Origin: Salipiger sp. IMCC34102
GTDB lineage: Bacteria; Pseudomonadota; Alphaproteobacteria; Rhodobacterales; Rhodobacteraceae
Length of the DNA: 64,000 bases
NCBI RefSeq assembly: GCF_004145405.1
Contig: NZ_SELQ01000003.1
Span: 124,001 to 188,000 of the forward strand
Reading direction: 5' to 3'
Shown: positions 1 to 64,000 of the stretch, in pieces
Layout of the letters: the number at the start of each line of letters is the position of its first letter
Position numbering within the stretch: the stretch's first letter is position 1
Made by a program: the position numbers and the translations under genes
The notes under the pieces: model-generated
What the model was told of the DNA's origin: nothing
The model's database searches: none
Seen by the model: only the letters and a program-made list of their open reading frames with translations

Positions 1-820
1 CGGCCTCGCCTAGGCGGTCGCCCCAGGGGGGCATCACGCCGTGGCGTGGGGCCCGCATCTGGCGCACGATGTCCTCGTGCAGGCCGCCCCGCAGCCAGAT
101 CGCGTCGGCGAGGTTGGGCGCCCCCAAGGTCCGATCGCCGCGCCCGTCGCCGCCGTGGCAGGCCGCGCAGTTGTCCGCGAAGATCCGGGCCCCCGCCTGT
201 GCCGCCTCGGCGTCGTGATCGAGGCCCGACAGGCTGCGCACGTAATCCGCGGTGGCCGAAATCTCTTCCCGTTCGAGCCAGTCGAAGGACGGCATCATCG
301 AGAAACGCGCCTCCGCATCCTCTTCGTTGCGGATGCCGTGGCGCACGGTATGGGCGATATCCTCCAGCGTGCCGCCCCAGAGCCAGTCATCGTCCAGCAG
401 GTTCGGATAGCCCGAGGCGACAACCCCCGCGGCCCCCGCGCCGTGGCACTGGGAGCAGTTCGCGGCAAAGACCGACCGGCCCGCCTGTATCGCGAAACGG
501 TGCAGGTCCTCGTTCGCCTCGAGCACGCCCAGATCGACCGTCGCCAGGCTTTCGGTCAGTTTCGCGTTGGACAGATCGACCCGGTCGATCTCGGCCTGCA
601 CCTCGCCGCGCGTGGAATAACCCAGAAGCCCCGCCGTCGCCCCAGACAGAAGCGGCCAGGCGGGGAACAGGATCGTGTAGATCACGCCCCAGACGATGGT
701 GGCGTAGAAGGTCCAGAGCCACCAGCGCGGAAGGGGGGTGTTCAACTCCTCGATGCCATCCCAGGAATGGCCGGTCGTCTCGGTCCCGGTCTCTGTATCG
801 ATGCGTCGGTCGTCACTCAT
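1..820 (-). CDS. ccoP: cbb3-type cytochrome c oxidase subunit III, CcoP (partial)
   Basis: This is the di-heme c subunit of the cbb3 oxidase, which passes electrons from soluble cytochromes c to CcoO and CcoN at the inner membrane. Translation from the ATG at 820 gives an N-terminal segment with a transmembrane helix near residues 33-55, then two c-type heme motifs, CSQCH at 122-126 and CAACH at 218-222. The frame is open to base 1, so about 273 residues are present and the C-terminus lies outside the window. The start overlaps the end of a small cysteine-rich ORF by 8 nt, which implies translational coupling. It is the last ccoNOQP gene seen here. The family call is secure. Confidence 0.95.
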   Translation of the reverse strand, partial: MSDDRRIDTETGTETTGHSWDGIEELNTPLPRWWLWTFYATIVWGVIYTILFPAWPLLSGATAGLLGYSTRGEVQAEIDRVDLSNAKLTESLATVDLGVLEANEDLHRFAIQAGRSVFAANCSQCHGAGAAGVVASGYPNLLDDDWLWGGTLEDIAHTVRHGIRNEEDAEARFSMMPSFDWLEREEISATADYVRSLSGLDHDAEAAQAGARIFADNCAACHGGDGRGDRTLGAPNLADAIWLRGGLHEDIVRQMRAPRHGVMPPWGDRLGEA

Positions 821-950
821 GGCGGTGGCTTTCAGAAAAATCGGGAAGGCGGCAACAGGTGCAGCCGGGGCAAGCCTTGGCGCAGTCGGCAGCGGTCTTC
901 GCATCCGGCGCCGGGGCCGCGGGCTGCGGGCGAGACGCTTCAACGGTCAT
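813..950 (-). CDS. small cysteine-rich ORF between ccoQ and ccoP
   Basis: A 45-residue ORF fills the gap between ccoQ and ccoP. Its ATG at 950 lies inside the ccoQ 3' end (11-nt overlap) and its TGA at 813 lies inside the ccoP start (8-nt overlap), so the three frames are chained as in translational coupling. The first 21 residues are rich in Ala and Pro. Then come five cysteines at 23, 27, 30, 32 and 33, in the pattern C-x3-C-P-G-C-x-C-C. The tail ends in a His-Arg-His-Glu run. There is no transmembrane segment. I do not recognise the family. A metal-binding or copper-handling role in oxidase assembly is a guess from the cysteines and the location. It could be chance, but the exact fit between two genes argues for translation. 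Confidence 0.6.
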   Translation of the reverse strand: MTVEASRPQPAAPAPDAKTAADCAKACPGCTCCRLPDFSESHRHE

Positions 951-1122
951 GGCGTGTCTCCTCTTCGGGGGTGTCGTGGCGGAAGGGGATCTCCGCCGCG
1001 TCGTCGTGCAGGCGGCGGGAGCCGGGACGGAACGCCCACAGGATCACGCCCAGAAAGATCAGCGTCAGCACGAGCAGCACCCAGCTGTCGGCCAGGTGTC
1101 GCAACAGGGAATAGGTATCCAT
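940..1122 (-). CDS. ccoQ: cbb3-type oxidase small subunit, CcoQ
   Basis: A 60-residue single-span membrane protein lies between ccoO and the small cysteine-rich ORF. One hydrophobic helix covers about residues 13-30, followed by a charged cytoplasmic tail, which is the usual shape and length of CcoQ. CcoQ stabilises the cbb3 complex and is not catalytic. The gene starts 10 nt after the ccoO stop codon. The sequence is too short and variable for motif evidence, so the call rests on size, topology and position in ccoNOQP. Confidence 0.85.
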   Translation of the reverse strand: MDTYSLLRHLADSWVLLVLTLIFLGVILWAFRPGSRRLHDDAAEIPFRHDTPEEETRHDR

Positions 1123-1132
1123 GCGGACCTCC

Positions 1133-1969
1133 TCAGCGGGTGTCGTCGGGGACGAAGGTCGAGAAATCGACCAGCGTGCCCAGCATCTGCAGGTAGGCGA
1201 TCAGGGCATCCATCTCGCTGATCCCCGGCAGCCCGTCGAAGCTGCGGACCTGCGCGCCGGGGTAACGCTCCAGCAGGCCGTCCCAGTCGCCGTCGGGATC
1301 GACCTGCACGCGCAGGTCGGCCACCGCGTTGTCGATCATCTCGTCGGTGTAGGGGACGCCCACGAAGCGGTGGGTCTCCAGCAGGTCAGTGATGTGATCC
1401 TCGTCGACCCGCACCTCCGACAGGAAGGCGTATTTCGGCATCACGCTCTCCGGCACGACCGATTGCGGATCCGACATGTGATCCACGTGCCATTCGTCCG
1501 AGTAGCGCCCGCCCACGCGGGCCAGGTCCGGCCCCGTGCGTTTCGAGCCCCACTGGAACGGGTGGTCGTACATCGATTCCGCGGCGAGGCTGTAGTGGCC
1601 GTAGCGCTCTGTCTCGTCGCGCATGGGGCGGATCATCTGGCTGTGGCAGTTGTAGCAGCCCTCGCGCACGTAGATGTCGCGCCCCACCAGTTCGAGCGGC
1701 GAATAGGGGCGCATGCCCTCGACGCTCTCGATGGTGTTTTCCAGCCAGAAGAGGGGGGCGATCTCGACTGCGCCGCCCACGGTCACCACCGCGAAGGAGG
1801 CGGCCAGCAACAGCGTGGCGTTGCGTTCCAGTCGCTGGTGAAAGGAGATCGTCGCCGTCTCGGGCGGCAATTCGTTGGGCACTTCGCCGGTGTCCAGCGC
1901 ATCCCGCGCGGTGACGACCTTGGGGTCGTCCTGCGGATCGTAGCTCGGGTCCTTGGGGTTCTTGCTCAT
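1133..1969 (-). CDS. ccoO: cbb3-type cytochrome c oxidase subunit II, CcoO
   Basis: This is the membrane-anchored mono-heme cytochrome c subunit of the cbb3 oxidase. It has 278 residues. One transmembrane helix covers about 51-70, after the conserved LERNATLLL stretch, and the heme c motif CYNCH is at 105-109, followed by SQMIRPM as in the family. An N-terminal extension of about 40 residues precedes the helix, longer than in many homologues. No internal Met offers a shorter start, and a GGAG lies 8 nt before the ATG, so the extension looks real. The start follows the ccoN stop by 4 nt. Confidence 0.96.
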
Positions 1970-1973
1970 GAGT

Positions 1974-3584
1974 TCACTCCGCAGGTGTCGCGACGGTGAC
2001 GGGGTGCGCGCCGGGGGCGCGGATCGTCATCCAGATGTTCCAGCTCATGACCAGCGCGCCGGACAGGTAGAGGACGCCGCCCAGGGCGCGGACCACGTAC
2101 ATCGGGAACTTGGCGTCGACCGTGTCGGCGAAGCTATTGACCAGGAAACCGTTCTGGTCGACCTCGCGCCACATCAGACCTTCCATGATCCCCGAGACCC
2201 ACATCGAGGCCGCGTAGAGGACGATCCCCACGGTCGCGAGCCAGAAGTGCGTGTTGATGGCGGCCACCGAATGCATCCGGTCGCGCCCCCAGAGCCGCGG
2301 CACGAGGAAGTAGAGCGCGCCGAAGGTGATCAGCCCGTTCCAGCCGAGCGCGCCGGAGTGCACGTGGCCGATGGTCCAGTCGGTGTAGTGCGACAGCGAG
2401 TTCACCGCGCGGATCGACATCATCGGCCCCTCGAAGGTCGACATGCCGTAAAAGGCGAGGCTGCCCACGAACATGCGGATGATCGGATCGGTGCGGATCT
2501 TGTCCCAGGCGCCCTGCAGCGTCATCAGCCCGTTGATCATGCCGCCCCAGCTGGGCATCCACAGGATGATCGAGAACACCATCCCCAGCGTGGAGGCCCA
2601 GTCGGGCAGGGCGGTGTAATGCAGGTGGTGCGGACCCGCCCAGATATAAAGAAAAATAAGCGCCCAGAAGTGAATGATACTCAGCTTATAGCTGTAAACC
2701 GGGCGCCCCGCCTGTTTCGGAACGAAGTAATACATCATCCCCAAGAAACCGGCGGTCAGAAAGAAGCCGACCGCGTTGTGGCCGTACCACCATTGGGTCA
2801 TCGCGTCCTGCACGCCCGAGAAGACCTGCACCGACTTGCTGCCCCAGATGCTCACCGGCACCGAGAGGTTGTTGACCACGTGCAGCATCGCCACGGTCAC
2901 GATGAAGGCCAAAAAGAACCAGTTGGCGACGTAGATGTGGCGCTCACGGCGGTTCAGGATCGTGCCCAGGAAGACGGCGAGGTAGACCAGCCAGACGAGG
3001 GTCAGCCAGATGTCGACGTACCATTCGGGCTCGGCGTATTCCTTGGATTGCGTGGCCCCCAGAAGGTAGCCGGTAGCGGCCAGCACGATGAAGAGATTGT
3101 AGCCCCAGAAGACGAACCAGGCGGCCCGTCCGCCCCAGAGCCGCGCACCGCAGGTGCGTTGCACGACGTAGAAGGACGTGGCGATCAGCGCGTTGCCGCC
3201 GAAGGCGAAGATCACGGCGGAGGTGTGCAGCGGCCGCAGCCGGCCGAAGTTGGTGAAGGGCTGGCCCCATTCGAAATTCAGCACCGGGAAGGCCAGCTGG
3301 AACGCGATGAAGGTGCCGGCCAGCAGGCCCACGACACCCCAGAACAACGTGGCGATGACGCCGTAGCGGATCGGTCCGTCCATGTATCCCGTGGGCACCA
3401 CCCGGGGCGGTGCCGGATCGCCGGGCGGGGGCATCGTGCGCAGCTTCCACAGCAGCAATCCCGACGCGATCCCCATGACAATCAATGCGTGCAGCATGTA
3501 GGCCGCATCGCGCGCCCAGTCCGCGGCAAGCGCCGCAAGCACCGCGATCAGCGCCAGACCGGCCACCTTGACTGTGTCGAACAT
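1974..3584 (-). CDS. ccoN: cbb3-type cytochrome c oxidase subunit I, CcoN
   Basis: This is the catalytic heme-copper subunit, which reduces oxygen to water with high affinity and pumps protons. It has 536 residues and many membrane helices. Expected ligand histidines are visible: His120 (low-spin heme b), His269 (Cu-B), His319-His320 (Cu-B), and His407 and His409 (hemes b3 and b). An upstream in-frame Met at 3620 exists, but AAAGGGGAA just before the Met at 3584 supports the shorter start. An FNR-type box lies about 55 nt upstream. It is the first gene of ccoNOQP. Confidence 0.97.
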
Positions 3585-3638
3585 GTTCCGATTCCCCTTT
3601 GCTTCGGGGTCGGATCGCATGGGAAAACGGCGCGCGCC

Positions 3639-3652
3639 TTGACCTGGATCAA
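3639..3652 (-). promoter_or_regulatory. FNR/FnrL binding site upstream of ccoN
   Basis: The 14-mer TTGACCTGGATCAA matches the FNR consensus TTGAT-N4-ATCAA at nine of ten specified bases. It sits between ccoN and fnrL, about 55 nt before the ccoN start. Activation of cbb3 operons by FnrL under low oxygen is established in Rhodobacterales, and fnrL is the adjacent gene. Confidence 0.85.
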
Positions 3653-3671
3653 ATCCGCGGCCCGATCGGGC

Positions 3672-4430
3672 CTAGTCAGGAAAAATCTGCTCGGCGTTGT
3701 CGTTGTCGCCCGCCGCCAGCCGCAGCGTCGCGAAATCGGGGCAGAGGATCGTGCGCCCGCCCGCCGCGACCTCGATCACGCCGTCGCGGCGCAGGGCCGA
3801 GATCTGGCGGCTCACCGTCTCGATCGTCAGGCCAAGGAAGGAGGCCATCGCCTCGCGCCCCAGCGGCAGTTCGGCGCGCAGGGGGGCTGTCTGGGTGGCG
3901 GCGCGGCGCAGCACCAGCCCCAGCAGGGTCGCGACCCGCTCGCGCGCGGTCTTGCGGCCCAGAAGCAGCATCCAGTCGCGCGCCGCATCGAGTTCGTTCA
4001 GCGACATCTCGAGCAGCCGGGTCGAGACATGCGGCGTATCGGCGATCAGCCGCTCGAAGCCCTGCCGCTCGAACAGGCAGAGCGTCGTGTCGGTGACGGC
4101 GGTGACCTCGTAGGGGGCGGCGGAGCGTCCGGGGCGGCCCACGAAATCCGACGGCATCAGCATGCCGACCATCTGAACGCGGCCATCCTCCAGCGATTTC
4201 GTCAAGGTGGCGCAGCCCCGGACCAGGGTGCCGACGAAGGGCAGGGTGTCGCCTTCCAGCGCGATCGTCTCGCCCGGGGCCCATGTCCGGTAGCTCTTCA
4301 TCTGCTGCAGGCGATCCAGCTCGTCGCCGTCGCACTTGGCGCAGACCGCGCGATGCCGGATCGGGCAGGCGCCGCAATCCTGCGTGGCGAGCGTGCCGGG
4401 CATGGCGGCGGAACCGGGCTGCTGTTTCAT
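3672..4430 (-). CDS. fnrL: oxygen-sensing Crp/Fnr family regulator, FnrL
   Basis: This is a 4Fe-4S-dependent transcription factor that activates microaerobic genes. The 252-residue protein has an N-terminal cluster of Cys19, Cys22, Cys30 and Cys33 and a central Cys118, which gives the set needed for an oxygen-labile cluster. A cyclic-nucleotide-like beta-roll covers about 40-120. A C-terminal winged helix carries the recognition helix ETVSR at 204-208, the FNR-type DNA contact sequence. An in-frame Met at 4481 exists, but AGGAGG nine bases before the Met at 4430 makes that the better start. It precedes ccoN in the same direction, with an FNR box between them. Confidence 0.94.
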   Translation of the reverse strand: MKQQPGSAAMPGTLATQDCGACPIRHRAVCAKCDGDELDRLQQMKSYRTWAPGETIALEGDTLPFVGTLVRGCATLTKSLEDGRVQMVGMLMPSDFVGRPGRSAAPYEVTAVTDTTLCLFERQGFERLIADTPHVSTRLLEMSLNELDAARDWMLLLGRKTARERVATLLGLVLRRAATQTAPLRAELPLGREAMASFLGLTIETVSRQISALRRDGVIEVAAGGRTILCPDFATLRLAAGDNDNAEQIFPD

Positions 4431-4690
4431 GGCAAAACGACCTCCTGACGGTGGCCTATTCAATCGCCTGAGAAGGTTCAACGCGCGGTTGCAGCATGGC
4501 CGCTATGCAGTCGGAAGGGGCCCCGATGCGCGAACCCGGGGTCCCGTCAGAGACGGCGCGGCGGTTTAATTGGTGGAGCGACGCGCGGATCTCCTGCCGC
4601 GTATCGGTGCGGACCTCGCTCACAAAGACCTTGACTGCAACAAGCGCGGCGTTTCGCCATCTGCGTGCGCAGGAACCGCGTCGATGCCGC

Positions 4691-5002
4691 TCACCCCTGC
4701 GTGCTGCTCGCCCCGTCCCAGGTCATCCCGTCGAAATTCTCACGGAACGCGAAGCGCACCAGGTGATCGTCGATCACGCGGCGGACCCGGGCGAGCTCCT
4801 CGGCGGTGGGTGCCTCGGCGCGGATGGTCAGGTCCTGTTCCGTCGCGACCAGCGTGACCTTGCCGAAGGCGAAGATGACCCGGCCTTCGCGGGTGTCGAA
4901 ATCGGTTTCTGTCTTGTGGGCGAAGTGTTTGCAAAGCTGTTGCAGGTAGCGGCTGGCATGTTCCGTCCGGAAGGTGCCGCGGTCGAAAAGGAAGTCTTGC
5001 AT
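4691..5002 (-). CDS. DUF2218 domain protein
   Basis: A 103-residue soluble protein that looks like the DUF2218 family. It has an N-terminal region with HASRYLQQLCKHFAHK and a central beta-rich part with FAFGKVTL. DUF2218 genes commonly sit beside siderophore uptake or siderophore-reductase genes, and this one is divergent from a siderophore ABC operon across a 98-bp AT-rich promoter with repeats. No catalytic residues can be named, and its biochemical role is not known to me. The 190 bp between this gene and fnrL contain no convincing gene. Confidence 0.8.
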   Translation of the reverse strand: MQDFLFDRGTFRTEHASRYLQQLCKHFAHKTETDFDTREGRVIFAFGKVTLVATEQDLTIRAEAPTAEELARVRRVIDDHLVRFAFRENFDGMTWDGASSTQG

Positions 5003-5005
5003 AAC

Positions 5006-5062
5006 GTAAAATCCTGAGTCATTTGCTTTGTAAAATCTGATGGAAATGCTCGGATTTTACAA
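5006..5062. promoter_or_regulatory. AT-rich divergent promoter with three GTAAAATC boxes
   Basis: GTAAAATC occurs at 5006-5013 and 5030-5037 and in inverted form at 5053-5060. The last two extend to a perfect 10-bp inverted repeat, TTGTAAAATC at 5028-5037 and GATTTTACAA at 5053-5062, separated by 15 bp. The element lies between the divergent DUF2218 gene and the iron-uptake operon and is far more AT-rich than its surroundings. An iron-responsive operator is the likely role. The regulator is not identifiable from sequence. Confidence 0.6.
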
Positions 5063-5100
5063 CCGGGGTTCGACCTCGTCCGCAACCTGAAGGAACCGAC

Positions 5101-6003
5101 ATGAAACGCGTATCCCTCCTCCTGGCCTCGCTGGCATTGCCGACCGCGGCACTGGCCCAAACGGTCGACGTGCAGACTGCCACCGGTGAAACCACCGCCC
5201 CGACCGAGCCGCAGACGGTCGTCGCCTTCGACCTGGCCGCGATCGACGCGCTCGACGCGCTGGGCGTGACGCTCGCCGGTGTGCCCGATATTGCGCCGCC
5301 CGCGTCCCTGGCCGATGCCATGGACGGCGTGCCCACGGTCGGCACCCTGTTCGAGCCGGACTTCGAGGAACTGGCCGTCATGGCCCCCGATCTGATCATC
5401 GCGGGCGGCCGGTCGCAGACGCAGGTGGAACCGCTTTCGGCCGTCGCGCCCACGTTGGACATGACCATCGACGGTACCGACCTCATCGGCCAGGCCAAGG
5501 ACCGCGTCACGGCCTACGGCGCGATCTTCGGCCAAGAAGAGGAAGCAGAGGCGCTCAACACCGAGCTGACCGAGGCGCTGGCGCAGGGGCGTGAGGTGAC
5601 CGCAGAGGCAGGTGGCGCGCTCATCGTGATGACGAACGGCGGCAAGATCTCGGCCTACGGGGACGATTCGCGTTTCGGCTGGCTGCACACCGACCTTGGC
5701 CTGACGGAGGCCTACCCGGATCTCACCGCCGAGGATCACGGCGAGTCGATCTCCTTCGAGTTCATCGCCGAGGTGAACCCCGACTGGATCCTCGTCGTCG
5801 ACCGGGGGGCCGCCATCGGGCGCGACGGTGAAGCGGCCGCCGTGACGCTGGACAACCCGCTGGTCGCCGGCACCACCGCCGGCGAGAACGACCAGATCGT
5901 CTACCTCGACTCCGCGCCGCTCTACCTTGCCGGAGGCGGCCCCCGGTCGCTGATGGGCACCATCCAGACGGTTGTGGATGCGATGGACCAGTCCGGCGAC
6001 TAA
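5101..6003 (+). CDS. siderophore ABC transporter substrate-binding protein (FatB/YclQ type)
   Basis: A periplasmic binding protein that captures ferric siderophore for the permease and ATPase encoded next. The 300-residue product has a Sec signal peptide cleaved near residue 19 (Ala-Leu-Ala-Gln) and no lipobox cysteine. The two-lobe class III binding-protein pattern is visible: VVAFDLAAIDALDALG near residue 40, and SISFEFIAEVNPDWILVVDR near 215, the latter typical of the FatB/CeuE/YclQ branch that binds catecholate siderophores or their breakdown products. It begins a four-gene operon and ends 3 nt before the first permease start. The ligand is not predictable. Confidence 0.88.
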   Translation: MKRVSLLLASLALPTAALAQTVDVQTATGETTAPTEPQTVVAFDLAAIDALDALGVTLAGVPDIAPPASLADAMDGVPTVGTLFEPDFEELAVMAPDLIIAGGRSQTQVEPLSAVAPTLDMTIDGTDLIGQAKDRVTAYGAIFGQEEEAEALNTELTEALAQGREVTAEAGGALIVMTNGGKISAYGDDSRFGWLHTDLGLTEAYPDLTAEDHGESISFEFIAEVNPDWILVVDRGAAIGRDGEAAAVTLDNPLVAGTTAGENDQIVYLDSAPLYLAGGGPRSLMGTIQTVVDAMDQSGD

Positions 6004-6006
6004 GCC

Positions 6007-6951
6007 GTGACGCGCACGGCTCTCGGCGCCGGTCTGGTGCTTGCCCTGCTGGCCGGGGTGAGCTGCCTGATCGGCGCGGCCAGCCTGACCGGTGATCTGG
6101 ACGCCAGCCTGCTGATCGCCGTGAGCCGCCTGCCGCGCACGCTGGCTGCCATCTTGGCCGGGGCCGGCCTGGCCCTGGCGGGGGTGGTGGTCCAGCAGGC
6201 GGTGCAGAACCGGCTGGTGGAACCCGGGCTGGTCGGCACGCCGGAATCGGCGATGCTGGGGCTACTGGCGGTGACGTTGCTCGCCCCCGGCGCGCCGCTT
6301 CTCGTGAAGATGTCCGTGGCCGCCGTAGCGGCCTTGGCGGGCACGTTGGGCTTCCTTGCCCTTGCGCGGCGCGTTCCGCGACAGGACCCGGTTCTGCTGC
6401 CCTTGGTCGGGCTGATCTACGGCGGGATCCTCGGCGCGCTCGTCCTTTGGATCGCCTGGACCACGGATCTGGTGCAATACATCGGGGTCTGGCAGTCGGG
6501 CGAGTTCTCCGGCGTGCTGCGGGGCCGCTACGAGCTTTTGTGGATCGTCGCCGCCGTCGCCGTCGCGCTGTGGTTCGCCGCCGACCGGATCACCCTTCTG
6601 GGACTGGGCGAGGACGCGGCTCGCAGCCTCGGCCTCGATTACCGTCAGACGCTGCTGGGCGGCCTCGTGCTGGTGGCCGTGACCGTCGCGGTGGTGGTCG
6701 TGAGCGTGGGGTCCATTCCCTTCGTGGGGCTGGTCGTGCCGAACGTCGTCTCGCGCTGGCGCGGTGACAACCTGCGCCGCAACCTCGGTCTGGTCGCCTG
6801 GATGGGTGGCGTTCTGGTGCTGGGCTGCGACATCCTGGGCCGCGTCGTGCGCTGGCCCTACGAGATTCCCGCCGGCACGATCTTCGCGGTCCTAGGCGCG
6901 GGGTTGTTCCTGTGGCTCCTTCACGCGGCCCCCCGGCGGTCCCATGGCTGA
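6007..6951 (+). CDS. iron-siderophore ABC transporter permease (FatD/YclN type)
   Basis: An inner-membrane permease of the BtuC/FecCD family, 314 residues with about nine or ten hydrophobic helices. The family signature GAGLALAGVVVQQAVQN is near residues 55-70, and GSIPFVGLVVPN, a coupling region for the ATPase, is near 235-246. The start is GTG at 6007, just after the binding-protein stop. The gene overlaps the next permease by 8 nt. It forms a heterodimer with the product of that gene. Confidence 0.9.
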   Translation: MTRTALGAGLVLALLAGVSCLIGAASLTGDLDASLLIAVSRLPRTLAAILAGAGLALAGVVVQQAVQNRLVEPGLVGTPESAMLGLLAVTLLAPGAPLLVKMSVAAVAALAGTLGFLALARRVPRQDPVLLPLVGLIYGGILGALVLWIAWTTDLVQYIGVWQSGEFSGVLRGRYELLWIVAAVAVALWFAADRITLLGLGEDAARSLGLDYRQTLLGGLVLVAVTVAVVVVSVGSIPFVGLVVPNVVSRWRGDNLRRNLGLVAWMGGVLVLGCDILGRVVRWPYEIPAGTIFAVLGAGLFLWLLHAAPRRSHG

Positions 6952-7888
6952 GCGGCGCCTGCTTCTGCTGGGCGGCACGGTCGTGCTGCTGGCCGCGCTC
7001 TTCGCACTTTGGGGGCTGCGCGCGCCCTACGGGTTCATCCTGTCGCTGCGGCTGACCAAGCTCGCGTCGCTGGCCGTGGTCGGTGCCTCGATCGGGGCGG
7101 CGACGGTGCTGTTCCAGACGGTCTCGGCCAACCGGCTTCTGACGCCGGGGATCGTAGGCTTCGACGCGCTCTACGTCTTCATCCAGACCGCACTCGTCCT
7201 GTCGCTTGGCGGCGTGGGCTACGCGGGCCTGCCGGCGATGGCGCAATTCCTGACCGAAGCCGGCCTGCTGGTGCTGGCGGGCGTGGTCCTTTTCGGGGTC
7301 ATCCTGCGGCGCGGGGCGGAGGACGTGCTGCGGATGATCCTGACGGGCGTGATCCTCGGCGTGCTGCTGCGGGGGCTGTCGAGCTTCGCGCAACGACTGC
7401 TCGATCCGTCGGATTTCGCCATCGTCCAGCAGGCAAGTTTCGCGACCTTCGGGGCGGTGGACCAGACGCAGCTTGCCATCGCGGCGGCCCTTCTCGTCGC
7501 GGCCTTCGGCATGGCCCTGCGCATCGCGCCCGCGCTCGACGTGGCGGGCTTGGGTCGGACGACGGCGCGGTCACTGGGGGTCGATCACGACCGGCTGGTG
7601 TTGACGTCGCTGTCCCTGGTCGCCTTGCTGGTCGCGATCTCCACCGCGCTGGTGGGGCCCATCACCTTCCTCGGCCTGCTGGCGGCGAGCCTCGCGCACA
7701 GCCTGGCGGCCACCCACCGCCACGTGATCCTGATCCCGGCGGCGGCGCTGATCGGGGCGGCGATCCTGATCGCGGGCCAGTTCGTCTTCGAGCGCCTGCT
7801 GGGCCTGCAATCGACCCTCGCCGTCGTGGTCGAGTTCGCGGGCGGCCTTCTGTTCCTAATCCTTTTGCTGCGAAAGCCGCGTCGATGA
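6944..7888 (+). CDS. iron-siderophore ABC transporter permease (FatC/YclO type)
   Basis: The second FecCD-type permease subunit, 314 residues with multiple membrane helices. GASIGAATVLFQTVSANRLL near residues 47-66 is the conserved permease block of the YclO branch, and GPITFLGLLAASLAH near 238 is the coupling loop. It overlaps the preceding permease by 8 nt and the ATPase gene by an ATGA junction, so the subunits are produced together. Confidence 0.9.
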   Translation: MAERRLLLLGGTVVLLAALFALWGLRAPYGFILSLRLTKLASLAVVGASIGAATVLFQTVSANRLLTPGIVGFDALYVFIQTALVLSLGGVGYAGLPAMAQFLTEAGLLVLAGVVLFGVILRRGAEDVLRMILTGVILGVLLRGLSSFAQRLLDPSDFAIVQQASFATFGAVDQTQLAIAAALLVAAFGMALRIAPALDVAGLGRTTARSLGVDHDRLVLTSLSLVALLVAISTALVGPITFLGLLAASLAHSLAATHRHVILIPAAALIGAAILIAGQFVFERLLGLQSTLAVVVEFAGGLLFLILLLRKPRR

Positions 7889-8646
7889 TCGAAATCCAGA
7901 ACCTGACCATCCAGCGGGGCGAGACGACCACGCTCGCCGACGTGACCCTGCGGTTCGGGCAGGGCGGCATCACCGCGCTGATCGGCCCCAATGGTGCGGG
8001 CAAGTCGACCCTGCTGCACGCGATGACCGGCCTTCTGCCGCCCGCGCGCGGCACGGTCACGATCGAAGGGCACGACATGGCACGTGCCCGCGCCGCCGAC
8101 CGGGCCCGCACCGTGGCGCTTCTGACGCAAAGCGAGAACGTCACCGCCCGGCTGAGCGTGCGCGACCTCGTGAGCTTCGGCCGCTGGCCGCACCACCAGG
8201 GCCGCCCGGGGGACGCGGACCGCGCCATGATCGAGACGGCGCTCGACCTCTTCGATCTGTCCGATCTGGCGGAGCGTCCGATCGACACGCTTTCCGGCGG
8301 GCAGCGCCAACGCGCCTTCGTGGCGATGGCCTACGCGCAGGAGACGCCCTGGATGCTGCTGGACGAGCCGCTGGCGGCGCTCGACCCGCGGCACGCGCGC
8401 GACCTGATGGAGCGTCTGCACGCCATGTCCCGTCCCGGCGCACACGCGCGCAGCATCGTGGTGGTGCTTCACGATCTGGGCATGGCGGCGCGCTACGCCG
8501 ACCGGATCGTGGCGCTGAAGGACGGGCGTCTCGTCACCTCCGGGCCACGGCCCATCGCGTTGACGGGGCGCGTGCTGACGGACCTGTTCGACACCGGCCT
8601 CGAGGTCCGGCGCGTGGGCGGGACCGACATCGTGGTGCCGGTCTGA
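7885..8646 (+). CDS. iron-siderophore ABC transporter ATP-binding protein (FatE/YclP type)
   Basis: The ATPase of the siderophore importer, 253 residues. Walker A GPNGAGKST is at 34-42, the ABC signature LSGGQRQRAF near 136-145, and Walker B LLDEP near 158. The real start is the ATG at 7885, which overlaps the permease stop by 4 nt. The frame is open much further upstream, but only as a shadow of the permease gene. No clear terminator follows. Confidence 0.92.
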   Translation: MIEIQNLTIQRGETTTLADVTLRFGQGGITALIGPNGAGKSTLLHAMTGLLPPARGTVTIEGHDMARARAADRARTVALLTQSENVTARLSVRDLVSFGRWPHHQGRPGDADRAMIETALDLFDLSDLAERPIDTLSGGQRQRAFVAMAYAQETPWMLLDEPLAALDPRHARDLMERLHAMSRPGAHARSIVVVLHDLGMAARYADRIVALKDGRLVTSGPRPIALTGRVLTDLFDTGLEVRRVGGTDIVVPV

Positions 8647-9003
8647 CCGATGACCGCCCGTTCGATGTTCGGGGGAGGGGTGGCCATGGTTTCCAGGATT
8701 TGCCCTCGCCGCGTCGTCGACGGGCCGCGAAGACCGTCGCAAGATTTAATGGATGCCCCTAAAACACCGTCTTGCCTAATCCGATAGATTTTGTCAGGTT
8801 TCGGGCATGACGCAAGCCGCCGCCACGCAGTACTCGAATCATCGCGACCCTGACCGGGGATATGCGCCGCGATCGCCGGTCTGCGGGCAGGGCCTCTTGC
8901 AATGCCTCTGCGACGGGTCCGCGGATGGCGAATGGGTGGTGGAGGCGGCCCTCGACCTCGCGAAGGATCGAGGCCGCTCCGATTGGACCTTGGAGGACGA
9001 CAG
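8647..9003. other. 357-bp interval with AT-rich promoter segment
   Basis: The interval between the siderophore operon and the imelysin operon is AT-rich at about 8740-8800, unlike its neighbours, and is the likely promoter of the downstream iron operon. AGATTTT at 8786-8792 resembles part of the boxes at 5006-5060, but only over 7 bp, so a shared regulator is not shown. The rest is GC-rich and holds only the doubtful small ORF at 8807. Confidence 0.4.
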
Positions 9004-9007
9004 ATGA
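8807..9007 (+). CDS. possible small ORF upstream of the imelysin operon
   Basis: A 66-codon ORF starts at an ATG shortly after the AT-rich promoter segment and ends in a TGA that overlaps the next ATG as ATGA. This junction is used by many genes here. Third codon positions are mostly G or C, in line with coding use. Against it, there is no clear ribosome binding site and the product matches no family I know; it has three cysteines, one at 26 and a Cys-x-x-Cys-like pair near 33-35. It may be a leader peptide or chance. Confidence 0.3.
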   Translation: MTQAAATQYSNHRDPDRGYAPRSPVCGQGLLQCLCDGSADGEWVVEAALDLAKDRGRSDWTLEDDR

Positions 9008-9474
9008 GCTTCATGGGCAATATGCCGAACCCCGGCGGCGCCACCGTCGGCGACTTGCGCGGCATGAGTGGCGACGGCGCGCTTGCGATCCTGATGTACC
9101 GCGACTGGTTCGACGGAGAGATGGGCCGCGCCCGCGTGGCCGATGTCTTCGTCCAGGCGATCCCGCGGGAGGCTTCGGCGGCGATGTCCAACTGGACCAC
9201 CCTGATGTCCGAGCTGGTGACCCACGCCCGCCGCCCCCTCGTGCGGCACGGGCTTCAATGCCACTGCGTCGGCGCGGACGAGGCGGTCTTCGCCCAACTT
9301 CTGAACCTCGCCTCCCACGGAGAGCGCGAGGAAGCGATGCTGATGCTGTCCCTCTTGATGCCCGCCGACCGCACCCTGTGCGCGCTGCAGGCGGCCGAAA
9401 GTTGCGGCTGCACCCTTAGGCGCTGTGCCCTGCGCATGGCCAACACCCCACCCCCCAACGCGAAGATCCACTAG
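9004..9474 (+). CDS. hypothetical protein, first gene of the imelysin operon
   Basis: A 156-residue protein of unknown function. GGAGG eight bases before the ATG at 9004 supports this start over an upstream in-frame ATG at 8902. The sequence is largely helical, with no signal peptide and no membrane span. It carries cysteines in CHC near residue 82 and in a cluster CGC-x4-C near 138-144, which could bind metal. It ends 12 nt before the imelysin gene, whose ribosome binding site overlaps its end, so it belongs to this iron operon. I do not recognise the family. Confidence 0.75.
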   Translation: MSFMGNMPNPGGATVGDLRGMSGDGALAILMYRDWFDGEMGRARVADVFVQAIPREASAAMSNWTTLMSELVTHARRPLVRHGLQCHCVGADEAVFAQLLNLASHGEREEAMLMLSLLMPADRTLCALQAAESCGCTLRRCALRMANTPPPNAKIH

Positions 9475-9486
9475 GAGGAATTGACG

Positions 9487-10749
9487 ATGCGATTTTTCAC
9501 GGCAACCGCGCTTTGTGCGCTCACGGCCACGGCCGCCCACGCGGTCGAGACGGAGGCGGTGCTCGAAACCTACGCCGATATCGCGGCGGCGGCCTACGGT
9601 GACAGCCTGAGCACGGCGCAGACGCTGCAGACGGCCGTCAGCGATTTCCTGGCATCCCCTTCGGCGGAAGGTCTGCAAGCGGCGCGCGCCGCCTGGCTTG
9701 CCGCACGGGTGCCCTACCAGCAGACCGAGGCCTTCCGTTTCGGCAACGCGATCGTTGACGACTGGGAAGGCCGGGTGAACGCCTGGCCGCTGGACGAGGG
9801 TCTGATCGACTACGTCGACGCAAGCGGCACCGCGCCGCTCGAGGCCACGGACGAGAACCCCTCCGCCGGGCTGAACGTGATCGCCAACCCGACCTTCACG
9901 CTCTCGGGCGAGGAGATCGACGCGAGCGAGATCACCCCCGCGCTTCTGCAGGACACCCTGCACGAGGCCGGCGGGGCGGAAGCGAACGTCGCCACCGGCT
10001 ACCACGCCATCGAATTCCTGCTCTGGGGTCAGGATCTTGGCCCGTATGACGCCACCGCCGGCCAGCGTCCCTGGACGGATTACGCAACCGGCGAGGCGTG
10101 CACGAACGACAATTGCGACCGGCGTGGGCAGTACCTGCAGGCCGCGACCGACCTGCTGGTGACCGACCTCGAAGAGATGGTGCAGGCGTGGGAGCAGGGT
10201 GGCGCGGCACGGACGGCCGTGATGGAGGACGAGGCCGGGGTCGACCGGATCCTGACCGGCATGGGCTCGCTCAGCTACGGCGAACAGGCGGGCGAACGGA
10301 TGCAGCTTGGCCTGCTTCTCAACGATCCCGAGGAAGAGCATTCGTGCTTCTCAGACAACACCCACTGGGATCACTTCTACGACGCGCTGGGCATCCGGAA
10401 CGTCTACAACGGCTCCTACGTTGGCGTGGACGGCACCGTGACCTCGGGTGCATCGCTGCACGAACTGCTGACGGAGCAGGATCCGGACGTGGCAGAGGCG
10501 CTTTCCGCGGCGCTCGATCACACCCAGTTCGAGATGATGGAACTGGTCGTCACCGCCGAGGCTGGCATGCCCTACGACATGATGCTCGACCCCTCGAACG
10601 AGGCGGGCGGGCAGCTGGTGCAGGACGCGATCGACGGCCTCGTGGCCCAGACCCGCGAAATCGAACGCGCCGTGACCGCGCTGGGCGGGTCCCAGATCGC
10701 CTTCGAAGGCTCCGACAGCCTCGACAATCCGGACGCCGTGTTCGAATAA
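9487..10749 (+). CDS. imelysin family protein (IrpA-like)
   Basis: An exported imelysin/M75-family protein. Such proteins are induced by iron limitation and are thought to take part in iron acquisition at the cell envelope. The 420-residue product has a Sec signal ending near residue 20 (Ala-His-Ala). The family motif GxHxxE is present as GYHAIE at 171-176, followed by FLLWGQD. The start at 9487 is set by AGGAGG eight bases upstream. A TTG two codons earlier is less likely. It heads the set imelysin, di-heme oxidoreductase, second imelysin, DUF1513. Confidence 0.9.
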   Translation: MRFFTATALCALTATAAHAVETEAVLETYADIAAAAYGDSLSTAQTLQTAVSDFLASPSAEGLQAARAAWLAARVPYQQTEAFRFGNAIVDDWEGRVNAWPLDEGLIDYVDASGTAPLEATDENPSAGLNVIANPTFTLSGEEIDASEITPALLQDTLHEAGGAEANVATGYHAIEFLLWGQDLGPYDATAGQRPWTDYATGEACTNDNCDRRGQYLQAATDLLVTDLEEMVQAWEQGGAARTAVMEDEAGVDRILTGMGSLSYGEQAGERMQLGLLLNDPEEEHSCFSDNTHWDHFYDALGIRNVYNGSYVGVDGTVTSGASLHELLTEQDPDVAEALSAALDHTQFEMMELVVTAEAGMPYDMMLDPSNEAGGQLVQDAIDGLVAQTREIERAVTALGGSQIAFEGSDSLDNPDAVFE

Positions 10750-10805
10750 GGACCTACGCGCGCCGGGCCCCGCGGTCCGGCGCGAATCCCGCTGGAGCAA
10801 TCCAC

Positions 10806-12377
10806 ATGCGCCACCTTCCTGATGCCCGAACCGGGGCACACGCCTGGCCCCTGGGGGCGGGCGCATTTGCCGTTTTCATGCTCGGCCTCGGCGCCGCCGT
10901 GGCGGAGGTCCAGCCGGACGGGCTGGAGCCGCACCTTGCACCGCAGCCCTGGGGCCCGGCTGCTGCCGCGCGCGCCGCCGCCGCCGTGAAGACGCCGGAC
11001 ACCTTCGACGCCCCCCGCGCCTTCGAAGCCAACCCCGCGGGGGCCGCGACCGTGCGCAGGCGCGACAGTCTGCAAGCGTTCAGCCTTCCGCAGGCGAACC
11101 TGACTTTCGAGCAGCAGGCCGATTTCGCCGTGGGCAACGGGCTATTCGAGCGGCTTTGGGTCTCGGCCCCCGCCTCGACCATCGCATCCGACGGGTTGGG
11201 GCCGATGTTCAACGCGCGCTCCTGCCAGGATTGCCACATCAAGGACGGGCGCGGTCATCCACCCGCGGGACGCGAGGACGATGCCGTCAGCCTTGTCGTG
11301 CGGATGGGGCGGCCCCTGTCGGAAGACGCCGACCTGACAGAGCTCGAACGCTACGTAGGCTTTCAGCCGGACCCCGTCTACGGCACGCAATTCTCGGACC
11401 TGTCGCTGCCGGGCGTGCCCGCCGAGGGCCGCGTGCGGGTCGACTGGCAGGAGCTTGACCCCGTCACGCTGCCCGGCGATGAAGTCGTCCGCCTGCGGCA
11501 CCCCCGCTGGTCTCTGGACGATCTGGCCTACGGTCCGCTGCACCCCGATACGGCGATCAGCGCCCGCGTGGCGCCGCAGATGATCGGCCTCGGCCTGGTC
11601 GAGGCGATCCGGGCGGAGGACATCCTCGCCCGCGCCGATCCGCAGGACCGCGACGGCGACGGTATCAGCGGGCGGGCGCATATCGTCTGGTCGCCGGAGT
11701 ACGAGCAGCCGATGCTTGGCCGCTTCGGCGTGCGTGCCACGACACCTACCCTGCGTCAGCAGGCGGCGGACGCCTTTCACAACGACATCGGCATCGCCTC
11801 TCCGCTGCATCCCGAAGGGTGGGGCAATTGCACAGAGGCGCAGACCGCCTGCCGCGATGCGCCGCACGGCACCGACGCCGCACAGGGCGGGGCAGAGATC
11901 ACGGGCGCGGGGCTCGACCTCGTCACGTTCTACAGCGGCACCCTGGCCGTGCCCGCGCGCGAGAACACCGACGATCCGCAGATCGTGCGGGGTCAGGCCC
12001 TGTTCCACGAGACGGGCTGCGTGGCCTGTCACACCCCCTCTTACGTGACCCACGACCTGCCGGAGCGCCCGGAGCATGCGTTTCAGCTCATCTGGCCCTA
12101 CAGTGATTTCCTGCTGCACGACATGGGGCCGGACCTGGCGGACGGGTTGCCCGCCGGGGATGCCAGCGGCGCGGAATGGCGTACGCCGCCGCTGTGGGGG
12201 CTGGGTCTGGTGCAGCAGGTTTCCCCCGAGGCGGGGTTCCTGCATGATGGCCGCGCGCGCACCGTGACGGAGGCGATCCTCTGGCACGGGGGCGAGGGGA
12301 CGCGCGCGCGCGAGGCTTTCGTCACCCTCTCCGCCGATGACCGCGCGGCCCTCACGGCCTTTCTGGAGTCCCTATGA
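10806..12377 (+). CDS. di-heme oxidoreductase family protein (DUF1111, IrpB-like)
   Basis: A periplasmic di-heme c-type protein, 523 residues. An N-terminal hydrophobic segment at about 17-33 acts as signal or anchor. Heme motifs are CQDCH at 140-144 and CVACH at 405-409, in the spacing of the DHOR/DUF1111 family. DGDGISGR near 283-290 is a conserved family stretch. The ATG at 10806 has GGAG eight bases upstream. The frame is open further back but has no start signal. It overlaps the next gene by ATGA. The partner imelysins suggest redox handling of iron, perhaps ferric-complex reduction, but the substrate is unproven. Confidence 0.88.
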   Translation: MRHLPDARTGAHAWPLGAGAFAVFMLGLGAAVAEVQPDGLEPHLAPQPWGPAAAARAAAAVKTPDTFDAPRAFEANPAGAATVRRRDSLQAFSLPQANLTFEQQADFAVGNGLFERLWVSAPASTIASDGLGPMFNARSCQDCHIKDGRGHPPAGREDDAVSLVVRMGRPLSEDADLTELERYVGFQPDPVYGTQFSDLSLPGVPAEGRVRVDWQELDPVTLPGDEVVRLRHPRWSLDDLAYGPLHPDTAISARVAPQMIGLGLVEAIRAEDILARADPQDRDGDGISGRAHIVWSPEYEQPMLGRFGVRATTPTLRQQAADAFHNDIGIASPLHPEGWGNCTEAQTACRDAPHGTDAAQGGAEITGAGLDLVTFYSGTLAVPARENTDDPQIVRGQALFHETGCVACHTPSYVTHDLPERPEHAFQLIWPYSDFLLHDMGPDLADGLPAGDASGAEWRTPPLWGLGLVQQVSPEAGFLHDGRARTVTEAILWHGGEGTRAREAFVTLSADDRAALTAFLESL

Positions 12378-13318
12378 TCCGCCTTCTTGCCTTCACCCTC
12401 TTCGCGACACCGGCCTTGGCCGATGTCGACGCCATCCTTGATCAGCACGTCCTGCCGCGGGTGGACAGTTTCGCCGCGGCGACCGATCGGCTGGCCGAGG
12501 CGCCTTGTGATCCGGCCGCATTGAAGCCGGCCTTCGCCGAGGCGTCTGTCGCCTGGGCCGGCATGTCCCACCTGACGCTCGGCCCGGTCGAGGAGGCTGG
12601 ACGGGGACGTTCGATCCTCTTCTGGCCCGATCGGCGCGACGCCACGGACCGGGGCCTGCGGCTTCTGACTGCACAAGGGGAGGAGGCATGGACGCCGGAA
12701 GCCATCGCCCGCGCTTCCGTCGCCGCCCGGGGCTTGGGCGCGCTGGAACGGCTGATCTTCGAGCGCGCAGCCGAGCCCTGCGCGCTGACCCTCGCCCTGG
12801 CCGGCGATCTGGCCTCTACCGCGGCGGCAGTGCAGGCCGGTTGGGACGGAGACTTCGCGGAGCTGATGCGCACTGCAGGTGCGCCCGGGAACACGCGGTT
12901 CCTGGCGCCCGAGGAGGTCGAGAGGGCCTTCTATACCGCGCTCGTCTCGGGGCTGGAATTCCTGACCGACCAACGGCTTGGTGCACCGCTCAATACCTTC
13001 GACGATCCGCGCCCCGCACGGGCCGAGCTGCGCCGCGCGGGCCTCGCCGCGCCGATGATCGCGACCCAGATCGCCGCGCTTCAAGAGCTGGCGGCGCTGC
13101 TTGCACCCGCGCCGGAGACGCAAGCCAGTCTGGCGCGGGCGTTGGAGCAGGCGCGCGGGATCGAGGATCCGACTCTCGCAGGCGTGGCCGATCCGTCGCA
13201 ACGCGCCTCGATCGAGGCGCTGCAGACGACGCTGGGCGCAGCAAGGCGGCAGGTCGACGCGGAAATCGGTGGCATCCTGGGCATCTCGGCCGGTTTCAAC
13301 GCACTGGACGGCGATTGA
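12374..13318 (+). CDS. second imelysin-like protein, degenerate GxHxxE motif
   Basis: A 314-residue exported protein with a short Sec signal (cleavage near residue 16, Ala-Leu-Ala). It is imelysin-like in its helical repeats and position. Where the family has GxHxxE, this protein has GLGALE at 120-125, so the histidine is replaced by glycine. It overlaps the di-heme gene (ATGA) and the DUF1513 gene (TGATG). The role is probably structural or partner-binding within the iron operon, with metal binding through the canonical His unlikely. Confidence 0.8.
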   Translation: MIRLLAFTLFATPALADVDAILDQHVLPRVDSFAAATDRLAEAPCDPAALKPAFAEASVAWAGMSHLTLGPVEEAGRGRSILFWPDRRDATDRGLRLLTAQGEEAWTPEAIARASVAARGLGALERLIFERAAEPCALTLALAGDLASTAAAVQAGWDGDFAELMRTAGAPGNTRFLAPEEVERAFYTALVSGLEFLTDQRLGAPLNTFDDPRPARAELRRAGLAAPMIATQIAALQELAALLAPAPETQASLARALEQARGIEDPTLAGVADPSQRASIEALQTTLGAARRQVDAEIGGILGISAGFNALDGD

Positions 13319-14382
13319 TGCGCAACCGGCGGGATTTTCTGCGCACGATGGGTGCCGCGCTCACCACCTGTGCCGTGCCGACGCTCAGCTGGGCCGAGGT
13401 CGGCGGACCCGTGCTGCTCTCCGCCGCCCGCGACGGGGACGGGCAGTTCGCGCTTTACGGTCTGGATGCGGGGATGGAGACGACTTTCCGCATCGCGTTG
13501 CCGGGGCGCGGCCACGCGGCGGCGGCCCATCCGACGCTGGCCCATGCCGTGGCATTCGCCCGCAGACCGGGAACCTTCGCCCTGGTGCTCGATTGCGGCA
13601 CCGGCGTCGTCCGCCACCGGCTGGAGTCGCCGGAGGGCCGCCATTTCTACGGCCACGGTGCCTTTCTCGAAGACGGCGCGGTTCTGGTGACGACCGAAAA
13701 CAGCATCGAGGACGGCGAAGGCCGGTTGGGCTTCTGGGACGCGGGCGACGGCTATCGCCGGATGGGCGATGTCGCGTCCGGCGGGATCGGCCCGCACGAG
13801 GTGGTGCGCCTGCCCGGAACGCAGATCCTCGCCGTGGCCAACGGCGGCATCCGGACGCATCCCGACCGGGGCCGCGAGAAGCTGAACCTCGACACCATGC
13901 GCCCGAACCTCAGCTACGTCGACGGCGGCGAGATCGTCGCACAGGCCGAAATGCCGACAGAGCTGCGGCAGGCTTCGTTACGGCACCTGTCGGCGCGAAC
14001 CGACGGCACCGTGGCCGCGGCATTGCAATGGCAGGGGGCGCCAGAACGCGTGGTGCCGTTGCTGGCGATACACATTCGGGGAGAGGCGTTGCAATTCCGA
14101 TCGGCGGACGATGCCGCGCAGCGCAGCATGGAGGGCTACGCGGGCTCTGTGGCCTGGTCGGGGGACGGCAGCCGCGTTGCCATCACCTCGCCCCGCGGCG
14201 GGGTGGCGCATATCTACGGCGGCGACGCGGATCCGGAGATCCTGCACCGGGCCGACATCTGCGGCGTGGCCCCGTTCGGCAAAGGGTTCGCCTTCACCGA
14301 CGGCCTGGGCGGCGCGCTGACGCCCAAGGGCGCGCGCCGCCATCCCGTTGCCTGGGACAACCATTTGGTTCCGATCGGCTGA
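13318..14382 (+). CDS. DUF1513 domain protein with Tat signal
   Basis: A 354-residue protein with a twin-arginine signal, RRDFL at about 4-8, followed by a hydrophobic stretch to near 25, so it is probably exported folded. The body has repeated beta-blade features such as HEVVRLPGTQILAVANGGI, consistent with a beta-propeller of the DUF1513 family. It is the last gene of the imelysin operon, starting at a TGATG overlap. DUF1513 genes recur beside imelysin and di-heme oxidoreductase genes, but the activity is unknown. Confidence 0.85.
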   Translation: MRNRRDFLRTMGAALTTCAVPTLSWAEVGGPVLLSAARDGDGQFALYGLDAGMETTFRIALPGRGHAAAAHPTLAHAVAFARRPGTFALVLDCGTGVVRHRLESPEGRHFYGHGAFLEDGAVLVTTENSIEDGEGRLGFWDAGDGYRRMGDVASGGIGPHEVVRLPGTQILAVANGGIRTHPDRGREKLNLDTMRPNLSYVDGGEIVAQAEMPTELRQASLRHLSARTDGTVAAALQWQGAPERVVPLLAIHIRGEALQFRSADDAAQRSMEGYAGSVAWSGDGSRVAITSPRGGVAHIYGGDADPEILHRADICGVAPFGKGFAFTDGLGGALTPKGARRHPVAWDNHLVPIG

Positions 14383-14384
14383 AG

Positions 14385-14401
14385 GCGCGCCCGGGGCGCG
14401 C
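14385..14401. terminator. weak GC hairpin between convergent operons
   Basis: GCGCGCC and GGCGCGC pair across a 3-nt loop in the 24-bp gap between the DUF1513 gene and glgB, which converge here. There is no T run on either strand, so termination is a weak inference. Confidence 0.3.
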
Positions 14402-14406
14402 GCACC

Positions 14407-16617
14407 TCAGTCTTCGGGAACCAGGAAGATCGTGCCCAAGGGTGGCAGGGTCAGCGACACGGAGGCCGGGAAGCCGTGCAAGCTGTCGTCCGAGGCCGTG
14501 ACCGATCCGCCATTGCCCGCGCCCGAACCGCCGTAGTCGGCGGCGTCGGTGTTCAGACGCTCGCGCCACTTACCAGCTTGCGGCACGCCGATGCGGTAGC
14601 CTTCCCGCACGACCGGGGCCATATTGCTGACGACGACGACGGGTTTCGAGCCGTCCTCGCCCTTGCGGACGAAGGAGAAGACGTTGTTCTCCGTATCGCC
14701 GCCTTCGATCCAGTCGAAGCCTTCGGGGCTGCAGTCGCGCTGGTAGAGACCCGGTTCGGCCCGGTAGAGCGCGTTGAGATCGCGCACCAGCTTGCGCACG
14801 CCGTCGTGCATGGGATCGTCCAGCAGGTGCCAGTCGAGGGAACGGTCGTGGTTCCACTCGCGGTCCTGTCCGAACTCCTGGCCCATGAACAGAAGTTTCT
14901 TGCCGGGATGACCCCACATGAACCCGTAGTAGGCGCGCAGGTTCGCGAACTGCTGCCAGCGGTCGCCGGGCATCTTGTTCAGCATCGACCCCTTGCCGTG
15001 CACGACCTCGTCGTGGCTGATCGGGAGGACGAAATTCTCGGAGAAGGCATAGACCAGACCGAAGGTCATCTGGTGATGGTGATACTTCCGGTGGATCGGA
15101 TCCTCGCTCATGTAGCGAAGCGTGTCGTTCATCCAGCCCATGTTCCACTTGAAGTCGAACCCCAGGCCACCTTCGTCCACCGGGCGGGACACGCCCGGCC
15201 AGGCCGTGCTTTCCTCGGCGATGGTCATGGACTGGGGGGCGTAGGCGCTGGTCGTTTCGTTCACGCCCTTGAGGAACTCGATGGCGTCCAGGTTCTCTCG
15301 CCCGCCGTAGCGGTTCGGGACCCATTCACCGTCCTTGCGCGAGTAATCGAGATAGAGCATTGAGGCCACCGCATCCACGCGCAGGGCGTCGACGTGCAAC
15401 TCTTTCAGCCAATAGGTCGCCGAGGCACGCAGGAAGTTCGCGACCTCGCGTCGGCCGAAGTTGTAGATCAGCGTGTTCCAATCCTGGTGGAAGCCCTGCC
15501 GCGGGTCGGCGTGTTCGTAAAGGGCGGTGCCGTCGAACTGGCCCAGCCCGTGGGCATCGGTGGGAAAATGCGCGGGCACCCAGTCGACGATCACGCCGAT
15601 GCCCGCGTTGTGCAAGCGGTCGACCATGCCCGCGAACTCCTCGGGCGTGCCGAAGCGCGAGGTGGGCGCGAACAGCCCCACCGGCTGGTAGCCCCAGGAG
15701 CCGGAGAACGGATGCTCCCCGATGGGCAGGAACTCAACGTGGGTGAACCCCATCTCGATGACGTAGGCGATCAGCGCTTCGGCCATCTCGGCATAGCCCA
15801 GCATGGTGTCGCCGTCACCGCGCCGCCAGCTGCCGGGATGGACCTCGTAAATCGCGATCGGCTCGACGCGCTGGTCCCGGGCCTGGGCCTCGAACCAGCC
15901 GTCGTCGGACCATTCGTAGCGCAGCATGCCGTGCACGATCGAGGCGGTCTCGGGCGGCACTTCCGCGCGGAACCCGACCGGGTCGGTCTTGAGCGGTTGC
16001 AGATGGCCGTAGGCGCCGACGATCTCGTACTTGTAGACTTCGCCGCGCGCGATGCCGGGCAGGAAGATCTCCCAAACGCCGGAGGCCCCGCGCCGGCGCA
16101 TCGGGTAGCGCCGCCCGTCCCAGGCATTGAACGGACCCACCACCGAGACGCGGCGCGCGTTGGGGGCCCAGACGGCGAAAGCCGTGCCTTCGACGCCTTC
16201 GTGGATGACGGTATGCGCGCCCAGCTTGGTATAAAGCTCCTCGTGGCGGCCTTCACCCAAAAGGTATTCGTCCATCTCGCCCAGCCAGGGGCCGAAGGCG
16301 TAGGGATCGATCTGCTCCCAGTCGTGGCCCATCGCGTTGCGTAGTTTCAGCCGGTAGGCGAAGGGCTTGCGCTTGGATGGCAGGGCCGCGTGGAAGAAGC
16401 CCTCGTCGTCGATCCGGTCCAGATCCGCCACCGCCTTTCCCTTGGCGTCGCAGAGCGTCACCTCGGTGGCGTCGGGGGCGAAGACGTTGATGCAAAGCGG
16501 ATGACCGTCGGCCTGCCGCAGGCCCAGGATGCGGAACGGATCACCGTTCTGTCCGCGCAGGATAGCCTCTATCTCGGAGGCGGGCGGGGCCGTGTCGGGG
16601 TATGTTACAGCACTCAT
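14407..16617 (-). CDS. glgB: 1,4-alpha-glucan branching enzyme, GlgB
   Basis: This enzyme introduces alpha-1,6 branches into glucan made by GlgE or by glycogen synthase. It has 736 residues, the normal length. An N-terminal CBM48-type region is followed by a GH13 barrel. The catalytic nucleophile Asp is in RVDAVASML near residue 413, the acid Glu in IAEESTAWP near 467, and the conserved [12 protein letters not shown] near 535. It starts 3 nt after the TreS-maltokinase stop, with a GAGGAG ribosome binding site inside that gene's end. Confidence 0.96.
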
Positions 16618-16620
16618 GGC

Positions 16621-19600
16621 TCAGCTCTCCTCTACCAGCGACAGAAGTCCGCGCAGGGGTATTTCGATCCAGTCCGGGCGCATCGACATCTCGTAGCCCA
16701 CTTCGTAGGCGGCTTTCTGGATCACGAAGAGATCCAGCAGGGCTGTCTCGAACGCGGCATCCGACGGATGCACGGATGCCCCTTCCATCGTCGCGCGATA
16801 GGATGCGAGGAAACTGCCCGCGGTCGCCTCGCGCCAGCCGTCAATCCCGTCGAGGGTCTGCTGCGGATCGGCGCCTAGGTCGATCCGGCGGCGTGCCACG
16901 GTCCACAGCGCATAGTCGAAGCTGCGCAGCATCCCCGCGATGTCGCGCAGGGGCGAGGTCTTCGCGGTCCGCTCCGACAGGCTGCGCGTGGGCTCTCCCT
17001 CGAAGTCGATGATGCGCACGTCGGTCTGCACCACAAGGACCTGGCCCAGGTGATAATCGCCGTGGATCCGCGCAAGCCCGCCCGAAGGTGTCGCGGACTT
17101 CAGGCCAGACACACGATCAAGCAGCGCCTGACGCCGTTCCAGCAACCGGTCGGCCAGCGCGCGACCCGTCTCACCAAGCCCGTCGCGCTGCCCTTGCAGG
17201 CGGTCGAGCACGCCGGTCACTTCGCCCATCACCTCGTCGACCATGCGGTCGAGGTCGGACTTTTCGAGCGCCCGGGTTCCGAAGGCACCGTCGTCCGCAC
17301 CGCTCGACAGGGCACGGTGCAACTCGGCCGTGCGCCGACCAAGCACCTCGCCCAGGTCGAGCGGGCCGCCCATGACGGTCTCGGCCTCGCCTTCGCTGGT
17401 GTCGGCGCTCGTCTCCAGCCGTTCCATGTCGCGGTCGAGCGCATCGATCACGTAGGTCCAGGCATCGCCTTGGTTGCGCACGAATTCGGACGCGGCCCCC
17501 AAAGTGGTGACCTCACCTTCCGCATCGACCCAGTCGATGGTGCCCAAAAGGGGCGGCGTCGCCTCGAAATCGGTCTGTTCGGTCAGGAACCGCGCGACTT
17601 CGATATCGGGTTGAACACCCTTCTGCAGACGGCGGTAAAGCTTAAGGATCAACTTGTCAGAAAACGCGATGGAGGCGTTGGACTGCTCCGACGACAAAAG
17701 CCGGGGCTCGTCCGCTTCCGCCGCGGTCTCGTCCAGCCGGTCGGTGCGGGTGAAGACGATACGGCCCTCGGGGCCTGCGTCCATCTCCGCGCCGTCGCGC
17801 AGGCGCGTCAGAAGCGCGTTGGCCAGATCCTCGTCCACGACGCCGTCGAGGATCGCACCGACGCGGTTCGCCTGGCGCAGCTTGGCCAGCGTGGCCGGCA
17901 GGCGCGGGCCCATGGTCAGGTTGTCCTCGCCCCAGGCGGCGGAGAGCGGCAGGAAATACTGTTGGTCGGCCTTGTCGGTGGTCACGTCGACGACCGACAA
18001 AAGATGCGTGCCGTCGATTTCGGCCAGGCGGCGCAGTTTCGTGCCGGTGATCCGGTCTTCCTTGGCGGCGAACCAGCGTTGCAGCGGCAGGTAGTCGCGC
18101 AGCGTCTGGGTTTCGAAGTCGCTCGCGGACTTGTCGTCCATCGCCCCGGAGATGGTCCCCGAACGGGTGGTCAGCGTGATGAAGTCCGGCAGCATCTGCG
18201 CGTAGGGCGAATGCCAGCCGGGGGCTTCCTGCGCGTCGGCCAGAAGGAACCAGTAGAAACCATAGGCGGGCATCGTCAGAAGGTAAGGCAACTCTCCCAC
18301 GGGGGGGAACGGAGACTGGCCCATGAGTTCGATCGGCACGCGGCCTTCGTAGGCGGACAGGTCCAGTTCGGCCGCCTGCGCCTGACGCGACAGGTTCGCC
18401 ACGCAAAGGACGACCTGGTCGCCGTGACGGCGGATGTAGGCCAGCACCTTGCGGTTGCGGGGGTAGAGCAGGTCGACCTCGCCGCGGCCGAAGACGTCGT
18501 GGCGCTGGCGCACCGCGATCATCCGCTTCATCCAGTTCAACTGCGAGGACGGCGCGCTTTGCTGCGCTTCGACGTTGACCGCGTCATACCCGTAGACGGG
18601 GTCCTGGATCGTCGGCAGGTAGAGCCGCTGCGGATCGGCGCGGCTGAAGCCCGCGTTGCGGTCGCCCGACCATTGCATCGGCGTGCGCACGCCGTCGCGG
18701 TCGCCCAGGTAGTAGTTGTCGCCCATGCCGATGTCGTCGCCGTAGTAGACCACCGGCGTGCCGGGCATCGTGAACAGCAACGAGTTCAACAGTTCGATCT
18801 TGCGCCGGTCGTTCTGCAACAGCGGCGCCAGGCGTCGACGGATGCCCATGTTGATCCGCGCCCGCCGGTCGGAGGCGTAAAAGTCCCACAGGTAATCGCG
18901 CTCGCGGTCGGTGACCATTTCCAGCGTCAGCTCGTCGTGGTTGCGCAGGAAGATCGCCCATTGGCAGCCCTCGGGGATCTCGGGCGTCTGGCGGATGATG
19001 TCGGTGATCGGGTAGCGATCCTCCTGCGCCACGGCCATGTACATCCGCGGCATCAGCGGGAAGTGGAAGCCCATGTGGCACTCGTCGCCATCGCCGAAGT
19101 AGGGGCGGGTGTCCTCGGGCCACTGGTTCGCCTCGGCCAAAAGCATTTTGCCTTCGTAATGCGCGTCGAGGTCGGCGCGGATCTTCTTGAGGATGTCGTG
19201 GGTCTCGGGGAGGTTCTCGTTGTTGGTCCCGTCGCGCTCCACGAGGTAGGGGATCGCATCGAGCCGCAGCCCGTCCACCCCGGTGTCGAGCCAGAAGTGC
19301 ATCACGTCCAGCACCTCGCGCAGCACTTCGGGATTGTCGAAGTTCAGATCCGGCTGGTGGTCGAAGAACCGGTGCCAGTAGAATTGTTCGGCCACCGGGT
19401 CCCAGGACCAGTTGCTGTCGTGGGTGTCGTTGAAGATCACCCGCGTCTTGTCCATCCACTTGGCCGGATCGTCGGACCAGACGTAGTAGTCGCGCTCGGG
19501 GCTCCCTTTCGGCGCGCGGCGGGCCGCCTGGAACCAGTCGTGCTGATCGCTGGTATGGTTGATCACCAGTTCGGTGATGACCTTGAGCCCGCGGCGGTGC

Positions 19601-19908
19601 GCCTCGTCCACGAAACCCTGGAAGTCCTCCATCGTCCCGTAGTTGGGGTTGATCGCCTTGTATTCCGCGATGTCATAGCCGTCGTCGCGTTGCGGTGACG
19701 GATAGAACGGCAGAAGCCAGATCGCCGTGGCGCCCAGTTCCTGCACGTGGTCGAGCCGTTGCATGAGGCCCGCGAAATCGCCGATCCCGTCGCCGTTGCT
19801 GTCCTGGAAGGCCTTCACGTGGATCTGGTAGATCACCGCGTCCTTGTACCAATCGGGCTGCTCCTCGGCCGGGTTGGCAGCGAGAAGGTCCTTGTCAACG
19901 ATGGTCAT
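16621..19908 (-). CDS. treS: trehalose synthase-maltokinase fusion (TreS-Mak)
   Basis: A bifunctional cytoplasmic enzyme. The N-terminal GH13 domain interconverts trehalose and maltose, and the C-terminal kinase makes maltose-1-phosphate for GlgE. The protein has 1095 residues. TreS motifs are the nucleophile in GLRLDAIPYL near 216, the acid in LLAEANQWPED near 258 and RNHDELTLE near 326. The maltokinase domain starts near 595 (LPLQRWFAAKEDRI) and has the kinase motifs IHGDYHLGQVL near 948 and IIDFEGEP near 968. The start at 19908 follows GGGAGG. The longer frame to 19995 lies within glgE. It overlaps the glgE end by 4 nt. Confidence 0.95.
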   Translation of the reverse strand: MTIVDKDLLAANPAEEQPDWYKDAVIYQIHVKAFQDSNGDGIGDFAGLMQRLDHVQELGATAIWLLPFYPSPQRDDGYDIAEYKAINPNYGTMEDFQGFVDEAHRRGLKVITELVINHTSDQHDWFQAARRAPKGSPERDYYVWSDDPAKWMDKTRVIFNDTHDSNWSWDPVAEQFYWHRFFDHQPDLNFDNPEVLREVLDVMHFWLDTGVDGLRLDAIPYLVERDGTNNENLPETHDILKKIRADLDAHYEGKMLLAEANQWPEDTRPYFGDGDECHMGFHFPLMPRMYMAVAQEDRYPITDIIRQTPEIPEGCQWAIFLRNHDELTLEMVTDRERDYLWDFYASDRRARINMGIRRRLAPLLQNDRRKIELLNSLLFTMPGTPVVYYGDDIGMGDNYYLGDRDGVRTPMQWSGDRNAGFSRADPQRLYLPTIQDPVYGYDAVNVEAQQSAPSSQLNWMKRMIAVRQRHDVFGRGEVDLLYPRNRKVLAYIRRHGDQVVLCVANLSRQAQAAELDLSAYEGRVPIELMGQSPFPPVGELPYLLTMPAYGFYWFLLADAQEAPGWHSPYAQMLPDFITLTTRSGTISGAMDDKSASDFETQTLRDYLPLQRWFAAKEDRITGTKLRRLAEIDGTHLLSVVDVTTDKADQQYFLPLSAAWGEDNLTMGPRLPATLAKLRQANRVGAILDGVVDEDLANALLTRLRDGAEMDAGPEGRIVFTRTDRLDETAAEADEPRLLSSEQSNASIAFSDKLILKLYRRLQKGVQPDIEVARFLTEQTDFEATPPLLGTIDWVDAEGEVTTLGAASEFVRNQGDAWTYVIDALDRDMERLETSADTSEGEAETVMGGPLDLGEVLGRRTAELHRALSSGADDGAFGTRALEKSDLDRMVDEVMGEVTGVLDRLQGQRDGLGETGRALADRLLERRQALLDRVSGLKSATPSGGLARIHGDYHLGQVLVVQTDVRIIDFEGEPTRSLSERTAKTSPLRDIAGMLRSFDYALWTVARRRIDLGADPQQTLDGIDGWREATAGSFLASYRATMEGASVHPSDAAFETALLDLFVIQKAAYEVGYEMSMRPDWIEIPLRGLLSLVEES

Positions 19909-21875
19909 GCAGCGCCTCCCGGCGGAAAGAGTTTCCAGATTGCGTATGGACGGCTTTGCGGATCGAGCGTCAAGCCGTGGTTCTTGCCGTGCCATGTGAA
20001 GCGGTTGCCGTGAATCGCGTCCTCGACCTCGATCGAGCCTTCGTCGGGCAGGCCGAACCGCCAGAGCGGCACCTCGAACTGCACGTCCGCTCCGCCGAAC
20101 GGGTCCAGAAGGACATGGAACAACAGGTAGTTGCGGTTCACCTCGTCGAAACGGCCGTAGTAGAGCACCCGGTCATCGTAGGCGGGGAAGAACTCCAGGT
20201 TCAGGAAATCCTTCATCGCCGGGTTCTCGCGGCGGATACGGTTGATGAGGCGCACGTCGTCCTTGATGTGGCCGGGCGCGTCCAGATCGCGCGACTTTAT
20301 CTCGTACTTCTCGCTGTCGAGGTATTCGTCCTTCGGCGGCAGCCGGTCGGCCTCGCAGAACTCGAACCCCTGGTAGAGACCCCAGTTGCCCGAAAGCGAC
20401 GCCGCCAGCACCGCGCGGGTGCGAAAGCCGGGCCGTCCGCTGTCGTGGTTGAAGTAGGGATTGATGTCGGGCGTGTTGGTAAAGAAGTTCGGCCGCATGA
20501 AGTGACGGCATTCCTCGGTCGTGAGTTCCGTCAGGTACTCGGTCAACTCTTCCTTGGTGTTGCGCCAGGTGTAGTAGGTATAGCTCTGGTTATAGCCCAG
20601 TTTGCCCAGGCGCTTCATCAGCTTGGGCCGGGTGAAGGCCTCCGACAGGAAGATCGCCTCCGGGCAGGTGCGGCGCACCTCTGCGATGATCCACTCCCAG
20701 AACGGAAAAGGCTTCGTGTGCGGGTTGTCTACGCGGAAGATGGTCACGCCGTGGTCGATCCAGAACAGGAACAAGTCGCGGATCGCGGCCCAGAACGGCG
20801 CGTTGGGCGTGCCGTCGGCGTTGTAGTACTTGAAATTGACGATGTCCTCGTACTTCTTCGGCGGGTTCTCGGCGAACTTGATGGTGCCGTCGGGGCGCCG
20901 TTCGAACCAGTCGGGATGTTGCTTGATCCACGGATGGTCGGGGGAGGAATTGAGCGCGATGTCGAGCGCGATCTCCAGCCCCTTGTCCCCGGCGGCCGCG
21001 ACCAATGCGTCGAAGTCGTCCAGCGTGCCCAGTTCGGGATGCACCGCATCCATGCCGCCCTCGGGAGAGCCGATGGCATAAGGTGAGCCGACATCCCCCG
21101 GTCCGGCGGTCAGGGAGTTGTTCTTGCCCTTGCGGTTGGTCGTGCCGATGGGGTGGATCGGAGGAAAGTAGAGCACGTCGAAACCGAGGTCGGCCACGTA
21201 ATCGAGCTTGCCGATCACGTCGCGGAACGTGCCGTGCTGGCCGTCCGCGCCCTGCGAGCGGGGGAAGAGTTCGTACCAGGCAGAGAAAGCGGCGCGCTCG
21301 CGGTCGACCCAGACGGGCACCTGTTCCGACCGGGTCAGGTTCGCGCGCGGACCATGGAGCGCCATGAATCCCGCCGTCTCCTCGGACAGAAGCGTGGCCG
21401 CGTCACCGGACTTCGCGGCCTTCACCAGCGCCTTGTGGGTCTTGGCCTGGCCGCGGGGCGGGGTCATCTCGCCCAGGATCTGCTGGGCCTCCTGCATTTC
21501 GACGCCGACATCCTGGCCTGCGTCGATCTTCTTGCCGGTGTCGCGTGCCCAGGTCCCCCAGACGTCACGCCATCCCAGGACGGTGAAGAACGCAGGCCCG
21601 GTGTCGGAGAAGACGATCTCGGTCCCCCAGCGGTCGTTGGTGATCTTGCGCATCGCGACGATCTCGCCGCTGGGCAGTCCCACGCCGGCCGCATACATCT
21701 CGTGACCGTCGCCGAAGACGTCCGCCGTCAGGGTAAGAGGCCAACCGACCACGGCCTTGGCGGCGAAACGTCCACCGTCGATCTGGGGATCGATCGCCTC
21801 GATCGCAACGCGGCGGCTTGCCAGCTCTTCCAGCCCGGGCGCGCCCGTGGCGCCGGTCTTGCGTTCCAAGTTCAT
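19905..21875 (-). CDS. glgE: alpha-1,4-glucan:maltose-1-phosphate maltosyltransferase, GlgE
   Basis: A GH13_3 enzyme that extends alpha-1,4-glucan with maltosyl units from maltose-1-phosphate. The 656-residue protein has an N-terminal beta domain and a linker, then the catalytic barrel. The nucleophile Asp is in IFRVDNPHTKPFPFWEW near 382, the acid Glu in IFLSEAFTRPKLM near 410, and PPIHPIGTTNRKGKNN near 245 is a family stretch. It is first in the order glgE, treS-mak, glgB, a complete trehalose-to-branched-glucan route. The ATG has a modest GGGGGC upstream. Confidence 0.96.
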   Translation of the reverse strand: MNLERKTGATGAPGLEELASRRVAIEAIDPQIDGGRFAAKAVVGWPLTLTADVFGDGHEMYAAGVGLPSGEIVAMRKITNDRWGTEIVFSDTGPAFFTVLGWRDVWGTWARDTGKKIDAGQDVGVEMQEAQQILGEMTPPRGQAKTHKALVKAAKSGDAATLLSEETAGFMALHGPRANLTRSEQVPVWVDRERAAFSAWYELFPRSQGADGQHGTFRDVIGKLDYVADLGFDVLYFPPIHPIGTTNRKGKNNSLTAGPGDVGSPYAIGSPEGGMDAVHPELGTLDDFDALVAAAGDKGLEIALDIALNSSPDHPWIKQHPDWFERRPDGTIKFAENPPKKYEDIVNFKYYNADGTPNAPFWAAIRDLFLFWIDHGVTIFRVDNPHTKPFPFWEWIIAEVRRTCPEAIFLSEAFTRPKLMKRLGKLGYNQSYTYYTWRNTKEELTEYLTELTTEECRHFMRPNFFTNTPDINPYFNHDSGRPGFRTRAVLAASLSGNWGLYQGFEFCEADRLPPKDEYLDSEKYEIKSRDLDAPGHIKDDVRLINRIRRENPAMKDFLNLEFFPAYDDRVLYYGRFDEVNRNYLLFHVLLDPFGGADVQFEVPLWRFGLPDEGSIEVEDAIHGNRFTWHGKNHGLTLDPQSRPYAIWKLFPPGGAA

Positions 21876-22020
21876 GAAATGCCCCCAGTTCGATACGTTT
21901 CTGCCGCCGCATGCGGCATATCTTGCAGCTCAAACGCTCAGAGGGCGGGGCAGTTCCGAGCCGGCTGCGTCATTGTGTCAAGTATTCGGCGACGAGACCG
22001 ATTTCCGGCGGGCGCGATGA
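21876..22020. other. upstream region of the glgE operon
   Basis: This gap between glgE and the molybdenum oxidoreductase terminator probably holds the glgE promoter. A 12-bp perfect palindrome, GCCGCATGCGGC, lies at 21906-21917. I cannot identify a regulator or a clear -35/-10 pair. Confidence 0.35.
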
Positions 22021-22050
22021 AAAACGGGGCACCGCGCAAACCGGTGCCCC
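22021..22050 (-). terminator. rho-independent terminator of the aldehyde oxidoreductase operon
   Basis: On the minus strand, a perfect 9-bp stem GGGGCACCG/CGGTGCCCC (22042-22050 with 22026-22034) with a 7-nt loop is followed by GTTTTT. It lies 14 bp after the stop codon of the Mo-subunit gene. Confidence 0.88.
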
Positions 22051-22063
22051 GCATGCTGCGTCC

Positions 22064-24229
22064 TCAGGCCTGCGGCAGCAGGTCCTCGACGTGGATCGGG
22101 GTATGGCGCACCCGCGTTCCGGTCGCGTGGTAAACCGCGTTGGCAATGGCCGCGGCGGTGCCGACGATGCCGATCTCGCCGATACCCTTCACGCCGGCGG
22201 GGTTCACCTTCGTGTCGGTTTCGGGCACCAGGATCGCCTCCAGTTCCTGGACGTCGGCGTTCGTGGGCACGAGGTATTCCGCGATGTTGGCGTTCACGAT
22301 CTTGCCGTTGCGCGGATCGACCTCCGTCTTTTCGAGCAGCGCATGCCCGATCCCCCAGATCATCCCGCCCAGGTACTGCGACCGGGCGGTCTGTTCGTTC
22401 ATGATTCGACCCGCCGCGAAGGCCCCGATCAGGCGGGGCACGCGGATCTCGCGGGTGTACTTGTGCACCCGGACTTCCGCGAACTGTGCGCCGAAGGCAA
22501 AGGCGGTGTAGTCCTCTTCCGCTCCGCCCACGATGGCGACCTTGCCGTTGTAGAGCGTCTTGGCCTGCTGTCGGCTGGCGGCCGGCGGGATCCATTCTGC
22601 GTATTCCTCGATCGCGCGCTGGCCGAAGGCTTCGAAAGCCGCGGTGGGATCCATGGTCTCGGCGGTGGTGCCCATCCGGTCGTGGATCTGCGCCACGGCC
22701 ATTTCGATCGCGCTGACGTTGGACGCGGTCGAGATCGACCCGCCCGCGATGGTGCCGGGCGGCAGGCGCGAGTCGCCCAGCTCGACCTTAACGGAGTCGA
22801 CCGGGATGCCCAGCGCCAGGGCCGTGGCCTGGGCGATGACGGTATAGGCGCCCGTGCCGACGTCGTGGCTGGCCACCCAGACGCGGGCCTGGCCGGTCGC
22901 ATCGAAATGGATGCGCACGGCGCAGGGGCCCATCTGCGTGGGGTAGGTGGCCGTCGCACAGCCCCAGCCGACCAGCCAGTCGCCTTCGGTGCGCGCGCCC
23001 ACGGTCTGCTCGTAGTCCGACCAGCCGAAGCGTTCGGCGGCGGCGTCGTAGCACTCCATCAACGACCGGGAGGTGAAGGGCACGCCGTTCACCGGCTCCG
23101 CGTCGATGTCGTTGATCCGGCGCAGTTCCACCGGGTCCATGCTCAGCTTCCATGCCAACTCGTCGACGCCGGATTCCAGCGCGAAGAAGTAAGGCGCCTC
23201 CGGCGGGGCGCGCATGAAGCCGGGGGTCTGGCGGTCGGCGTGAATGCAGGTGACCCCGGTGCGCACCGCGTCGGCATGATACATCCGGGCGGTGTTCTCG
23301 CCCCCGTTCACCACGTAGGTGTCCGCGCGCGAGCTGATCTCGCGGCCCTGGTGCTCGAACCCGGTGAAGCGCCCGTCGGCCGTGGCGCCCAGGCGAAAGT
23401 CCTGCTCGGTCTCGGCCCGGTAGGAGGCCGTGGTGAACCCCTGTTCGCGGGTGACGTAGAGTTTCACGGGACGTCCCTGGTCGCGCGCCGCGGCGGCGAC
23501 CATCGCGGTCCAGGTGAAGAGCGAGCCCTTGCCGCCGAACCCGCCGCCCACGTAAGGCGAGACGACGCGCACCCGGGCCGCGTCGATGCCAAGCTCCTCC
23601 GCGATGCCGGCGGCGAAGCCTTCGACCCACTGGCTGGGCACGTAGACCGTCAACTCGTCGCCCGCCCATTGCGCGGTGGTGGAGAACAGTTCCATCGCGT
23701 TGTGGGTGTTGGCGTAAGTGGTGTAGGTCTCCTCGACCCTTTGCGAGGAAGCCTCCATGGCCTGCTCGATGTCCCCCATGGAAAGACCGCGATCGGGCAG
23801 GTCCTCGGGCTCCAGCCCGCTGGCCCCGAAGACGGCCGCCGGGTCCTGCTCTTCGTATTGCACCCGCATGGAGCGGGCCGCCTCGCGCGCGCCGATCAGC
23901 GTGTCGGCGACCACGAGGCCCACGATCTCTCCGTTGAAGCGCACGTCGGCACTCTCGAAGGGACGCCAGCTTTGCTGTGCGCGACCGCCCGCGCCGAAGA
24001 AGTCGGCGGCGTCGACGGGCAGGGGATTGGCGTGGGAATAGACTGCCCGGACGCCGGGCACGGCGCGCGCGGCACTGTCGTCGATGGACGTGACGCGTCC
24101 CAGGCCCACGGTCGAGGTGACGAGTTCGGCGTAAAGCGGCGTGCCCACCGAAAAGTCGGCGGCGTAGTTCGCGGACCCGGTGACCTTCAGCTTGCCGTCG
24201 ATGCGGTGAACGGGGTTTCCGATGCTCAT
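22064..24229 (-). CDS. xanthine dehydrogenase-family aldehyde oxidoreductase, molybdopterin subunit (PaoC type)
   Basis: The large catalytic subunit, 721 residues, of a heterotrimeric molybdenum hydroxylase that oxidises aldehydes or related substrates. The family pattern is visible: an N-terminal IGNPVHRIDGKLKVTGSANY, a central GGGFGGKGS near 219-227 that contacts the cofactor, and a C-terminal GVKGIGEIG with the catalytic Glu in the KGIGE context near residue 685. It overlaps the FAD-subunit gene by 4 nt. The Tat signal on the small subunit indicates a periplasmic complex like E. coli PaoABC. Confidence 0.92.
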   Translation of the reverse strand: MSIGNPVHRIDGKLKVTGSANYAADFSVGTPLYAELVTSTVGLGRVTSIDDSAARAVPGVRAVYSHANPLPVDAADFFGAGGRAQQSWRPFESADVRFNGEIVGLVVADTLIGAREAARSMRVQYEEQDPAAVFGASGLEPEDLPDRGLSMGDIEQAMEASSQRVEETYTTYANTHNAMELFSTTAQWAGDELTVYVPSQWVEGFAAGIAEELGIDAARVRVVSPYVGGGFGGKGSLFTWTAMVAAAARDQGRPVKLYVTREQGFTTASYRAETEQDFRLGATADGRFTGFEHQGREISSRADTYVVNGGENTARMYHADAVRTGVTCIHADRQTPGFMRAPPEAPYFFALESGVDELAWKLSMDPVELRRINDIDAEPVNGVPFTSRSLMECYDAAAERFGWSDYEQTVGARTEGDWLVGWGCATATYPTQMGPCAVRIHFDATGQARVWVASHDVGTGAYTVIAQATALALGIPVDSVKVELGDSRLPPGTIAGGSISTASNVSAIEMAVAQIHDRMGTTAETMDPTAAFEAFGQRAIEEYAEWIPPAASRQQAKTLYNGKVAIVGGAEEDYTAFAFGAQFAEVRVHKYTREIRVPRLIGAFAAGRIMNEQTARSQYLGGMIWGIGHALLEKTEVDPRNGKIVNANIAEYLVPTNADVQELEAILVPETDTKVNPAGVKGIGEIGIVGTAAAIANAVYHATGTRVRHTPIHVEDLLPQA

Positions 24230-25236
24230 TGCGTGCCCTCCCGGGTCAAGGCGGCGGCCTCCATGAGGCCCCGAAGAATGGTTTGCTGGCCGAGCGGGAT
24301 CTTGAAGTCGTTGTGACCCCAGCCGCGGGCATCCGCGAAGGCGATGCGGCCGGCCTCGAGGCCGGTTTCCTCGGTCAGGGTCTTGCCGGCGAGGTAGTCC
24401 TCCGCCGCGCGGGCGCGCCAGGGCACCGTTGCCACGCCGCCCAGACCGATGCGCGCCTCGCGGATCGTGTCCTCCTCCATATCGAGTGCCACGGCGGCCG
24501 AGGCCACGGCGAAGGCGTAGCTCTCGCGGTCGCGGACCTTGGTGTAGACCGACCGCCAGGCCCAGTCGGGAAGGTCAATGAGGTATCCCGTGATGAGATC
24601 GGCGTCACCCAGCGTCGTCTCGACCGCGGGGGTGTCGCCGGGCAGGGTGTGCAGATCCTCGAAGGCGATGGTGCGGTCCCCCTCGGGGCCGGTGACCTCG
24701 ACCTGCGTGTCGAAGAGGATGAGCGCGTTGGCCCAGTCGCCCGCGTAGGTCGCGATGCAGTCCTCCGACGTGCCCAGCACCGCAAGCAAGCGGTTTACGC
24801 CTTCGGTCGCGGCACAACCGGAGCCGGGCTCGCGCTTGTTGCAGGCGCTCGCCACGTCGCGGAAGTAGGGGCAGCGGGTGCGTTGCAGCACGTTGCCGCC
24901 CAATGTGGCCACGTTGCGCAACTGCGGCGAGGCCGCTTTCCACAGCGCGTCCGACAGGGCCGGCGCGCGGTCGCGGAAGGCGGGGTGTTCGGCGGCGGCT
25001 GCCATCGTGGTGCCTGCGCCGACGTAGAGCGCGCCATCGCGCTCCTCGATCCCCGCGGGCAGCAGGGTCTTCACGTCCGTCAGGCTGTCGGGGGTCAGCA
25101 CGTGCAGTTTCATCAGGTCGAGCACGGTGGTGCCACCGGCGAGGAAGGCACCGCCCTGGCCGGCGGCGCTCATGGGGTCGACCATTCCGACCGCGGCTTG
25201 GGCGCTGGCGGGTTTTTGATAGGCGAAGGATTTCAT
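24226..25236 (-). CDS. aldehyde oxidoreductase FAD-binding subunit (PaoB type)
   Basis: The FAD subunit of the trimeric molybdenum hydroxylase, 336 residues. It has the FAD-binding stretch LAGGTTVLDLMK near 30-42 and the LGGNVLQRTRCPYFRD block. The cysteines in RCPYFRD, ACNK and GSGCAA near 113-133 and the later EDC near 152 match the extra 4Fe-4S ligands of the PaoB branch, which ordinary xanthine dehydrogenase FAD subunits lack. The start at 25236 overlaps the small-subunit stop by 1 nt. Confidence 0.9.
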   Translation of the reverse strand: MKSFAYQKPASAQAAVGMVDPMSAAGQGGAFLAGGTTVLDLMKLHVLTPDSLTDVKTLLPAGIEERDGALYVGAGTTMAAAAEHPAFRDRAPALSDALWKAASPQLRNVATLGGNVLQRTRCPYFRDVASACNKREPGSGCAATEGVNRLLAVLGTSEDCIATYAGDWANALILFDTQVEVTGPEGDRTIAFEDLHTLPGDTPAVETTLGDADLITGYLIDLPDWAWRSVYTKVRDRESYAFAVASAAVALDMEEDTIREARIGLGGVATVPWRARAAEDYLAGKTLTEETGLEAGRIAFADARGWGHNDFKIPLGQQTILRGLMEAAALTREGTQ

Positions 25237-25865
25237 CAGCCGGCCTCCTCGACCTGGTCGCGGGCCTGTTCGACGGCGGCAACGATACCCTTGTAGGCCC
25301 CGCAGCGGCACAGGTTGCCGCTCATGTACTCGCGGATCTCGGGGGCGCTGCCCGCGTGGCCTTCGCGCACGCAGCCGATGGCCGACATGATCTGGCCGGG
25401 GGTGCAATAGCCGCACTGGAACCCGTCGTTGTCGATGAAGGCCTGCTGCATCGGGTGCAACTCGCCTTCGTCCGAGATGCCCTCGATCGTGGTGACCTCC
25501 GACCCCTCCAGCGTCGCCATCAGCGTGAGGCAGGAGTTCACCCGCGCGCCGTCGATCAGAACGGTGCAGGCGCCGCACTGGGCGTGGTTGCAACCGACCT
25601 TGGTGCCCGTCAGGTCCAGATCCTCGCGCAGGTAGTCGAGCAGGGTGGTCCGCGCATCGAGCGTCGCCGTCTGCGTCTTGCCGTTGATCGAGAAGGACAC
25701 GGTCGGCGTCGTGCTGCCGGTCGCCTGTGCGTCCGCCTGCGCCTGGGCCGCGCCTCCGGCGAAGTTGCCCAAAGCCGCCGCGCCGGAGGCCACGGAGCCT
25801 TGCAGCAGGCCGCGTCGGGACACGCGCGGTCCCTCTCGGTTGGTTCCGCCCGGTGTCTTGGCCAT
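25236..25865 (-). CDS. aldehyde oxidoreductase iron-sulfur subunit with Tat signal (PaoA type)
   Basis: The two-[2Fe-2S] subunit, 209 residues. A twin-arginine signal with SRRGLLQGS near 15-23 and a hydrophobic region precedes the mature domain, so the complex is exported to the periplasm. The plant-ferredoxin-like motif with CNHAQCGACTVL and the C-terminal CGYCTPGQIM and CRCG motifs supply the eight cysteine ligands. AGGGGA before the ATG at 25865 sets the start. The longer frame to 26156 has no support. It is the first gene of the operon. Confidence 0.92.
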   Translation of the reverse strand: MAKTPGGTNREGPRVSRRGLLQGSVASGAAALGNFAGGAAQAQADAQATGSTTPTVSFSINGKTQTATLDARTTLLDYLREDLDLTGTKVGCNHAQCGACTVLIDGARVNSCLTLMATLEGSEVTTIEGISDEGELHPMQQAFIDNDGFQCGYCTPGQIMSAIGCVREGHAGSAPEIREYMSGNLCRCGAYKGIVAAVEQARDQVEEAG

Positions 25866-26132
25866 GCCGCTATCCCCTAAATTGTCACGTGAAAGTCGGG
25901 GTGTAATTTCATTGCGCGCAATCGGGTTCCGAGCTTTTTCGCATGTGAATCGGTCGAAGTCCGATGTTTTGCAGGTCCGGGGCCTGCAGGGGTGGCGGTT
26001 CGCCCGCGCGAAGCGACAAACCGTCGCAACCGGGCCGAGGCGGGAGGGGGGCGGTCCCGGCGCGCGGCGAACTTCGGCTTGGCAATCGCGCCCCTCGCCC
26101 CCAATGATCGCCCCGACATGAAGGAGACGCCC
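25866..26132. promoter_or_regulatory. divergent promoter region with 12-bp palindrome
   Basis: This 267-bp gap separates the divergent aldehyde oxidoreductase and amidase genes. It contains a perfect palindrome, ATTGCGCGCAAT, at 25911-25922, and a small hairpin TGCAGG/CCTGCA at 25970-25988. A lower-GC patch at about 25870-25970 is the likely promoter zone. The regulator is unknown. Confidence 0.45.
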
Positions 26133-27563
26133 ATGATCGACACCTTTCGGGATCACGATGCCATCGGCCTTGCGGAACTGGTGGCCGGCGGTCAGGTGAG
26201 CCCCACGGAACTGCTCGACACGGCACTCGCGCGCGCCCGGGCGGTGAACCCCGCGGTCAACGCGGTGGTGAACGACGCGACCTCAGTCGCCCGCGCCCGC
26301 ATCAGCGCAGGTCTGCCGGATGGACCGTTGAGGGGCGTGCCGTTCCTGCTGAAGGACTTGGGCTGCGAGGCGGTAGACTACCCCTGTCACATCGGCTCCC
26401 GGCTGTTTCGCGACACGCGGTTCGCGCGGAATTCCGCGATCTTCGACCGGTTGTCGGGGGCCGGGCTGGTGCCGTTTGCGCGCACCACCGCGCCCGAGAT
26501 GGGGATCGGCACCGCGACCGAGGCGGCCGTCTACGGCGGGCCGACCCGCAACCCATGGAGCCTGGATCACACGCCTGGCGGCTCCTCGGGCGGGGCGGCG
26601 GCGGCGGTCGCGGCGGGGATCGTGCCGGCGGCCCATGGCTCCGACGGGGGCGGGTCGGTCCGGGTGCCGGCCTCGAACTGCGGGCTGTTCGGGTTCAAGG
26701 CAACGCGGGCGCGCTTGCCGGACGGTCCTTACGCGGGCGAAGGTTGGGCGGGCATGGCGATCGAAGGGTTCCTGACCCGCAGCGTGCGGGACACGGCACT
26801 TCTGACGGATATCTGCGCAGGGGCCGACCTTGGCGCGCCCTACGCGGCCCCGCCTATGCCGTCGAGCTTCATGCAGGCCATCGACACCCCTGTCGCGCCG
26901 CTCAGGATCGCGCTGTGCGATACGACCTTCACCGGAGAGGACATCGACCCTGTCTGCCGGGCCGCGGTGCAGGACGCGGCCCGCCTGCTGGAAGACATGG
27001 GTCATCACGTTGTCCCCGCGCGGCCTGCAAAGGCCGATACGCAGGCCATGATGTCCGCCTGGACCGACATCGTCGCCTGCGGCACCGCAGAGGCGGTTCT
27101 GCGCAAGCTGGGCAGTCTGGGCCGCGGGCTTTTGCCGGACGACGTGGAGGGCGTCACCCGTGGTGCGCTGGCGCACGCCGCCACGATCAGTGGGGCGGAT
27201 TACATCGCCTGTATCGACACGATCCATGCCTACGGTCGGCAGATGGCGGATTTCTTCCAGGATTACGACATCCTGCTGACGCCCACGCTGGCGGAACCGC
27301 CTGCCCGGATCGGGCGCCTCGATCACGCGACGGAGGATTACGTGGGCTACCGGATGGAACAGGTCTTCCCCTATTCGCCCTTCGCCGCCGCCTTCAACGC
27401 CAGCGGGCAGCCTGCCGCCTCGGTCCCGCTCTACTGGAGCGAGGCCGGCCTTCCCATCGGCATCCACCTCGCCGCGCGGTTCGGCGAGGATACGCGACTG
27501 ATGGCGCTTTGCGCAGATCTCGAACGGGCTCGCCCATGGTTTCATCGCACGCCCCGGATCTAG
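26133..27563 (+). CDS. amidase (amidase signature family)
   Basis: An amidase-signature hydrolase of 476 residues that cleaves a C-N amide bond. The Ser-cisSer-Lys triad can be traced: Lys in PFLLKDLG near 72, and the GGSSGG motif in [13 protein letters not shown] near 149-154, with the Gly-rich [11 protein letters not shown] following at about 174-184. AAGGAG six bases before the ATG at 26133 sets the start, ahead of an alternative ATG at 26118. It is divergent from the aldehyde oxidoreductase and 73 nt before the polyamine-type ABC operon. The substrate is unknown. Confidence 0.88.
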
Positions 27564-27636
27564 GGGCGCGAACACGGTATCCCTTGCAATCGCCACGATT
27601 TCTCGCTCTCCTCGACGGGCAATCGAGAGGTACGCG

Positions 27637-28716
27637 ATGAGCGACGAAAACGCCGTCGAAGCGCGCGCGGCGCGCAAGATCTACGGTCAGGGGGCAGGGG
27701 CCGTCACCGCGCTCGACGGGGTCTCGCTTCTGATCCGGAAGGGCGAGTTCTTTACCTTGCTGGGCCCGTCGGGCTGCGGCAAGACCACGCTGCTCAAGCT
27801 GATTGCGGGGTTCGAAAGCCCGACCGAAGGGCAGATCCTGCTCGACGGAACCGACATCACCTACGACCCGCCCAACCGGCGTCCCGTGAACACGGTCTTT
27901 CAGTCCTACGCGCTGTTTCCGCACCTCACCGTCGCCGATAACATCGGTTTCGGCCTGCGGATGCAGGGCCGGCCCAAGCGGGAGGTGGCGGACACGGTCG
28001 CGCGGATGTTGGCGCTGGTGCGGCTCGAGGCGATGGCCGATCGCAAGCCGGGGCAACTCTCGGGCGGGCAGCAGCAGCGCGTGGCGCTGGCCCGGGCGCT
28101 GGCGCCCAGCCCCAAGGTGCTGCTGCTGGACGAGCCGCTGTCCGCGCTGGATCTACAGTTGCGCAAGGAGATGCAGGTCGAGCTGAAGCGCCTGCAGGTC
28201 GAAACCGGGATCACCTTCGTCTTCGTGACCCACGACCAGGAAGAGGCGCTGACCATGTCCGACCGGATCGGCGTGATGCAGGCGGGACGGCTCCTGCAGG
28301 TGGGCGATCCGCGCGCGATCTACACCCGGCCCGCGAACCGCTTCGTCGCCTCCTTCATCGGGGAGTCGAACTTCCTGACCGGAACGCGCGACGGGGACAC
28401 GCTGGCGCTGGGCGCCGGGCCCCGCCTGACCGCCACGGCGATGGACGGCGCGCCAGCCTCCGGCCCCGTCACCGCGGCGATCAGGCCCGAACAGGTGCGC
28501 ATCGTGCAAGGCGGCGGCGAGGGGATTCCGGCCACCGTCGTACGCTCGGTCTATTTCGGAACCGACACCCATGCCGTCGTGGCGCTGACCGACGGGACGG
28601 AGATCACGGTGCGGATGCAAAGCCCCGCCTCGGGCGATGCCGGCCTCGCACCGGGGCAGGAGGTTCGACTGACCTTCGAGCCGGGCGCGCTCATCGTCCT
28701 GCCGGAGGTCGCATGA
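27637..28716 (+). CDS. polyamine-type ABC transporter ATP-binding protein (PotA family)
   Basis: The ATPase of an importer for putrescine, spermidine or related compounds, 359 residues. Walker [10 protein letters not shown] is near 43-51, the signature LSGGQQQR near 139-146, and Walker B LLLDEP near 162. A C-terminal TOBE region with [10 protein letters not shown] near 285 is normal for this family. It is followed by two permeases and a binding protein, in the order A-B-C-D. It overlaps the first permease by ATGA. Confidence 0.9.
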
Positions 28717-29618
28717 GCGGCGATCCCCAGCAGGCTGCCGCCGCCCGCCGTGGCTGGCTTTTGTCCGCCCCGGCGCTGCTGCTTCTGGCGGTGGGAGCCA
28801 CGGGGCCGCTTGCGATCATGCTGGTCTATTCCTTCCTGGAGCCCGGCGATTACGGCAACGTCGAATGGGCGCTGTCGTTCGAGGCCTGGTTCAACGTCAT
28901 CCTGAACCGCGATATCTTCGACGGCACGCTCAGCTTTGCGGATGCGCATCTGTCGATCTTCTGGCGTTCCGCCAAGCTCGCGCTGCTGACGACGCTGTTT
29001 GCCTTCGTCGTGGGCTTTCCCACCGCCTGGTTCATCGCGACCCGCAACGCGGGCGCGCGGACGGCGCTGCTGTTCCTGATCACGATCCCCTTCTGGACCA
29101 ACCTGCTGATCCGCACCTTCGCGATCAACCAGATCATCCGCAACGAGGGGTTCCTGAACACCTTCCTTTTGTGGATCGGCGCGATCGATCAGCCGATCGT
29201 GATGCTCTACACGGATTTCGCGGTCTTTCTGGGCATGACCTACGTCTACCTGCCGCTGATGGTGCTGCCGCTCTTTGCCGCCATCGACCGGTTCGACATG
29301 GCGCTGCTGCAGGCAGGCTACGATCTTTACGCCAGCCGCTGGCAGATCCTGCGCCACGTGATCGTCCCGGTGGTCAAGCCGGGGATCATCGCGGGCTCGA
29401 TCCTGGTGTTCATCCCCGCGCTCGGCGCCTACGTGACGCCGCGCATCCTGGGCGGGGGACGCAACATGATGATCGGCAACTTCATCGAGCTGCAGTTCGG
29501 CCAAGGGCGCAACTGGCCCCTGGGCGCTGCTTTGTCCGTGGTGCTGCTGGTGCTGGTGAGTGCCGCATTGATCGTCTACACGCGGTTCGCCACCGGCGGG
29601 GACAAACCCCATGGCTGA
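28713..29618 (+). CDS. polyamine-type ABC transporter permease (PotB family)
   Basis: An inner-membrane permease of 301 residues with six predicted helices. The EAA-type loop that contacts the ATPase is seen in EAA-like form as [22 protein letters not shown] near 198-219. The gene overlaps the ATPase gene by 4 nt and the next permease by 8 nt. Confidence 0.88.
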
Positions 29619-30414
29619 TCGCAGCTTCTCGATCTCGCGCCTGCCTGGGTTCGGCACGATCGCCGTGGCGGTCTTCGTCATGCTCTACGCACCCATCGCC
29701 ATGCTGGTGATCTTCTCGTTCAACGCGGGCGACAGCGTGGCGATCTGGGAGGGTTTCTCCCTGCGCTGGTATCCGGAGGCCTGGGCCAACGAGGCGGTCA
29801 AGGATGCCACCTGGCGGTCGCTGCAAATCGCGACCTGCGCCTCGATCCTGGCGACGACCGTGGCCACGATGGCGGCCCTGGGCACCACGCGCCGGCGTGC
29901 GACGCGCGGGCAAAGCTTCGTCTATCTGATGATCAACCAGCCCCTGATGGTGCCGGAGATCGTGACCGCCGTGGCTTTGCTCATCTTCTTTTCCTCGATC
30001 AAGGTGGCAACGGGCTACCAGGGGCTGGGGTATCTCATCGTGGCGCACGCGGCCTTCTGCACGCCCTTCGCCTACCTGCCGATCCGCGCCCGTCTGGAGG
30101 GCATGGACCTTAGCCTCGAGACGGCGAGTGCCGATCTCTATGCCAGCCGCTGGCAGACCTTCCGCCACGTGACACTGCCGCTCGTCCTGCCGGGTGCCGT
30201 GGCGGGGCTGATGCTGGCCTTCGTGACCTCTCTCGATGACGTGGTCATCACGCTCTTTGTGAAATCCGCCGGGCAGGATACGCTGCCGACCTACATGCTG
30301 GCCCAGATCCGCCGGTCCGTCAGCGCCGAGGTCAACGCGATCTCGACCCTGCTGCTGTTGCTGACCGTGGTCCTGCTGACCGCCTTCTTTCTGCTCACCC
30401 GCAAGCGCACCTGA
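29611..30414 (+). CDS. polyamine-type ABC transporter permease (PotC family)
   Basis: The second permease subunit, 267 residues with six predicted helices. Its cytoplasmic coupling loop is [20 protein letters not shown] near 168-187. LAFVTSLDDVVITLFV near 211-226 is the conserved PotC-type stretch. It overlaps the preceding permease by 8 nt and is followed 29 nt later by the binding-protein gene. Confidence 0.88.
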   Translation: MADRSFSISRLPGFGTIAVAVFVMLYAPIAMLVIFSFNAGDSVAIWEGFSLRWYPEAWANEAVKDATWRSLQIATCASILATTVATMAALGTTRRRATRGQSFVYLMINQPLMVPEIVTAVALLIFFSSIKVATGYQGLGYLIVAHAAFCTPFAYLPIRARLEGMDLSLETASADLYASRWQTFRHVTLPLVLPGAVAGLMLAFVTSLDDVVITLFVKSAGQDTLPTYMLAQIRRSVSAEVNAISTLLLLLTVVLLTAFFLLTRKRT

Positions 30415-30443
30415 TCCAACCAGATACAACAAGGGAGACGACC

Positions 30444-31460
30444 ATGAAAACGCTACTGAGCACGACCTTCATCCTGACGGCCGGCGCACTGTCCGCGCAG
30501 GAGCTGCAGCTTTACAACTGGGGCGACTACACCAGCCCCGAGCTGATCGAGAAGTTCGAGGCCGAGACCGGCATCGAGGTCACGCTGACCGACTACGATT
30601 CCAACGACACGGCCCTGGCCAAGGTCGAAGCGGGCGGTCACGGCTTCGACCTCGTGGTGCCGTCGGCCAACTACATCCCGATCTGGCGCGAGAAGGGCCT
30701 GATTCAGGAATTCGACCTCTCGCGCCTGCCCAGCCACGACAACATCGCCGACGAATGGGTGGACGTGCCCTTCGATCCCGGCCGGCTCTACTCGATCCCC
30801 TGGCAGATCGGCGCGACCGGAATCGCCGTGAACTCCGACGCCTACGAAGGCGACATCAACACCAGCGCGATCTTCCTAGACCCGCCCGAGGAACTGGTCG
30901 GCAAGCTCAACGTCACGCCGGAGATGAACGACATCATGTCGCTCGCCCTGTGGTATGTCGGCGGCGAGCCCTGCACCGAGGACACCGAGATGCTGCGCGC
31001 CGCCCGTGACGTGCTGATCGCGGCCAAGCCCGCCTGGCAGTCGATGGACTACGGCATGTCCGAAAAGCTGGCGGCCAACGACACGATGGCTTCGGTCTAC
31101 TGGAACGGCGCGGTCTTCCGCGCGGCACTGGAAAACGACAAAGTGCAGTTCGGTTATCCGCAGGAAGGCTTCCCGTTGTTCATGGATTCGATCGCGCTGC
31201 TGTCGGATGCCCAGAACATGAACGAGGCCTATACCTTCCTCGAGTTCATCCTGCAGCCCGAGAACGCCGCGCTGATTTCGCAGTACGCCCGCTATGCCAA
31301 CGGCATCGAAGGGTCCGAGGAGTTCATGGACGAGGTCATGAAGAACTCCCCCATGGTCAACATCCCCGCCGAATATGCCGAGGCCGGTGAATTCCTGCCG
31401 ACCTGCTCGGCGGAATCGCTGTCCTATTACACGGCGATCTGGACGGAACTTCAAAAGTGA
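30444..31460 (+). CDS. polyamine-type ABC transporter substrate-binding protein (PotD/PotF family)
   Basis: A periplasmic binding protein of 338 residues with a Sec signal ending near residue 18. The mature start ELQLYNWGDYTSPELI matches the PotD/PotF opening, including the Trp-Gly-Asp-Tyr site region. FDLVVPSANYIPIWREKGLI near 71-90 is also typical. The ligand may be a polyamine, but related proteins bind other amines and amino acids. It closes the operon, and the next gene is convergent. Confidence 0.88.
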   Translation: MKTLLSTTFILTAGALSAQELQLYNWGDYTSPELIEKFEAETGIEVTLTDYDSNDTALAKVEAGGHGFDLVVPSANYIPIWREKGLIQEFDLSRLPSHDNIADEWVDVPFDPGRLYSIPWQIGATGIAVNSDAYEGDINTSAIFLDPPEELVGKLNVTPEMNDIMSLALWYVGGEPCTEDTEMLRAARDVLIAAKPAWQSMDYGMSEKLAANDTMASVYWNGAVFRAALENDKVQFGYPQEGFPLFMDSIALLSDAQNMNEAYTFLEFILQPENAALISQYARYANGIEGSEEFMDEVMKNSPMVNIPAEYAEAGEFLPTCSAESLSYYTAIWTELQK

Positions 31461-31462
31461 TG

Positions 31463-31496
31463 AAAACGGCCACCGGGGCAGGGTGCCCCGGTGGCC
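31463..31496 (-). terminator. strong hairpin terminator between convergent operons
   Basis: A perfect 13-bp stem, GGCCACCGGGGCA at 31468-31480 and TGCCCCGGTGGCC at 31484-31496, has a 3-nt loop. On the minus strand it is followed by GTTTT, so it terminates the aminotransferase transcript. It may also stop the polyamine operon transcript from the plus side, though the T run is only on the minus strand. Confidence 0.85.
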
Positions 31497-31562
31497 GCAT
31501 CTGGGCCGGCTCTGGTGATGGCCGGGACCGCTATTGGTCTTGCGGCCTCCGGGCCCCGCCGA

Positions 31563-32915
31563 TCAGATCGCCCGCAGGCCGGTGTCGATGGCCGCGAGGA
31601 TCGTGTCGATGTGGTGATCCTCGACGATGAGCGAGGGCGACAGGATGACATTGTTGCCCGACACGCGCAGCATGACGCCTTCGGCGTAGGCGGTCTCGTA
31701 CATCGTCTTGATCTCGGGCTTGCCGAGCGGACTTTTCTTCGACCGGTCCGAGACGAGTTCCAGCGCACACATCAGGCCGTGGCCGCCCCGGACGTCGCCG
31801 ATGACATCGTGGCGCGCCATGAGGTCCAGAAGCCCGTCGTGCAGGCGGGTGCCCTGGGTCGCGGCATTGGAGGGCACGTCGAGGCGCAGCGTTTCCGTCA
31901 GGCAGGCGATGGCGGCGGCGGCCCCCACGGGATGGCCCGAGTAGGTGTAGCCCGACCCGATCGAGGCCTTGCCGGTCTTGTCGCTCTCGAAGGTTTCGGC
32001 GATCCGGTCGGACAACATCACGGCTCCGATCGGGAAGAACCCGTTGGACAGCGCCTTGGCCGTGCACATCATGTCGGGCTTCACGCCCCAAAGGCGCGAG
32101 CCGGACCAGGCCCCCGTGCGCCCGAAGGCGGTCACGACCTCGTCGGCGATCAGCAAAATGCCGTGCTTGTCGCAGATCGCCCGCACGCCCGGCATGAAGC
32201 TTTCGTGCGGCGGGATCACGCCGCCCGCGCCCAGGATCGGCTCCATGATGAAGGCGGCGATGGTGTCGGCGCCCTGGAAGGCGATCTCGTCCTCGATCGC
32301 GGCCAGGCACAGTTGCGCCAGCCGCGCGGGGTCGCTTTCGTCGAAGGGGTTGCGGTAGGCATAGGGCGCTGGCGTGTGGAAGCAGCCGGGCATGAGCGGC
32401 TCGTAGGCCGCGCGGAAGTTGGCATTCCCGTTGACCGAGGCGCCCAGCGTATGCGTCCCGTGGTAGCCTTTCTTGAGGCTAAGGAACTTGGACCGGCCGC
32501 CTTCGCCGCGCAGGCGATGGTATTGACGGGCAAGCCGCAGGGCGACCTCGACGCTGTCGGACCCGCCCGAGGTGTAGAAGGCACGGGTCAGCCCGTCGGG
32601 GGCGAAGAACTCTGACAGCATGTGGGACAGCTCGATCGCGACATCCGTCGTCGTCCCGCGGAAGATCGTGTAGTAGGGCAGGCGGTCGAGCTGGTCCTTC
32701 ATCGCCTGTTTCACCGGCTCGCAGGAATAGCCCAAGTTCACGTTCCAAAGCCCGCCCGCGGAATCCAGCATCCGGTGGCCGTCCACGTCGGTGATGTGCA
32801 CGCCCTCGGCCTCGGCGATGATCGCGGGGGCGTTGGCCTGCATGTCGCCGGGATGGGCCATCGGGTGCCACAGGTGGCGGGCGTTCTGCGCGTGCAGGAA
32901 ATTCGAATCTTTCAT
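31563..32915 (-). CDS. class III pyridoxal-phosphate aminotransferase (omega-amine:pyruvate type)
   Basis: A PLP enzyme of 450 residues that transfers an amino group from an amine or omega-amino acid to a keto acid, usually pyruvate. The conserved WHPMAHPGD opening, the GGSDSVEVALRLAR block, GADTIAAFIMEPI, DEVVTAFGRTG and the PLP lysine in CTAKALSNGF near 285 are all present. The ATG at 32915 lies just after the iclR stop and follows AAGGG. A start at 32936 would overlap iclR. It is probably co-transcribed with iclR and lies opposite the polyamine transporter, so a polyamine or other diamine is a reasonable substrate. Confidence 0.88.
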   Translation of the reverse strand: MKDSNFLHAQNARHLWHPMAHPGDMQANAPAIIAEAEGVHITDVDGHRMLDSAGGLWNVNLGYSCEPVKQAMKDQLDRLPYYTIFRGTTTDVAIELSHMLSEFFAPDGLTRAFYTSGGSDSVEVALRLARQYHRLRGEGGRSKFLSLKKGYHGTHTLGASVNGNANFRAAYEPLMPGCFHTPAPYAYRNPFDESDPARLAQLCLAAIEDEIAFQGADTIAAFIMEPILGAGGVIPPHESFMPGVRAICDKHGILLIADEVVTAFGRTGAWSGSRLWGVKPDMMCTAKALSNGFFPIGAVMLSDRIAETFESDKTGKASIGSGYTYSGHPVGAAAAIACLTETLRLDVPSNAATQGTRLHDGLLDLMARHDVIGDVRGGHGLMCALELVSDRSKKSPLGKPEIKTMYETAYAEGVMLRVSGNNVILSPSLIVEDHHIDTILAAIDTGLRAI

Positions 32916-32916
32916 G

Positions 32917-33726
32917 TCAGGCCCTTTTGGTGTCACGGGGATCGGAAACGGCAGCCCAAAGGGCCGCGAGGTCGGGCGGCACGGTGCCGCCTAGCGAAAC
33001 GGTTGCGCGGGCGGCTCCGGCGCACAGACGCGCGCGAAACGACTCGAGCCGGTCGTCGGTGCCGCGCCCGCTGGGCATCGCGACCGACAGCGCGCCGATG
33101 ACGGCCCCGGAGGCGCCGAAGAGCGGGGCGGCCTGGCTTGCAACCTCGGTGTCGAAGCCACCCGCCGCCCGCGCGAGCCCCGCCGCGCGGATCTCGACCA
33201 GCCGGGCGCGCAGGGCCTCGGGATCGGTGATCGTGCGGTCGGTATGGGCCGCGAGCGGGCCGGCGAGCACCGCCTCGCGCAGGGCGTCGTCGGCGAAGGC
33301 CAGCACCACGAGGCCGGACGCCGTCGCGTGCAACGGCTGCATCTCGGCCTCGTCGAAGGACACTTGCGTCCCGTGGCGCTTGGGATCGGCATGGAAGATC
33401 GGCGACAGGATCCGCCCCTGCAGCATCGAGGCGTGGACCAGCTCGTCCAGGTCTTCCGAGAGTTCCGTGACAAGCGGACGAAGAACCGCGCGCGTCGGAA
33501 AGGTCGATTCGCGCACGCTGGTCAGGCGCAGGATCGCGGGTCCCAGCCGGTAGGCGCGGGTCACGGAATCCTGCTCCAGAAAGCCATTCTGTTCGAGTTC
33601 GACCAGGTGCCGATGCACGGTGGCCTTGTCGCGCCCGGTCAGGCGCACGAATTCCCCCAACCCGATCGAGGGGCGGGTTCGGCTGAAGTAGCCCAGCAAA
33701 TCCAGTGCCTTGGTGATCGTGCCCAT
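32917..33726 (-). CDS. IclR family transcriptional regulator
   Basis: A 269-residue regulator. An N-terminal winged helix is seen at about 1-60 (ALDLLGYFSRTRPSIGLGEF then TGRDKATVHRHLVELEQNG), and an effector-binding domain follows. It is divergent from the tctC operon across 131 bp that contain an operator-like element, and it precedes the class III aminotransferase in the same direction. The same element recurs before the phospho-lyase operon 10 kb away, so this protein is the best candidate regulator for both. The effector is unknown. Confidence 0.88.
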   Translation of the reverse strand: MGTITKALDLLGYFSRTRPSIGLGEFVRLTGRDKATVHRHLVELEQNGFLEQDSVTRAYRLGPAILRLTSVRESTFPTRAVLRPLVTELSEDLDELVHASMLQGRILSPIFHADPKRHGTQVSFDEAEMQPLHATASGLVVLAFADDALREAVLAGPLAAHTDRTITDPEALRARLVEIRAAGLARAAGGFDTEVASQAAPLFGASGAVIGALSVAMPSGRGTDDRLESFRARLCAGAARATVSLGGTVPPDLAALWAAVSDPRDTKRA

Positions 33727-33813
33727 GATGCGGGGGGCCCTCGTATCAAGAAATCAGCGGTTGGCTGCGGGGAATGATTGACAGACTCGGACCCGGGGTG
33801 CAAGTATATTTGC

Positions 33814-33829
33814 AACCAATGGTTCAAAT
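33814..33829 (+). promoter_or_regulatory. putative IclR operator upstream of tctC
   Basis: AACC-AAT-GGTTCAAAT contains an AACC/GGTT inverted core and lies 28 bp before the tctC start. It matches the element at 43980-43995 (minus strand) at 14 of 16 positions. A further TGAAC at 33832-33836 makes GGTTCA-N5-TGAAC. Its place in the iclR/tctC divergent gap supports an IclR site. Confidence 0.7.
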
Positions 33830-33857
33830 AATGAACTACCTGTCCAACGGAGAGACC

Positions 33858-34796
33858 ATGAAACATCTTGCCTTGCCTGTTGCCGCCCTGATGGCGTCCT
33901 TGCCTGTCGCGGCTTTGGCCGAATACCCCGAGCAGCCCGTCGAATTCGTAGTGCCCTTCCCGCCGGGCGACCTCGAGGACATCCTGACCCGCATGATCGC
34001 CGACGAGTTTCAGGCCGAGTACGGCGTCGCCGCGGCGGTGGTGAACAAGCCGGGCGGCGGCGGTGGCCCGTTCCCAGGCGCGGCGGAAGTGGCCGCGGCC
34101 CCGGCGGACGGCTACACGGTGGGATCCTTCGTGATCGACATCCCGCTGGTCGGCCCCGACATCGGCATCCCGGCCCTGTCGCCCAACCCGTTCGAGCCGA
34201 TCGGCATCTTCCTGACCTATCCCTTCGTCATCGCGGCCGCGGGCGACGCGCCGTTCTCCACCATGGAGGAATTGGCGACCTACGCGAACGAGAACGACGT
34301 CTTCCTCGGCCACTTCGGCACCTTCGCAGTGCCCACACAGGTGACCTTCGCCATGGCCGCCGAGATGGGCTTCGAATGGGGGGCGGAAGCCGCCTTCGAC
34401 GCGCTCGATTGCAACGCGCTGGCCTCCGGCGACGTGGATGTGATGAACACCACCCTGCAGCAGATCCGGCCCTGCCTCGACGATCTGACGATCCTGGCCT
34501 CGGTCGGCAACGAACGGACCGAGCTTACCCCGGATGTCCCGACCGTGGCCGAGATCACCCCCGATCTGAACATCGCCCTGTGGAACGGTTTGTTTGTCCA
34601 CGCGGATACCCCGCAGGACGTGCGCGACAAGATCGCCGTGGTGGCCGAACGGGTGATGAACTCCGACGAGGTTCAGGACCTGCGCGAACAGACCGGCGCG
34701 CTGATCTACTGGCAGGATGCCGAAGAGGCGACGCAGCAGATCGAACAGGACGCCGAAACGCTGGTACGCGTGATGGAATACGTCCCCGCCGAGTAA
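33858..34796 (+). CDS. tripartite tricarboxylate transporter substrate-binding protein, TctC family
   Basis: A periplasmic binding protein of 312 residues for a TTT-type secondary transporter. The Sec signal ends near residue 20 (Ala-Leu-Ala). The mature start YPEQPVEFVVPFPPGD and the following NKPGGGGGPFPG stretch match the TctC/Bug family. The Met at 33858 begins the signal peptide and follows GGAGAG. The earlier in-frame start at 33774 would cover the operator. It is the first gene of tctC-tctB-tctA-aldehyde dehydrogenase-Tm-1-HAD. The ligand is unlikely to be citrate by default, since Bug proteins bind many acids. Confidence 0.88.
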   Translation: MKHLALPVAALMASLPVAALAEYPEQPVEFVVPFPPGDLEDILTRMIADEFQAEYGVAAAVVNKPGGGGGPFPGAAEVAAAPADGYTVGSFVIDIPLVGPDIGIPALSPNPFEPIGIFLTYPFVIAAAGDAPFSTMEELATYANENDVFLGHFGTFAVPTQVTFAMAAEMGFEWGAEAAFDALDCNALASGDVDVMNTTLQQIRPCLDDLTILASVGNERTELTPDVPTVAEITPDLNIALWNGLFVHADTPQDVRDKIAVVAERVMNSDEVQDLREQTGALIYWQDAEEATQQIEQDAETLVRVMEYVPAE

Positions 34797-34804
34797 GTCT
34801 CAGT

Positions 34805-34830
34805 CCCCCCGGCCGACCGCGGCCGGGGGG
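34805..34830 (+). promoter_or_regulatory. intra-operon hairpin between tctC and tctB
   Basis: CCCCCCGGCC at 34805-34814 and GGCCGGGGGG at 34821-34830 form a perfect 10-bp stem with a 6-nt loop. There is no T run, so it is more likely an mRNA-stabilising or attenuating hairpin that raises the binding-protein level relative to the membrane genes. Confidence 0.6.
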
Positions 34831-34854
34831 CAAGACCAAGGATGCCCTGGTGCC

Positions 34855-35391
34855 ATGACCCAGACCCTTCAGGATCTCTTCAAACGCTACCGCAGGCCGG
34901 GCGATCTTCTGTTCGCGATGCTGTTCTTCGCGTTCAGCCTGTTCCTGCTGGCCAGCCTGCCGTTCCAGACGACCTGGGTCGCGCGCACGGGGCTGGTGGC
35001 GCAGCCCGCGTTCTGGCCCACCGTTTCGATCGCGGTGATGGTGCTCTTCGGCGGGCTGCACCTTTTGGGCGGCCTTTTGTCGGCCCGCATCCCGGGGCGC
35101 CTGGCCGAGGTCATGTACTGGGTGAAATCGGCGGAATACGCGCTATGGTTCCTGGCCTACGTGCTGATCCTGCCTGTGGTGGGGTATCTGCCGACCACCG
35201 TGGCGCTCTCGGTGATCCTGACCTTGCGGCTGGGCTATCGCGGGCCGCGCTGGATCGTGATCGCGGCGGTCTTCGGTGCGGCGGTCGTGCTGGTCTTCAA
35301 GGGGCTTCTGGGGGTGCGCATCCCCGGCGGCACGCTCTACCGCCTGATCGAGAACGACGCCCTGCGCAGCTTCGCGCTGTCCTATCTTTAA
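34855..35391 (+). CDS. tripartite tricarboxylate transporter small membrane subunit, TctB family
   Basis: The small membrane subunit, 178 residues with four hydrophobic segments, at about 20-37, 53-72, 92-115 and 123-148. Sequence conservation in TctB is low, so the call relies on length, topology and its place between tctC and tctA. It follows a strong intra-operon hairpin. Confidence 0.85.
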   Translation: MTQTLQDLFKRYRRPGDLLFAMLFFAFSLFLLASLPFQTTWVARTGLVAQPAFWPTVSIAVMVLFGGLHLLGGLLSARIPGRLAEVMYWVKSAEYALWFLAYVLILPVVGYLPTTVALSVILTLRLGYRGPRWIVIAAVFGAAVVLVFKGLLGVRIPGGTLYRLIENDALRSFALSYL

Positions 35392-35403
35392 GGAATAACC
35401 CTC

Positions 35404-36927
35404 GTGGACGTTTTCCTGTCCGGCCTGGAGATGCTCGCGCGTTTCGACATCGCCCTGGCCTTGCTCATAGGCTCCATCGGAGGCGTCATCATCGGTGCGA
35501 TCCCCGGCGTGGGACCGCCCGTGGCGATCGCCATCCTGCTGCCCGCGACCTTTGCGCTGCCGCCTCTGGTGGGGCTGACGCTGCTTCTGGGGATCTACGG
35601 ATCCTCGATGTTCGGCGGCGCACTTCCGGCCATCCTGATCAACACGCCCGGCACGGCGGTCAATGCGCTGACCACCTACGATGGTCACCCGATGGCCCGC
35701 GACGGAAACCCGCTGCGCGCGCTGGGGCTTGCCTACGGCGCCTCCTTCGTCTCGGCGGTGCTGTCGATCCTGGCCCTCATCCTGCTGTCGCCGCTCCTGG
35801 CCAGGATCGCGCCGATGTTCGGCAGCCGGGAGATCTTTCTCGCGGCCCTTCTGGGCATCGTCCTGGTGGTGCTGGCGCACCGGGGGCAGACCTTTCCCGC
35901 GGGCATGCTCGCGGCACTCGGCATCTTCCTGGCCACCGTGGGGCTGGAGCCCGTGAAGTATACCCAGCGCTTCACTTTCGGGACCGACACGCTGGCCTCC
36001 GGCTTCGATCTGATCGTGGTGGTCATGGGACTCTTCGCGCTCAGCCAGGCCTTCACGCTGATGGCCGACCCCGAGGCCGCACCGGACACCAAGCCGATCA
36101 AGGGCAGCCTCTTTCGCGCGATGCTGGAGGTGTTCCGCTTCAAGCGCATCGCCGCCGCCGGGTCCGGGTTCGGCGTGCTGATGGGGATGATCCCGGGCGT
36201 GGGCGAGTTCACGGCCCAGTTCCTGTCCTACACTTATGCGCAGAAAAGCTCGAAGACGCCCGAGCAGTTCGGCAAGGGCAGCCCCGAGGGGCTGGTGGCC
36301 TCCGAATCCGCCAACAACGCCGTGCCCGCGGCGGCGATGATCCCGCTGCTGGCACTTGGCATCCCGGGCGAGGCGCTGACGGCGATGATGCTTTCGGTCT
36401 TCTACGTGCACAACGTCGTGCCGGGGCCGGGACTGTTTCAGAACCAGCTGGACCTTGTCTACGCGCTCTACGCGGCCTTGCTGATCCTGAACGTGATCGT
36501 TGTGATCTTCCTGATTTTCGCTTCGAACTGGCTCTTGCAGATCATCCGCGTGCCGACCCGGTTCCTGGGCCTCGCGATCCTGATCCTGTCCTTCGTCGGC
36601 GTCTACACGTTGCGCAACTCGGTCAGCGACTGCGTCATCGCGGCGGGCTTCGGGCTCTTCGGGGTGATCCTCAAGCGCCAGAACCTGCCGGTGGTGCCGA
36701 TCATCCTCGGGATGGTTCTGGGCGGGATCATGGAGACGAAGCTGCGCTCCGCCATGGGGCGGGTGCGCAGCCCTCTGGATTTCGTCGACCGTCCCATCGC
36801 GGGCTTCCTTGCCGCGGTCATCGTGCTTTTGATCGTGGGCCACATCTGGGGCGTGATCCGAGAGCGCCGCCGCGGCCTGCCCGAGGACGCGCACGACCAC
36901 GACATGCACCACACCCAGCAAAGGTAG
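35404..36927 (+). CDS. tripartite tricarboxylate transporter large membrane subunit, TctA family
   Basis: The large permease subunit, 507 residues with about 11 or 12 membrane helices. TctA signatures are present: GAIPGVGPPVAIAILLP near 32-48, YGSSMFGGALPAILINTPGT near 66-85, and a second repeat MGMIPGVGEFTAQFLSYTYAQ near 260-280. The start is GTG at 35404, 12 nt after tctB. It ends 4 nt before the aldehyde dehydrogenase gene. Confidence 0.92.
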   Translation: MDVFLSGLEMLARFDIALALLIGSIGGVIIGAIPGVGPPVAIAILLPATFALPPLVGLTLLLGIYGSSMFGGALPAILINTPGTAVNALTTYDGHPMARDGNPLRALGLAYGASFVSAVLSILALILLSPLLARIAPMFGSREIFLAALLGIVLVVLAHRGQTFPAGMLAALGIFLATVGLEPVKYTQRFTFGTDTLASGFDLIVVVMGLFALSQAFTLMADPEAAPDTKPIKGSLFRAMLEVFRFKRIAAAGSGFGVLMGMIPGVGEFTAQFLSYTYAQKSSKTPEQFGKGSPEGLVASESANNAVPAAAMIPLLALGIPGEALTAMMLSVFYVHNVVPGPGLFQNQLDLVYALYAALLILNVIVVIFLIFASNWLLQIIRVPTRFLGLAILILSFVGVYTLRNSVSDCVIAAGFGLFGVILKRQNLPVVPIILGMVLGGIMETKLRSAMGRVRSPLDFVDRPIAGFLAAVIVLLIVGHIWGVIRERRRGLPEDAHDHDMHHTQQR

Positions 36928-36931
36928 ACCG

Positions 36932-38416
36932 ATGCTCGACCACACGACACTCGACCGGCTGCGCGCGACCCCCGTCGCGGAAGGCCGTCACCTGATCGAC
37001 GGCCAATGGGTCGGCGCCTCCGACGGCGCACGGATGGAGGTGATCTCGCCGCTCGACGGTCAGGTCCTGACCACCATCGCCGCCGGCACGGACGCTGATG
37101 CGCAGGCCGCCTGTGCCGCCGCGCGACGCGCCTTCGACGACGGACGCTGGTCGGGTCTGGCCCCCGCCGCGCGCAAGGCGGTCCTGCTGCGCTGGGCCGC
37201 GCTGATCGAGGCGGAGGCCGAGGCGCTTGCCGTGCTGGGCGTACGCGACAACGGGACCGAGATCGGGATGGCGCTGAAGGCCGAACCACTCTCCGCCGCC
37301 GCGACGATCCGCTATTACGCGGAAGCCGCCGACAAGCATTACGGCCAGATCGCACCGACCGCCCCCGGCACGCTGGGACTTGTCCACGCGGAGCCCGTGG
37401 GCGTGGTCGCCGCGATCGTGCCCTGGAACTTTCCGCTGATGATCGGCGCCTGGAAACTGGGTCCGGCGCTGGCCGCAGGCTGCACCGTCGTCGTCAAGCC
37501 ACCCGAGACCGCGTCGCTGACGCTGTTGCGGATCGCCGAACTGGCGCAGACGGCGGGCCTGCCGGACGGGGTGCTGAACGTGGTCACCGGCGCGGGATCG
37601 GTGGTGGGCGAGGCGCTGTCGCTGTCGCAAAAGGTCGACGTGGTCACTTTCACCGGCTCCGGTCCCGTGGGGCGGCGGCTGATGCAGAATGCGGGCGCCT
37701 CGAACCTCAAGCGGGTCTATCTGGAACTGGGGGGCAAGTCGCCCAACATCGTCTTTGCCGATGCGCCGGACCTGGACGAGGCGGCCAAGGTCTCCGCGGC
37801 GGGAATCTTCCGCAACTCCGGCCAGGTCTGCGTCGCGGGTAGCCGGATCCTGGTGGAACGCGGCATCCACGACGCCTTCGTCGAAAAACTGGCGGCTCAG
37901 GCCCGTGCCACGGTCGTGGGCGATCCGCTCGATCCCGCGACACAGGCCGGTGCGGTCAACAGCGCGCGGCAGCTGCAGCAGAACCTCACCTTCGTGGAGG
38001 AGGCCCGCGAACAGGGCCGCACCGTGATCGGCGGAAACCGCATCCGCGAGGAAACCGGCGGCTACTTCATGGAGCCCACCATCGTCACCGGCGTCGACCC
38101 CGCCGACCGCTTGGCACAGGAAGAGGTCTTCGGCCCCGTCGTGGCCGTGATCCCCTTCGACACCGAGGACGAGGCCATCGCGATCGCCAACGGCACCGAC
38201 TACGGCTTGGCGGCTGCGGTCTGGACCTCTGATCTGTCCCGCGCGCACCGCATGGTGGCGCGGATCCGCGCGGGCGTGGTTCATGTGAACACCTACGGCG
38301 GGGCGGATCTGACCGTGCCGCTGGGGGGTGTCGGCCAATCCGGCAACGGGCACGACAAGTCTCTGCACGCGCTCGACAAGTTCCTCAACCTCAAGACCGC
38401 GTGGATCAAGCTATGA
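36932..38416 (+). CDS. NAD(P)-dependent aldehyde dehydrogenase
   Basis: A 494-residue aldehyde dehydrogenase that oxidises an aldehyde to the acid. It has the PWNFPLM cofactor stretch near 168-174, the general base Glu in LELGGKSPN near 266-268, and the catalytic Cys in NSGQVCVAGSR near 301. It sits in the TTT operon, 4 nt after tctA, and overlaps the Tm-1-like gene by ATGA. It may oxidise the aldehyde produced by the nearby phospho-lyase-like enzyme, since both operons share an operator-like element. Confidence 0.9.
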   Translation: MLDHTTLDRLRATPVAEGRHLIDGQWVGASDGARMEVISPLDGQVLTTIAAGTDADAQAACAAARRAFDDGRWSGLAPAARKAVLLRWAALIEAEAEALAVLGVRDNGTEIGMALKAEPLSAAATIRYYAEAADKHYGQIAPTAPGTLGLVHAEPVGVVAAIVPWNFPLMIGAWKLGPALAAGCTVVVKPPETASLTLLRIAELAQTAGLPDGVLNVVTGAGSVVGEALSLSQKVDVVTFTGSGPVGRRLMQNAGASNLKRVYLELGGKSPNIVFADAPDLDEAAKVSAAGIFRNSGQVCVAGSRILVERGIHDAFVEKLAAQARATVVGDPLDPATQAGAVNSARQLQQNLTFVEEAREQGRTVIGGNRIREETGGYFMEPTIVTGVDPADRLAQEEVFGPVVAVIPFDTEDEAIAIANGTDYGLAAAVWTSDLSRAHRMVARIRAGVVHVNTYGGADLTVPLGGVGQSGNGHDKSLHALDKFLNLKTAWIKL

Positions 38417-39651
38417 GCGGGCCCGAGCGCACCATCCTCCTCGTCGGCACCTTCGACACCAAGAACGACGAGCTCGACTACGTGGCCGGTATCATCCGCG
38501 GGCAGGGCGGGGCGGTCCTGACGATGGACGTGAGCGTGCTGGGTGATCCGCAGGCGCCCACGGACGTCTCAAAGCACGACGTGGCGCGGGCCGCGGACAA
38601 CGACATCGACGCGGTCATCGCCGCGGGTGACGAGAATGCGGCGATGCAGATCATGGCGCGCGGCGCGGCGCAGCTGACCGCGCAGTTGCACCAGGATGCC
38701 CGGATCGACGGGGTGCTCGTCATGGGCGGCACCATGGGGACGGACCTGGCGCTCGACGTCTGTTCGGCCCTGCCGCTGGGAGTGCCGAAATACATCGTCT
38801 CGACCGTGTCGTTCTCGTCGATGATCCCGGCGGAGCGTCTGCCGGCGGATATCCAGATGATCCTCTGGGCGGGGGGGCTTTACGGGTTGAACTCGGTCTG
38901 CCGCGCCTCGCTGAGCCAGGCGGCGGGGGCCGTGCTGGGCGCGGCCCGCGCGGTCGAACCGCCGGACCGTACGCGCCCGTTGATCGGTATGACCTCCTTC
39001 GGGAAGACCGCCCTGCGCTACATGGTGCCCCTGAAGCCCGCGCTGGAAGACCGCGGTTTCGACGTGGCCGTCTTCCACGCCACCGGCATGGGCGGGCGCG
39101 CCTTCGAAAGCCTGGCCGCACAGGGCGCCTTCGCCTGCGTCTTCGATTTCGCCACGCAGGAGGTCGGCAACCACCTGTTCGGTTCCAGCGTCACGGCGGG
39201 CGAATGCCGCCTGACCGCTGCGGGACGTGCGGGCACGCCGCAGTTGGTGGCGCCGGGGTGCTACGACCTCGTCGACCTGATCGGCTGGCAACCGGTGCCG
39301 GAGGCGCTTTCGGACCTGCCGTCCCATGCGCACAACCGGTTGCTGACCTCGGTCGTGCTGGACGCGGATCGGCGCAGGGCCGTGGCACGTGCCTTGTGCG
39401 ATAAACTGTCCGAGGCCGACGGGCCGACCATGATGCTTCTGCCGACGGGCGGCTGCGGCGAATGGGACCGCCCCGGCAACGATCTGCACGACGCGGCGGG
39501 CCTTTCGGTCTTCCTGGACGAGATGCGCGCCTGCCTCCCCGAGGGCAAGGTCCGAGAGGTCGAAGCGCATATCAACGACCAGGCCTTCGCCGATGCGGCA
39601 CTGGCGGTCTTCGACGCCTGGCTGGCGGACGGCACGGTGGCCCGGCCATGA
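38413..39651 (+). CDS. Tm-1-like ATP-binding domain protein (UPF0261)
   Basis: A 412-residue protein of the Tm-1/UPF0261 family. The N-terminal part has the nucleotide-binding opening ILLVGTFDTKNDELDY near 6-21. GVLVMGGTMGTDLAL near 99-113 and the C-terminal LLPTGGCGEWDRPG near 336-349 are family stretches. The reaction is not established. Homologues often pair with TIM-barrel partners, but none is seen here. The ATG at 38413 overlaps the dehydrogenase stop. An in-frame GTG at 38401 is inside that gene. It overlaps the HAD gene by ATGA. Confidence 0.82.
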   Translation: MSGPERTILLVGTFDTKNDELDYVAGIIRGQGGAVLTMDVSVLGDPQAPTDVSKHDVARAADNDIDAVIAAGDENAAMQIMARGAAQLTAQLHQDARIDGVLVMGGTMGTDLALDVCSALPLGVPKYIVSTVSFSSMIPAERLPADIQMILWAGGLYGLNSVCRASLSQAAGAVLGAARAVEPPDRTRPLIGMTSFGKTALRYMVPLKPALEDRGFDVAVFHATGMGGRAFESLAAQGAFACVFDFATQEVGNHLFGSSVTAGECRLTAAGRAGTPQLVAPGCYDLVDLIGWQPVPEALSDLPSHAHNRLLTSVVLDADRRRAVARALCDKLSEADGPTMMLLPTGGCGEWDRPGNDLHDAAGLSVFLDEMRACLPEGKVREVEAHINDQAFADAALAVFDAWLADGTVARP

Positions 39652-40292
39652 GCAAGGCACTCGTCCTCGACTTCGGTGGCGTGATTTCCCGCACGCTGTT
39701 CGAGACCCACGATCTGACCGAGGCGGCGCTGGACCTCGCACCGGGCACGCTGACCTGGCGCGGTCCGTTCGATCCCGTAAGCGATCCCCTGTGGCAACGC
39801 ATGCAGGCGCAGGAGATCACCGAGCGGGACTACTGGCAGCATCGCATGGCCGAGACGGGTGCCCTGGTCGGTGAGACCTGGACCGAGTTTCCCCAGTTCG
39901 TGGGCCGTGTCAGGGGCGCGGACCCCGCCGCCGTCATCCGGCCCGAGGCGCTCGATGCCATCGCTGCCGCGAAGGCGGGCGGGTGCAGGCTGGCGGTCCT
40001 GTCGAACGAGCTCGACCTTTTCTACGGGATCGACTTTCGCGACAAGTTGCCGTTTCTGAAGGATTTCGACGCGGTGATCGACGCGACCTACACGAAGATC
40101 CTCAAGCCCGACCCCCGCGCCTACGGGTTCGTGACGGAGGCGTTGAACCTCGCGGCCGCGGATTGCGTCTTCGTCGACGACCAGTTGAAGAACGTGAAGG
40201 GCGCGCAGGCGGTGGGCATGGACACCGTCGCCTTCGACGTGACGGCCCCCGCCGAAAGCTACGCCGCGGCCTTGTCGAAACTGGGTCTCTAG
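39648..40292 (+). CDS. HAD superfamily hydrolase
   Basis: A 214-residue HAD-type phosphatase or related hydrolase. Motif I is DFGGVI near 8-13, motif II is LSNE near 118-121, the Lys of motif III is in TKILKPDPRAYG near 148-159, and motif IV is VFVDDQLKN near 175-183, with the acidic pair. The substrate is unknown; a phosphorylated intermediate of the same regulon is possible. It is the last gene of the tctC operon and converges with the P450 gene. Confidence 0.85.
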   Translation: MSKALVLDFGGVISRTLFETHDLTEAALDLAPGTLTWRGPFDPVSDPLWQRMQAQEITERDYWQHRMAETGALVGETWTEFPQFVGRVRGADPAAVIRPEALDAIAAAKAGGCRLAVLSNELDLFYGIDFRDKLPFLKDFDAVIDATYTKILKPDPRAYGFVTEALNLAAADCVFVDDQLKNVKGAQAVGMDTVAFDVTAPAESYAAALSKLGL

Positions 40293-40321
40293 GCCCGTCC
40301 GGTGTCAGACGTTGCGGCGTC

Positions 40322-40348
40322 GCGCTTCACCCTTTGGGGGTGAAGCGC
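40322..40348. terminator. perfect hairpin overlapping the P450 3' end
   Basis: GCGCTTCACCC at 40322-40332 and GGGTGAAGCGC at 40338-40348 form an 11-bp perfect stem with a 5-nt loop. It spans the P450 stop codon and lies in the gap between convergent operons. There is no T run, so it is at best a bidirectional hairpin end or RNA stabiliser. Confidence 0.45.
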
Positions 40349-41517
40349 ACGTTCAGCTTGCGCGGCGCGCGGAACTCCCAACCGTTGAAGACCACCGCGT
40401 CGTCGCCGTCGAGCCGGATGTCGGTGAGCGCGTCGAGCAGGACCCTCAGGGCGATCTCGATCTGGGCCGCGGCGAACCAGCGACCCGCGCAGAAATGATG
40501 GCCGAACCCGAAGGTGGCAGCCCCCGCCGCCGCGCGGTTGATGTCGAACCGGTCGGGATCGTCGAAACGACTTTCGTCGCGGTTGGCCGAGGCCAGCACC
40601 GCTGTGACCGGCGCGCCTTTCGGCAGCGTGACGCCCCCCAGCTCGGTATCCTCGAGCGGGATGCGGAACTGTGTCGCGATGGGCGCGACCCAACGGATGC
40701 CTTCGGTGACGGCGCGCGGGATCAGCGCCTCTGGATCGGCCATGACCTGCGCCATCTGGTCGGGGTTCTGCAGCAACCCCACCAGCGTGGTGCCCGCCCC
40801 GTGCCCCGGTTCCTGCATGCCGCCCAGCAGCGTGACCTTCAGGGTGGGAAGGATGAAGTCGTCCGGCCGGGTTTCACCCTCCGGCATGTCGTGATGCAGC
40901 ATCTGCGACAACGCAGTCGTGTCGGGCTGCGTCCGCAGCCGCGCCAGCAGGGGGGCCACCACGGCCTCGATCTCGGTGGCGACCGCGTCGTTCAGCGCGG
41001 TCTTGGCGGGATCGTTCTCGAAGTTGGTGGCGCCGGCGGACATGCCGTGGAACCAGCGGCGCAGCGTCTCCGCGTCGATATCCTCGATCCCCAGCGACCG
41101 GGCGAGCGCCAGGGTCGAGATCGGCTCGAAGTATTCCGACATCAACTCCGCCTGGCCCTTCGCCTGGATCTTCGACAGGTAGTCCCGGGCGATGGGGGTC
41201 ACGAGCGCGTCGATGAAGTCGGCGACCTTCTTGGGCCGGTAATGCGGCTCGAGCCCACCGCGCAACGCCTTGTGGGTCGGGCCTTCGGCGCTGAGGATGT
41301 TCGGCCGGCCGAAGGCGCGGTCCACCGGGGAGGCGTCGGCGTCGGCGGTGAAGAGATCGGGTGACTTCGTCACCGTCTGCACGTCGTCCCAGCGCGTCAC
41401 GAACCAGACGTTGGCGGCCGGAACGTAGGCCACGGGAAACTCCTCGCGCAGGCGGGCGTAGATCGGGAACGGATCGCGGTCGAGCTCTTCGATGGTGATC
41501 GTCTCGGGGAACGTCAT
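40327..41517 (-). CDS. cytochrome P450
   Basis: A soluble P450 monooxygenase of 396 residues. The heme-ligating Cys343 is in FGFGHHFCAGRW, and the ExxR pair is Glu272-Arg275. In the I helix the usual acid-Thr pair is changed: PGHGAGTT at 237-244 has Gly242 where Asp or Glu is normal, with Thr243 kept. AGGAGA before the Met at 41517 sets the start. It lies 64 nt after the kinase gene in the same direction, so it probably belongs to the phospho-lyase-kinase operon. No ferredoxin or reductase partner is encoded in the window. Hydroxylation or demethylation of the pathway substrate is an inference. Confidence 0.9.
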   Translation of the reverse strand: MTFPETITIEELDRDPFPIYARLREEFPVAYVPAANVWFVTRWDDVQTVTKSPDLFTADADASPVDRAFGRPNILSAEGPTHKALRGGLEPHYRPKKVADFIDALVTPIARDYLSKIQAKGQAELMSEYFEPISTLALARSLGIEDIDAETLRRWFHGMSAGATNFENDPAKTALNDAVATEIEAVVAPLLARLRTQPDTTALSQMLHHDMPEGETRPDDFILPTLKVTLLGGMQEPGHGAGTTLVGLLQNPDQMAQVMADPEALIPRAVTEGIRWVAPIATQFRIPLEDTELGGVTLPKGAPVTAVLASANRDESRFDDPDRFDINRAAAGAATFGFGHHFCAGRWFAAAQIEIALRVLLDALTDIRLDGDDAVVFNGWEFRAPRKLNVRFTPKG

Positions 41518-41581
41518 GGCGTGATCTCTCCTGTCGTTTCGGTCCGGCGTCCGGTTGGGTCCGCCGCGCGATGGCATCTGT

Positions 41582-42526
41582 CTATGGGCGTCGGTGGTCG
41601 ATCCAGTGCTGGAGGAGGGGCCGCGCCTGGTCGATGAACCGACGGTTGCGCGCGCCCGTGGGATCCTCGGCCCTGCGGGTGATGTTCCAGCCGACGTAGG
41701 TCGCGGCCCTCAGGGCGAGGAACAGGTCGAGGCGGGACAGGTCGACGCCGCGCAGATCCGTGTAGCTTTCCAGCAGGGCGGCCTTCAGGGCAGGGTAGTC
41801 GGGTGCGGTCATGTGCTTGAACAGCGCGGTGGCGATGTCGAACAGCCGGTAACCGTAGCCGCCGTCGTCGAAGTCGATCAGCGCAAGCCCCTCGCGTCCG
41901 ACCAGCACGTTCGCCGCGACCAGATCGGCGTGGATCAACCCCGTATCGGCCTCCGCTCCGTCTTCGCCCAGCGCGTCATGCGCCTGCGTGCGGAACGCCT
42001 CGAACAGGGCGCGGTCCTCGGTCGTCAGGCCGGGATTGCGCCAGAACCTGTCCCAAAGCGGCATCTCGCCCAGCAGGCCGTCACGGTCCCACCTACAGCG
42101 CCGAAACCCCGGCGGCGGGGTCCAGGCGTCAGAGGCAGCGTGAAGGCGCGCCATCTCGGCACCCAGCGCGGCGAAGAGCTGCCGGCGGGTATCGGGGGAG
42201 GCGGCATCGAGCGCCTCGGCGAGTGTCTCGCCCTCCAGCCAGGTGAGCACATCGACCTGGACCCCGTCCACCACGTGCAGGAGAGCCCCGTCGGAGGCAG
42301 GCACCGGGGCGGGGACACCGATCCCGGCTGCGGCCACGGCGGCCATCCAGTCCAGTTCCGAGGCGAGTTCGGCGTCGCTGCGATAGCCCGTGCGATGCAA
42401 CCGCAGTGCCAGCGACGTGCCACCCCGCGTAACCCGGTAGACCGCGTTTTCGCGGGCGGCGATCAGTCGGGCCTCCGCCCCCGAAAGGCCCCAGAGCGAA
42501 AGCGCACGGTCGAGCGTGCCGCTCAT
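41582..42526 (-). CDS. APH-family small-molecule kinase (hydroxylysine/choline kinase-like)
   Basis: A 314-residue kinase of the aminoglycoside phosphotransferase/choline kinase fold. The catalytic Brenner motif is IHADLVAANVL near 196-206, and the metal-binding Asp is in LIDFDDGG near 214-221. It overlaps the upstream class III PLP gene by ATGA. In animals, an APH-fold kinase makes 5-phosphohydroxylysine and a class III PLP enzyme then removes phosphate and ammonia. The same pairing here suggests it phosphorylates a hydroxylated amine or amino acid. The substrate could equally be ethanolamine-like or homoserine-like. Confidence 0.82.
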   Translation of the reverse strand: MSGTLDRALSLWGLSGAEARLIAARENAVYRVTRGGTSLALRLHRTGYRSDAELASELDWMAAVAAAGIGVPAPVPASDGALLHVVDGVQVDVLTWLEGETLAEALDAASPDTRRQLFAALGAEMARLHAASDAWTPPPGFRRCRWDRDGLLGEMPLWDRFWRNPGLTTEDRALFEAFRTQAHDALGEDGAEADTGLIHADLVAANVLVGREGLALIDFDDGGYGYRLFDIATALFKHMTAPDYPALKAALLESYTDLRGVDLSRLDLFLALRAATYVGWNITRRAEDPTGARNRRFIDQARPLLQHWIDHRRP

Positions 42527-43809
42527 CCGGTGACCTCTTTCAGAACCTCGTCGAGCGTATCCATGAGCAGGTCGACATGCGCGATCGAGAAGGTCATCGG
42601 CGGCCGGATCTTCAGCGTGTTCTTGTGCCGGCCCAGCTTGGAGTGGATGATTCCACGGTGGCGCATGGCGTTGATGACGCGGTCGGTGAAACCGGTCGCG
42701 GGTGTCTTGTTGCCGTGATCCTCCACCATCTCGGCGCCGAAGATCAGGCCGGAGCCGCGGACGTTGCCGATCACGTCGTGTTTCTTCGCAAGCGCATCCA
42801 GACGGGCACGGGCGTGATCGCCAGAGGCGCGCGCGTTGGCCAGCAGGTCGCGATCCGCGATCTCCTCCAGGACCGCCATGGCCGCAGCACAGGAAACGGG
42901 GTTGCCGCCGAAGGTGTTGAAGTAGCGATAGCCCTTGCGGAACGTGGCCAGCAGGTCGCGGTTCGCCACGACGCCGCCCACGGGATGCCCGTTTGCCATA
43001 GGCTTGCCCAAGGTCAGGATGTCTGGCACGACGCCCATCTTCTCGTGCGCCCACATGTGCGTACCGGTGCGTCCGAAGCCCGATTGCACCTCGTCGCAGA
43101 TCAGCAGGCCGCCGGCCTTGCGGACCACCTCGGCCACGGGTTTCAGCCAGCCATCGGCGAGGTCCGGGAAGCCTTCGTTCACGAAGTAGGGGCAGATGAC
43201 GAGGGCGGCGAAGCCGGTGCCGTCCTCCTCGAGTTCCACGATGCGTTCCGCCACCTGGGCTGCGAAGATCGTGCCGTCGAGGTCGGGGGTGCGGTAGCTG
43301 TCGGGCGCGTCCACGAAGCGGAAATACTGCTCCAGCCCGAAGCCCACCGTGGGCACGTTCGACTTGCTGAGTTGGCTGACCAGCGCCGTGTTGCCGTGAT
43401 AGGTCGCGTCGGTCGCGATGATCCCGCGGTTCCCGGTCGCGGCTTCCGCCATGCGCAAGGCGATATCGTTCGCCTCGGACCCGGTGCAGGTCAGGATCGC
43501 CGTGTCGAGCGAGGCATCCATGGTCGCCGTCAGCGCCTCGATATAATCCAGGATCCCGTCGTGCAGATAACGCGTATGCGTGTTCAGCGTCCCGGCCTGG
43601 CGGCAGATCGCCTCCACCACGCGCGGGTTGCAATGACCGACATGGGGGACGTTGTTGTAACAGTCGAGGTACTTGCGGCCCTCGGCGTCCCACAGCCAGA
43701 CGTCTTCGCCTTTCACGAAATGCACCGGGTCGTCGTAGAAGGTCGAGACGTTCGGCCCCATCAACCGGGATCGGTCGGCGATCAGTTGTTCGAGACTGCG
43801 GGCCGTCAT
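42523..43809 (-). CDS. class III PLP enzyme, phospho-lyase-like (ETNPPL/PHYKPL branch)
   Basis: A 428-residue class III aminotransferase-fold enzyme. The PLP lysine is in LTLGKPMANG near 269, and ICDEVQSGFGRTG precedes it. The stretch NNVPHVGHCNPRVVEAI with LNTHTRYLHD near 52-83 resembles the animal ethanolamine-phosphate and phosphohydroxylysine phospho-lyases more than ordinary transaminases, from memory of those sequences. Such enzymes release ammonia and phosphate to give an aldehyde. Its tight coupling to a kinase gene supports this. It could still be a transaminase of the alanine-glyoxylate type. It heads the operon phospho-lyase, kinase, P450. Confidence 0.82.
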   Translation of the reverse strand: MTARSLEQLIADRSRLMGPNVSTFYDDPVHFVKGEDVWLWDAEGRKYLDCYNNVPHVGHCNPRVVEAICRQAGTLNTHTRYLHDGILDYIEALTATMDASLDTAILTCTGSEANDIALRMAEAATGNRGIIATDATYHGNTALVSQLSKSNVPTVGFGLEQYFRFVDAPDSYRTPDLDGTIFAAQVAERIVELEEDGTGFAALVICPYFVNEGFPDLADGWLKPVAEVVRKAGGLLICDEVQSGFGRTGTHMWAHEKMGVVPDILTLGKPMANGHPVGGVVANRDLLATFRKGYRYFNTFGGNPVSCAAAMAVLEEIADRDLLANARASGDHARARLDALAKKHDVIGNVRGSGLIFGAEMVEDHGNKTPATGFTDRVINAMRHRGIIHSKLGRHKNTLKIRPPMTFSIAHVDLLMDTLDEVLKEVTG

Positions 43810-43979
43810 GCGAAACTCCTCTCAGGTCACTCCGGCACGCGGTGGCTGCAGCACCGCACCGGCGCCCGTCGGATCAGACCCGCAGGAGCGGACCGACGGA
43901 CGTCAGACCGGCGCGCCGGGGTGGCCTCGCCGATCGGACAGCCGGACCGTGGCAGGTTCCATTTAACATGGCAACAATA

Positions 43980-44008
43980 ATTTGAACCGATGGTTTGTTA
44001 TTTGAACC
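43980..44008 (-). promoter_or_regulatory. putative IclR operator of the phospho-lyase operon
   Basis: On the minus strand AACC-ATC-GGTTCAAAT (43995 to 43980) matches the tctC element at 14 of 16 positions and points the same way relative to its gene. GGTTCAAAT is repeated directly at 44008-44000, exactly 20 bp away. It lies about 170 bp before the phospho-lyase-like start, in a low-GC patch. Confidence 0.65.
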
Positions 44009-44046
44009 TGCGGCACGGAAGTAAACATGTGTCGCCCCGTGGCTTG

Positions 44047-44523
44047 TCATGGCTTCTTGGCATCCTCGTCATCGAGGTCGCTCAGGATCGCATCCAGTTC
44101 ATCCAGCAGCGCCATGATTCTCTCGGACCCGATACGGGCCTCGATGCGATCGCGGATCGCCGCACTTTCCGGAGCGATCGCGCGAATCAGGGCCGTGCCG
44201 TCCGCAGTCAGGCGCAGACTCGCGCGTCGTGCATCGCCGGGGGTGCGGCTGATCTCGATCAGGCCGCGGTCCTGCATGGTCTTGGTCATCCGCGACAGGG
44301 ACGGGGCAAGGATGTTCGCGGCTTCCGCCAATGCGCCCATGTCGAGCCCGGGCGTCTCGTCCAGAACGCGGATCACGCGCCACTGTTGCTCGGTCAGCCC
44401 GTGCTGGTGCAGCATAGGGCGGAAATGCTCCATGACCTTTTCGCGGACACGGAGCAGGGCGATGGGGAGAGACCGCCGCGTGCTGTCCAATGCGTTGTCC
44501 CGGGGTGGGAAGTAATCAATCAT
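44047..44523 (-). CDS. hpaR: MarR family regulator of homoprotocatechuate degradation, HpaR
   Basis: A 158-residue MarR-family repressor. It has LPIALLRVREKVMEHFRPML near 19-38 and HGLTEQQWRVIRVL near 40-53, typical of HpaR, and a winged helix with MGALAEAANILAPSLSRMTKTM near 61-82. AGGA before the ATG at 44523 sets the start. The longer frame reaches into hpaF. It is divergent from the hpa operon, the usual HpaR arrangement, and probably represses it until a pathway acid is present. Confidence 0.9.
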   Translation of the reverse strand: MIDYFPPRDNALDSTRRSLPIALLRVREKVMEHFRPMLHQHGLTEQQWRVIRVLDETPGLDMGALAEAANILAPSLSRMTKTMQDRGLIEISRTPGDARRASLRLTADGTALIRAIAPESAAIRDRIEARIGSERIMALLDELDAILSDLDDEDAKKP

Positions 44524-44569
44524 GACGTGTCCTCGAAAATTCGGCACACGTTGCTTGGTGTGAATGATA

Positions 44570-44600
44570 TTGACAAGGGTCGTGATGTTTAACATGTTAT
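44570..44600 (+). promoter_or_regulatory. hpa operon promoter with MarR-type palindrome
   Basis: TTGACA at 44570-44575 is a perfect -35 hexamer, and TGTTAT at 44595-44600 is a possible -10 at 19 bp. The palindrome TAACATGTTA at 44590-44599 overlaps that -10 and is a good HpaR operator candidate. TTTAACATG at 44588-44596 recurs at 43962-43970 and a near copy lies at 44022-44029, on the other side of hpaR. Confidence 0.65.
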
Positions 44601-44621
44601 GTTTGAGTTGGGAGGAAACGG

Positions 44622-45011
44622 ATGCCGCATCTGTCCATCGAATATTCGCAAGGGCTCGAGGCGCGCGCCGACGTGGCCGACCTGTGCCGGTCGCTGCATG
44701 CCGTGATGGTCGCCTCGCCGGTCTTCCCCACGGCGGGCCTCCGGGTGCGGGCCTACAGGGCCGACCATGCCATCGTCGCGGATGCGCAAGCCGACAATGA
44801 CTTTCTTGCCATGACGCTTTCGGTGGGGGCCGGCCGGGACACCCAGGTCCTGCGCACCGCGGGCGACGCCCTGTTCGCCGCGGCGCAGGCGGCACTCGCC
44901 GAACCGCTCTCGACCCCACATTTCGCCCTCTCGCTCGAGATCCGCGTCATCGACCCGGAGTTGAGCTGGAAGGACACGCCAATCCACGCCCGCCTGTCGG
45001 GGACCACATGA
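44622..45011 (+). CDS. hpaF: 5-carboxymethyl-2-hydroxymuconate delta-isomerase, HpaF
   Basis: A 129-residue isomerase of the tautomerase/CHMI fold, which acts on 5-carboxymethyl-2-hydroxymuconate after the dehydrogenase step. Pro1 of the mature protein (after Met removal) is present in the start MPHLSIEYSQGLE and is the expected catalytic base. GGAGG lies before the ATG. It is the first gene of the hpa operon and ends at an ATGA junction with the hpaE frame. Confidence 0.92.
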   Translation: MPHLSIEYSQGLEARADVADLCRSLHAVMVASPVFPTAGLRVRAYRADHAIVADAQADNDFLAMTLSVGAGRDTQVLRTAGDALFAAAQAALAEPLSTPHFALSLEIRVIDPELSWKDTPIHARLSGTT

Positions 45012-45019
45012 GGACCACC

Positions 45020-46530
<1,511 letters not shown>

Positions 46531-46531
<1 letters not shown>

Positions 46532-47514
46532 TGCCTGTACCCGCCCCCAACCTCTACCCCGATTTCAATACCATCCGTCTGAGCCACGTCTGCCTGAACG
46601 TGAAGGACCTGGCGGCGTCGCGGACCTTCTACACCGAGATCCTGGGCCTTCAGGTCACCGACGAGGACGACACCCGCGTCTACCTGCGCGCGATGGAGGA
46701 ACGCGGTCATCACTGCATCATCCTGCAGCAGTCCGACCAGCCCGGCACGGTCGAGGTCATGGGGTTCAAGACCTTCGACGAGGACGACCTGACGAAGGCG
46801 GAGGCCTACTTCAAGGCCAAGGGGCGTCCCACCGAATGGGTCGAGCGCGCCTACCAGGGCAAGACGCTGCTGACCTCCGACGGTTTCGGCATTCCGCTGG
46901 AATTCTATCACAAGATGGACCGCCTGCCGCCGATCCACCAGCAATACGCGCTCTACCGCGGGGTGAAGCCGCTGCGGATCGACCATTTCAACTGCTTCGT
47001 GCCGGACGTGGACGAGGCGGTGGCCTTCTACTCCGACTTCGGCTTCCGCGTGACCGAATACACCGAGGACGAGGAGAGCAAGAAGCTTTGGGCGGCTTGG
47101 CTGCACCGCAAAGGCGGCGTGCACGACATGGCCTTCACCAACGGCACCGGACCGCGGATGCACCACGTCGCCTTCTGGGTGCCGACGCCGCTGAACATCA
47201 TCGACCTGCTCGATTTGATGGCAAGTTCCGGCTACGTGAAGAACATCGAACGGGGCCCCGGACGGCACGGGATCTCGAACGCATTCTTTCTCTACATCCT
47301 CGACCCCGACGGCCACCGGATCGAGATCTACTGCTCGGATTACCAGACGGTCGACCCCGACCTGGAGCCGATCAAATGGGACCTCAAGGATCCGCAGCGC
47401 CAGACCCTCTGGGGCGCGCCCGCCCCCGAAAGCTGGTTCAAGCACGGCACCACCTTCGTGGGGGTCGAGACCGCGGACTCGCAGTTGAAGGCCACGCCGA
47501 TCGTCGCGCCGTGA
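46531..47514 (+). CDS. hpaD: 3,4-dihydroxyphenylacetate 2,3-dioxygenase, HpaD (VOC type)
   Basis: The extradiol ring-cleavage enzyme of the homoprotocatechuate pathway, 327 residues. It is the vicinal-oxygen-chelate type known from Brevibacterium and Arthrobacter, not the LigB type of E. coli HpaD. Metal ligands can be placed as His152 (RIDHFNCF), His212 (MHHVAFW) and Glu265 (HRIEIY). Two VOC modules cover about 15-130 and 148-290. It overlaps the hpaE stop as TGATG and is followed by the decarboxylase-like gene. Confidence 0.92.
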
Positions 47515-47540
47515 GGCCGGGCGGGGAAGGGAGCGCTAGG

Positions 47541-48938
47541 ATGGATTGGACCGAATTCGCGCAATGGGGCCGGCACATCGCCGACTGGGGTGCGGAGTAT
47601 CACCGCACCCTCCGGGATCGTCCGGTGCGCGCACAGACCCGACCGGGAGAGATCGCCGCGCGCCTCCCCGCAAGTCCGCCTGCCGGACCGGAGGAGATGC
47701 AGACGATCCTGCAGGACTTCGAGGACATCGTGATGCCGGGCATGACGCATTGGCAGCACCCGCGTTTCTTCGCCTACTTCCCCGCCAACGCGGCACCGCC
47801 GTCGATCCTGGCCGAGCAACTCGTCAACACCATGGCCGCGCAATGCATGCTGTGGCAGACCTCCCCCGCCGCGACGGAACTCGAAGGGGTAATGATCGAC
47901 TGGCTGCGACAGGCCCTGGGCCTGCCCCAGGGCATGACCGGCGTGATCCAGGACAGCGCATCCTCGGCCACGCTCTCGGCGGTGCTGACGATGCGCGAGC
48001 GGGCGACCGGCTACACCGGCAACCGCGAAGGGCTTTCGGGGAAAGGGCCGCTGCGCATCTACTGCTCGGACCAGGTGCATTCCTCCATCGACCGGGCCTG
48101 CTGGGTGGCGGGGATCGGCCAGGACAACCTGGTCAAGCTGCCCGGCACCGGCCCGCGCCACGGGATCGATGCGGATGCGCTGGCCCGGGCGATCGAAGCC
48201 GACATCGCCGCCGGTTTCACCCCTGCGGGCATCATCGCGATCACGGGCGGCACCGGTATCGGCGCGTCCGACGATCTGGCCCCCGTCTTGCAGGTCGCGC
48301 GGGCGCACGATCTCTATACCCATCTCGACGCGGCCTGGGCGGGGTCGGCGATGATCTGCGCCGAGTTCCGCGACGATTTCTGGCGCGGTGTGGAGGGGTT
48401 CGACAGCATCGTCTTCAACCCGCACAAGTGGCTGGGCGCGCAGTTCGACTGTGCGGTTCAGTTCCTGCGGGACCCGACACCGCAGCTGAACACCCTCAAG
48501 ATTGAACCGGAATACCTCAAGACCACCGGTGCCGCGGTCACGAATTATTCGGAATGGACGATCCCGCTCGGTCGCCGGTTCCGGGCGCTCAAGCTGTGGT
48601 TCCTGATCCGGGCCTACGGTCTGGAGGGTTTGCAAGGGCGCATCCGCGACCACGTCGCCTGGGCCGGCGAGCTGTGCGAGGCCATCCGGGCGCTCGACGG
48701 GTTCGAGATCACCTCGGAACCGATCCTCAGCCTGTTCTCGTTCCGGTGTCCGGGCGACGATGTGGCTCAACAGCGGCTCGTGGATGCGATCAACGCCGAC
48801 GGGCGTATCTATCTGACGCAAGGCGCCCTCGGCGGACGCCGGATCATCCGCGTGCAGGTCGGCCAGTTCGACACCACGCGCGCGGACGTGATGACGGTGC
48901 TGCCGGTGGTGCAGGAAATCTGGAAGGACATGGCATGA
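47541..48938 (+). CDS. aromatic-L-amino-acid decarboxylase-like PLP enzyme
   Basis: A group II PLP decarboxylase of 465 residues. FFAYFPANAAPPSILAEQL near 75-93 and THLDAAWAGSAM are family stretches, and the PLP lysine is Lys296 in FNPHKWLGAQFD. Aromatic amino acid decarboxylases convert DOPA, tyrosine, tryptophan or phenylalanine into amines. Its place inside the hpa operon, 26 nt after hpaD and overlapping the FAH gene by ATGA, suggests that tyramine or dopamine feeds the pathway. Some members of this fold are aldehyde synthases instead. The precise substrate is not shown by sequence. Confidence 0.85.
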   Translation: MDWTEFAQWGRHIADWGAEYHRTLRDRPVRAQTRPGEIAARLPASPPAGPEEMQTILQDFEDIVMPGMTHWQHPRFFAYFPANAAPPSILAEQLVNTMAAQCMLWQTSPAATELEGVMIDWLRQALGLPQGMTGVIQDSASSATLSAVLTMRERATGYTGNREGLSGKGPLRIYCSDQVHSSIDRACWVAGIGQDNLVKLPGTGPRHGIDADALARAIEADIAAGFTPAGIIAITGGTGIGASDDLAPVLQVARAHDLYTHLDAAWAGSAMICAEFRDDFWRGVEGFDSIVFNPHKWLGAQFDCAVQFLRDPTPQLNTLKIEPEYLKTTGAAVTNYSEWTIPLGRRFRALKLWFLIRAYGLEGLQGRIRDHVAWAGELCEAIRALDGFEITSEPILSLFSFRCPGDDVAQQRLVDAINADGRIYLTQGALGGRRIIRVQVGQFDTTRADVMTVLPVVQEIWKDMA

Positions 48939-49789
48939 AGTTCGCGACATACACCAGCGAAGGGCAGACGCACTTTGGTGCGATTACCGACGGCGGGGCC
49001 ATCGCCCTGGATACGGCATTCCCGCAGTGGCCGTCGCTTTTCGACGCGGTCTGCGCGGGCGGCCTGGCGCAACTGGCGGAGCATGCGCAGGATCAGCCCG
49101 TCACCCATACCGACATCCGCTACGAGATGGTCCTGCCGCAGGCGCGCCGCATCCTGTGCGTCGGCGTGAACTTTCCCGACCGCAATGCCGAGTACAAGGA
49201 CGGCTCGGACCAGCCCAAGTACATGTCCCTCTTTCCGCGGTTCGCCAGCGGGTTCACCGGCCACGACCGGCCGATGATCCGCCCGCCCGAAAGCCCGCAA
49301 CTGGACTACGAGGGCGAGGTGGCCATCGTGATCGGCAAGGGCGGGCGGCGTATCTCGCAGGACGACGCCTATGACCATATCGCCGCTCTGACGCTGTGCA
49401 ACGAAGGCACCATCCGCGACTGGGTGCGCCACGCGAAGTTCAACGTCACGCAAGGCAAGAACTGGGACAACTCCGGTGCGATCGGCCCGTGGCTAGTGCC
49501 TTTCACCGATGCCGCGCAACTGGACGAGGCCCGGATCGTCACCCGCGTCAACGGCGAGGTGCGCCAGGACGACGTGCTGTCGCGTATGATGCACCCGATC
49601 CGGCGCGAGATCGAATACATCTCGACCTTCATGACGCTGGCGCCCGGCGACATCATCGTCACCGGCACGCCCACCGGGTCCGGCGCGCGGCTCGATCCGC
49701 CGCAGTACCTCGCCCCCGGCGACGTGGTGGAGGTCGAGGTCGCGGGCATCGGCACCTTGCGCAACACGGTCGAGGACGAGGTCGTATGA
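48935..49789 (+). CDS. fumarylacetoacetate hydrolase family protein, probable hpa-pathway decarboxylase/isomerase
   Basis: A 284-residue protein with a single FAH domain. The metal-binding residues are in LDYEGEVAIVIGKGGR near 127-142 and the later GDIIVTGTPTGSG near 240-252. In the hpa pathway, HpaG (OPET decarboxylase/HHDD isomerase) is either one two-domain protein or two separate FAH proteins. Only one single-domain copy is here, so it may do one of the steps, with HpaF or another protein doing the other. It overlaps its neighbours at both ends by ATGA. Confidence 0.82.
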   Translation: MKFATYTSEGQTHFGAITDGGAIALDTAFPQWPSLFDAVCAGGLAQLAEHAQDQPVTHTDIRYEMVLPQARRILCVGVNFPDRNAEYKDGSDQPKYMSLFPRFASGFTGHDRPMIRPPESPQLDYEGEVAIVIGKGGRRISQDDAYDHIAALTLCNEGTIRDWVRHAKFNVTQGKNWDNSGAIGPWLVPFTDAAQLDEARIVTRVNGEVRQDDVLSRMMHPIRREIEYISTFMTLAPGDIIVTGTPTGSGARLDPPQYLAPGDVVEVEVAGIGTLRNTVEDEVV

Positions 49790-50586
49790 CGCCCGAGGAT
49801 CACGCCCGCGCCGCCCGGGACCTTCTGAGGGCGGAAGAGACGGGCGAACAGATCGGTCTTCTCTCGCGGCGCCACCCGGAGATGGACCTCGACGACGCCT
49901 ATGCCGTGCAGACCGCCATCTCGAAGGCCAAGCACGCGCAGGGACGAAGCGTCATCGGCTGGAAGATCGGGCTGACCTCGAAGGCGATGCAATCGGCGCT
50001 GGGTATCGACATACCCGACAGCGGGATCCTGTTCGACGACATGGCGTTCGCCCATGGCGCAACCGTGCCCGCGGGCCGTTTCATCGCCCCCCGCATCGAG
50101 GCGGAGATCGCTTTCGTCATGAAATCGGCCCTGGGCGGGGCAGGTGTCACGCGCGAGGAGGTCATCGCGGCAACCGACTACGTGGCGCCCTCGATCGAGA
50201 TCCTGGACACGCGGATCCTGCGCAAGGATCCCGAAAGCGGCCAGCCGCGCAGGATCGTCGACACGATCAGCGACAATGCCGCCAACGCGGGCGTCGTCCT
50301 GGGTCCCCAGCGCCACGCGATCGACGCCTTCGACCTGCGCTGGGTCGGCGCGATCACCACGCTGAACGGCACGGTCGAGGAGACCGGCCTCGGCGCGGGG
50401 GTGCTGAACGATCCGGTCGAAAGCGTGGTCTGGCTGGCCCGCCGCATGGCGCTTTACGGCCAAAGCATCGCGCCCGGCCAGATCATCCTGTCGGGCAGTT
50501 TCATCCGCCCGGTCGAATGTCCGCCCGGCAGTGTCATCGCAGCCGACTTCGGCGCGTTCGGTGACGTCTCCATCTCTTTCGACTGA
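49786..50586 (+). CDS. hpaH: 2-oxo-hept-4-ene-1,7-dioate hydratase, HpaH
   Basis: A 266-residue hydratase of the MhpD/HpaH branch of the FAH fold. It adds water to 2-oxohept-4-enedioate. WKIGLTSKAMQ near 60-70 and PRIEAEIAFVM near 101-111, which carries the metal-binding Glu pair, are characteristic. The start at 49786 overlaps the preceding gene by ATGA. The open frame further back has no start signal. Confidence 0.93.
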   Translation: MTPEDHARAARDLLRAEETGEQIGLLSRRHPEMDLDDAYAVQTAISKAKHAQGRSVIGWKIGLTSKAMQSALGIDIPDSGILFDDMAFAHGATVPAGRFIAPRIEAEIAFVMKSALGGAGVTREEVIAATDYVAPSIEILDTRILRKDPESGQPRRIVDTISDNAANAGVVLGPQRHAIDAFDLRWVGAITTLNGTVEETGLGAGVLNDPVESVVWLARRMALYGQSIAPGQIILSGSFIRPVECPPGSVIAADFGAFGDVSISFD

Positions 50587-50595
50587 GGATTTCTC

Positions 50596-51372
50596 ATGCC
50601 CGCACCCCATAACCCCTTCAAGCAGGCCATCGCCCGCGGCGAGTTGCAGATCGGCTGCTGGCTTGGCCTGGCAGAGGCGTATCCCGCCCAGATCAGCGCA
50701 GGCGCGGGTTTCGACTGGCTGCTTGTCGACGGGGAGCACGCCCCCAATGACCTCCGCTCGATCCTGGCGCAGCTTCAGGTGATCGCCTCGGGCGGCAGCC
50801 ACGCCGTCGTGCGCCCCCCGATGGGAGAGGCGTGGATGATCAAGCAATTGCTCGACGCCGGCGCACAGACCTTGCTGGTGCCGATGGTGGAAAGCGCAGC
50901 CCAGGCCCGCGCGCTGGTCGATGCGGTGACCTATCCGCCGCATGGGGTGCGCGGGGTCGGCTCCGCGCTGGCCCGCGCGTCGGACTTCAGCGCGATCCCC
51001 GACTACCTGACGACCGCGCGGGACGAGATCTGCCTTCTGGTGCAGGTGGAGAACCGCAAGGGGCTGGCCGCGCTGGACGAGATCCTGGGCGTGGAGGGGG
51101 TGGACGGTGTCTTCATCGGGCCGTCCGATCTGGCCGCCGACATGGGCTTCATCGGCCAGGCCGGGCACGCCGAGGTCAAGGATGCCGTGACGGACGCGCT
51201 GCGCCGGATTGTGGCGGCGGGCAAGGCGGGCGGGATCCTGACCCTGGACGCGGAGCTTCAGACGGAATGCCGCAAGATCGGCGCAAGCTTCATCGCCACC
51301 GAGATCGACGTCACGCTTTTCGCCCGCCAGATGCGCGCGGCGGCGGCGGGCGCGCGCGACCGCCTGTCCTGA
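50596..51372 (+). CDS. hpaI: 4-hydroxy-2-oxoheptanedioate aldolase, HpaI
   Basis: A class II pyruvate aldolase of 258 residues that splits 4-hydroxy-2-oxoheptanedioate into pyruvate and succinate semialdehyde. LLVDGEHAPND near 42-52, VRPP near 73-76, QTLLVPMVESAAQA near 90-103 and the metal-binding Glu in VQVENRKGL near 150-158 match HpaI. It is the last gene of the hpa operon, 9 nt after hpaH, and is followed by a terminator. Confidence 0.94.
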   Translation: MPAPHNPFKQAIARGELQIGCWLGLAEAYPAQISAGAGFDWLLVDGEHAPNDLRSILAQLQVIASGGSHAVVRPPMGEAWMIKQLLDAGAQTLLVPMVESAAQARALVDAVTYPPHGVRGVGSALARASDFSAIPDYLTTARDEICLLVQVENRKGLAALDEILGVEGVDGVFIGPSDLAADMGFIGQAGHAEVKDAVTDALRRIVAAGKAGGILTLDAELQTECRKIGASFIATEIDVTLFARQMRAAAAGARDRLS

Positions 51373-51410
51373 CGGGCGGCGCTCTCCCCGCCTTACGGGT
51401 TTAACGAGTG

Positions 51411-51440
51411 CGGGCCGCCCTGAGAGGGGCGGCCCGTTTT
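51411..51440 (+). terminator. rho-independent terminator of the hpa operon
   Basis: CGGGCCGCCC at 51411-51420 and GGGCGGCCCG at 51427-51436 form a perfect 10-bp stem with a 6-nt loop, followed by TTTT. It lies 39 bp after hpaI and before the convergent outer-membrane gene. Confidence 0.9.
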
Positions 51441-51454
51441 GACATTGCCGGCGA

Positions 51455-52576
51455 TCAGAAGGTGAAATTGGTCGCCAAGGCCAGCGTGTCACTGGAGCGG
51501 TTGCCCGAAAGGCCCTGGTGGCGGGTGTAGTCCACCTCGAGCCGGGCCACCGGCGACATCTGGTAGCCGAAGCCCACCGAGATCACGGCATAGGTGTCTT
51601 CGTCCACCAGACCGTTCAGGTCGTTCGCGAACTCGTATTCGAAGCCGATCGCGCCGTTGGGGCTGAGGGTGCCCGGGCGCGGATCGAAGCTTTCCATCCG
51701 CAGCCGGGCATAGGCCAGGCCGTAGTCCTCCTCGTCGCCCAGGATACCCGACACGGTCGCCCCGAGCGAGTTCTGGACTTCTTCGATGAAGTTGCGCTGG
51801 TAGGCCAGGCCGACCGTGGGATGCAGCACCCACGTGGCGGGCAGGGACGGCACGTCCTCGGGGCCGTAGGTGCCGACCAGCTCTGCTTGGACGTAGAGCC
51901 GGTCGTCGTCCTGCTCCTGCTCCAGCGTGACGCCAGGGGCAAGCGGGACCGAGAGCGACTGGTCGCCCAGCGAATACTCGAGCCGTCCTACGAAACCCAG
52001 CCGATCGCTGATCTTCGCCATGACATCGCCGCGCACCCCGAAGGCCTCGCGGTTGACGACGCTGCGCCCAAGCGTTTCGGAAAAGTCGGCGTCGTTGTAG
52101 AAGACGCCGATGCCGTACATCAGGTCGGGCGACGGCGCGCGGAAATACTGCACGTCCGCCCGTAGCGCGTCGCCCGGCACCGTCTGCAGGTTGTCGTCCG
52201 GATCGACGTTGGCGTAGGCGCCCGAAAACCGCAGGAAGGACGCGCCCGTCGCGGCGGGCAACTCCTTGAGCACCGACACCGGCAACACGTAGGTCAGCGA
52301 TCCGTCGCGGAACCCCTCCTGCGGCCCACCGGGGGCCAGCGAGGCCGAGAGGGCCGAACGGGATTCGCCGATGCGGGTCTGGATCGTGGCGTAGATGTCG
52401 TTGCTGAAGGCGGGATAGAGCAGGCCGGCCGTGTTGAGGTTGCCCAGCGTCAGCAATCCCGGCGACAGGTTCGGCGGCGGGCCGGCCATCGGATCGGCGG
52501 TCTGGGCCAGTACGGGGCCGGCAAGCGCGGTTGCAAGCAGCGCAGCCGCCATGGGTCTGCCAAGGCAGTGTTTCAT
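51455..52576 (-). CDS. outer-membrane beta-barrel protein, possible aromatic-compound porin
   Basis: A 373-residue exported protein with a Sec signal ending near 25 (Val-Leu-Ala-Gln). The mature part has alternating hydrophobic and polar strands, and the last residue is Phe in ATNFTF, the C-terminal signature used for outer-membrane insertion. I infer a barrel of about 12-16 strands. Its place after an amidase and a DUF3237 gene in a Liv-type operon suggests substrate entry across the outer membrane, like meta-pathway porins. No family is assigned with certainty. Confidence 0.72.
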   Translation of the reverse strand: MKHCLGRPMAAALLATALAGPVLAQTADPMAGPPPNLSPGLLTLGNLNTAGLLYPAFSNDIYATIQTRIGESRSALSASLAPGGPQEGFRDGSLTYVLPVSVLKELPAATGASFLRFSGAYANVDPDDNLQTVPGDALRADVQYFRAPSPDLMYGIGVFYNDADFSETLGRSVVNREAFGVRGDVMAKISDRLGFVGRLEYSLGDQSLSVPLAPGVTLEQEQDDDRLYVQAELVGTYGPEDVPSLPATWVLHPTVGLAYQRNFIEEVQNSLGATVSGILGDEEDYGLAYARLRMESFDPRPGTLSPNGAIGFEYEFANDLNGLVDEDTYAVISVGFGYQMSPVARLEVDYTRHQGLSGNRSSDTLALATNFTF

Positions 52577-52615
52577 CGTCTTCTCCTCCAGTTGGTTTGC
52601 GGGTGGTCTTGGGTC

Positions 52616-53047
52616 TTACTCGGCCTTGAAAAGCTCCAGGTTCACATGGCCATCGGCCATCCGGGATACGAAGCTGCACACGAAGGTGCCGTGGTTCAGC
52701 CAGTCGTGGGCGGGATCTCCGGTCTCGAAGACGGGGACGCTGTGGCCGGCGAAGGTGTCCGGATCGCCCGCGACGGGGGCACAGGTGCCGCGGTTGACGA
52801 TCGTGGCGAAGGCACCGCCCCCGAGGTCGAGCACGTAGCGCGCCTCGACCTCGGCGCGGCCGTCCTCCGACAGCCAGGCCCAGTCGTAGCCGCCGGGCAG
52901 GATCGTGCCGTCGAGGTCCGGGCCGGTCAGCGTGCCGCCGGTGATCGGCACGCAGGCCCGCATGCGGCCGTGCATTGGTCCGACCATGACGGGCGGTGCG
53001 ATCAGGACGTGAAAGGTGCCGATGGGGCGGTAAACGGGGGCGGTCAT
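52616..53047 (-). CDS. DUF3237 domain protein (UPF0311)
   Basis: A 143-residue protein with the DUF3237 pattern: GPMHGRMRACVPITGGTLTGP near 24-44, and LPGGYDWAWLSEDGRAEVEARY near 51-72. The fold is a small beta-barrel and its reaction is unknown to me. Homologues occur beside aromatic degradation and amidase genes. It starts by ATGA overlap with the amidase stop and lies 39 nt before the outer-membrane gene. Confidence 0.82.
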   Translation of the reverse strand: MTAPVYRPIGTFHVLIAPPVMVGPMHGRMRACVPITGGTLTGPDLDGTILPGGYDWAWLSEDGRAEVEARYVLDLGGGAFATIVNRGTCAPVAGDPDTFAGHSVPVFETGDPAHDWLNHGTFVCSFVSRMADGHVNLELFKAE

Positions 53048-54525
53048 GCGGTTCCCCCCCCGCGGAAATCGGGGGCCAGAGGCGCCGTGCCCCAGACCCG
53101 GTCGCACTGGGCGGCAAACCCCAGCGTGGTGCGATCGGCGTAGAGGTCGCCGATGATCTGCACGCCAGCGGGCAACCCGTTGGGTGTCTGTGGCAGCGGC
53201 CGCACGGTGGAGGGCAGGTGCGACAGGGTCGCGACGCCGGGCCAGCAGAGGTTCTCGATGTAGGGCTCCGCCACGCCGCCGATCTGCAAGCTGCGCCGCA
53301 TCTGCGGGGTCACGCCGTAGCCGTCGCCGGTCTGGTGCGCAAAGGCCTGCCCCATCGCAACCGGTGCGAGCAGCACGTCGTAATCCTTGAAGAACCGGTG
53401 CCACCGCTGGATCTGAGCGGCCTGCTGTTCCTGCAACTGTCCCATGCGGGGAACGTCGGTCCGCAGGGCCTCGGCGATGGTGGCGGCGTGGGGATGATCG
53501 TCGAGATCCGCGATGGCCTCCTTGAAGGCCGCCACGTCGTCGTCGGACATGCCCGATCCGATGACCGCGAAGAGCAGGCGGAAGTACAGGTCGCTGTCGA
53601 GATCGACCGGCGCGGGCGGGCCGCTCAGCCGGTCGACCGGCACGCCTGCCCGTTCCAGTTCGTCGGCGAAATCCTCGAGCGCCGCGCGGTAGTCGGGATC
53701 CAGCGGGAAGCCGTCGAGCCAGAGCGCCACGCGTGTCTCGTCGAGGCGCGCGGTGCGGGCGGGCGGCAGGTCCAGCCGCCAGCCGCGCGCCTGGGCGCCC
53801 TCCGCACCGGCCAGAACCTCCAGCGCGAGTTCGAGGTCCGCCGCACTGCGCGCCAGCGGTCCGCAAACGGAAAGCGGGGCGGGCGTCAGCGCGCCTGGCC
53901 CGGGCGGCACGTGACCGCGGGACGAAACGATCCCGTAGCTGGGCTTGTGACCGTGGACGCCGCAGTAATGCGCGGGCACCCGGATCGAGCCGCCGATGTC
54001 GCTGCCGATCTCGAGCGACGTCAGCCCGGCGGCCAGCGCCGCGGCGGACCCGCCGGAGGAGCCCCCGGCGCTGCGATCGGTGTCCCAGGGATTGCGGGTC
54101 AGCCCGAAGATCGGGTTGTCCGACTGGTGGTCGGAGGCGGCCAGCGGCACGTTGGTCTTGCCGAAGATCACCGCCCCCGCGGCCTTGAGCCGCGCCACCG
54201 CGTCCGCATCGCGTTCCGGCCTGTTGTGTTCCAAATCCGGGATGCCGGCGGTGGTGGCGAACCCGGTCGCGTCGTAGCAATCCTTGATCGTCATCGGCAA
54301 ACCGGCAAGTGGCCCGGGCACCTGGCCCTTGTCGGCGGCGCGGGCCGACTTTCGGGCCCCGTCCTCGTCGAGTTGCACGATCGCATTGACCGGCCCCCCT
54401 GCGGCCGCGTTGCGGGCAAGGTGCGCGTCGAGCAGTTCTTCCGCACCGATCTGGCGGGCGCGCAACGCGCCGAGGGTCTGGGTCGCCGTCCAGCTGTGGA
54501 CATCGCCCGTCGGGGTCTGGGTCAT
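53044..54525 (-). CDS. amidase (amidase signature family)
   Basis: A 493-residue amidase-signature enzyme. The catalytic Lys is in LPMTIKDCYD near 76-85, the Ser-rich motif in AGGSSGGSAAALAAG near 150-164, and GSDIGGSIRVPAHYCG near 170-185 follows. It is translationally coupled to livM (ATGA) and to the DUF3237 gene (ATGA), so it acts with the Liv-type importer. The likely role is to release an acid and ammonia from an imported amide. The amide is unknown. It differs from the amidase at 26133, and no recent duplication is evident. Confidence 0.9.
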   Translation of the reverse strand: MTQTPTGDVHSWTATQTLGALRARQIGAEELLDAHLARNAAAGGPVNAIVQLDEDGARKSARAADKGQVPGPLAGLPMTIKDCYDATGFATTAGIPDLEHNRPERDADAVARLKAAGAVIFGKTNVPLAASDHQSDNPIFGLTRNPWDTDRSAGGSSGGSAAALAAGLTSLEIGSDIGGSIRVPAHYCGVHGHKPSYGIVSSRGHVPPGPGALTPAPLSVCGPLARSAADLELALEVLAGAEGAQARGWRLDLPPARTARLDETRVALWLDGFPLDPDYRAALEDFADELERAGVPVDRLSGPPAPVDLDSDLYFRLLFAVIGSGMSDDDVAAFKEAIADLDDHPHAATIAEALRTDVPRMGQLQEQQAAQIQRWHRFFKDYDVLLAPVAMGQAFAHQTGDGYGVTPQMRRSLQIGGVAEPYIENLCWPGVATLSHLPSTVRPLPQTPNGLPAGVQIIGDLYADRTTLGFAAQCDRVWGTAPLAPDFRGGGTA

Positions 54526-55478
54526 CGGAACGCCTTTCGCTTGGTGTAATCGGTGAGATCTTGGATCGCGGGCCACAGCCCGCGCGGGGCCACCAGCAGG
54601 ACGACGACGGCCAGCGCGCCGATCACGATCCAGTAGGTGCCGCCGGAATAGCCCGCGTTGGTCATCACTTCGCGGATCGCGATGAACAGGACCGTGCCGA
54701 GGATCGGCCCCGTCAACGTGCCCAGCCCGCCGATCACGGTGACGAACATCATGGCGATCAACCAGTTCATCTGGAACGCGTCGCTGGGCGAGATGTAGAG
54801 CGCGTTGACGTAGTAGGCCGCCCCCGCCGCCGCACAGCCCATCGCGCTGATCACGAAGACCAGCAGGTGCATGCGCCGCACGTTCACGCCCGATGCCTCG
54901 GCCGCCTGCGGGTTGTCGCGCATGCCCAGCAGGGCCAGCCCGGTGTCCGAGGCCAGGAAGGCGCGCAGCGCGACGACCAGCGCCACGAGCCCGAAGGCCA
55001 GACCGAAGAAGATCACGCGCTCGGGGTTGCTGGTCATGCTCTCGCCGCCGGGACGCAGGATCAGCCCCGCCGACCCCCCCGTCCAGGACCATTTCAGCAC
55101 GAGGGCCGCGACGATCTCGGCGGCGACCCACATGCCGACGGCGAAATAGGCGTGCTTGAGGTGGAAGACGACCATCCCCAGCGGGATCGCCAAGGCCCCC
55201 GCGAGCACCGGCGCCAGCGCAAGCCAGATCCAGATCGGCACGCCGGTGTTGTTCGCGGCCAGAAACAGCGCGTAGCCGCCAAGCCCCACGAAAAGCTGGT
55301 GGCCCAGCGAAATCTGGCCCGCGTAACCGGCGAGCAGGTTCCACATCTGCGCCAGGATCATGATCACCACGACCTCGCTCAGCAGATAGAGCGAACCGGG
55401 ATCGAGGCGCATCGCCGACCACGCGGCGAGCGCGCCGCCCAGGATCAGCAGTCCGGCGGAAAAGGCACGCGGGGTCAT
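54522..55478 (-). CDS. livM: branched-chain amino acid-type ABC transporter permease, LivM family
   Basis: A permease of 318 residues with about nine helices. AGYAGQISLGHQLFVGLGGYA near 49-69 is the LivM signature, and GGLGTLTGPILGTVLF near 257-272 is the second conserved block. The ATG at 55478 overlaps the livH stop. The longer frame upstream is a livH shadow. In this context the cargo is more likely an aromatic acid or amide than leucine. Confidence 0.9.
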   Translation of the reverse strand: MTPRAFSAGLLILGGALAAWSAMRLDPGSLYLLSEVVVIMILAQMWNLLAGYAGQISLGHQLFVGLGGYALFLAANNTGVPIWIWLALAPVLAGALAIPLGMVVFHLKHAYFAVGMWVAAEIVAALVLKWSWTGGSAGLILRPGGESMTSNPERVIFFGLAFGLVALVVALRAFLASDTGLALLGMRDNPQAAEASGVNVRRMHLLVFVISAMGCAAAGAAYYVNALYISPSDAFQMNWLIAMMFVTVIGGLGTLTGPILGTVLFIAIREVMTNAGYSGGTYWIVIGALAVVVLLVAPRGLWPAIQDLTDYTKRKAFR

Positions 55479-56338
55479 GAAAGCCTCCCGGTCATGGCGC
55501 GCAGCACGAGGATCGAGAAGAAGACGAGGTGCACGTAAAGAAGGCCCGCGTTGCTGTCCCACCACGCGCTCAGCACCTGCGTGACGCCCAGCAGGACGCC
55601 CGCGGCAAAGGCCCCCCGGGTGGAGCCGAGGCCGCCGAGGACGACCACCTCGAAGGCGATCAGCAGATAGGACACCCCGGAGTAGGGCGACACGCTGGCG
55701 CGCATCGCCAGAAGCACCCCGGCGAGGGCCGCCAGCCCCGCGGCGAGGGCCGCGACCTTCACGTGCACGCGGGCCACGCGGATGCCCATGAGCGCCGCGA
55801 TATCGGGACGGTCCGACAGGGCCCGCACCTCGCGTCCGAAGCGGGTGTGCCGGATCACTGCGGCAAGGCCTGCGAAGACGACCACGGCGATGCCCAGCGT
55901 GACCACCGGCAAGGCCCCGATGATCACCGGGCCAAGCTGCAGGCTCGCCTGGGCCAGGCCGCCGACGTTCAGGCCGCGCAGATCGGCGCCCGCGGTCTCC
56001 ACCAGCAGGTTGCGCAGGATCACGGCGATCCCGAAGGTCACCAGCATCGGCACCATGGGATCGCGGAAGTGCATCGCCCGCTCGACGAAGGCCACCTGAA
56101 GCAGCCCGCCGAGGGCGGCACAAAGCGCGCAGGCCAGCACCAGCACGGCCAGCACCGGCACGGTGGGGGCCAGTGCCGTTACACCCACCGCGATAAAGGC
56201 CCCGATGGTGATCAGTTCCCCGTGCGAGAGGTTCACGACCCGCAGCACCCCGAAGGTGAGCGCCAGCCCCGCACCGATCACGCCGTAGAGCCCGCCCAAG
56301 GTCACGCCCTGCAGGAGAAGTTCGAAAAGGGCGGTCAT
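55475..56338 (-). CDS. livH: branched-chain amino acid-type ABC transporter permease, LivH family
   Basis: A permease of 287 residues with about eight helices. GLYGVIGAGLALTFGVLRVVNLSHGEL near 15-41 is the classic LivH opening, and LGGLGSTRGAFAAGVLLG near 239-256 is the conserved C-terminal block. The start at 56338 overlaps the livF stop by ATGA. It pairs with LivM in the membrane. Confidence 0.92.
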   Translation of the reverse strand: MTALFELLLQGVTLGGLYGVIGAGLALTFGVLRVVNLSHGELITIGAFIAVGVTALAPTVPVLAVLVLACALCAALGGLLQVAFVERAMHFRDPMVPMLVTFGIAVILRNLLVETAGADLRGLNVGGLAQASLQLGPVIIGALPVVTLGIAVVVFAGLAAVIRHTRFGREVRALSDRPDIAALMGIRVARVHVKVAALAAGLAALAGVLLAMRASVSPYSGVSYLLIAFEVVVLGGLGSTRGAFAAGVLLGVTQVLSAWWDSNAGLLYVHLVFFSILVLRAMTGRLS

Positions 56339-57036
56339 GCGGCGTCTCCGAAGAAGGCGGCCTTCATGGCTTGGGGCGTGGTGGTGGCGGCGGGGCCGGT
56401 CAGCGTCAGGCGGCCCTGGAACATGCAGGCCACGCGGTCCGAGATTGCCTGCGCGCGGCTGACATCCTGATCGACGACGATCAGCGCGATGCCTTCGCGT
56501 TGCACCGACTTCAGCGCCTCGTAGACCTCGCGCGTGACCAGCGGTGACAGGCCCAGCGAGATCTCGTCGCAAAGCAGGATGGCGGGGTTCGCCGCGAGCG
56601 CACGGCCAATGGCGACCATCTGCTGCTGTCCGCCGGACAGCGATCCGGGCGGTTGCGTCCGCTTGTCCCTGAGCACGGGAAAGAGGTCGTAGATCGCCTT
56701 GAGGGACCAGCGACCTGCGCGCGCGCCCGCGCCGATCATCAGGTTTTCCTCCACCGAGAGGCTGTCGAACAGAAGCCGCCCCTCGGGCACCAGTGCCAGA
56801 CCGGCGGCGGCGGCGGCCCGCGGATCGCCGGGGGGCAGGCAGATGCCAGCCACGCGGACCTCGCCCCGCGAAGGGGGCATCAGCCCGCAGAGAAGCCGCA
56901 TCAGCGTGGTCTTGCCCGCACCGTTCGCCCCGGCGAGCGCCAGGGTCTCGCCTTCCGAAAGGTCGAGGTCCACGCCCTGCAGTGCTGCCATCTCTCCATA
57001 GCGGGCGTGGATTCCCGAAAGTTCAAGCAGCGGCAT
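56335..57036 (-). CDS. livF: branched-chain amino acid-type ABC transporter ATP-binding protein, LivF family
   Basis: An ATPase of 233 residues. Walker A GANGAGKTT is near 34-42, the signature LSGGQQQMVAIGRALA near 133-148 and the Walker B region LLCDE near 154-158. SLGLSPLVTREVYEALK, which follows, is the LivF-type D-loop region. It overlaps livG by 14 nt. Confidence 0.92.
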   Translation of the reverse strand: MPLLELSGIHARYGEMAALQGVDLDLSEGETLALAGANGAGKTTLMRLLCGLMPPSRGEVRVAGICLPPGDPRAAAAAGLALVPEGRLLFDSLSVEENLMIGAGARAGRWSLKAIYDLFPVLRDKRTQPPGSLSGGQQQMVAIGRALAANPAILLCDEISLGLSPLVTREVYEALKSVQREGIALIVVDQDVSRAQAISDRVACMFQGRLTLTGPAATTTPQAMKAAFFGDAA

Positions 57037-57763
57037 GATCGGCGACCCCCATGTAAACGGACTGCAGGCGTTCGTCCTCCCAGACGGTGGCGAAGGCGCC
57101 GTCGAGGATCTTCTCGCCCTTGTCGAGTACCACGAGCCGTTCGCAGGTCTCGCGCAGGGCGAAGGGAATATGCTCGACCCAGACGATCGCCCGATCCGAG
57201 CGGAGGGATTTCACGAGGCCGATCATCGTCTCGATCTCGTGCTGGGTCAGGCCCGCGGCGATCTCGTCCAGAAGCAGCAGGCGCGGGCGCGCGGCGACTG
57301 CCTTGGCCAGTTCCAGCCGCTTGCGGCTCAGCAGGCCCAACTCGCCCGCGACCGCACCGGCGTGGTCGGTCAGACCGGTGAGCGTCAGGACCTCGTCCAC
57401 CCAGTCGGAGGCTTCCGCCCCGTGCAGGCGCGCGCCGAAGACAGCGGGGAGCCGCAGGTTCTCGCGCACGGTGAGCCGGGCGAAGGTCTGAGGGATCTGG
57501 GCCGCGCGCGCGATGCCGCCCTGCACCCTGTCCGGCAGGGAAAGACGCGACATGTCGCGCCCCTCCAGCTCCAGCGTTCCGGCATCGGCCCGCAGCGAGC
57601 CCACGATGAGGCCCAGAAGCGTGCTCTTGCCCGCGCCGTTGGGTCCGATGACGCCGACGCTTTCGCCGGTTCCGAGGGTCAGATCGACCCCCGAAACCGC
57701 CGTGAAGCCGCCGAACCGCTTCGTGACCCCGTTTGCCTGAAAGAGCGGCCCCACGGGGGTCAC
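57023..57763 (-). CDS. livG: branched-chain amino acid-type ABC transporter ATP-binding protein, LivG family
   Basis: An ATPase of 246 residues. Walker A GPNGAGKST is near 38-46, IARAAQIPQTFARLTVRENL near 84-103 is the LivG-type Q-loop region, and Walker B LLLLDEIAAGL is near 161-171. It overlaps the binding-protein gene by 4 nt and livF by 14 nt, so the order is binding protein, livG, livF, livH, livM. Confidence 0.92.
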   Translation of the reverse strand: MTPVGPLFQANGVTKRFGGFTAVSGVDLTLGTGESVGVIGPNGAGKSTLLGLIVGSLRADAGTLELEGRDMSRLSLPDRVQGGIARAAQIPQTFARLTVRENLRLPAVFGARLHGAEASDWVDEVLTLTGLTDHAGAVAGELGLLSRKRLELAKAVAARPRLLLLDEIAAGLTQHEIETMIGLVKSLRSDRAIVWVEHIPFALRETCERLVVLDKGEKILDGAFATVWEDERLQSVYMGVADHAAA

Positions 57764-59040
57764 AGCGACAGCGGGATGATATCGGCGTCGGTGGGGATCT
57801 GCGGCATCGTCGCGTTATTGACGATCTTCAGATCATAGGCGTGTTTGCCGGTGCCCCGACGCCACTGGCCCCCGACCAGATCGGTGATCGCCACGCTCTT
57901 GACCGGGCTTCCCGCGAAGTCGACCGGGCCCACGATTGTATCGACGTTGAGGCTGCCGATGGCCGGGGCCAGGCTGTCGGGATCAAGCGGGTCGTCCGCG
58001 CGGGCGAGGGCGGCCAGGCCCACCTCCCACAGCGCGTGGCCGTAACCCAGCGGCTGGGTCCATTGCGCGCCGGTGTCCTCTTCCCAGGCCGCGGCCAGCG
58101 CCTGCGCGCTTTGCCCCGTGACAGAGCTTTCGAAGGGAAAGTCGGGCGTCCACCAGACTTCGGTCAGCAGGCCGTCGCCCCTGTCCCCCAACGCCTCGAC
58201 CGCGCTGGAGAACAGGAACGCCGCCGCCATGCCGCAGGCCTTGGGAGAGAGGCCGGACTGGGCGACTTGGTTCCAGAACGGAACGAAATGGCTGTCGTAC
58301 ATGAAGCCCGACAGGATATCCGCCTCCGCCGCGCGGAACTGCGCGATCTGGTTCGAGAAATCGTTCGTGGCGATCTGGAAGGGACCGGTGGGGACATGGG
58401 TGTAGCCCTTTGCCTCCAGCAGCGCGGGCATGCCCATCTGCGGATCCATCAGACCCTGGCCCGCAGGGTTGTCGAGGAACAGGGTGCCCACGGTCTTGTT
58501 CGTCTCGACCATGTCGAACATGTTGACGAAGTTCGTCAGCACCGCGTCCGACCCGGCGAAGAAGTGGAACGTGTAGGGAAAGCCCACGTCGGGCCGGCCT
58601 CCGCGGGGGAAGAACATGCCCTGCCAAGGCACCATGGTGGAGATCGTGGGCACGCCGCGGGTGTCGGCGAGTTCACCCACCGCCATCGCCGCATCGCCGT
58701 CCTGTACCAGGATCAGGTTGCAGCGTTCGCGCAGCACCAGGTCGCTGGCCACGTTGGCCGAGGCCGAAGCTTCGGAAAGGTTGTCGCGGATCACCAGCTC
58801 GACGTCGTATGTCGTCCCGTTCAGGGTCAAGCCATCCGCCAAGTGCTCGCGCATCCGCTCGATGGTCCAGCTTTCGGTCGCACCGAAGTTCGCACGCACG
58901 CCGGAAAGCGAGCCTGCGTAGCCGATCTTGATCGTCTTCGTGGCCGCCGTGGCAAGGCTCGGGGCGCAAAGCGCCACCCCGGTGGCGGCGGTGCCTGCAA
59001 AAAAGCCGCGGCGCGTGGGCTGTGCCAATTTCGATGTCAT
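57760..59040 (-). CDS. ABC transporter substrate-binding protein (LivK/amide type) with Tat signal
   Basis: A periplasmic binding protein of 426 residues of the type I fold. A twin-arginine signal with TRRGFFAG near 9-16 leads to a hydrophobic region ending near 36. IKIGYAGSLSG near 40-50 begins the mature domain. GGAGG before the ATG at 59040 sets the start. The longer frame would cover the TetR operators. It is first in the Liv operon, opposite tetR. An aromatic or amide ligand is inferred from the amidase and neighbouring aromatic pathways. Confidence 0.88.
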   Translation of the reverse strand: MTSKLAQPTRRGFFAGTAATGVALCAPSLATAATKTIKIGYAGSLSGVRANFGATESWTIERMREHLADGLTLNGTTYDVELVIRDNLSEASASANVASDLVLRERCNLILVQDGDAAMAVGELADTRGVPTISTMVPWQGMFFPRGGRPDVGFPYTFHFFAGSDAVLTNFVNMFDMVETNKTVGTLFLDNPAGQGLMDPQMGMPALLEAKGYTHVPTGPFQIATNDFSNQIAQFRAAEADILSGFMYDSHFVPFWNQVAQSGLSPKACGMAAAFLFSSAVEALGDRGDGLLTEVWWTPDFPFESSVTGQSAQALAAAWEEDTGAQWTQPLGYGHALWEVGLAALARADDPLDPDSLAPAIGSLNVDTIVGPVDFAGSPVKSVAITDLVGGQWRRGTGKHAYDLKIVNNATMPQIPTDADIIPLSL

Positions 59041-59086
59041 GTGTTTCCTCCCTCGGACGATCGCTCTCTCCCTTGAGCGAATTATG

Positions 59087-59117
59087 TGACCATTGGTAAC
59101 AATGTGACCAGTGGTCA
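59087..59117. promoter_or_regulatory. two tandem TetR-type palindromes
   Basis: TGACCATTGGTAA at 59087-59099 and TGACCAGTGGTCA at 59105-59117 share the pattern TGACCA-N-TGGTnA, and the second is perfect apart from the central base. Their centres are 18 bp apart. They lie between the divergent Liv operon and tetR, where an autoregulatory operator is expected. Confidence 0.8.
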
Positions 59118-59203
59118 TTTTTCTGTCAAGATATTTGATGCAAGGTCTCGTCATGGTTGCGCTTGCGGGATATGTCGAAGGGGACAGGTTTGGGAAAAGA
59201 CAC

Positions 59204-59914
59204 ATGGCGACGGCATCTAGGAAACCGGAAAACCGAGAAGGCAGAAAGACTTATCATCATGCGCAGCTCAAGGACGCGCTGATCGATACGGCCATTCGCC
59301 TGACCGCGGAACGCGATGGTCCCGTCTTCTCGTTGCGCGAACTGGCGACCGCCCTGGGTGTCAGCCACACCGCCGTCTACCGTCATTTCGCCGACAAGGA
59401 CGCGCTGCTGGGGCAGATGACCCGCATGGGATTCGACAAGCTCGTCGCGCTGCAGAAGACGTGCCAAGACAGGGCCGGCGCCGGTTCGGTGCGGCGCTTG
59501 CGGGCCTTGTGCGCGTCCTATGTGCGTTTCGCCACGGAGGATCCCGGCTTCTTTGCGCTGATGTTCCACTCTCGCCCCACCTCGAACCGGGCTGCGGGGG
59601 AGCGCGACCGGCATAACGTGGAGGCCTTGCGCGTGTTGATCGACACGATCCGCCACTGCCAGGACGAGGGCAAGGTCATCGCGGGCGACCCCGAGCGGAT
59701 CGCCTCCTACCTCGTGCTGGCACCGCATGGGCTGTCGAGCTACGTCGCCTGGGGCCATACGCCCGGCTTCATCGCGCGCCAGCACGACGGCATGGCCGAT
59801 CCCGCCGACTGGATCGCCCGCGTGGGGCTGGAGCCGTTCCTGACCGAGCGGATGCCGCCGGAGGCCTTCTCGAAGCTGTTCTTCGCTGCGGACGGCAAGC
59901 CGCCCTTCGCCTGA
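59204..59914 (+). CDS. TetR/AcrR family transcriptional regulator
   Basis: A 236-residue regulator. The N-terminal helix-turn-helix is FSLRELATALGVSHTAVYRHFADKDALL near 44-71, and a C-terminal TetR_C-type helical domain follows (YVRFATEDPGFFALMFHSRP near 109-128). The Met at 59204 is preferred because the earlier GTG at 59111 lies within the operator. The ribosome binding site is weak. It is divergent from the Liv-amidase operon and probably represses it and itself. The effector is unknown. Confidence 0.88.
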   Translation: MATASRKPENREGRKTYHHAQLKDALIDTAIRLTAERDGPVFSLRELATALGVSHTAVYRHFADKDALLGQMTRMGFDKLVALQKTCQDRAGAGSVRRLRALCASYVRFATEDPGFFALMFHSRPTSNRAAGERDRHNVEALRVLIDTIRHCQDEGKVIAGDPERIASYLVLAPHGLSSYVAWGHTPGFIARQHDGMADPADWIARVGLEPFLTERMPPEAFSKLFFAADGKPPFA

Positions 59915-59930
59915 GCGGGTCGCCGTCGGG

Positions 59931-60560
59931 TCAGCCCTTGACCCGGTCGGGGTGCGCGGCGGCGAAGGCGGGATGATCGGCGCAGGCGCGGGAGGCCCGG
60001 GTGATGCGGGGCAGGTCGGCTGTCTCCACTTCCCAGCGGTCGGCATTGTAGAGCTGCGGGATCAGGACGAGGTCGGCCTGGCTGAGCGCTGCGCCGCAGG
60101 CATAGGGGCCGGTGGGATGCAGCTGCGCCTCGACCGCTTCCAATCCGGGCCGGATCCAGTGCCGCATCCAGGGCGCGCGCGCCTCCGGATCGCCGGTCAG
60201 TTCGGCGACGCGGTTCACCACCCGCAGGTTGCAGACCGGGTGGATGTCGGCCGCCATCGCTTGGCAGATCGCACGTATGGACGCCGCCTCGGCGGGGTCA
60301 TCCGGGCGCAACGACAGGCGCCCCGTGTCTTCGAGGTAGTCGAGGATCGCCATGGATTGCGTGAGCCTCGACCCGTCGATGTCCAGCACCGGGACAAGTC
60401 CCTGCGGGTTGCGCGCGCGGTGCGCCTCGGAGCGCTGGTCCCCGGCGACAAGGTCCACCGGCACCGCCCGGTAGGCGAGGCCCGCGAGGTTCAGCGCGAT
60501 CCGCACGCGGTAGCTGGCCGTGCTGCGCCAATAGTCGTAGAGCGTGATCTCAACCGGCAT
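59931..60560 (-). CDS. maiA: maleylacetoacetate isomerase, MaiA (zeta-class GST)
   Basis: A glutathione-dependent isomerase of 209 residues that converts maleylacetoacetate to fumarylacetoacetate in the homogentisate pathway. The zeta-GST motif is LYDYWRSTASYRVRIAL near 7-23, with Ser13 as expected and Ala in place of the usual Cys of SSCS. NPQGLVPVL near 48-56 and LTQSMAILDYLE near 63-74 (glutathione-binding) follow. The ATG at 60560 gives the standard family length. It overlaps the DUF2783 gene by 11 nt and is the last gene of its operon. Confidence 0.9.
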   Translation of the reverse strand: MPVEITLYDYWRSTASYRVRIALNLAGLAYRAVPVDLVAGDQRSEAHRARNPQGLVPVLDIDGSRLTQSMAILDYLEDTGRLSLRPDDPAEAASIRAICQAMAADIHPVCNLRVVNRVAELTGDPEARAPWMRHWIRPGLEAVEAQLHPTGPYACGAALSQADLVLIPQLYNADRWEVETADLPRITRASRACADHPAFAAAHPDRVKG

Positions 60561-60753
60561 AGACACGCGCCGTCCGGCAAAGGGTCGCGACTTCATCTGC
60601 GTCACCGAGCGCATTGGCCATCAGCAGCACCAGCCGCGCGTTGAGCGCGTGGCTCTGCGCGTCCGTCAGCCCGTCGTGGGCTGCCATGATCGCGGCATAG
60701 ACATCGTCGGTCGCGGCGGGATCGAGGCGACTGTCGTGAGTCGGCTTGGACAT
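60550..60753 (-). CDS. DUF2783 domain protein
   Basis: A 67-residue soluble helical protein that resembles DUF2783. DDVYAAIMAAHDGLTDAQSHALNARLVLLMANALGD-type content covers residues 16-51. Homologues lie beside FAD monooxygenase and homogentisate genes in this group of bacteria. It starts 1 nt into the monooxygenase stop and overlaps maiA, so translation is coupled. The function is unknown. Confidence 0.78.
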   Translation of the reverse strand: MSKPTHDSRLDPAATDDVYAAIMAAHDGLTDAQSHALNARLVLLMANALGDADEVATLCRTARVYAG

Positions 60754-62351
60754 CAGGCGTCCTCCAGCATGCGGCCCAATGCGCGGTCGCGCGCCCGTTC
60801 GACGGCTTGCGCGGTGGGGGTGTCGAAGACGGCGGCGACGTGACCGTCGGGCCGGATCAGGTAGGCCCTGTCGCGCCCGTACCGGTCCAGCGCGTAGCCG
60901 TCCCGATCCGGGTAGCAGGGGTAGTCGGCGTTTTGATCGATCCCCATCCGGGCGATACCGGCCACGTCGGGCAGGACCACCGTACCGATCCCCAGCAGCA
61001 CGAATCCATCGGGCATCACGCGCACCAGCCAGTCGTCCCCGAGCGGCGCATCAAGGAGGGCACGGCCAGGTTCCAAGGGCGCCGTTCCGGGGGTCTGCAA
61101 CGCCTCTCCCGTCAGCGCGCAGGGCGTCGAGAGGCGGCCCGAGTTGATGATCCGGCGGGCGAAGGGCTGATCGTGGGCCATGCGCAGCGTCTCTGCCCGG
61201 AACAGCGCCTCGATGGGCGTCTTGGGGGTCATGAAGTTGGTCGCCCGGGCGGAGTTCACGATGTTCTCCCGTGCGGCGCGGCGGCGTTCGGTGTCGTATG
61301 TGTCGATCAGGGCGCGAGGTGCCTCGCCGGCGATTACCGCGGCCAGTTTCCAGCCCAGGTTGTCGATATCCTGGATCCCACCGTTGCCCCCGCGGGCGCC
61401 GAAGGGCGAGACGACATGCGCGCTGTCGCCGGCAAAGATCACGGGGCCGTGGACGTATCGGTCGAGCGTGATGCAGCGGAAGGTGTAGATGCTCATCCAG
61501 TCGAGCCGGAACGGCCGGTCGCCCACGATGGCACGGATCCGGGGCAGGACGGTCTCCTCGTCGGCCACGCTTTCGGCATCGGTGTCGCGATCGAGTTGCA
61601 GGTCGATGCGGTAGATGTTGTCGGGCTGCTGGTGCAGCAGGGCCGATTTGCCGGGATGGAAGGTCGGGTCGAACCAGAACCAGCGCTCGGGTGGACCGTC
61701 GAAGAATTCGCCTTCCATCTCGATGTCGGCGATCAGGAACTGCTCGGTGAAGGTCTGGCCTTCGAAGGCGAGGTCCATCCGCTTGCGGGTGGGCGAGCCT
61801 GCGCCGTCGCAGGCCACCATCCAGTCCGCATCGAGGGTGTAGCGCCCCTCCGGCGTCTCGACCGTCAAGGCGACGCCCGTCTCGGTCGGGGTGTGATCCG
61901 TTACCTTCGACAGGAAGCGCAGGTCGATGAGGTCGGGAAATTCCTTGGCCCGGTCGAGCAGGTATTCCTCGACGTAGTATTGCTGCAGGTTGATGAAGGC
62001 AGGGTAGGCGTGACCTTCCTCGGGCAGCAGGTCGAAGTCGTAGACCGGGTCGTCCCCGTGGAAGAGACGTCCGACCTTCCAGGTCACCCCCTTGTCCAGC
62101 ATCCGTTGTCCCACGCCCAGCCGGTCGAAGATCTCGAGCGTGCGCTTGGCCCAGCAGATCGCCCGGCTGCCCACCGAGACGACGTTGTTGTCGTCGAGCA
62201 CGGTACAGGCCACCCCGCGCTGGGCAAGGTCCACCGCCAGGGCCAGGCCCACGGGACCGGCGCCCACGATCGCGACGGGAGCGTTCGAGCGGCCGCCGTC
62301 GAGTTCCGGCGGGCGCTTGAAGGGTTCTGGCGTATGTTCGTAGGCCGGCAT
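60753..62351 (-). CDS. FAD-dependent aromatic hydroxylase (MhpA-like)
   Basis: A class A flavoprotein monooxygenase of 532 residues. The FAD-binding GAGPVG is at 30-35 with VLDDNN downstream, and the second FAD motif is FAGDSAHVVSPFGARGGNGG near 304-323. Such enzymes hydroxylate phenolic acids ortho to the hydroxyl. Here it lies between fumarylacetoacetase and maiA, so it may make homogentisate or a related diphenol from a hydroxyphenyl acid. The exact substrate is not given by sequence. It may also be the missing 4-hydroxyphenylacetate hydroxylase for the hpa operon, since hpaBC are absent. Confidence 0.87.
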   Translation of the reverse strand: MPAYEHTPEPFKRPPELDGGRSNAPVAIVGAGPVGLALAVDLAQRGVACTVLDDNNVVSVGSRAICWAKRTLEIFDRLGVGQRMLDKGVTWKVGRLFHGDDPVYDFDLLPEEGHAYPAFINLQQYYVEEYLLDRAKEFPDLIDLRFLSKVTDHTPTETGVALTVETPEGRYTLDADWMVACDGAGSPTRKRMDLAFEGQTFTEQFLIADIEMEGEFFDGPPERWFWFDPTFHPGKSALLHQQPDNIYRIDLQLDRDTDAESVADEETVLPRIRAIVGDRPFRLDWMSIYTFRCITLDRYVHGPVIFAGDSAHVVSPFGARGGNGGIQDIDNLGWKLAAVIAGEAPRALIDTYDTERRRAARENIVNSARATNFMTPKTPIEALFRAETLRMAHDQPFARRIINSGRLSTPCALTGEALQTPGTAPLEPGRALLDAPLGDDWLVRVMPDGFVLLGIGTVVLPDVAGIARMGIDQNADYPCYPDRDGYALDRYGRDRAYLIRPDGHVAAVFDTPTAQAVERARDRALGRMLEDA

Positions 62352-62378
62352 GGCAGGTCTCCTCCCCCGGGGCGCGGC

Positions 62379-63329
62379 TCAGCCTTGCAGCTGGGCCCAC
62401 ATCTCCTTGTCGCGCTGGGCGGTCCAGACGCGCGGCGTGTCGATGCCGCGGGCCTCGTCGTAGGCGCGGGCCACGTTGAACGGCAGGCAATGTTCGTAGA
62501 TCGCGTAATCGGCGAACTTGTCGTCGCAGGAGGCGCGCACGGCGTCCCAGGCATCCTTCAGCGATCCGCCGCGGCCCACGACGCGTTCCACGGGCTTGTA
62601 GGTCGAGCGGACGAAATCCTCCGTCGCGGCAAGCGCCTTGGCGACCATCTCCTCGCCGACGAGCGCGTCGCCGCGGCCCGGCGCGATCGACTTCGGCTCG
62701 AAGGCCGCGATGTTGGCCAGCGTGTCGGACCAGTCGGCGAAATGCCCGTCGCCGCAGTAGCAGGCCGAGTGGTATTCGACGATATCGCCGGTGAACATGA
62801 CCTCCTGGTCGGGGACCCAGACCACCGCGTCACCCGCCGTATGGGCGCGGCCCAAGTGCATGATGTCGACCCGGCGGTTGCCCAGGTAGACGGTCATCGA
62901 GTCGCTGAAGGTCGTGGTGGGCCAGGTCAGGCCGGGGATCTCCTCGTGGCCCTGGAAGAGACGGGGGAAGCGTTCGAACTCGCTGTCCCAGTCCTCCTGC
63001 CCACGTTCGGCGACCATGGCGCGGGCGGTGTCGGTCATGATGATCTCGCGCGCGCCGTAGGCCTCGGCCCCCAGCACGCGCACGGCGTGGTAATGGGTCA
63101 GCACGAGGTGGGTGATCGGCTTGTCGGTCACCTCGCGGACCTTCTCGATCACCATGCGGGCCAGGCGCGGGGTGGCCTGCGCCTCGACGATCATCACGCT
63201 GTCGTCGCCGATGATGACACCGGTGTTGGGATCGCCCTCGGCGGTGAAGGCGTAGAGCCCTTCGCCCACTTTCGTGAAGCTGATCTTCTTGTCGGCCATG
63301 TCGCCGGCGGATGCGAAGGCTTTTGCCAT
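62379..63329 (-). CDS. MBL-fold metallo-hydrolase with altered metal motif
   Basis: A metallo-beta-lactamase-fold protein of 316 residues in the homogentisate-type operon. The normal HxHxDH motif reads His79-Tyr-His81-Ala-Val83-Arg84, so the Asp-His of the second metal site are lost. The downstream ligands GRAHTAGDAVVWVPDQEVMFTGDIVEYHS near 164-192 remain. One metal site may persist. The longer frame upstream of 63329 lacks support. The substrate is unknown; a hydrolytic or lactonase step of the aromatic pathway is possible. Confidence 0.83.
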   Translation of the reverse strand: MAKAFASAGDMADKKISFTKVGEGLYAFTAEGDPNTGVIIGDDSVMIVEAQATPRLARMVIEKVREVTDKPITHLVLTHYHAVRVLGAEAYGAREIIMTDTARAMVAERGQEDWDSEFERFPRLFQGHEEIPGLTWPTTTFSDSMTVYLGNRRVDIMHLGRAHTAGDAVVWVPDQEVMFTGDIVEYHSACYCGDGHFADWSDTLANIAAFEPKSIAPGRGDALVGEEMVAKALAATEDFVRSTYKPVERVVGRGGSLKDAWDAVRASCDDKFADYAIYEHCLPFNVARAYDEARGIDTPRVWTAQRDKEMWAQLQG

Positions 63330-63352
63330 GTTGTCTAACCTTTGGTCTGAAG

Positions 63353-63395
63353 GCCGGTGGCGGACGCCTCCGGCGGGAGTATTTCGAAAAAAGCG
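63353..63395. repeat. GC-rich intergenic element with CGGCGGGAGTATTT
   Basis: The gap between fumarylacetoacetase and the MBL gene contains GCCTCCGGCGGGAGTATTTC followed by an A run. I recall this kind of string as common between genes in Rhodobacterales genomes, but no second copy is visible here. CCTCCGGCGG can form a small hairpin. A processing or termination role is a guess. Confidence 0.4.
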
Positions 63396-63399
63396 AGGA

Positions 63400-64000
63400 T
63401 CAGCGCGCGTAAGGATCGGGCAGGGCGGGCTGAACGCGGTTGGTGCAGGCCCCGAAGCCCACGCGGTAGCCGTCGCCCTTCGCGGCACCGCGCAGGGTCA
63501 GCGTGTCCCCGTCCTCGACGAAGCTGCGGGTCTGATCGCCCACGGCGAAGGGTTCCTTGCCGCCCCAGCTGAGTTCCAGCAGGCTGCCGCGCTGGTCCTT
63601 CTCGGGGCCCGAGATCGTGCCGGATCCAAGCAGGTCGCCCGTTCGCATGGGGCAGCCGCTGGTGGTATGATGCGCCAGCTGCTGGGCCGCGGAGTAATAC
63701 ATCTGGTCGTAATTCGTCCGCGCGATGGTCACGGGGTCCGCGCCATCGGGGGCGAGGTCCACCGCGAGGTCGATCTCGTAGAGCATCGGGCCAGGCTCCT
63801 TAAGGTAGTCCAGAAGGTCGCGCTGCCGCTCGGGCGTGCCGGTGCGGAAGGGCTCGAGTGCCGCGCGGGTGACGATCCAGGGGCTGAGGCTGGTGGCCGT
63901 CGCCTTGGCCTGGAACGGACCCAACGGCTGGTATTCCCACGCCTGGATGTCCCGCGCGGACCAGTCGTTCAACAGCACGTAGCCGAAGATCATCTCGTCG
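63400..64000 (-). CDS. fumarylacetoacetase (partial, C-terminal part)
   Basis: The C-terminal 199 or so residues of fumarylacetoacetate hydrolase, which splits fumarylacetoacetate to fumarate and acetoacetate at the end of homogentisate breakdown. The frame is open to the right edge and begins within DEMIFGYVLLNDWSARDIQ, a catalytic-site stretch, with WEYQPLGPFQAK next. CPMRTGDLLGSGTISGP contains the conserved GDLLGSGTISG. The N-terminal part and probably homogentisate dioxygenase lie beyond the window. Confidence 0.93.
   Translation of the reverse strand, partial: DEMIFGYVLLNDWSARDIQAWEYQPLGPFQAKATATSLSPWIVTRAALEPFRTGTPERQRDLLDYLKEPGPMLYEIDLAVDLAPDGADPVTIARTNYDQMYYSAAQQLAHHTTSGCPMRTGDLLGSGTISGPEKDQRGSLLELSWGGKEPFAVGDQTRSFVEDGDTLTLRGAAKGDGYRVGFGACTNRVQPALPDPYAR

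What the first reader, a model, noticed from the sequence alone, without database searches (positions are those of the whole stretch)
31563..44008. Candidate catabolic system: P450, APH-type kinase, phospho-lyase-like enzyme and aldehyde dehydrogenase in one IclR regulon with a TTT importer
Seen: a phospho-lyase-like class III PLP gene (42523-43809) is fused by ATGA to an APH-fold kinase (41582-42526), and a P450 (40327-41517) follows 64 nt later. Convergent to it is tctC-tctB-tctA-aldehyde dehydrogenase-Tm-1-HAD (33858-40292), divergent from iclR and a class III aminotransferase. A 16-bp element with 14 identities lies before both arms. Known: in animals an APH-type kinase and an ETNPPL/PHYKPL phospho-lyase convert hydroxylysine or ethanolamine phosphate to aldehyde, phosphate and ammonia. 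Inferred: substrate import, P450 hydroxylation or demethylation that exposes a hydroxyl near an amine, phosphorylation, elimination, then aldehyde oxidation. I know of no described pathway with this set.
Basis: partly seen in the sequence, partly recalled or inferred. Interest (0 to 1): 0.85.

Follow-up and report, generated by a model that had tools for sequence, protein, structure and literature searches.

The report
Bacterial pathway degrading hydroxylated aromatic amines
This bacterial gene cluster most likely breaks down hydroxylated aromatic amines related to octopamine and noradrenaline: it phosphorylates the hydroxyl group, eliminates it together with the amine, and feeds the product into a known ring-cleavage pathway encoded next door; the chemistry is inferred from genes and has not been assayed.

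Summary
In detail: gene order, ATGA overlap, 64-nt gap and 14/16 operator match. The proposed substrates (hydroxylysine, ethanolamines) are not. The finding ends about 40 bases short of hpaR and a homoprotocatechuate (hpa) ring-cleavage operon with a DOPA-decarboxylase-like gene. The phospho-lyase is tied to hpa: 21 of 22 family genomes (own included) with a copy at least 65% identical carry HpaE, against 80 of the other 273; 44 of 60 plasmid records have hpaE or hpaD within 20 kb. In Rhizobium and Ruegeria the genes of both arms are arranged in other operons beside the same kind of IclR gene, so one regulon is likely. The P450 resembles the guaiacol O-demethylase GcoA; in 8 of 8 Rhizobium plasmid records with a close copy it lies about 8.6 kb from the phospho-lyase. 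Best reading: beta-hydroxyphenethylamines (octopamine, noradrenaline, O-methylated forms) are phosphorylated and eliminated to arylacetaldehyde, oxidised, O-demethylated or hydroxylated, then ring-cleaved. Substrate and P450 role are inferred; no assay was possible.

The parts
42523..43809 (-). PLP-dependent phospho-lyase-like enzyme (class III fold)
   Evidence: PDB 5g4i 380 bits and 6tor (ethanolamine-phosphate phospho-lyase) 325 bits; next best GABA transaminase 178; groups with these two in a small tree
41582..42526 (-). APH-fold small-molecule kinase, proposed aromatic amino-alcohol kinase
   Evidence: Pfam APH 111.5 bits; PDB 6ef6 119 bits; HADLVAANVLV and IDFDD stretches aligned
40327..41517 (-). 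cytochrome P450 of the GcoA (aromatic O-demethylase) kind
   Evidence: PDB 8u09, 9ia1 and GcoA entries at 298-326 bits; pocket mapping
33858..34796 (+). TctC solute-binding protein of TTT importer
   Evidence: orthologues at 69-70% identity annotated as TTT substrate-binding protein; no NCBIfam match
34855..35391 (+). TctB
   Evidence: Pfam TctB 40.8 bits, cut-off 29.1
35404..36927 (+). TctA permease
   Evidence: orthologues at 69-71% identity annotated as TTT permease; no NCBIfam match
36932..38416 (+). aldehyde dehydrogenase, proposed arylacetaldehyde dehydrogenase
   Evidence: NCBIfam PuuC 564, BADH 457, StyD 451 bits, all below their cut-offs; conserved in the set
38401..39651 (+). Tm-1-like / UPF0261 protein, role unknown, recurrent member of the set
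   Evidence: NCBIfam PRK02399 624 bits, over cut-off 556
39648..40292 (+). HAD-IA hydrolase, next to the Tm-1-like gene in Rhizobiaceae
32917..33726 (-). IclR-type regulator
   Evidence: best NCBIfam PcaR/PcaU/PobR 112 bits, below cut-off 285
31563..32936 (-). class III omega-aminotransferase, proposed for aromatic amines without beta-OH
   Evidence: NCBIfam PRK07481 700 bits, over cut-off 575; PDB best matches include omega-transaminase 5lh9
33810..33828 (.). proposed IclR operator at iclR-tctC promoter
   Evidence: palindrome with 2 mismatches; 0 of 300 shuffles as good
43981..44006 (.). proposed IclR operator(s) upstream of the phospho-lyase gene
   Evidence: 14/16 match to the first site; palindrome with 4 mismatches, 3 of 1000 shuffles as good
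44047..44523 (-). HpaR regulator
   Evidence: TIGR02337 134.8 bits, cut-off 121.2
44622..45011 (+). HpaF-like isomerase
   Evidence: PRK15031 76.6 bits, below cut-off 215
45008..46531 (+). HpaE
   Evidence: TIGR02299 768 bits, cut-off 638
46531..47514 (+). HpaD 3,4-dihydroxyphenylacetate 2,3-dioxygenase
   Evidence: TIGR02295 412 bits, cut-off 321
47541..48938 (+). aromatic-L-amino-acid / DOPA decarboxylase-like
   Evidence: PDB 7xin DOPA decarboxylase 374 bits; NCBIfam matches all far below cut-off
48935..49789 (+). HpaG-like
   Evidence: TIGR02303 149.8 bits, below cut-off 276
49786..50586 (+). HpaH-like hydratase, by position and sequence cluster
   Evidence: clusters with L044, L047, L049, L050 and L052 genes next to hpaG
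50596..51372 (+). HpaI-like aldolase
   Evidence: TIGR02311 355 bits, just below cut-off 369

Best explanation
A catabolic regulon for beta-hydroxylated aromatic amines. Inferred route: an amine of the octopamine / noradrenaline type is imported; the kinase phosphorylates its beta-hydroxyl with ATP; the PLP enzyme eliminates phosphate and releases ammonia, giving an arylacetaldehyde (a beta-deoxygenation without a redox step); the aldehyde dehydrogenase makes the arylacetate; ring hydroxylation or, for 3-methoxy compounds, P450 O-demethylation gives homoprotocatechuate; the adjacent hpa operon cleaves the ring. The class III aminotransferase and the decarboxylase would bring in amines and amino acids lacking the beta-hydroxyl (tyramine, dopamine, tyrosine/DOPA). 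IclR controls both arms; HpaR controls the ring-cleavage part. Shown by sequence: enzyme families, pairing, hpa linkage, similar operator sites. Inferred: substrate, step order, P450 role, regulation.
For: Phospho-lyase class. Linkage to hpa: of 295 family genomes (own included), 22 have a PLP copy of at least 65% identity and 21 of these have HpaE over cut-off, against 80 of the other 273 (Fisher 5.9e-10, relatedness not corrected); 11 of those 23 copies lie less than 20 kb from HpaE. Of the 60 best plasmid records 44 have hpaE or hpaD within 20 kb, a lower bound since the two hpa lists were cut at 60 rows. Different transporters serve the same core: TTT here, APC permease in L063-L066 and L073-L074. 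In 6 of 31 loci with a called kinase gene, a FAD monooxygenase is the next gene after the kinase, in 5 on the same strand; the one scanned (L041) is phenol-hydroxylase / 3-hydroxybenzoate-hydroxylase-like. Rhizobium loci with hpaBC-type genes beside the set. The decarboxylase matches DOPA decarboxylases. P450 of GcoA kind with the equivalents of Phe75, Val241, Gly245 and Phe395 kept (residue roles from passages of PMC6021390). Both arms are linked elsewhere: Ruegeria conchae has tctCBA-ALDH-Tm-1-PLP-kinase in line; R. etli has iclR-Tm-1-HAD-aminotransferase-PLP-kinase divergent from APC-ALDH-P450.
Against: No assay, expression or growth data. PLP relatives of 59-65% and 54-59% identity are mostly not near hpa (3 of 28 and 1 of 37 copies within 20 kb), so the fold alone does not set the substrate. 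Of 8 annotated plasmid neighbourhoods read, four (L061, L064, L067, L068) show no hpa ring-cleavage genes in the stretch; Ruegeria conchae and R. pomeroyi carry HpaE hundreds of kb away on the same plasmid. G047 has a 78% copy but no HpaE over cut-off. TTT importers are usually linked to carboxylates (recalled), which fits an amine poorly. The window genome has no HpaB, so octopamine itself would need another ring hydroxylase. The roles of UPF0261 and HAD are unexplained. No GcoB-like partner was found, and close P450 relatives in G178 and in four genomes of another family are not near a close PLP copy.
Confidence: 0.6

Rival explanations
1. Substrate is an aliphatic amino alcohol (ethanolamine, 1-amino-2-propanol, hydroxylysine or methylated forms); hpa is a chance neighbour.
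For: The best characterised relatives act on such compounds: 6tor is ethanolamine-phosphate phospho-lyase; 6ef6 is, as recalled, the mycobacterial aminopropanol kinase (one search names it only aminoglycoside phosphotransferase). Several copies of the pair have no hpa genes near by.
Against: hpa linkage in two orders, far above background; aromatic hydroxylases and a DOPA-decarboxylase-like gene in linked loci.
Confidence: 0.15
2. Substrate is a beta-hydroxylated aromatic amino acid (beta-hydroxytyrosine or dihydroxyphenylserine): the decarboxylase first makes octopamine or noradrenaline, or the phospho-lyase acts directly to give an arylpyruvate.
For: Aromatic-amino-acid-decarboxylase-like gene in the hpa operon; TTT importers fit a carboxylate better (recalled).
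Against: No decarboxylase gene was matched in the hpa part of linked loci L047 (a 7.2-kb contig), L049 and L050.
Confidence: 0.12
3. The P450 is an N-demethylase (synephrine, adrenaline) that exposes the primary amine the PLP enzyme needs, rather than a ring O-demethylase.
For: PLP enzymes need a primary amine (general knowledge); the P450 is an optional gene of the set.
Against: Among its nearest solved P450s are the GcoA aromatic O-demethylase entries, and the equivalents of Val241 and Gly245, which hold the two substrate oxygens in GcoA, are kept; relatives sit beside an APC permease and ring-cleavage-like genes without a close PLP/kinase pair in another family.
Confidence: 0.15
4. The PLP enzyme is a true transaminase and the kinase acts on another intermediate.
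For: Class III fold; relatives annotated 'aspartate aminotransferase family protein' in many plasmid records.
Against: Large score gap to transaminases; 26 of 26 phospho-lyase-like sequences form one group and share residues such as N52, N53, H275 and K400, absent from the 5 transaminases in the set.
Confidence: 0.07

Closest known systems
Ethanolamine-phosphate phospho-lyase (ETNPPL, PDB 6tor) and the bacterial phospholyase PDB 5g4i
   Same: Class III PLP fold, shared residues, expected elimination of phosphate and ammonia to an aldehyde (reaction of ETNPPL from passages of PMC8233209)
   Different: Operon-paired with a kinase and linked to aromatic ring cleavage; substrate unknown
1-amino-2-propanol utilisation locus of Rhodococcus/Mycobacterium microcompartments
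   Same: A phosphotransferase, an aminotransferase-like enzyme and an aldehyde dehydrogenase in one locus (passages of PMC6620236, which proposes a different order of steps); nearest solved kinase 6ef6
   Different: Aromatic pathway instead; only 119 bits between the kinases; no shell protein among the annotated features (no dedicated shell search made)
Homoprotocatechuate (hpa) meta-cleavage pathway
   Same: HpaR, HpaE and HpaD over cut-off; F, G, H and I-like genes in order
   Different: HpaB not found in this genome; extra decarboxylase and adjoining phospho-lyase regulon
GcoA guaiacol O-demethylase
   Same: Nearest solved kind; QEPGH I-helix stretch, equivalents of Phe75, Val241, Gly245 and Phe395
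   Different: Ala and Gln at the Phe169 and Thr296 positions; no GcoB-like reductase found

Membership tests
Phospho-lyase branch of class III PLP enzymes | Closer to characterised phospho-lyases than to transaminases | tested here: met
   380 and 325 bits against 178 for the best transaminase; one group of 26 of 26 in a tree with 5 transaminases of only two kinds, local support 0.91. PHYKPL and AGXT2 were not in the set.
Phospho-lyase branch of class III PLP enzymes | PLP lysine present | tested here: met
   LGKPMANG aligned to the GKPMGNG of 5g4i and 6tor and to the matching lysine of GABA transaminase
Phospho-lyase branch of class III PLP enzymes | Releases phosphate and ammonia from a phosphorylated amino alcohol | not testable with these tools
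   needs an assay
APH-type small-molecule kinase | APH domain with catalytic H-x-D and D-F-D stretches | tested here: met
   (motif roles recalled)
GcoAB two-component O-demethylase | P450 of the GcoA kind | tested here: met
   about 300 bits to GcoA entries, next kind at 186
GcoAB two-component O-demethylase | Dedicated GcoB reductase (N-terminal 2Fe-2S, then FAD and NAD domains) | tested here: not met
   One FAD_binding_6 match in the genome, with C-terminal 2Fe-2S and about 108 kb from the P450 on the contig; GcoB layout from passages of PMC6021390. Only this one domain was searched.
GcoAB two-component O-demethylase | O-demethylates a 2-methoxyphenol | not testable with these tools
   needs an assay
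hpa homoprotocatechuate pathway | HpaD and HpaE over curated cut-offs | tested here: met
hpa homoprotocatechuate pathway | HpaB 4-hydroxyphenylacetate hydroxylase in the genome | tested here: not met
   0 of 1 genome; also not found in 22 of 23 genomes with PLP copies (20 of the 21 other genomes at 65% or more, plus 3 at 59-62%) and in 17 of 23 HpaE genomes without a PLP match at E 1e-100 (23 of 49 such genomes tried)
One IclR regulon | Shared operator before both arms | tested here: inconclusive
   Sites at 33810 and 43981; in relatives 7 of 23 divergent promoters have a comparably significant site

The most novel reading that the evidence does not exclude
A widespread alphaproteobacterial route that consumes catecholamine-type and octopamine-type signalling amines: the beta-hydroxyl is removed by phosphorylation and PLP-dependent elimination instead of oxidation, and a GcoA-like P450 strips the 3-methoxy group of O-methylated catecholamines or of homovanillate, so that all join homoprotocatechuate.
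Probability: 0.4. Interest if true: 0.75.

Novelty: new variant of a known kind. Interest (0 to 1): 0.62.

Why it matters
If true, it gives genes and a mechanism for how bacteria remove the beta-hydroxyl of octopamine or noradrenaline on the way to homoprotocatechuate, links phospho-lyase chemistry to aromatic catabolism, and re-annotates genes now called 'aspartate aminotransferase family' or 'homoserine kinase' in Rhodobacteraceae and Rhizobiaceae records. It is directly testable with two purified enzymes.

Tried and rejected
Rejected: hydroxylysine / ethanolamine as main substrate (hpa linkage). Rejected: the P450 as strictly required, since 35 of 35 PLP-kinase loci lack a close copy. Considered: loss of HpaB as specific to this set; it is not found in 22 of 23 relatives with the PLP gene but also not in 17 of 23 HpaE genomes without it, so it is largely a trait of the family. 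Considered: other P450s near the set in L048, L051 and L059 (22-23% identity); they are of another kind (L048 matches CYP125-type structures; L048 and L059 have a glutamine-synthetase-like gene beside them, L051 a GATase-like gene) and were not counted as copies. Literature searches on octopamine, noradrenaline or synephrine catabolism showed no paper on such a pathway in their listings; one search listed 20 of 78 papers, one search found none, and the library is open-access only, so this is weak. PMC10816480 passages report that wild-type HpaBC of Acinetobacter did not hydroxylate octopamine. A recalled 1988 report of octopamine to 4-hydroxyphenylacetate in Pseudomonas aeruginosa could not be read. 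Operator: of 23 divergent promoters of relatives tested, 7 had p of 0.007 or less (L030, L043, L048, L051, L057, L058, L059), one of L033 0.013, the other 15 above 0.05. Structure prediction was not used.

The gene caller returned nothing for L028, L037 and L048; these are missing from that call's counts. L047-L055 were partly chosen because they lie near hpa, so neighbourhood counts that include them are not an unbiased sample; the unbiased test is. On recounting, the number of loci with three core genes changed from 21 to 22 of 35.

Full report
1. Observation. Every gene named in the finding is at its stated place and strand, the ATGA overlap and 64-nt gap are real, and the 14/16 element lies at 33814-33829(+) and 43980-43995(-). 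The element belongs to a palindrome, TTTGAACCNNNGGTTCAAA; the window holds three sites with four or fewer mismatches and 5 shuffles held none. The 14/16 match by itself was reached by 1 of 60 shuffles, so it is suggestive only.

2. What lies beyond the coordinates. From 44047 the window carries hpaR and an hpa ring-cleavage operon: HpaR, HpaE and HpaD pass their curated cut-offs, HpaI falls just short, HpaF and HpaG are well below theirs. An extra gene in it matches DOPA and aromatic amino-acid decarboxylases (374 bits).

3. Enzyme classes. The PLP enzyme scores 380 bits to the bacterial phospholyase 5g4i and 325 to ethanolamine-phosphate phospho-lyase 6tor, then drops to 178 for GABA transaminase. 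In a 31-sequence tree 26 of 26 phospho-lyase-like sequences group apart from 5 transaminases (one GABA transaminase, four aminotransferases from these loci), so the outgroup is narrow. The other class III gene (31563-32936) matches omega-transaminases. The kinase has an APH domain and the expected motifs; its best solved relative is 6ef6, which I recall as the mycobacterial aminopropanol kinase. The P450 is nearest to 8u09, 9ia1 and GcoA.

4. Conservation. Of 35 fetched loci with both PLP and kinase genes, 22 also match at least three of: aminotransferase, IclR, TctC/TctA, ALDH, UPF0261; in one of these (L027) the ALDH match is only 31% identical. Among the 16 fetched by the kinase alone (L023-L038, several on short contigs) it is 7. 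In Ruegeria conchae tctCBA-ALDH-Tm-1-PLP-kinase run in one line beside iclR; in Rhizobium brockwellii and R. etli, iclR-Tm-1-HAD-aminotransferase-PLP-kinase run together, and an APC permease and ALDH are divergent. So the genes of the window's two arms occur in other operon arrangements beside an IclR gene, and the transporter is replaceable.

5. Link to ring cleavage. Over 295 genomes of the family (294 genera, own included), PLP copies of at least 65% identity occur in 22 genomes, 21 with HpaE over cut-off; of the other 273, 80 have it (Fisher 5.9e-10; relatedness not corrected). Copies within 20 kb of HpaE, by identity: 74% and above 9 of 15, 65-74% 2 of 8, 59-65% 3 of 28, 54-59% 1 of 37, below 54% 0 of 31. 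In named plasmids, 44 of the 60 best PLP records have hpaE or hpaD within 20 kb; 16 do not, or their hpa genes are not in the cut lists. Of 8 plasmid neighbourhoods read with annotation, hpa ring-cleavage genes are in 4 (L062, L063, L065, L066) and not in the other 4. Among 20 genomes or records behind loci found by the kinase, 19 have HpaE over cut-off.

6. Ring-modifying enzymes vary. In 6 of 31 loci with a called kinase gene a FAD monooxygenase of one sequence cluster is the next gene after the kinase, in 5 on the same strand; the L041 member matches phenol 2-monooxygenase PRK08294 over cut-off and 3-hydroxybenzoate hydroxylase 2dkh at 658 bits. Rhizobium loci have hpaBC-type genes nearby. 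The window genome has no HpaB match and has the P450. This is what a phenolic substrate would need.

7. The P450. Of 27 plasmid records matched at E 1e-60, the 8 at 58% identity or more are all Rhizobium and carry it 8.6-8.7 kb from the PLP gene; in R. etli and BT03 it follows the APC permease and ALDH genes, divergent from iclR. These are close relatives, so this is about one lineage. Against: G178 has a 58% copy on another contig than its PLP genes. In the class search 5 of 385 genomes matched, own included; the other four, of one genus of another family, have a 57-59% copy and PLP relatives of at most 48% identity, in G472 one of 45% in a 1051-residue frame about 13 kb from the P450. In those four the P450 adjoins an APC permease gene 54-55% identical to the Rhizobium one, and HpaE/HpaG-like genes lie near; in L075, the one scanned, HpaR/E/D/G-like genes are all below cut-off and an aromatic-decarboxylase-like gene follows. 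Mapping on GcoA: equivalents of Phe75, Val241, Gly245 and Phe395 are kept; Phe169 is Ala and Thr296 is Gln in the window protein. In the 9 close copies (window included) Ala is in 9, Gln in 8 (L045 has Met), and Phe75 is Trp in the three Rhizobium copies; three distant P450s (34-37%) also have the Ala. In GcoA, Thr296 moves to bond the 4-aldehyde of vanillin (PMC6021390 passages) and F169A improves syringol turnover (PMC6628648 passages). This fits a larger, 4-substituted methoxyphenol such as homovanillate or normetanephrine, as inference.

8. Chemistry. A phospho-lyase acting on R-CH(OPO3)-CH2-NH2 gives R-CH2-CHO, phosphate and ammonia (general chemistry; reported for R=H with ETNPPL, PMC8233209 passages). 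With R = hydroxyphenyl the product is hydroxyphenylacetaldehyde, one oxidation from the entry compounds of the hpa pathway. That is why octopamine and noradrenaline type amines are the best fit. The aminotransferase can make the same aldehydes from tyramine or dopamine, and the decarboxylase can supply those amines; these are inferences.

9. Novelty and limits. Each enzyme kind is known; their joining into a beta-deoxygenating aromatic amine pathway was not seen in the listings of the searches made (open-access library only). UPF0261 and HAD, recurrent members, have no assigned step. No function was assayed.

Noticed in passing
L048 1301-4628, L059 16900-19900, L051 4814-6869: P450s of another kind (22-23% identical to the window P450) lie in some clusters; L048 and L059 have a glutamine-synthetase / gamma-glutamylputrescine-synthetase-like gene beside them and L051 a GATase-like gene, perhaps gamma-glutamylation of amines.
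   Followed up: partly
L075-L078: In four genomes of another family the GcoA-like P450 has an APC permease gene beside it and, as scanned in L075, a ring-cleavage-like operon with an aromatic-decarboxylase-like gene.
   Followed up: partly
L023, L024, L025, L029, L038, L041, L051: A metallo-hydrolase gene of one sequence cluster sits between the aminotransferase and the phospho-lyase genes in seven loci; the L041 member is RNase Z-like, below cut-offs.
   Followed up: no
window 25992-31460 (+): Amidase gene followed by a PotD/PotF-like ABC importer convergent to the aminotransferase gene; could be a second amine importer.
   Followed up: no
window 51455-62351 (-): A separate set: amidase, DUF3237, branched-chain-type ABC importer, GST and a flavin monooxygenase (PRK08132, over cut-off).
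   Followed up: no
G472, G345, G645, G569: Several more distant phospho-lyase relatives lie in open frames of about 700-1050 residues, as expected for fused kinase-phospho-lyases like PRK06148; not examined further.
   Followed up: no
G000:C10:5300-6442: A second, distant P450 (34%) in the window's genome; 18 of the 21 P450-positive genomes of the family search have only such 33-38% matches, and two of those sampled group with it.
   Followed up: no
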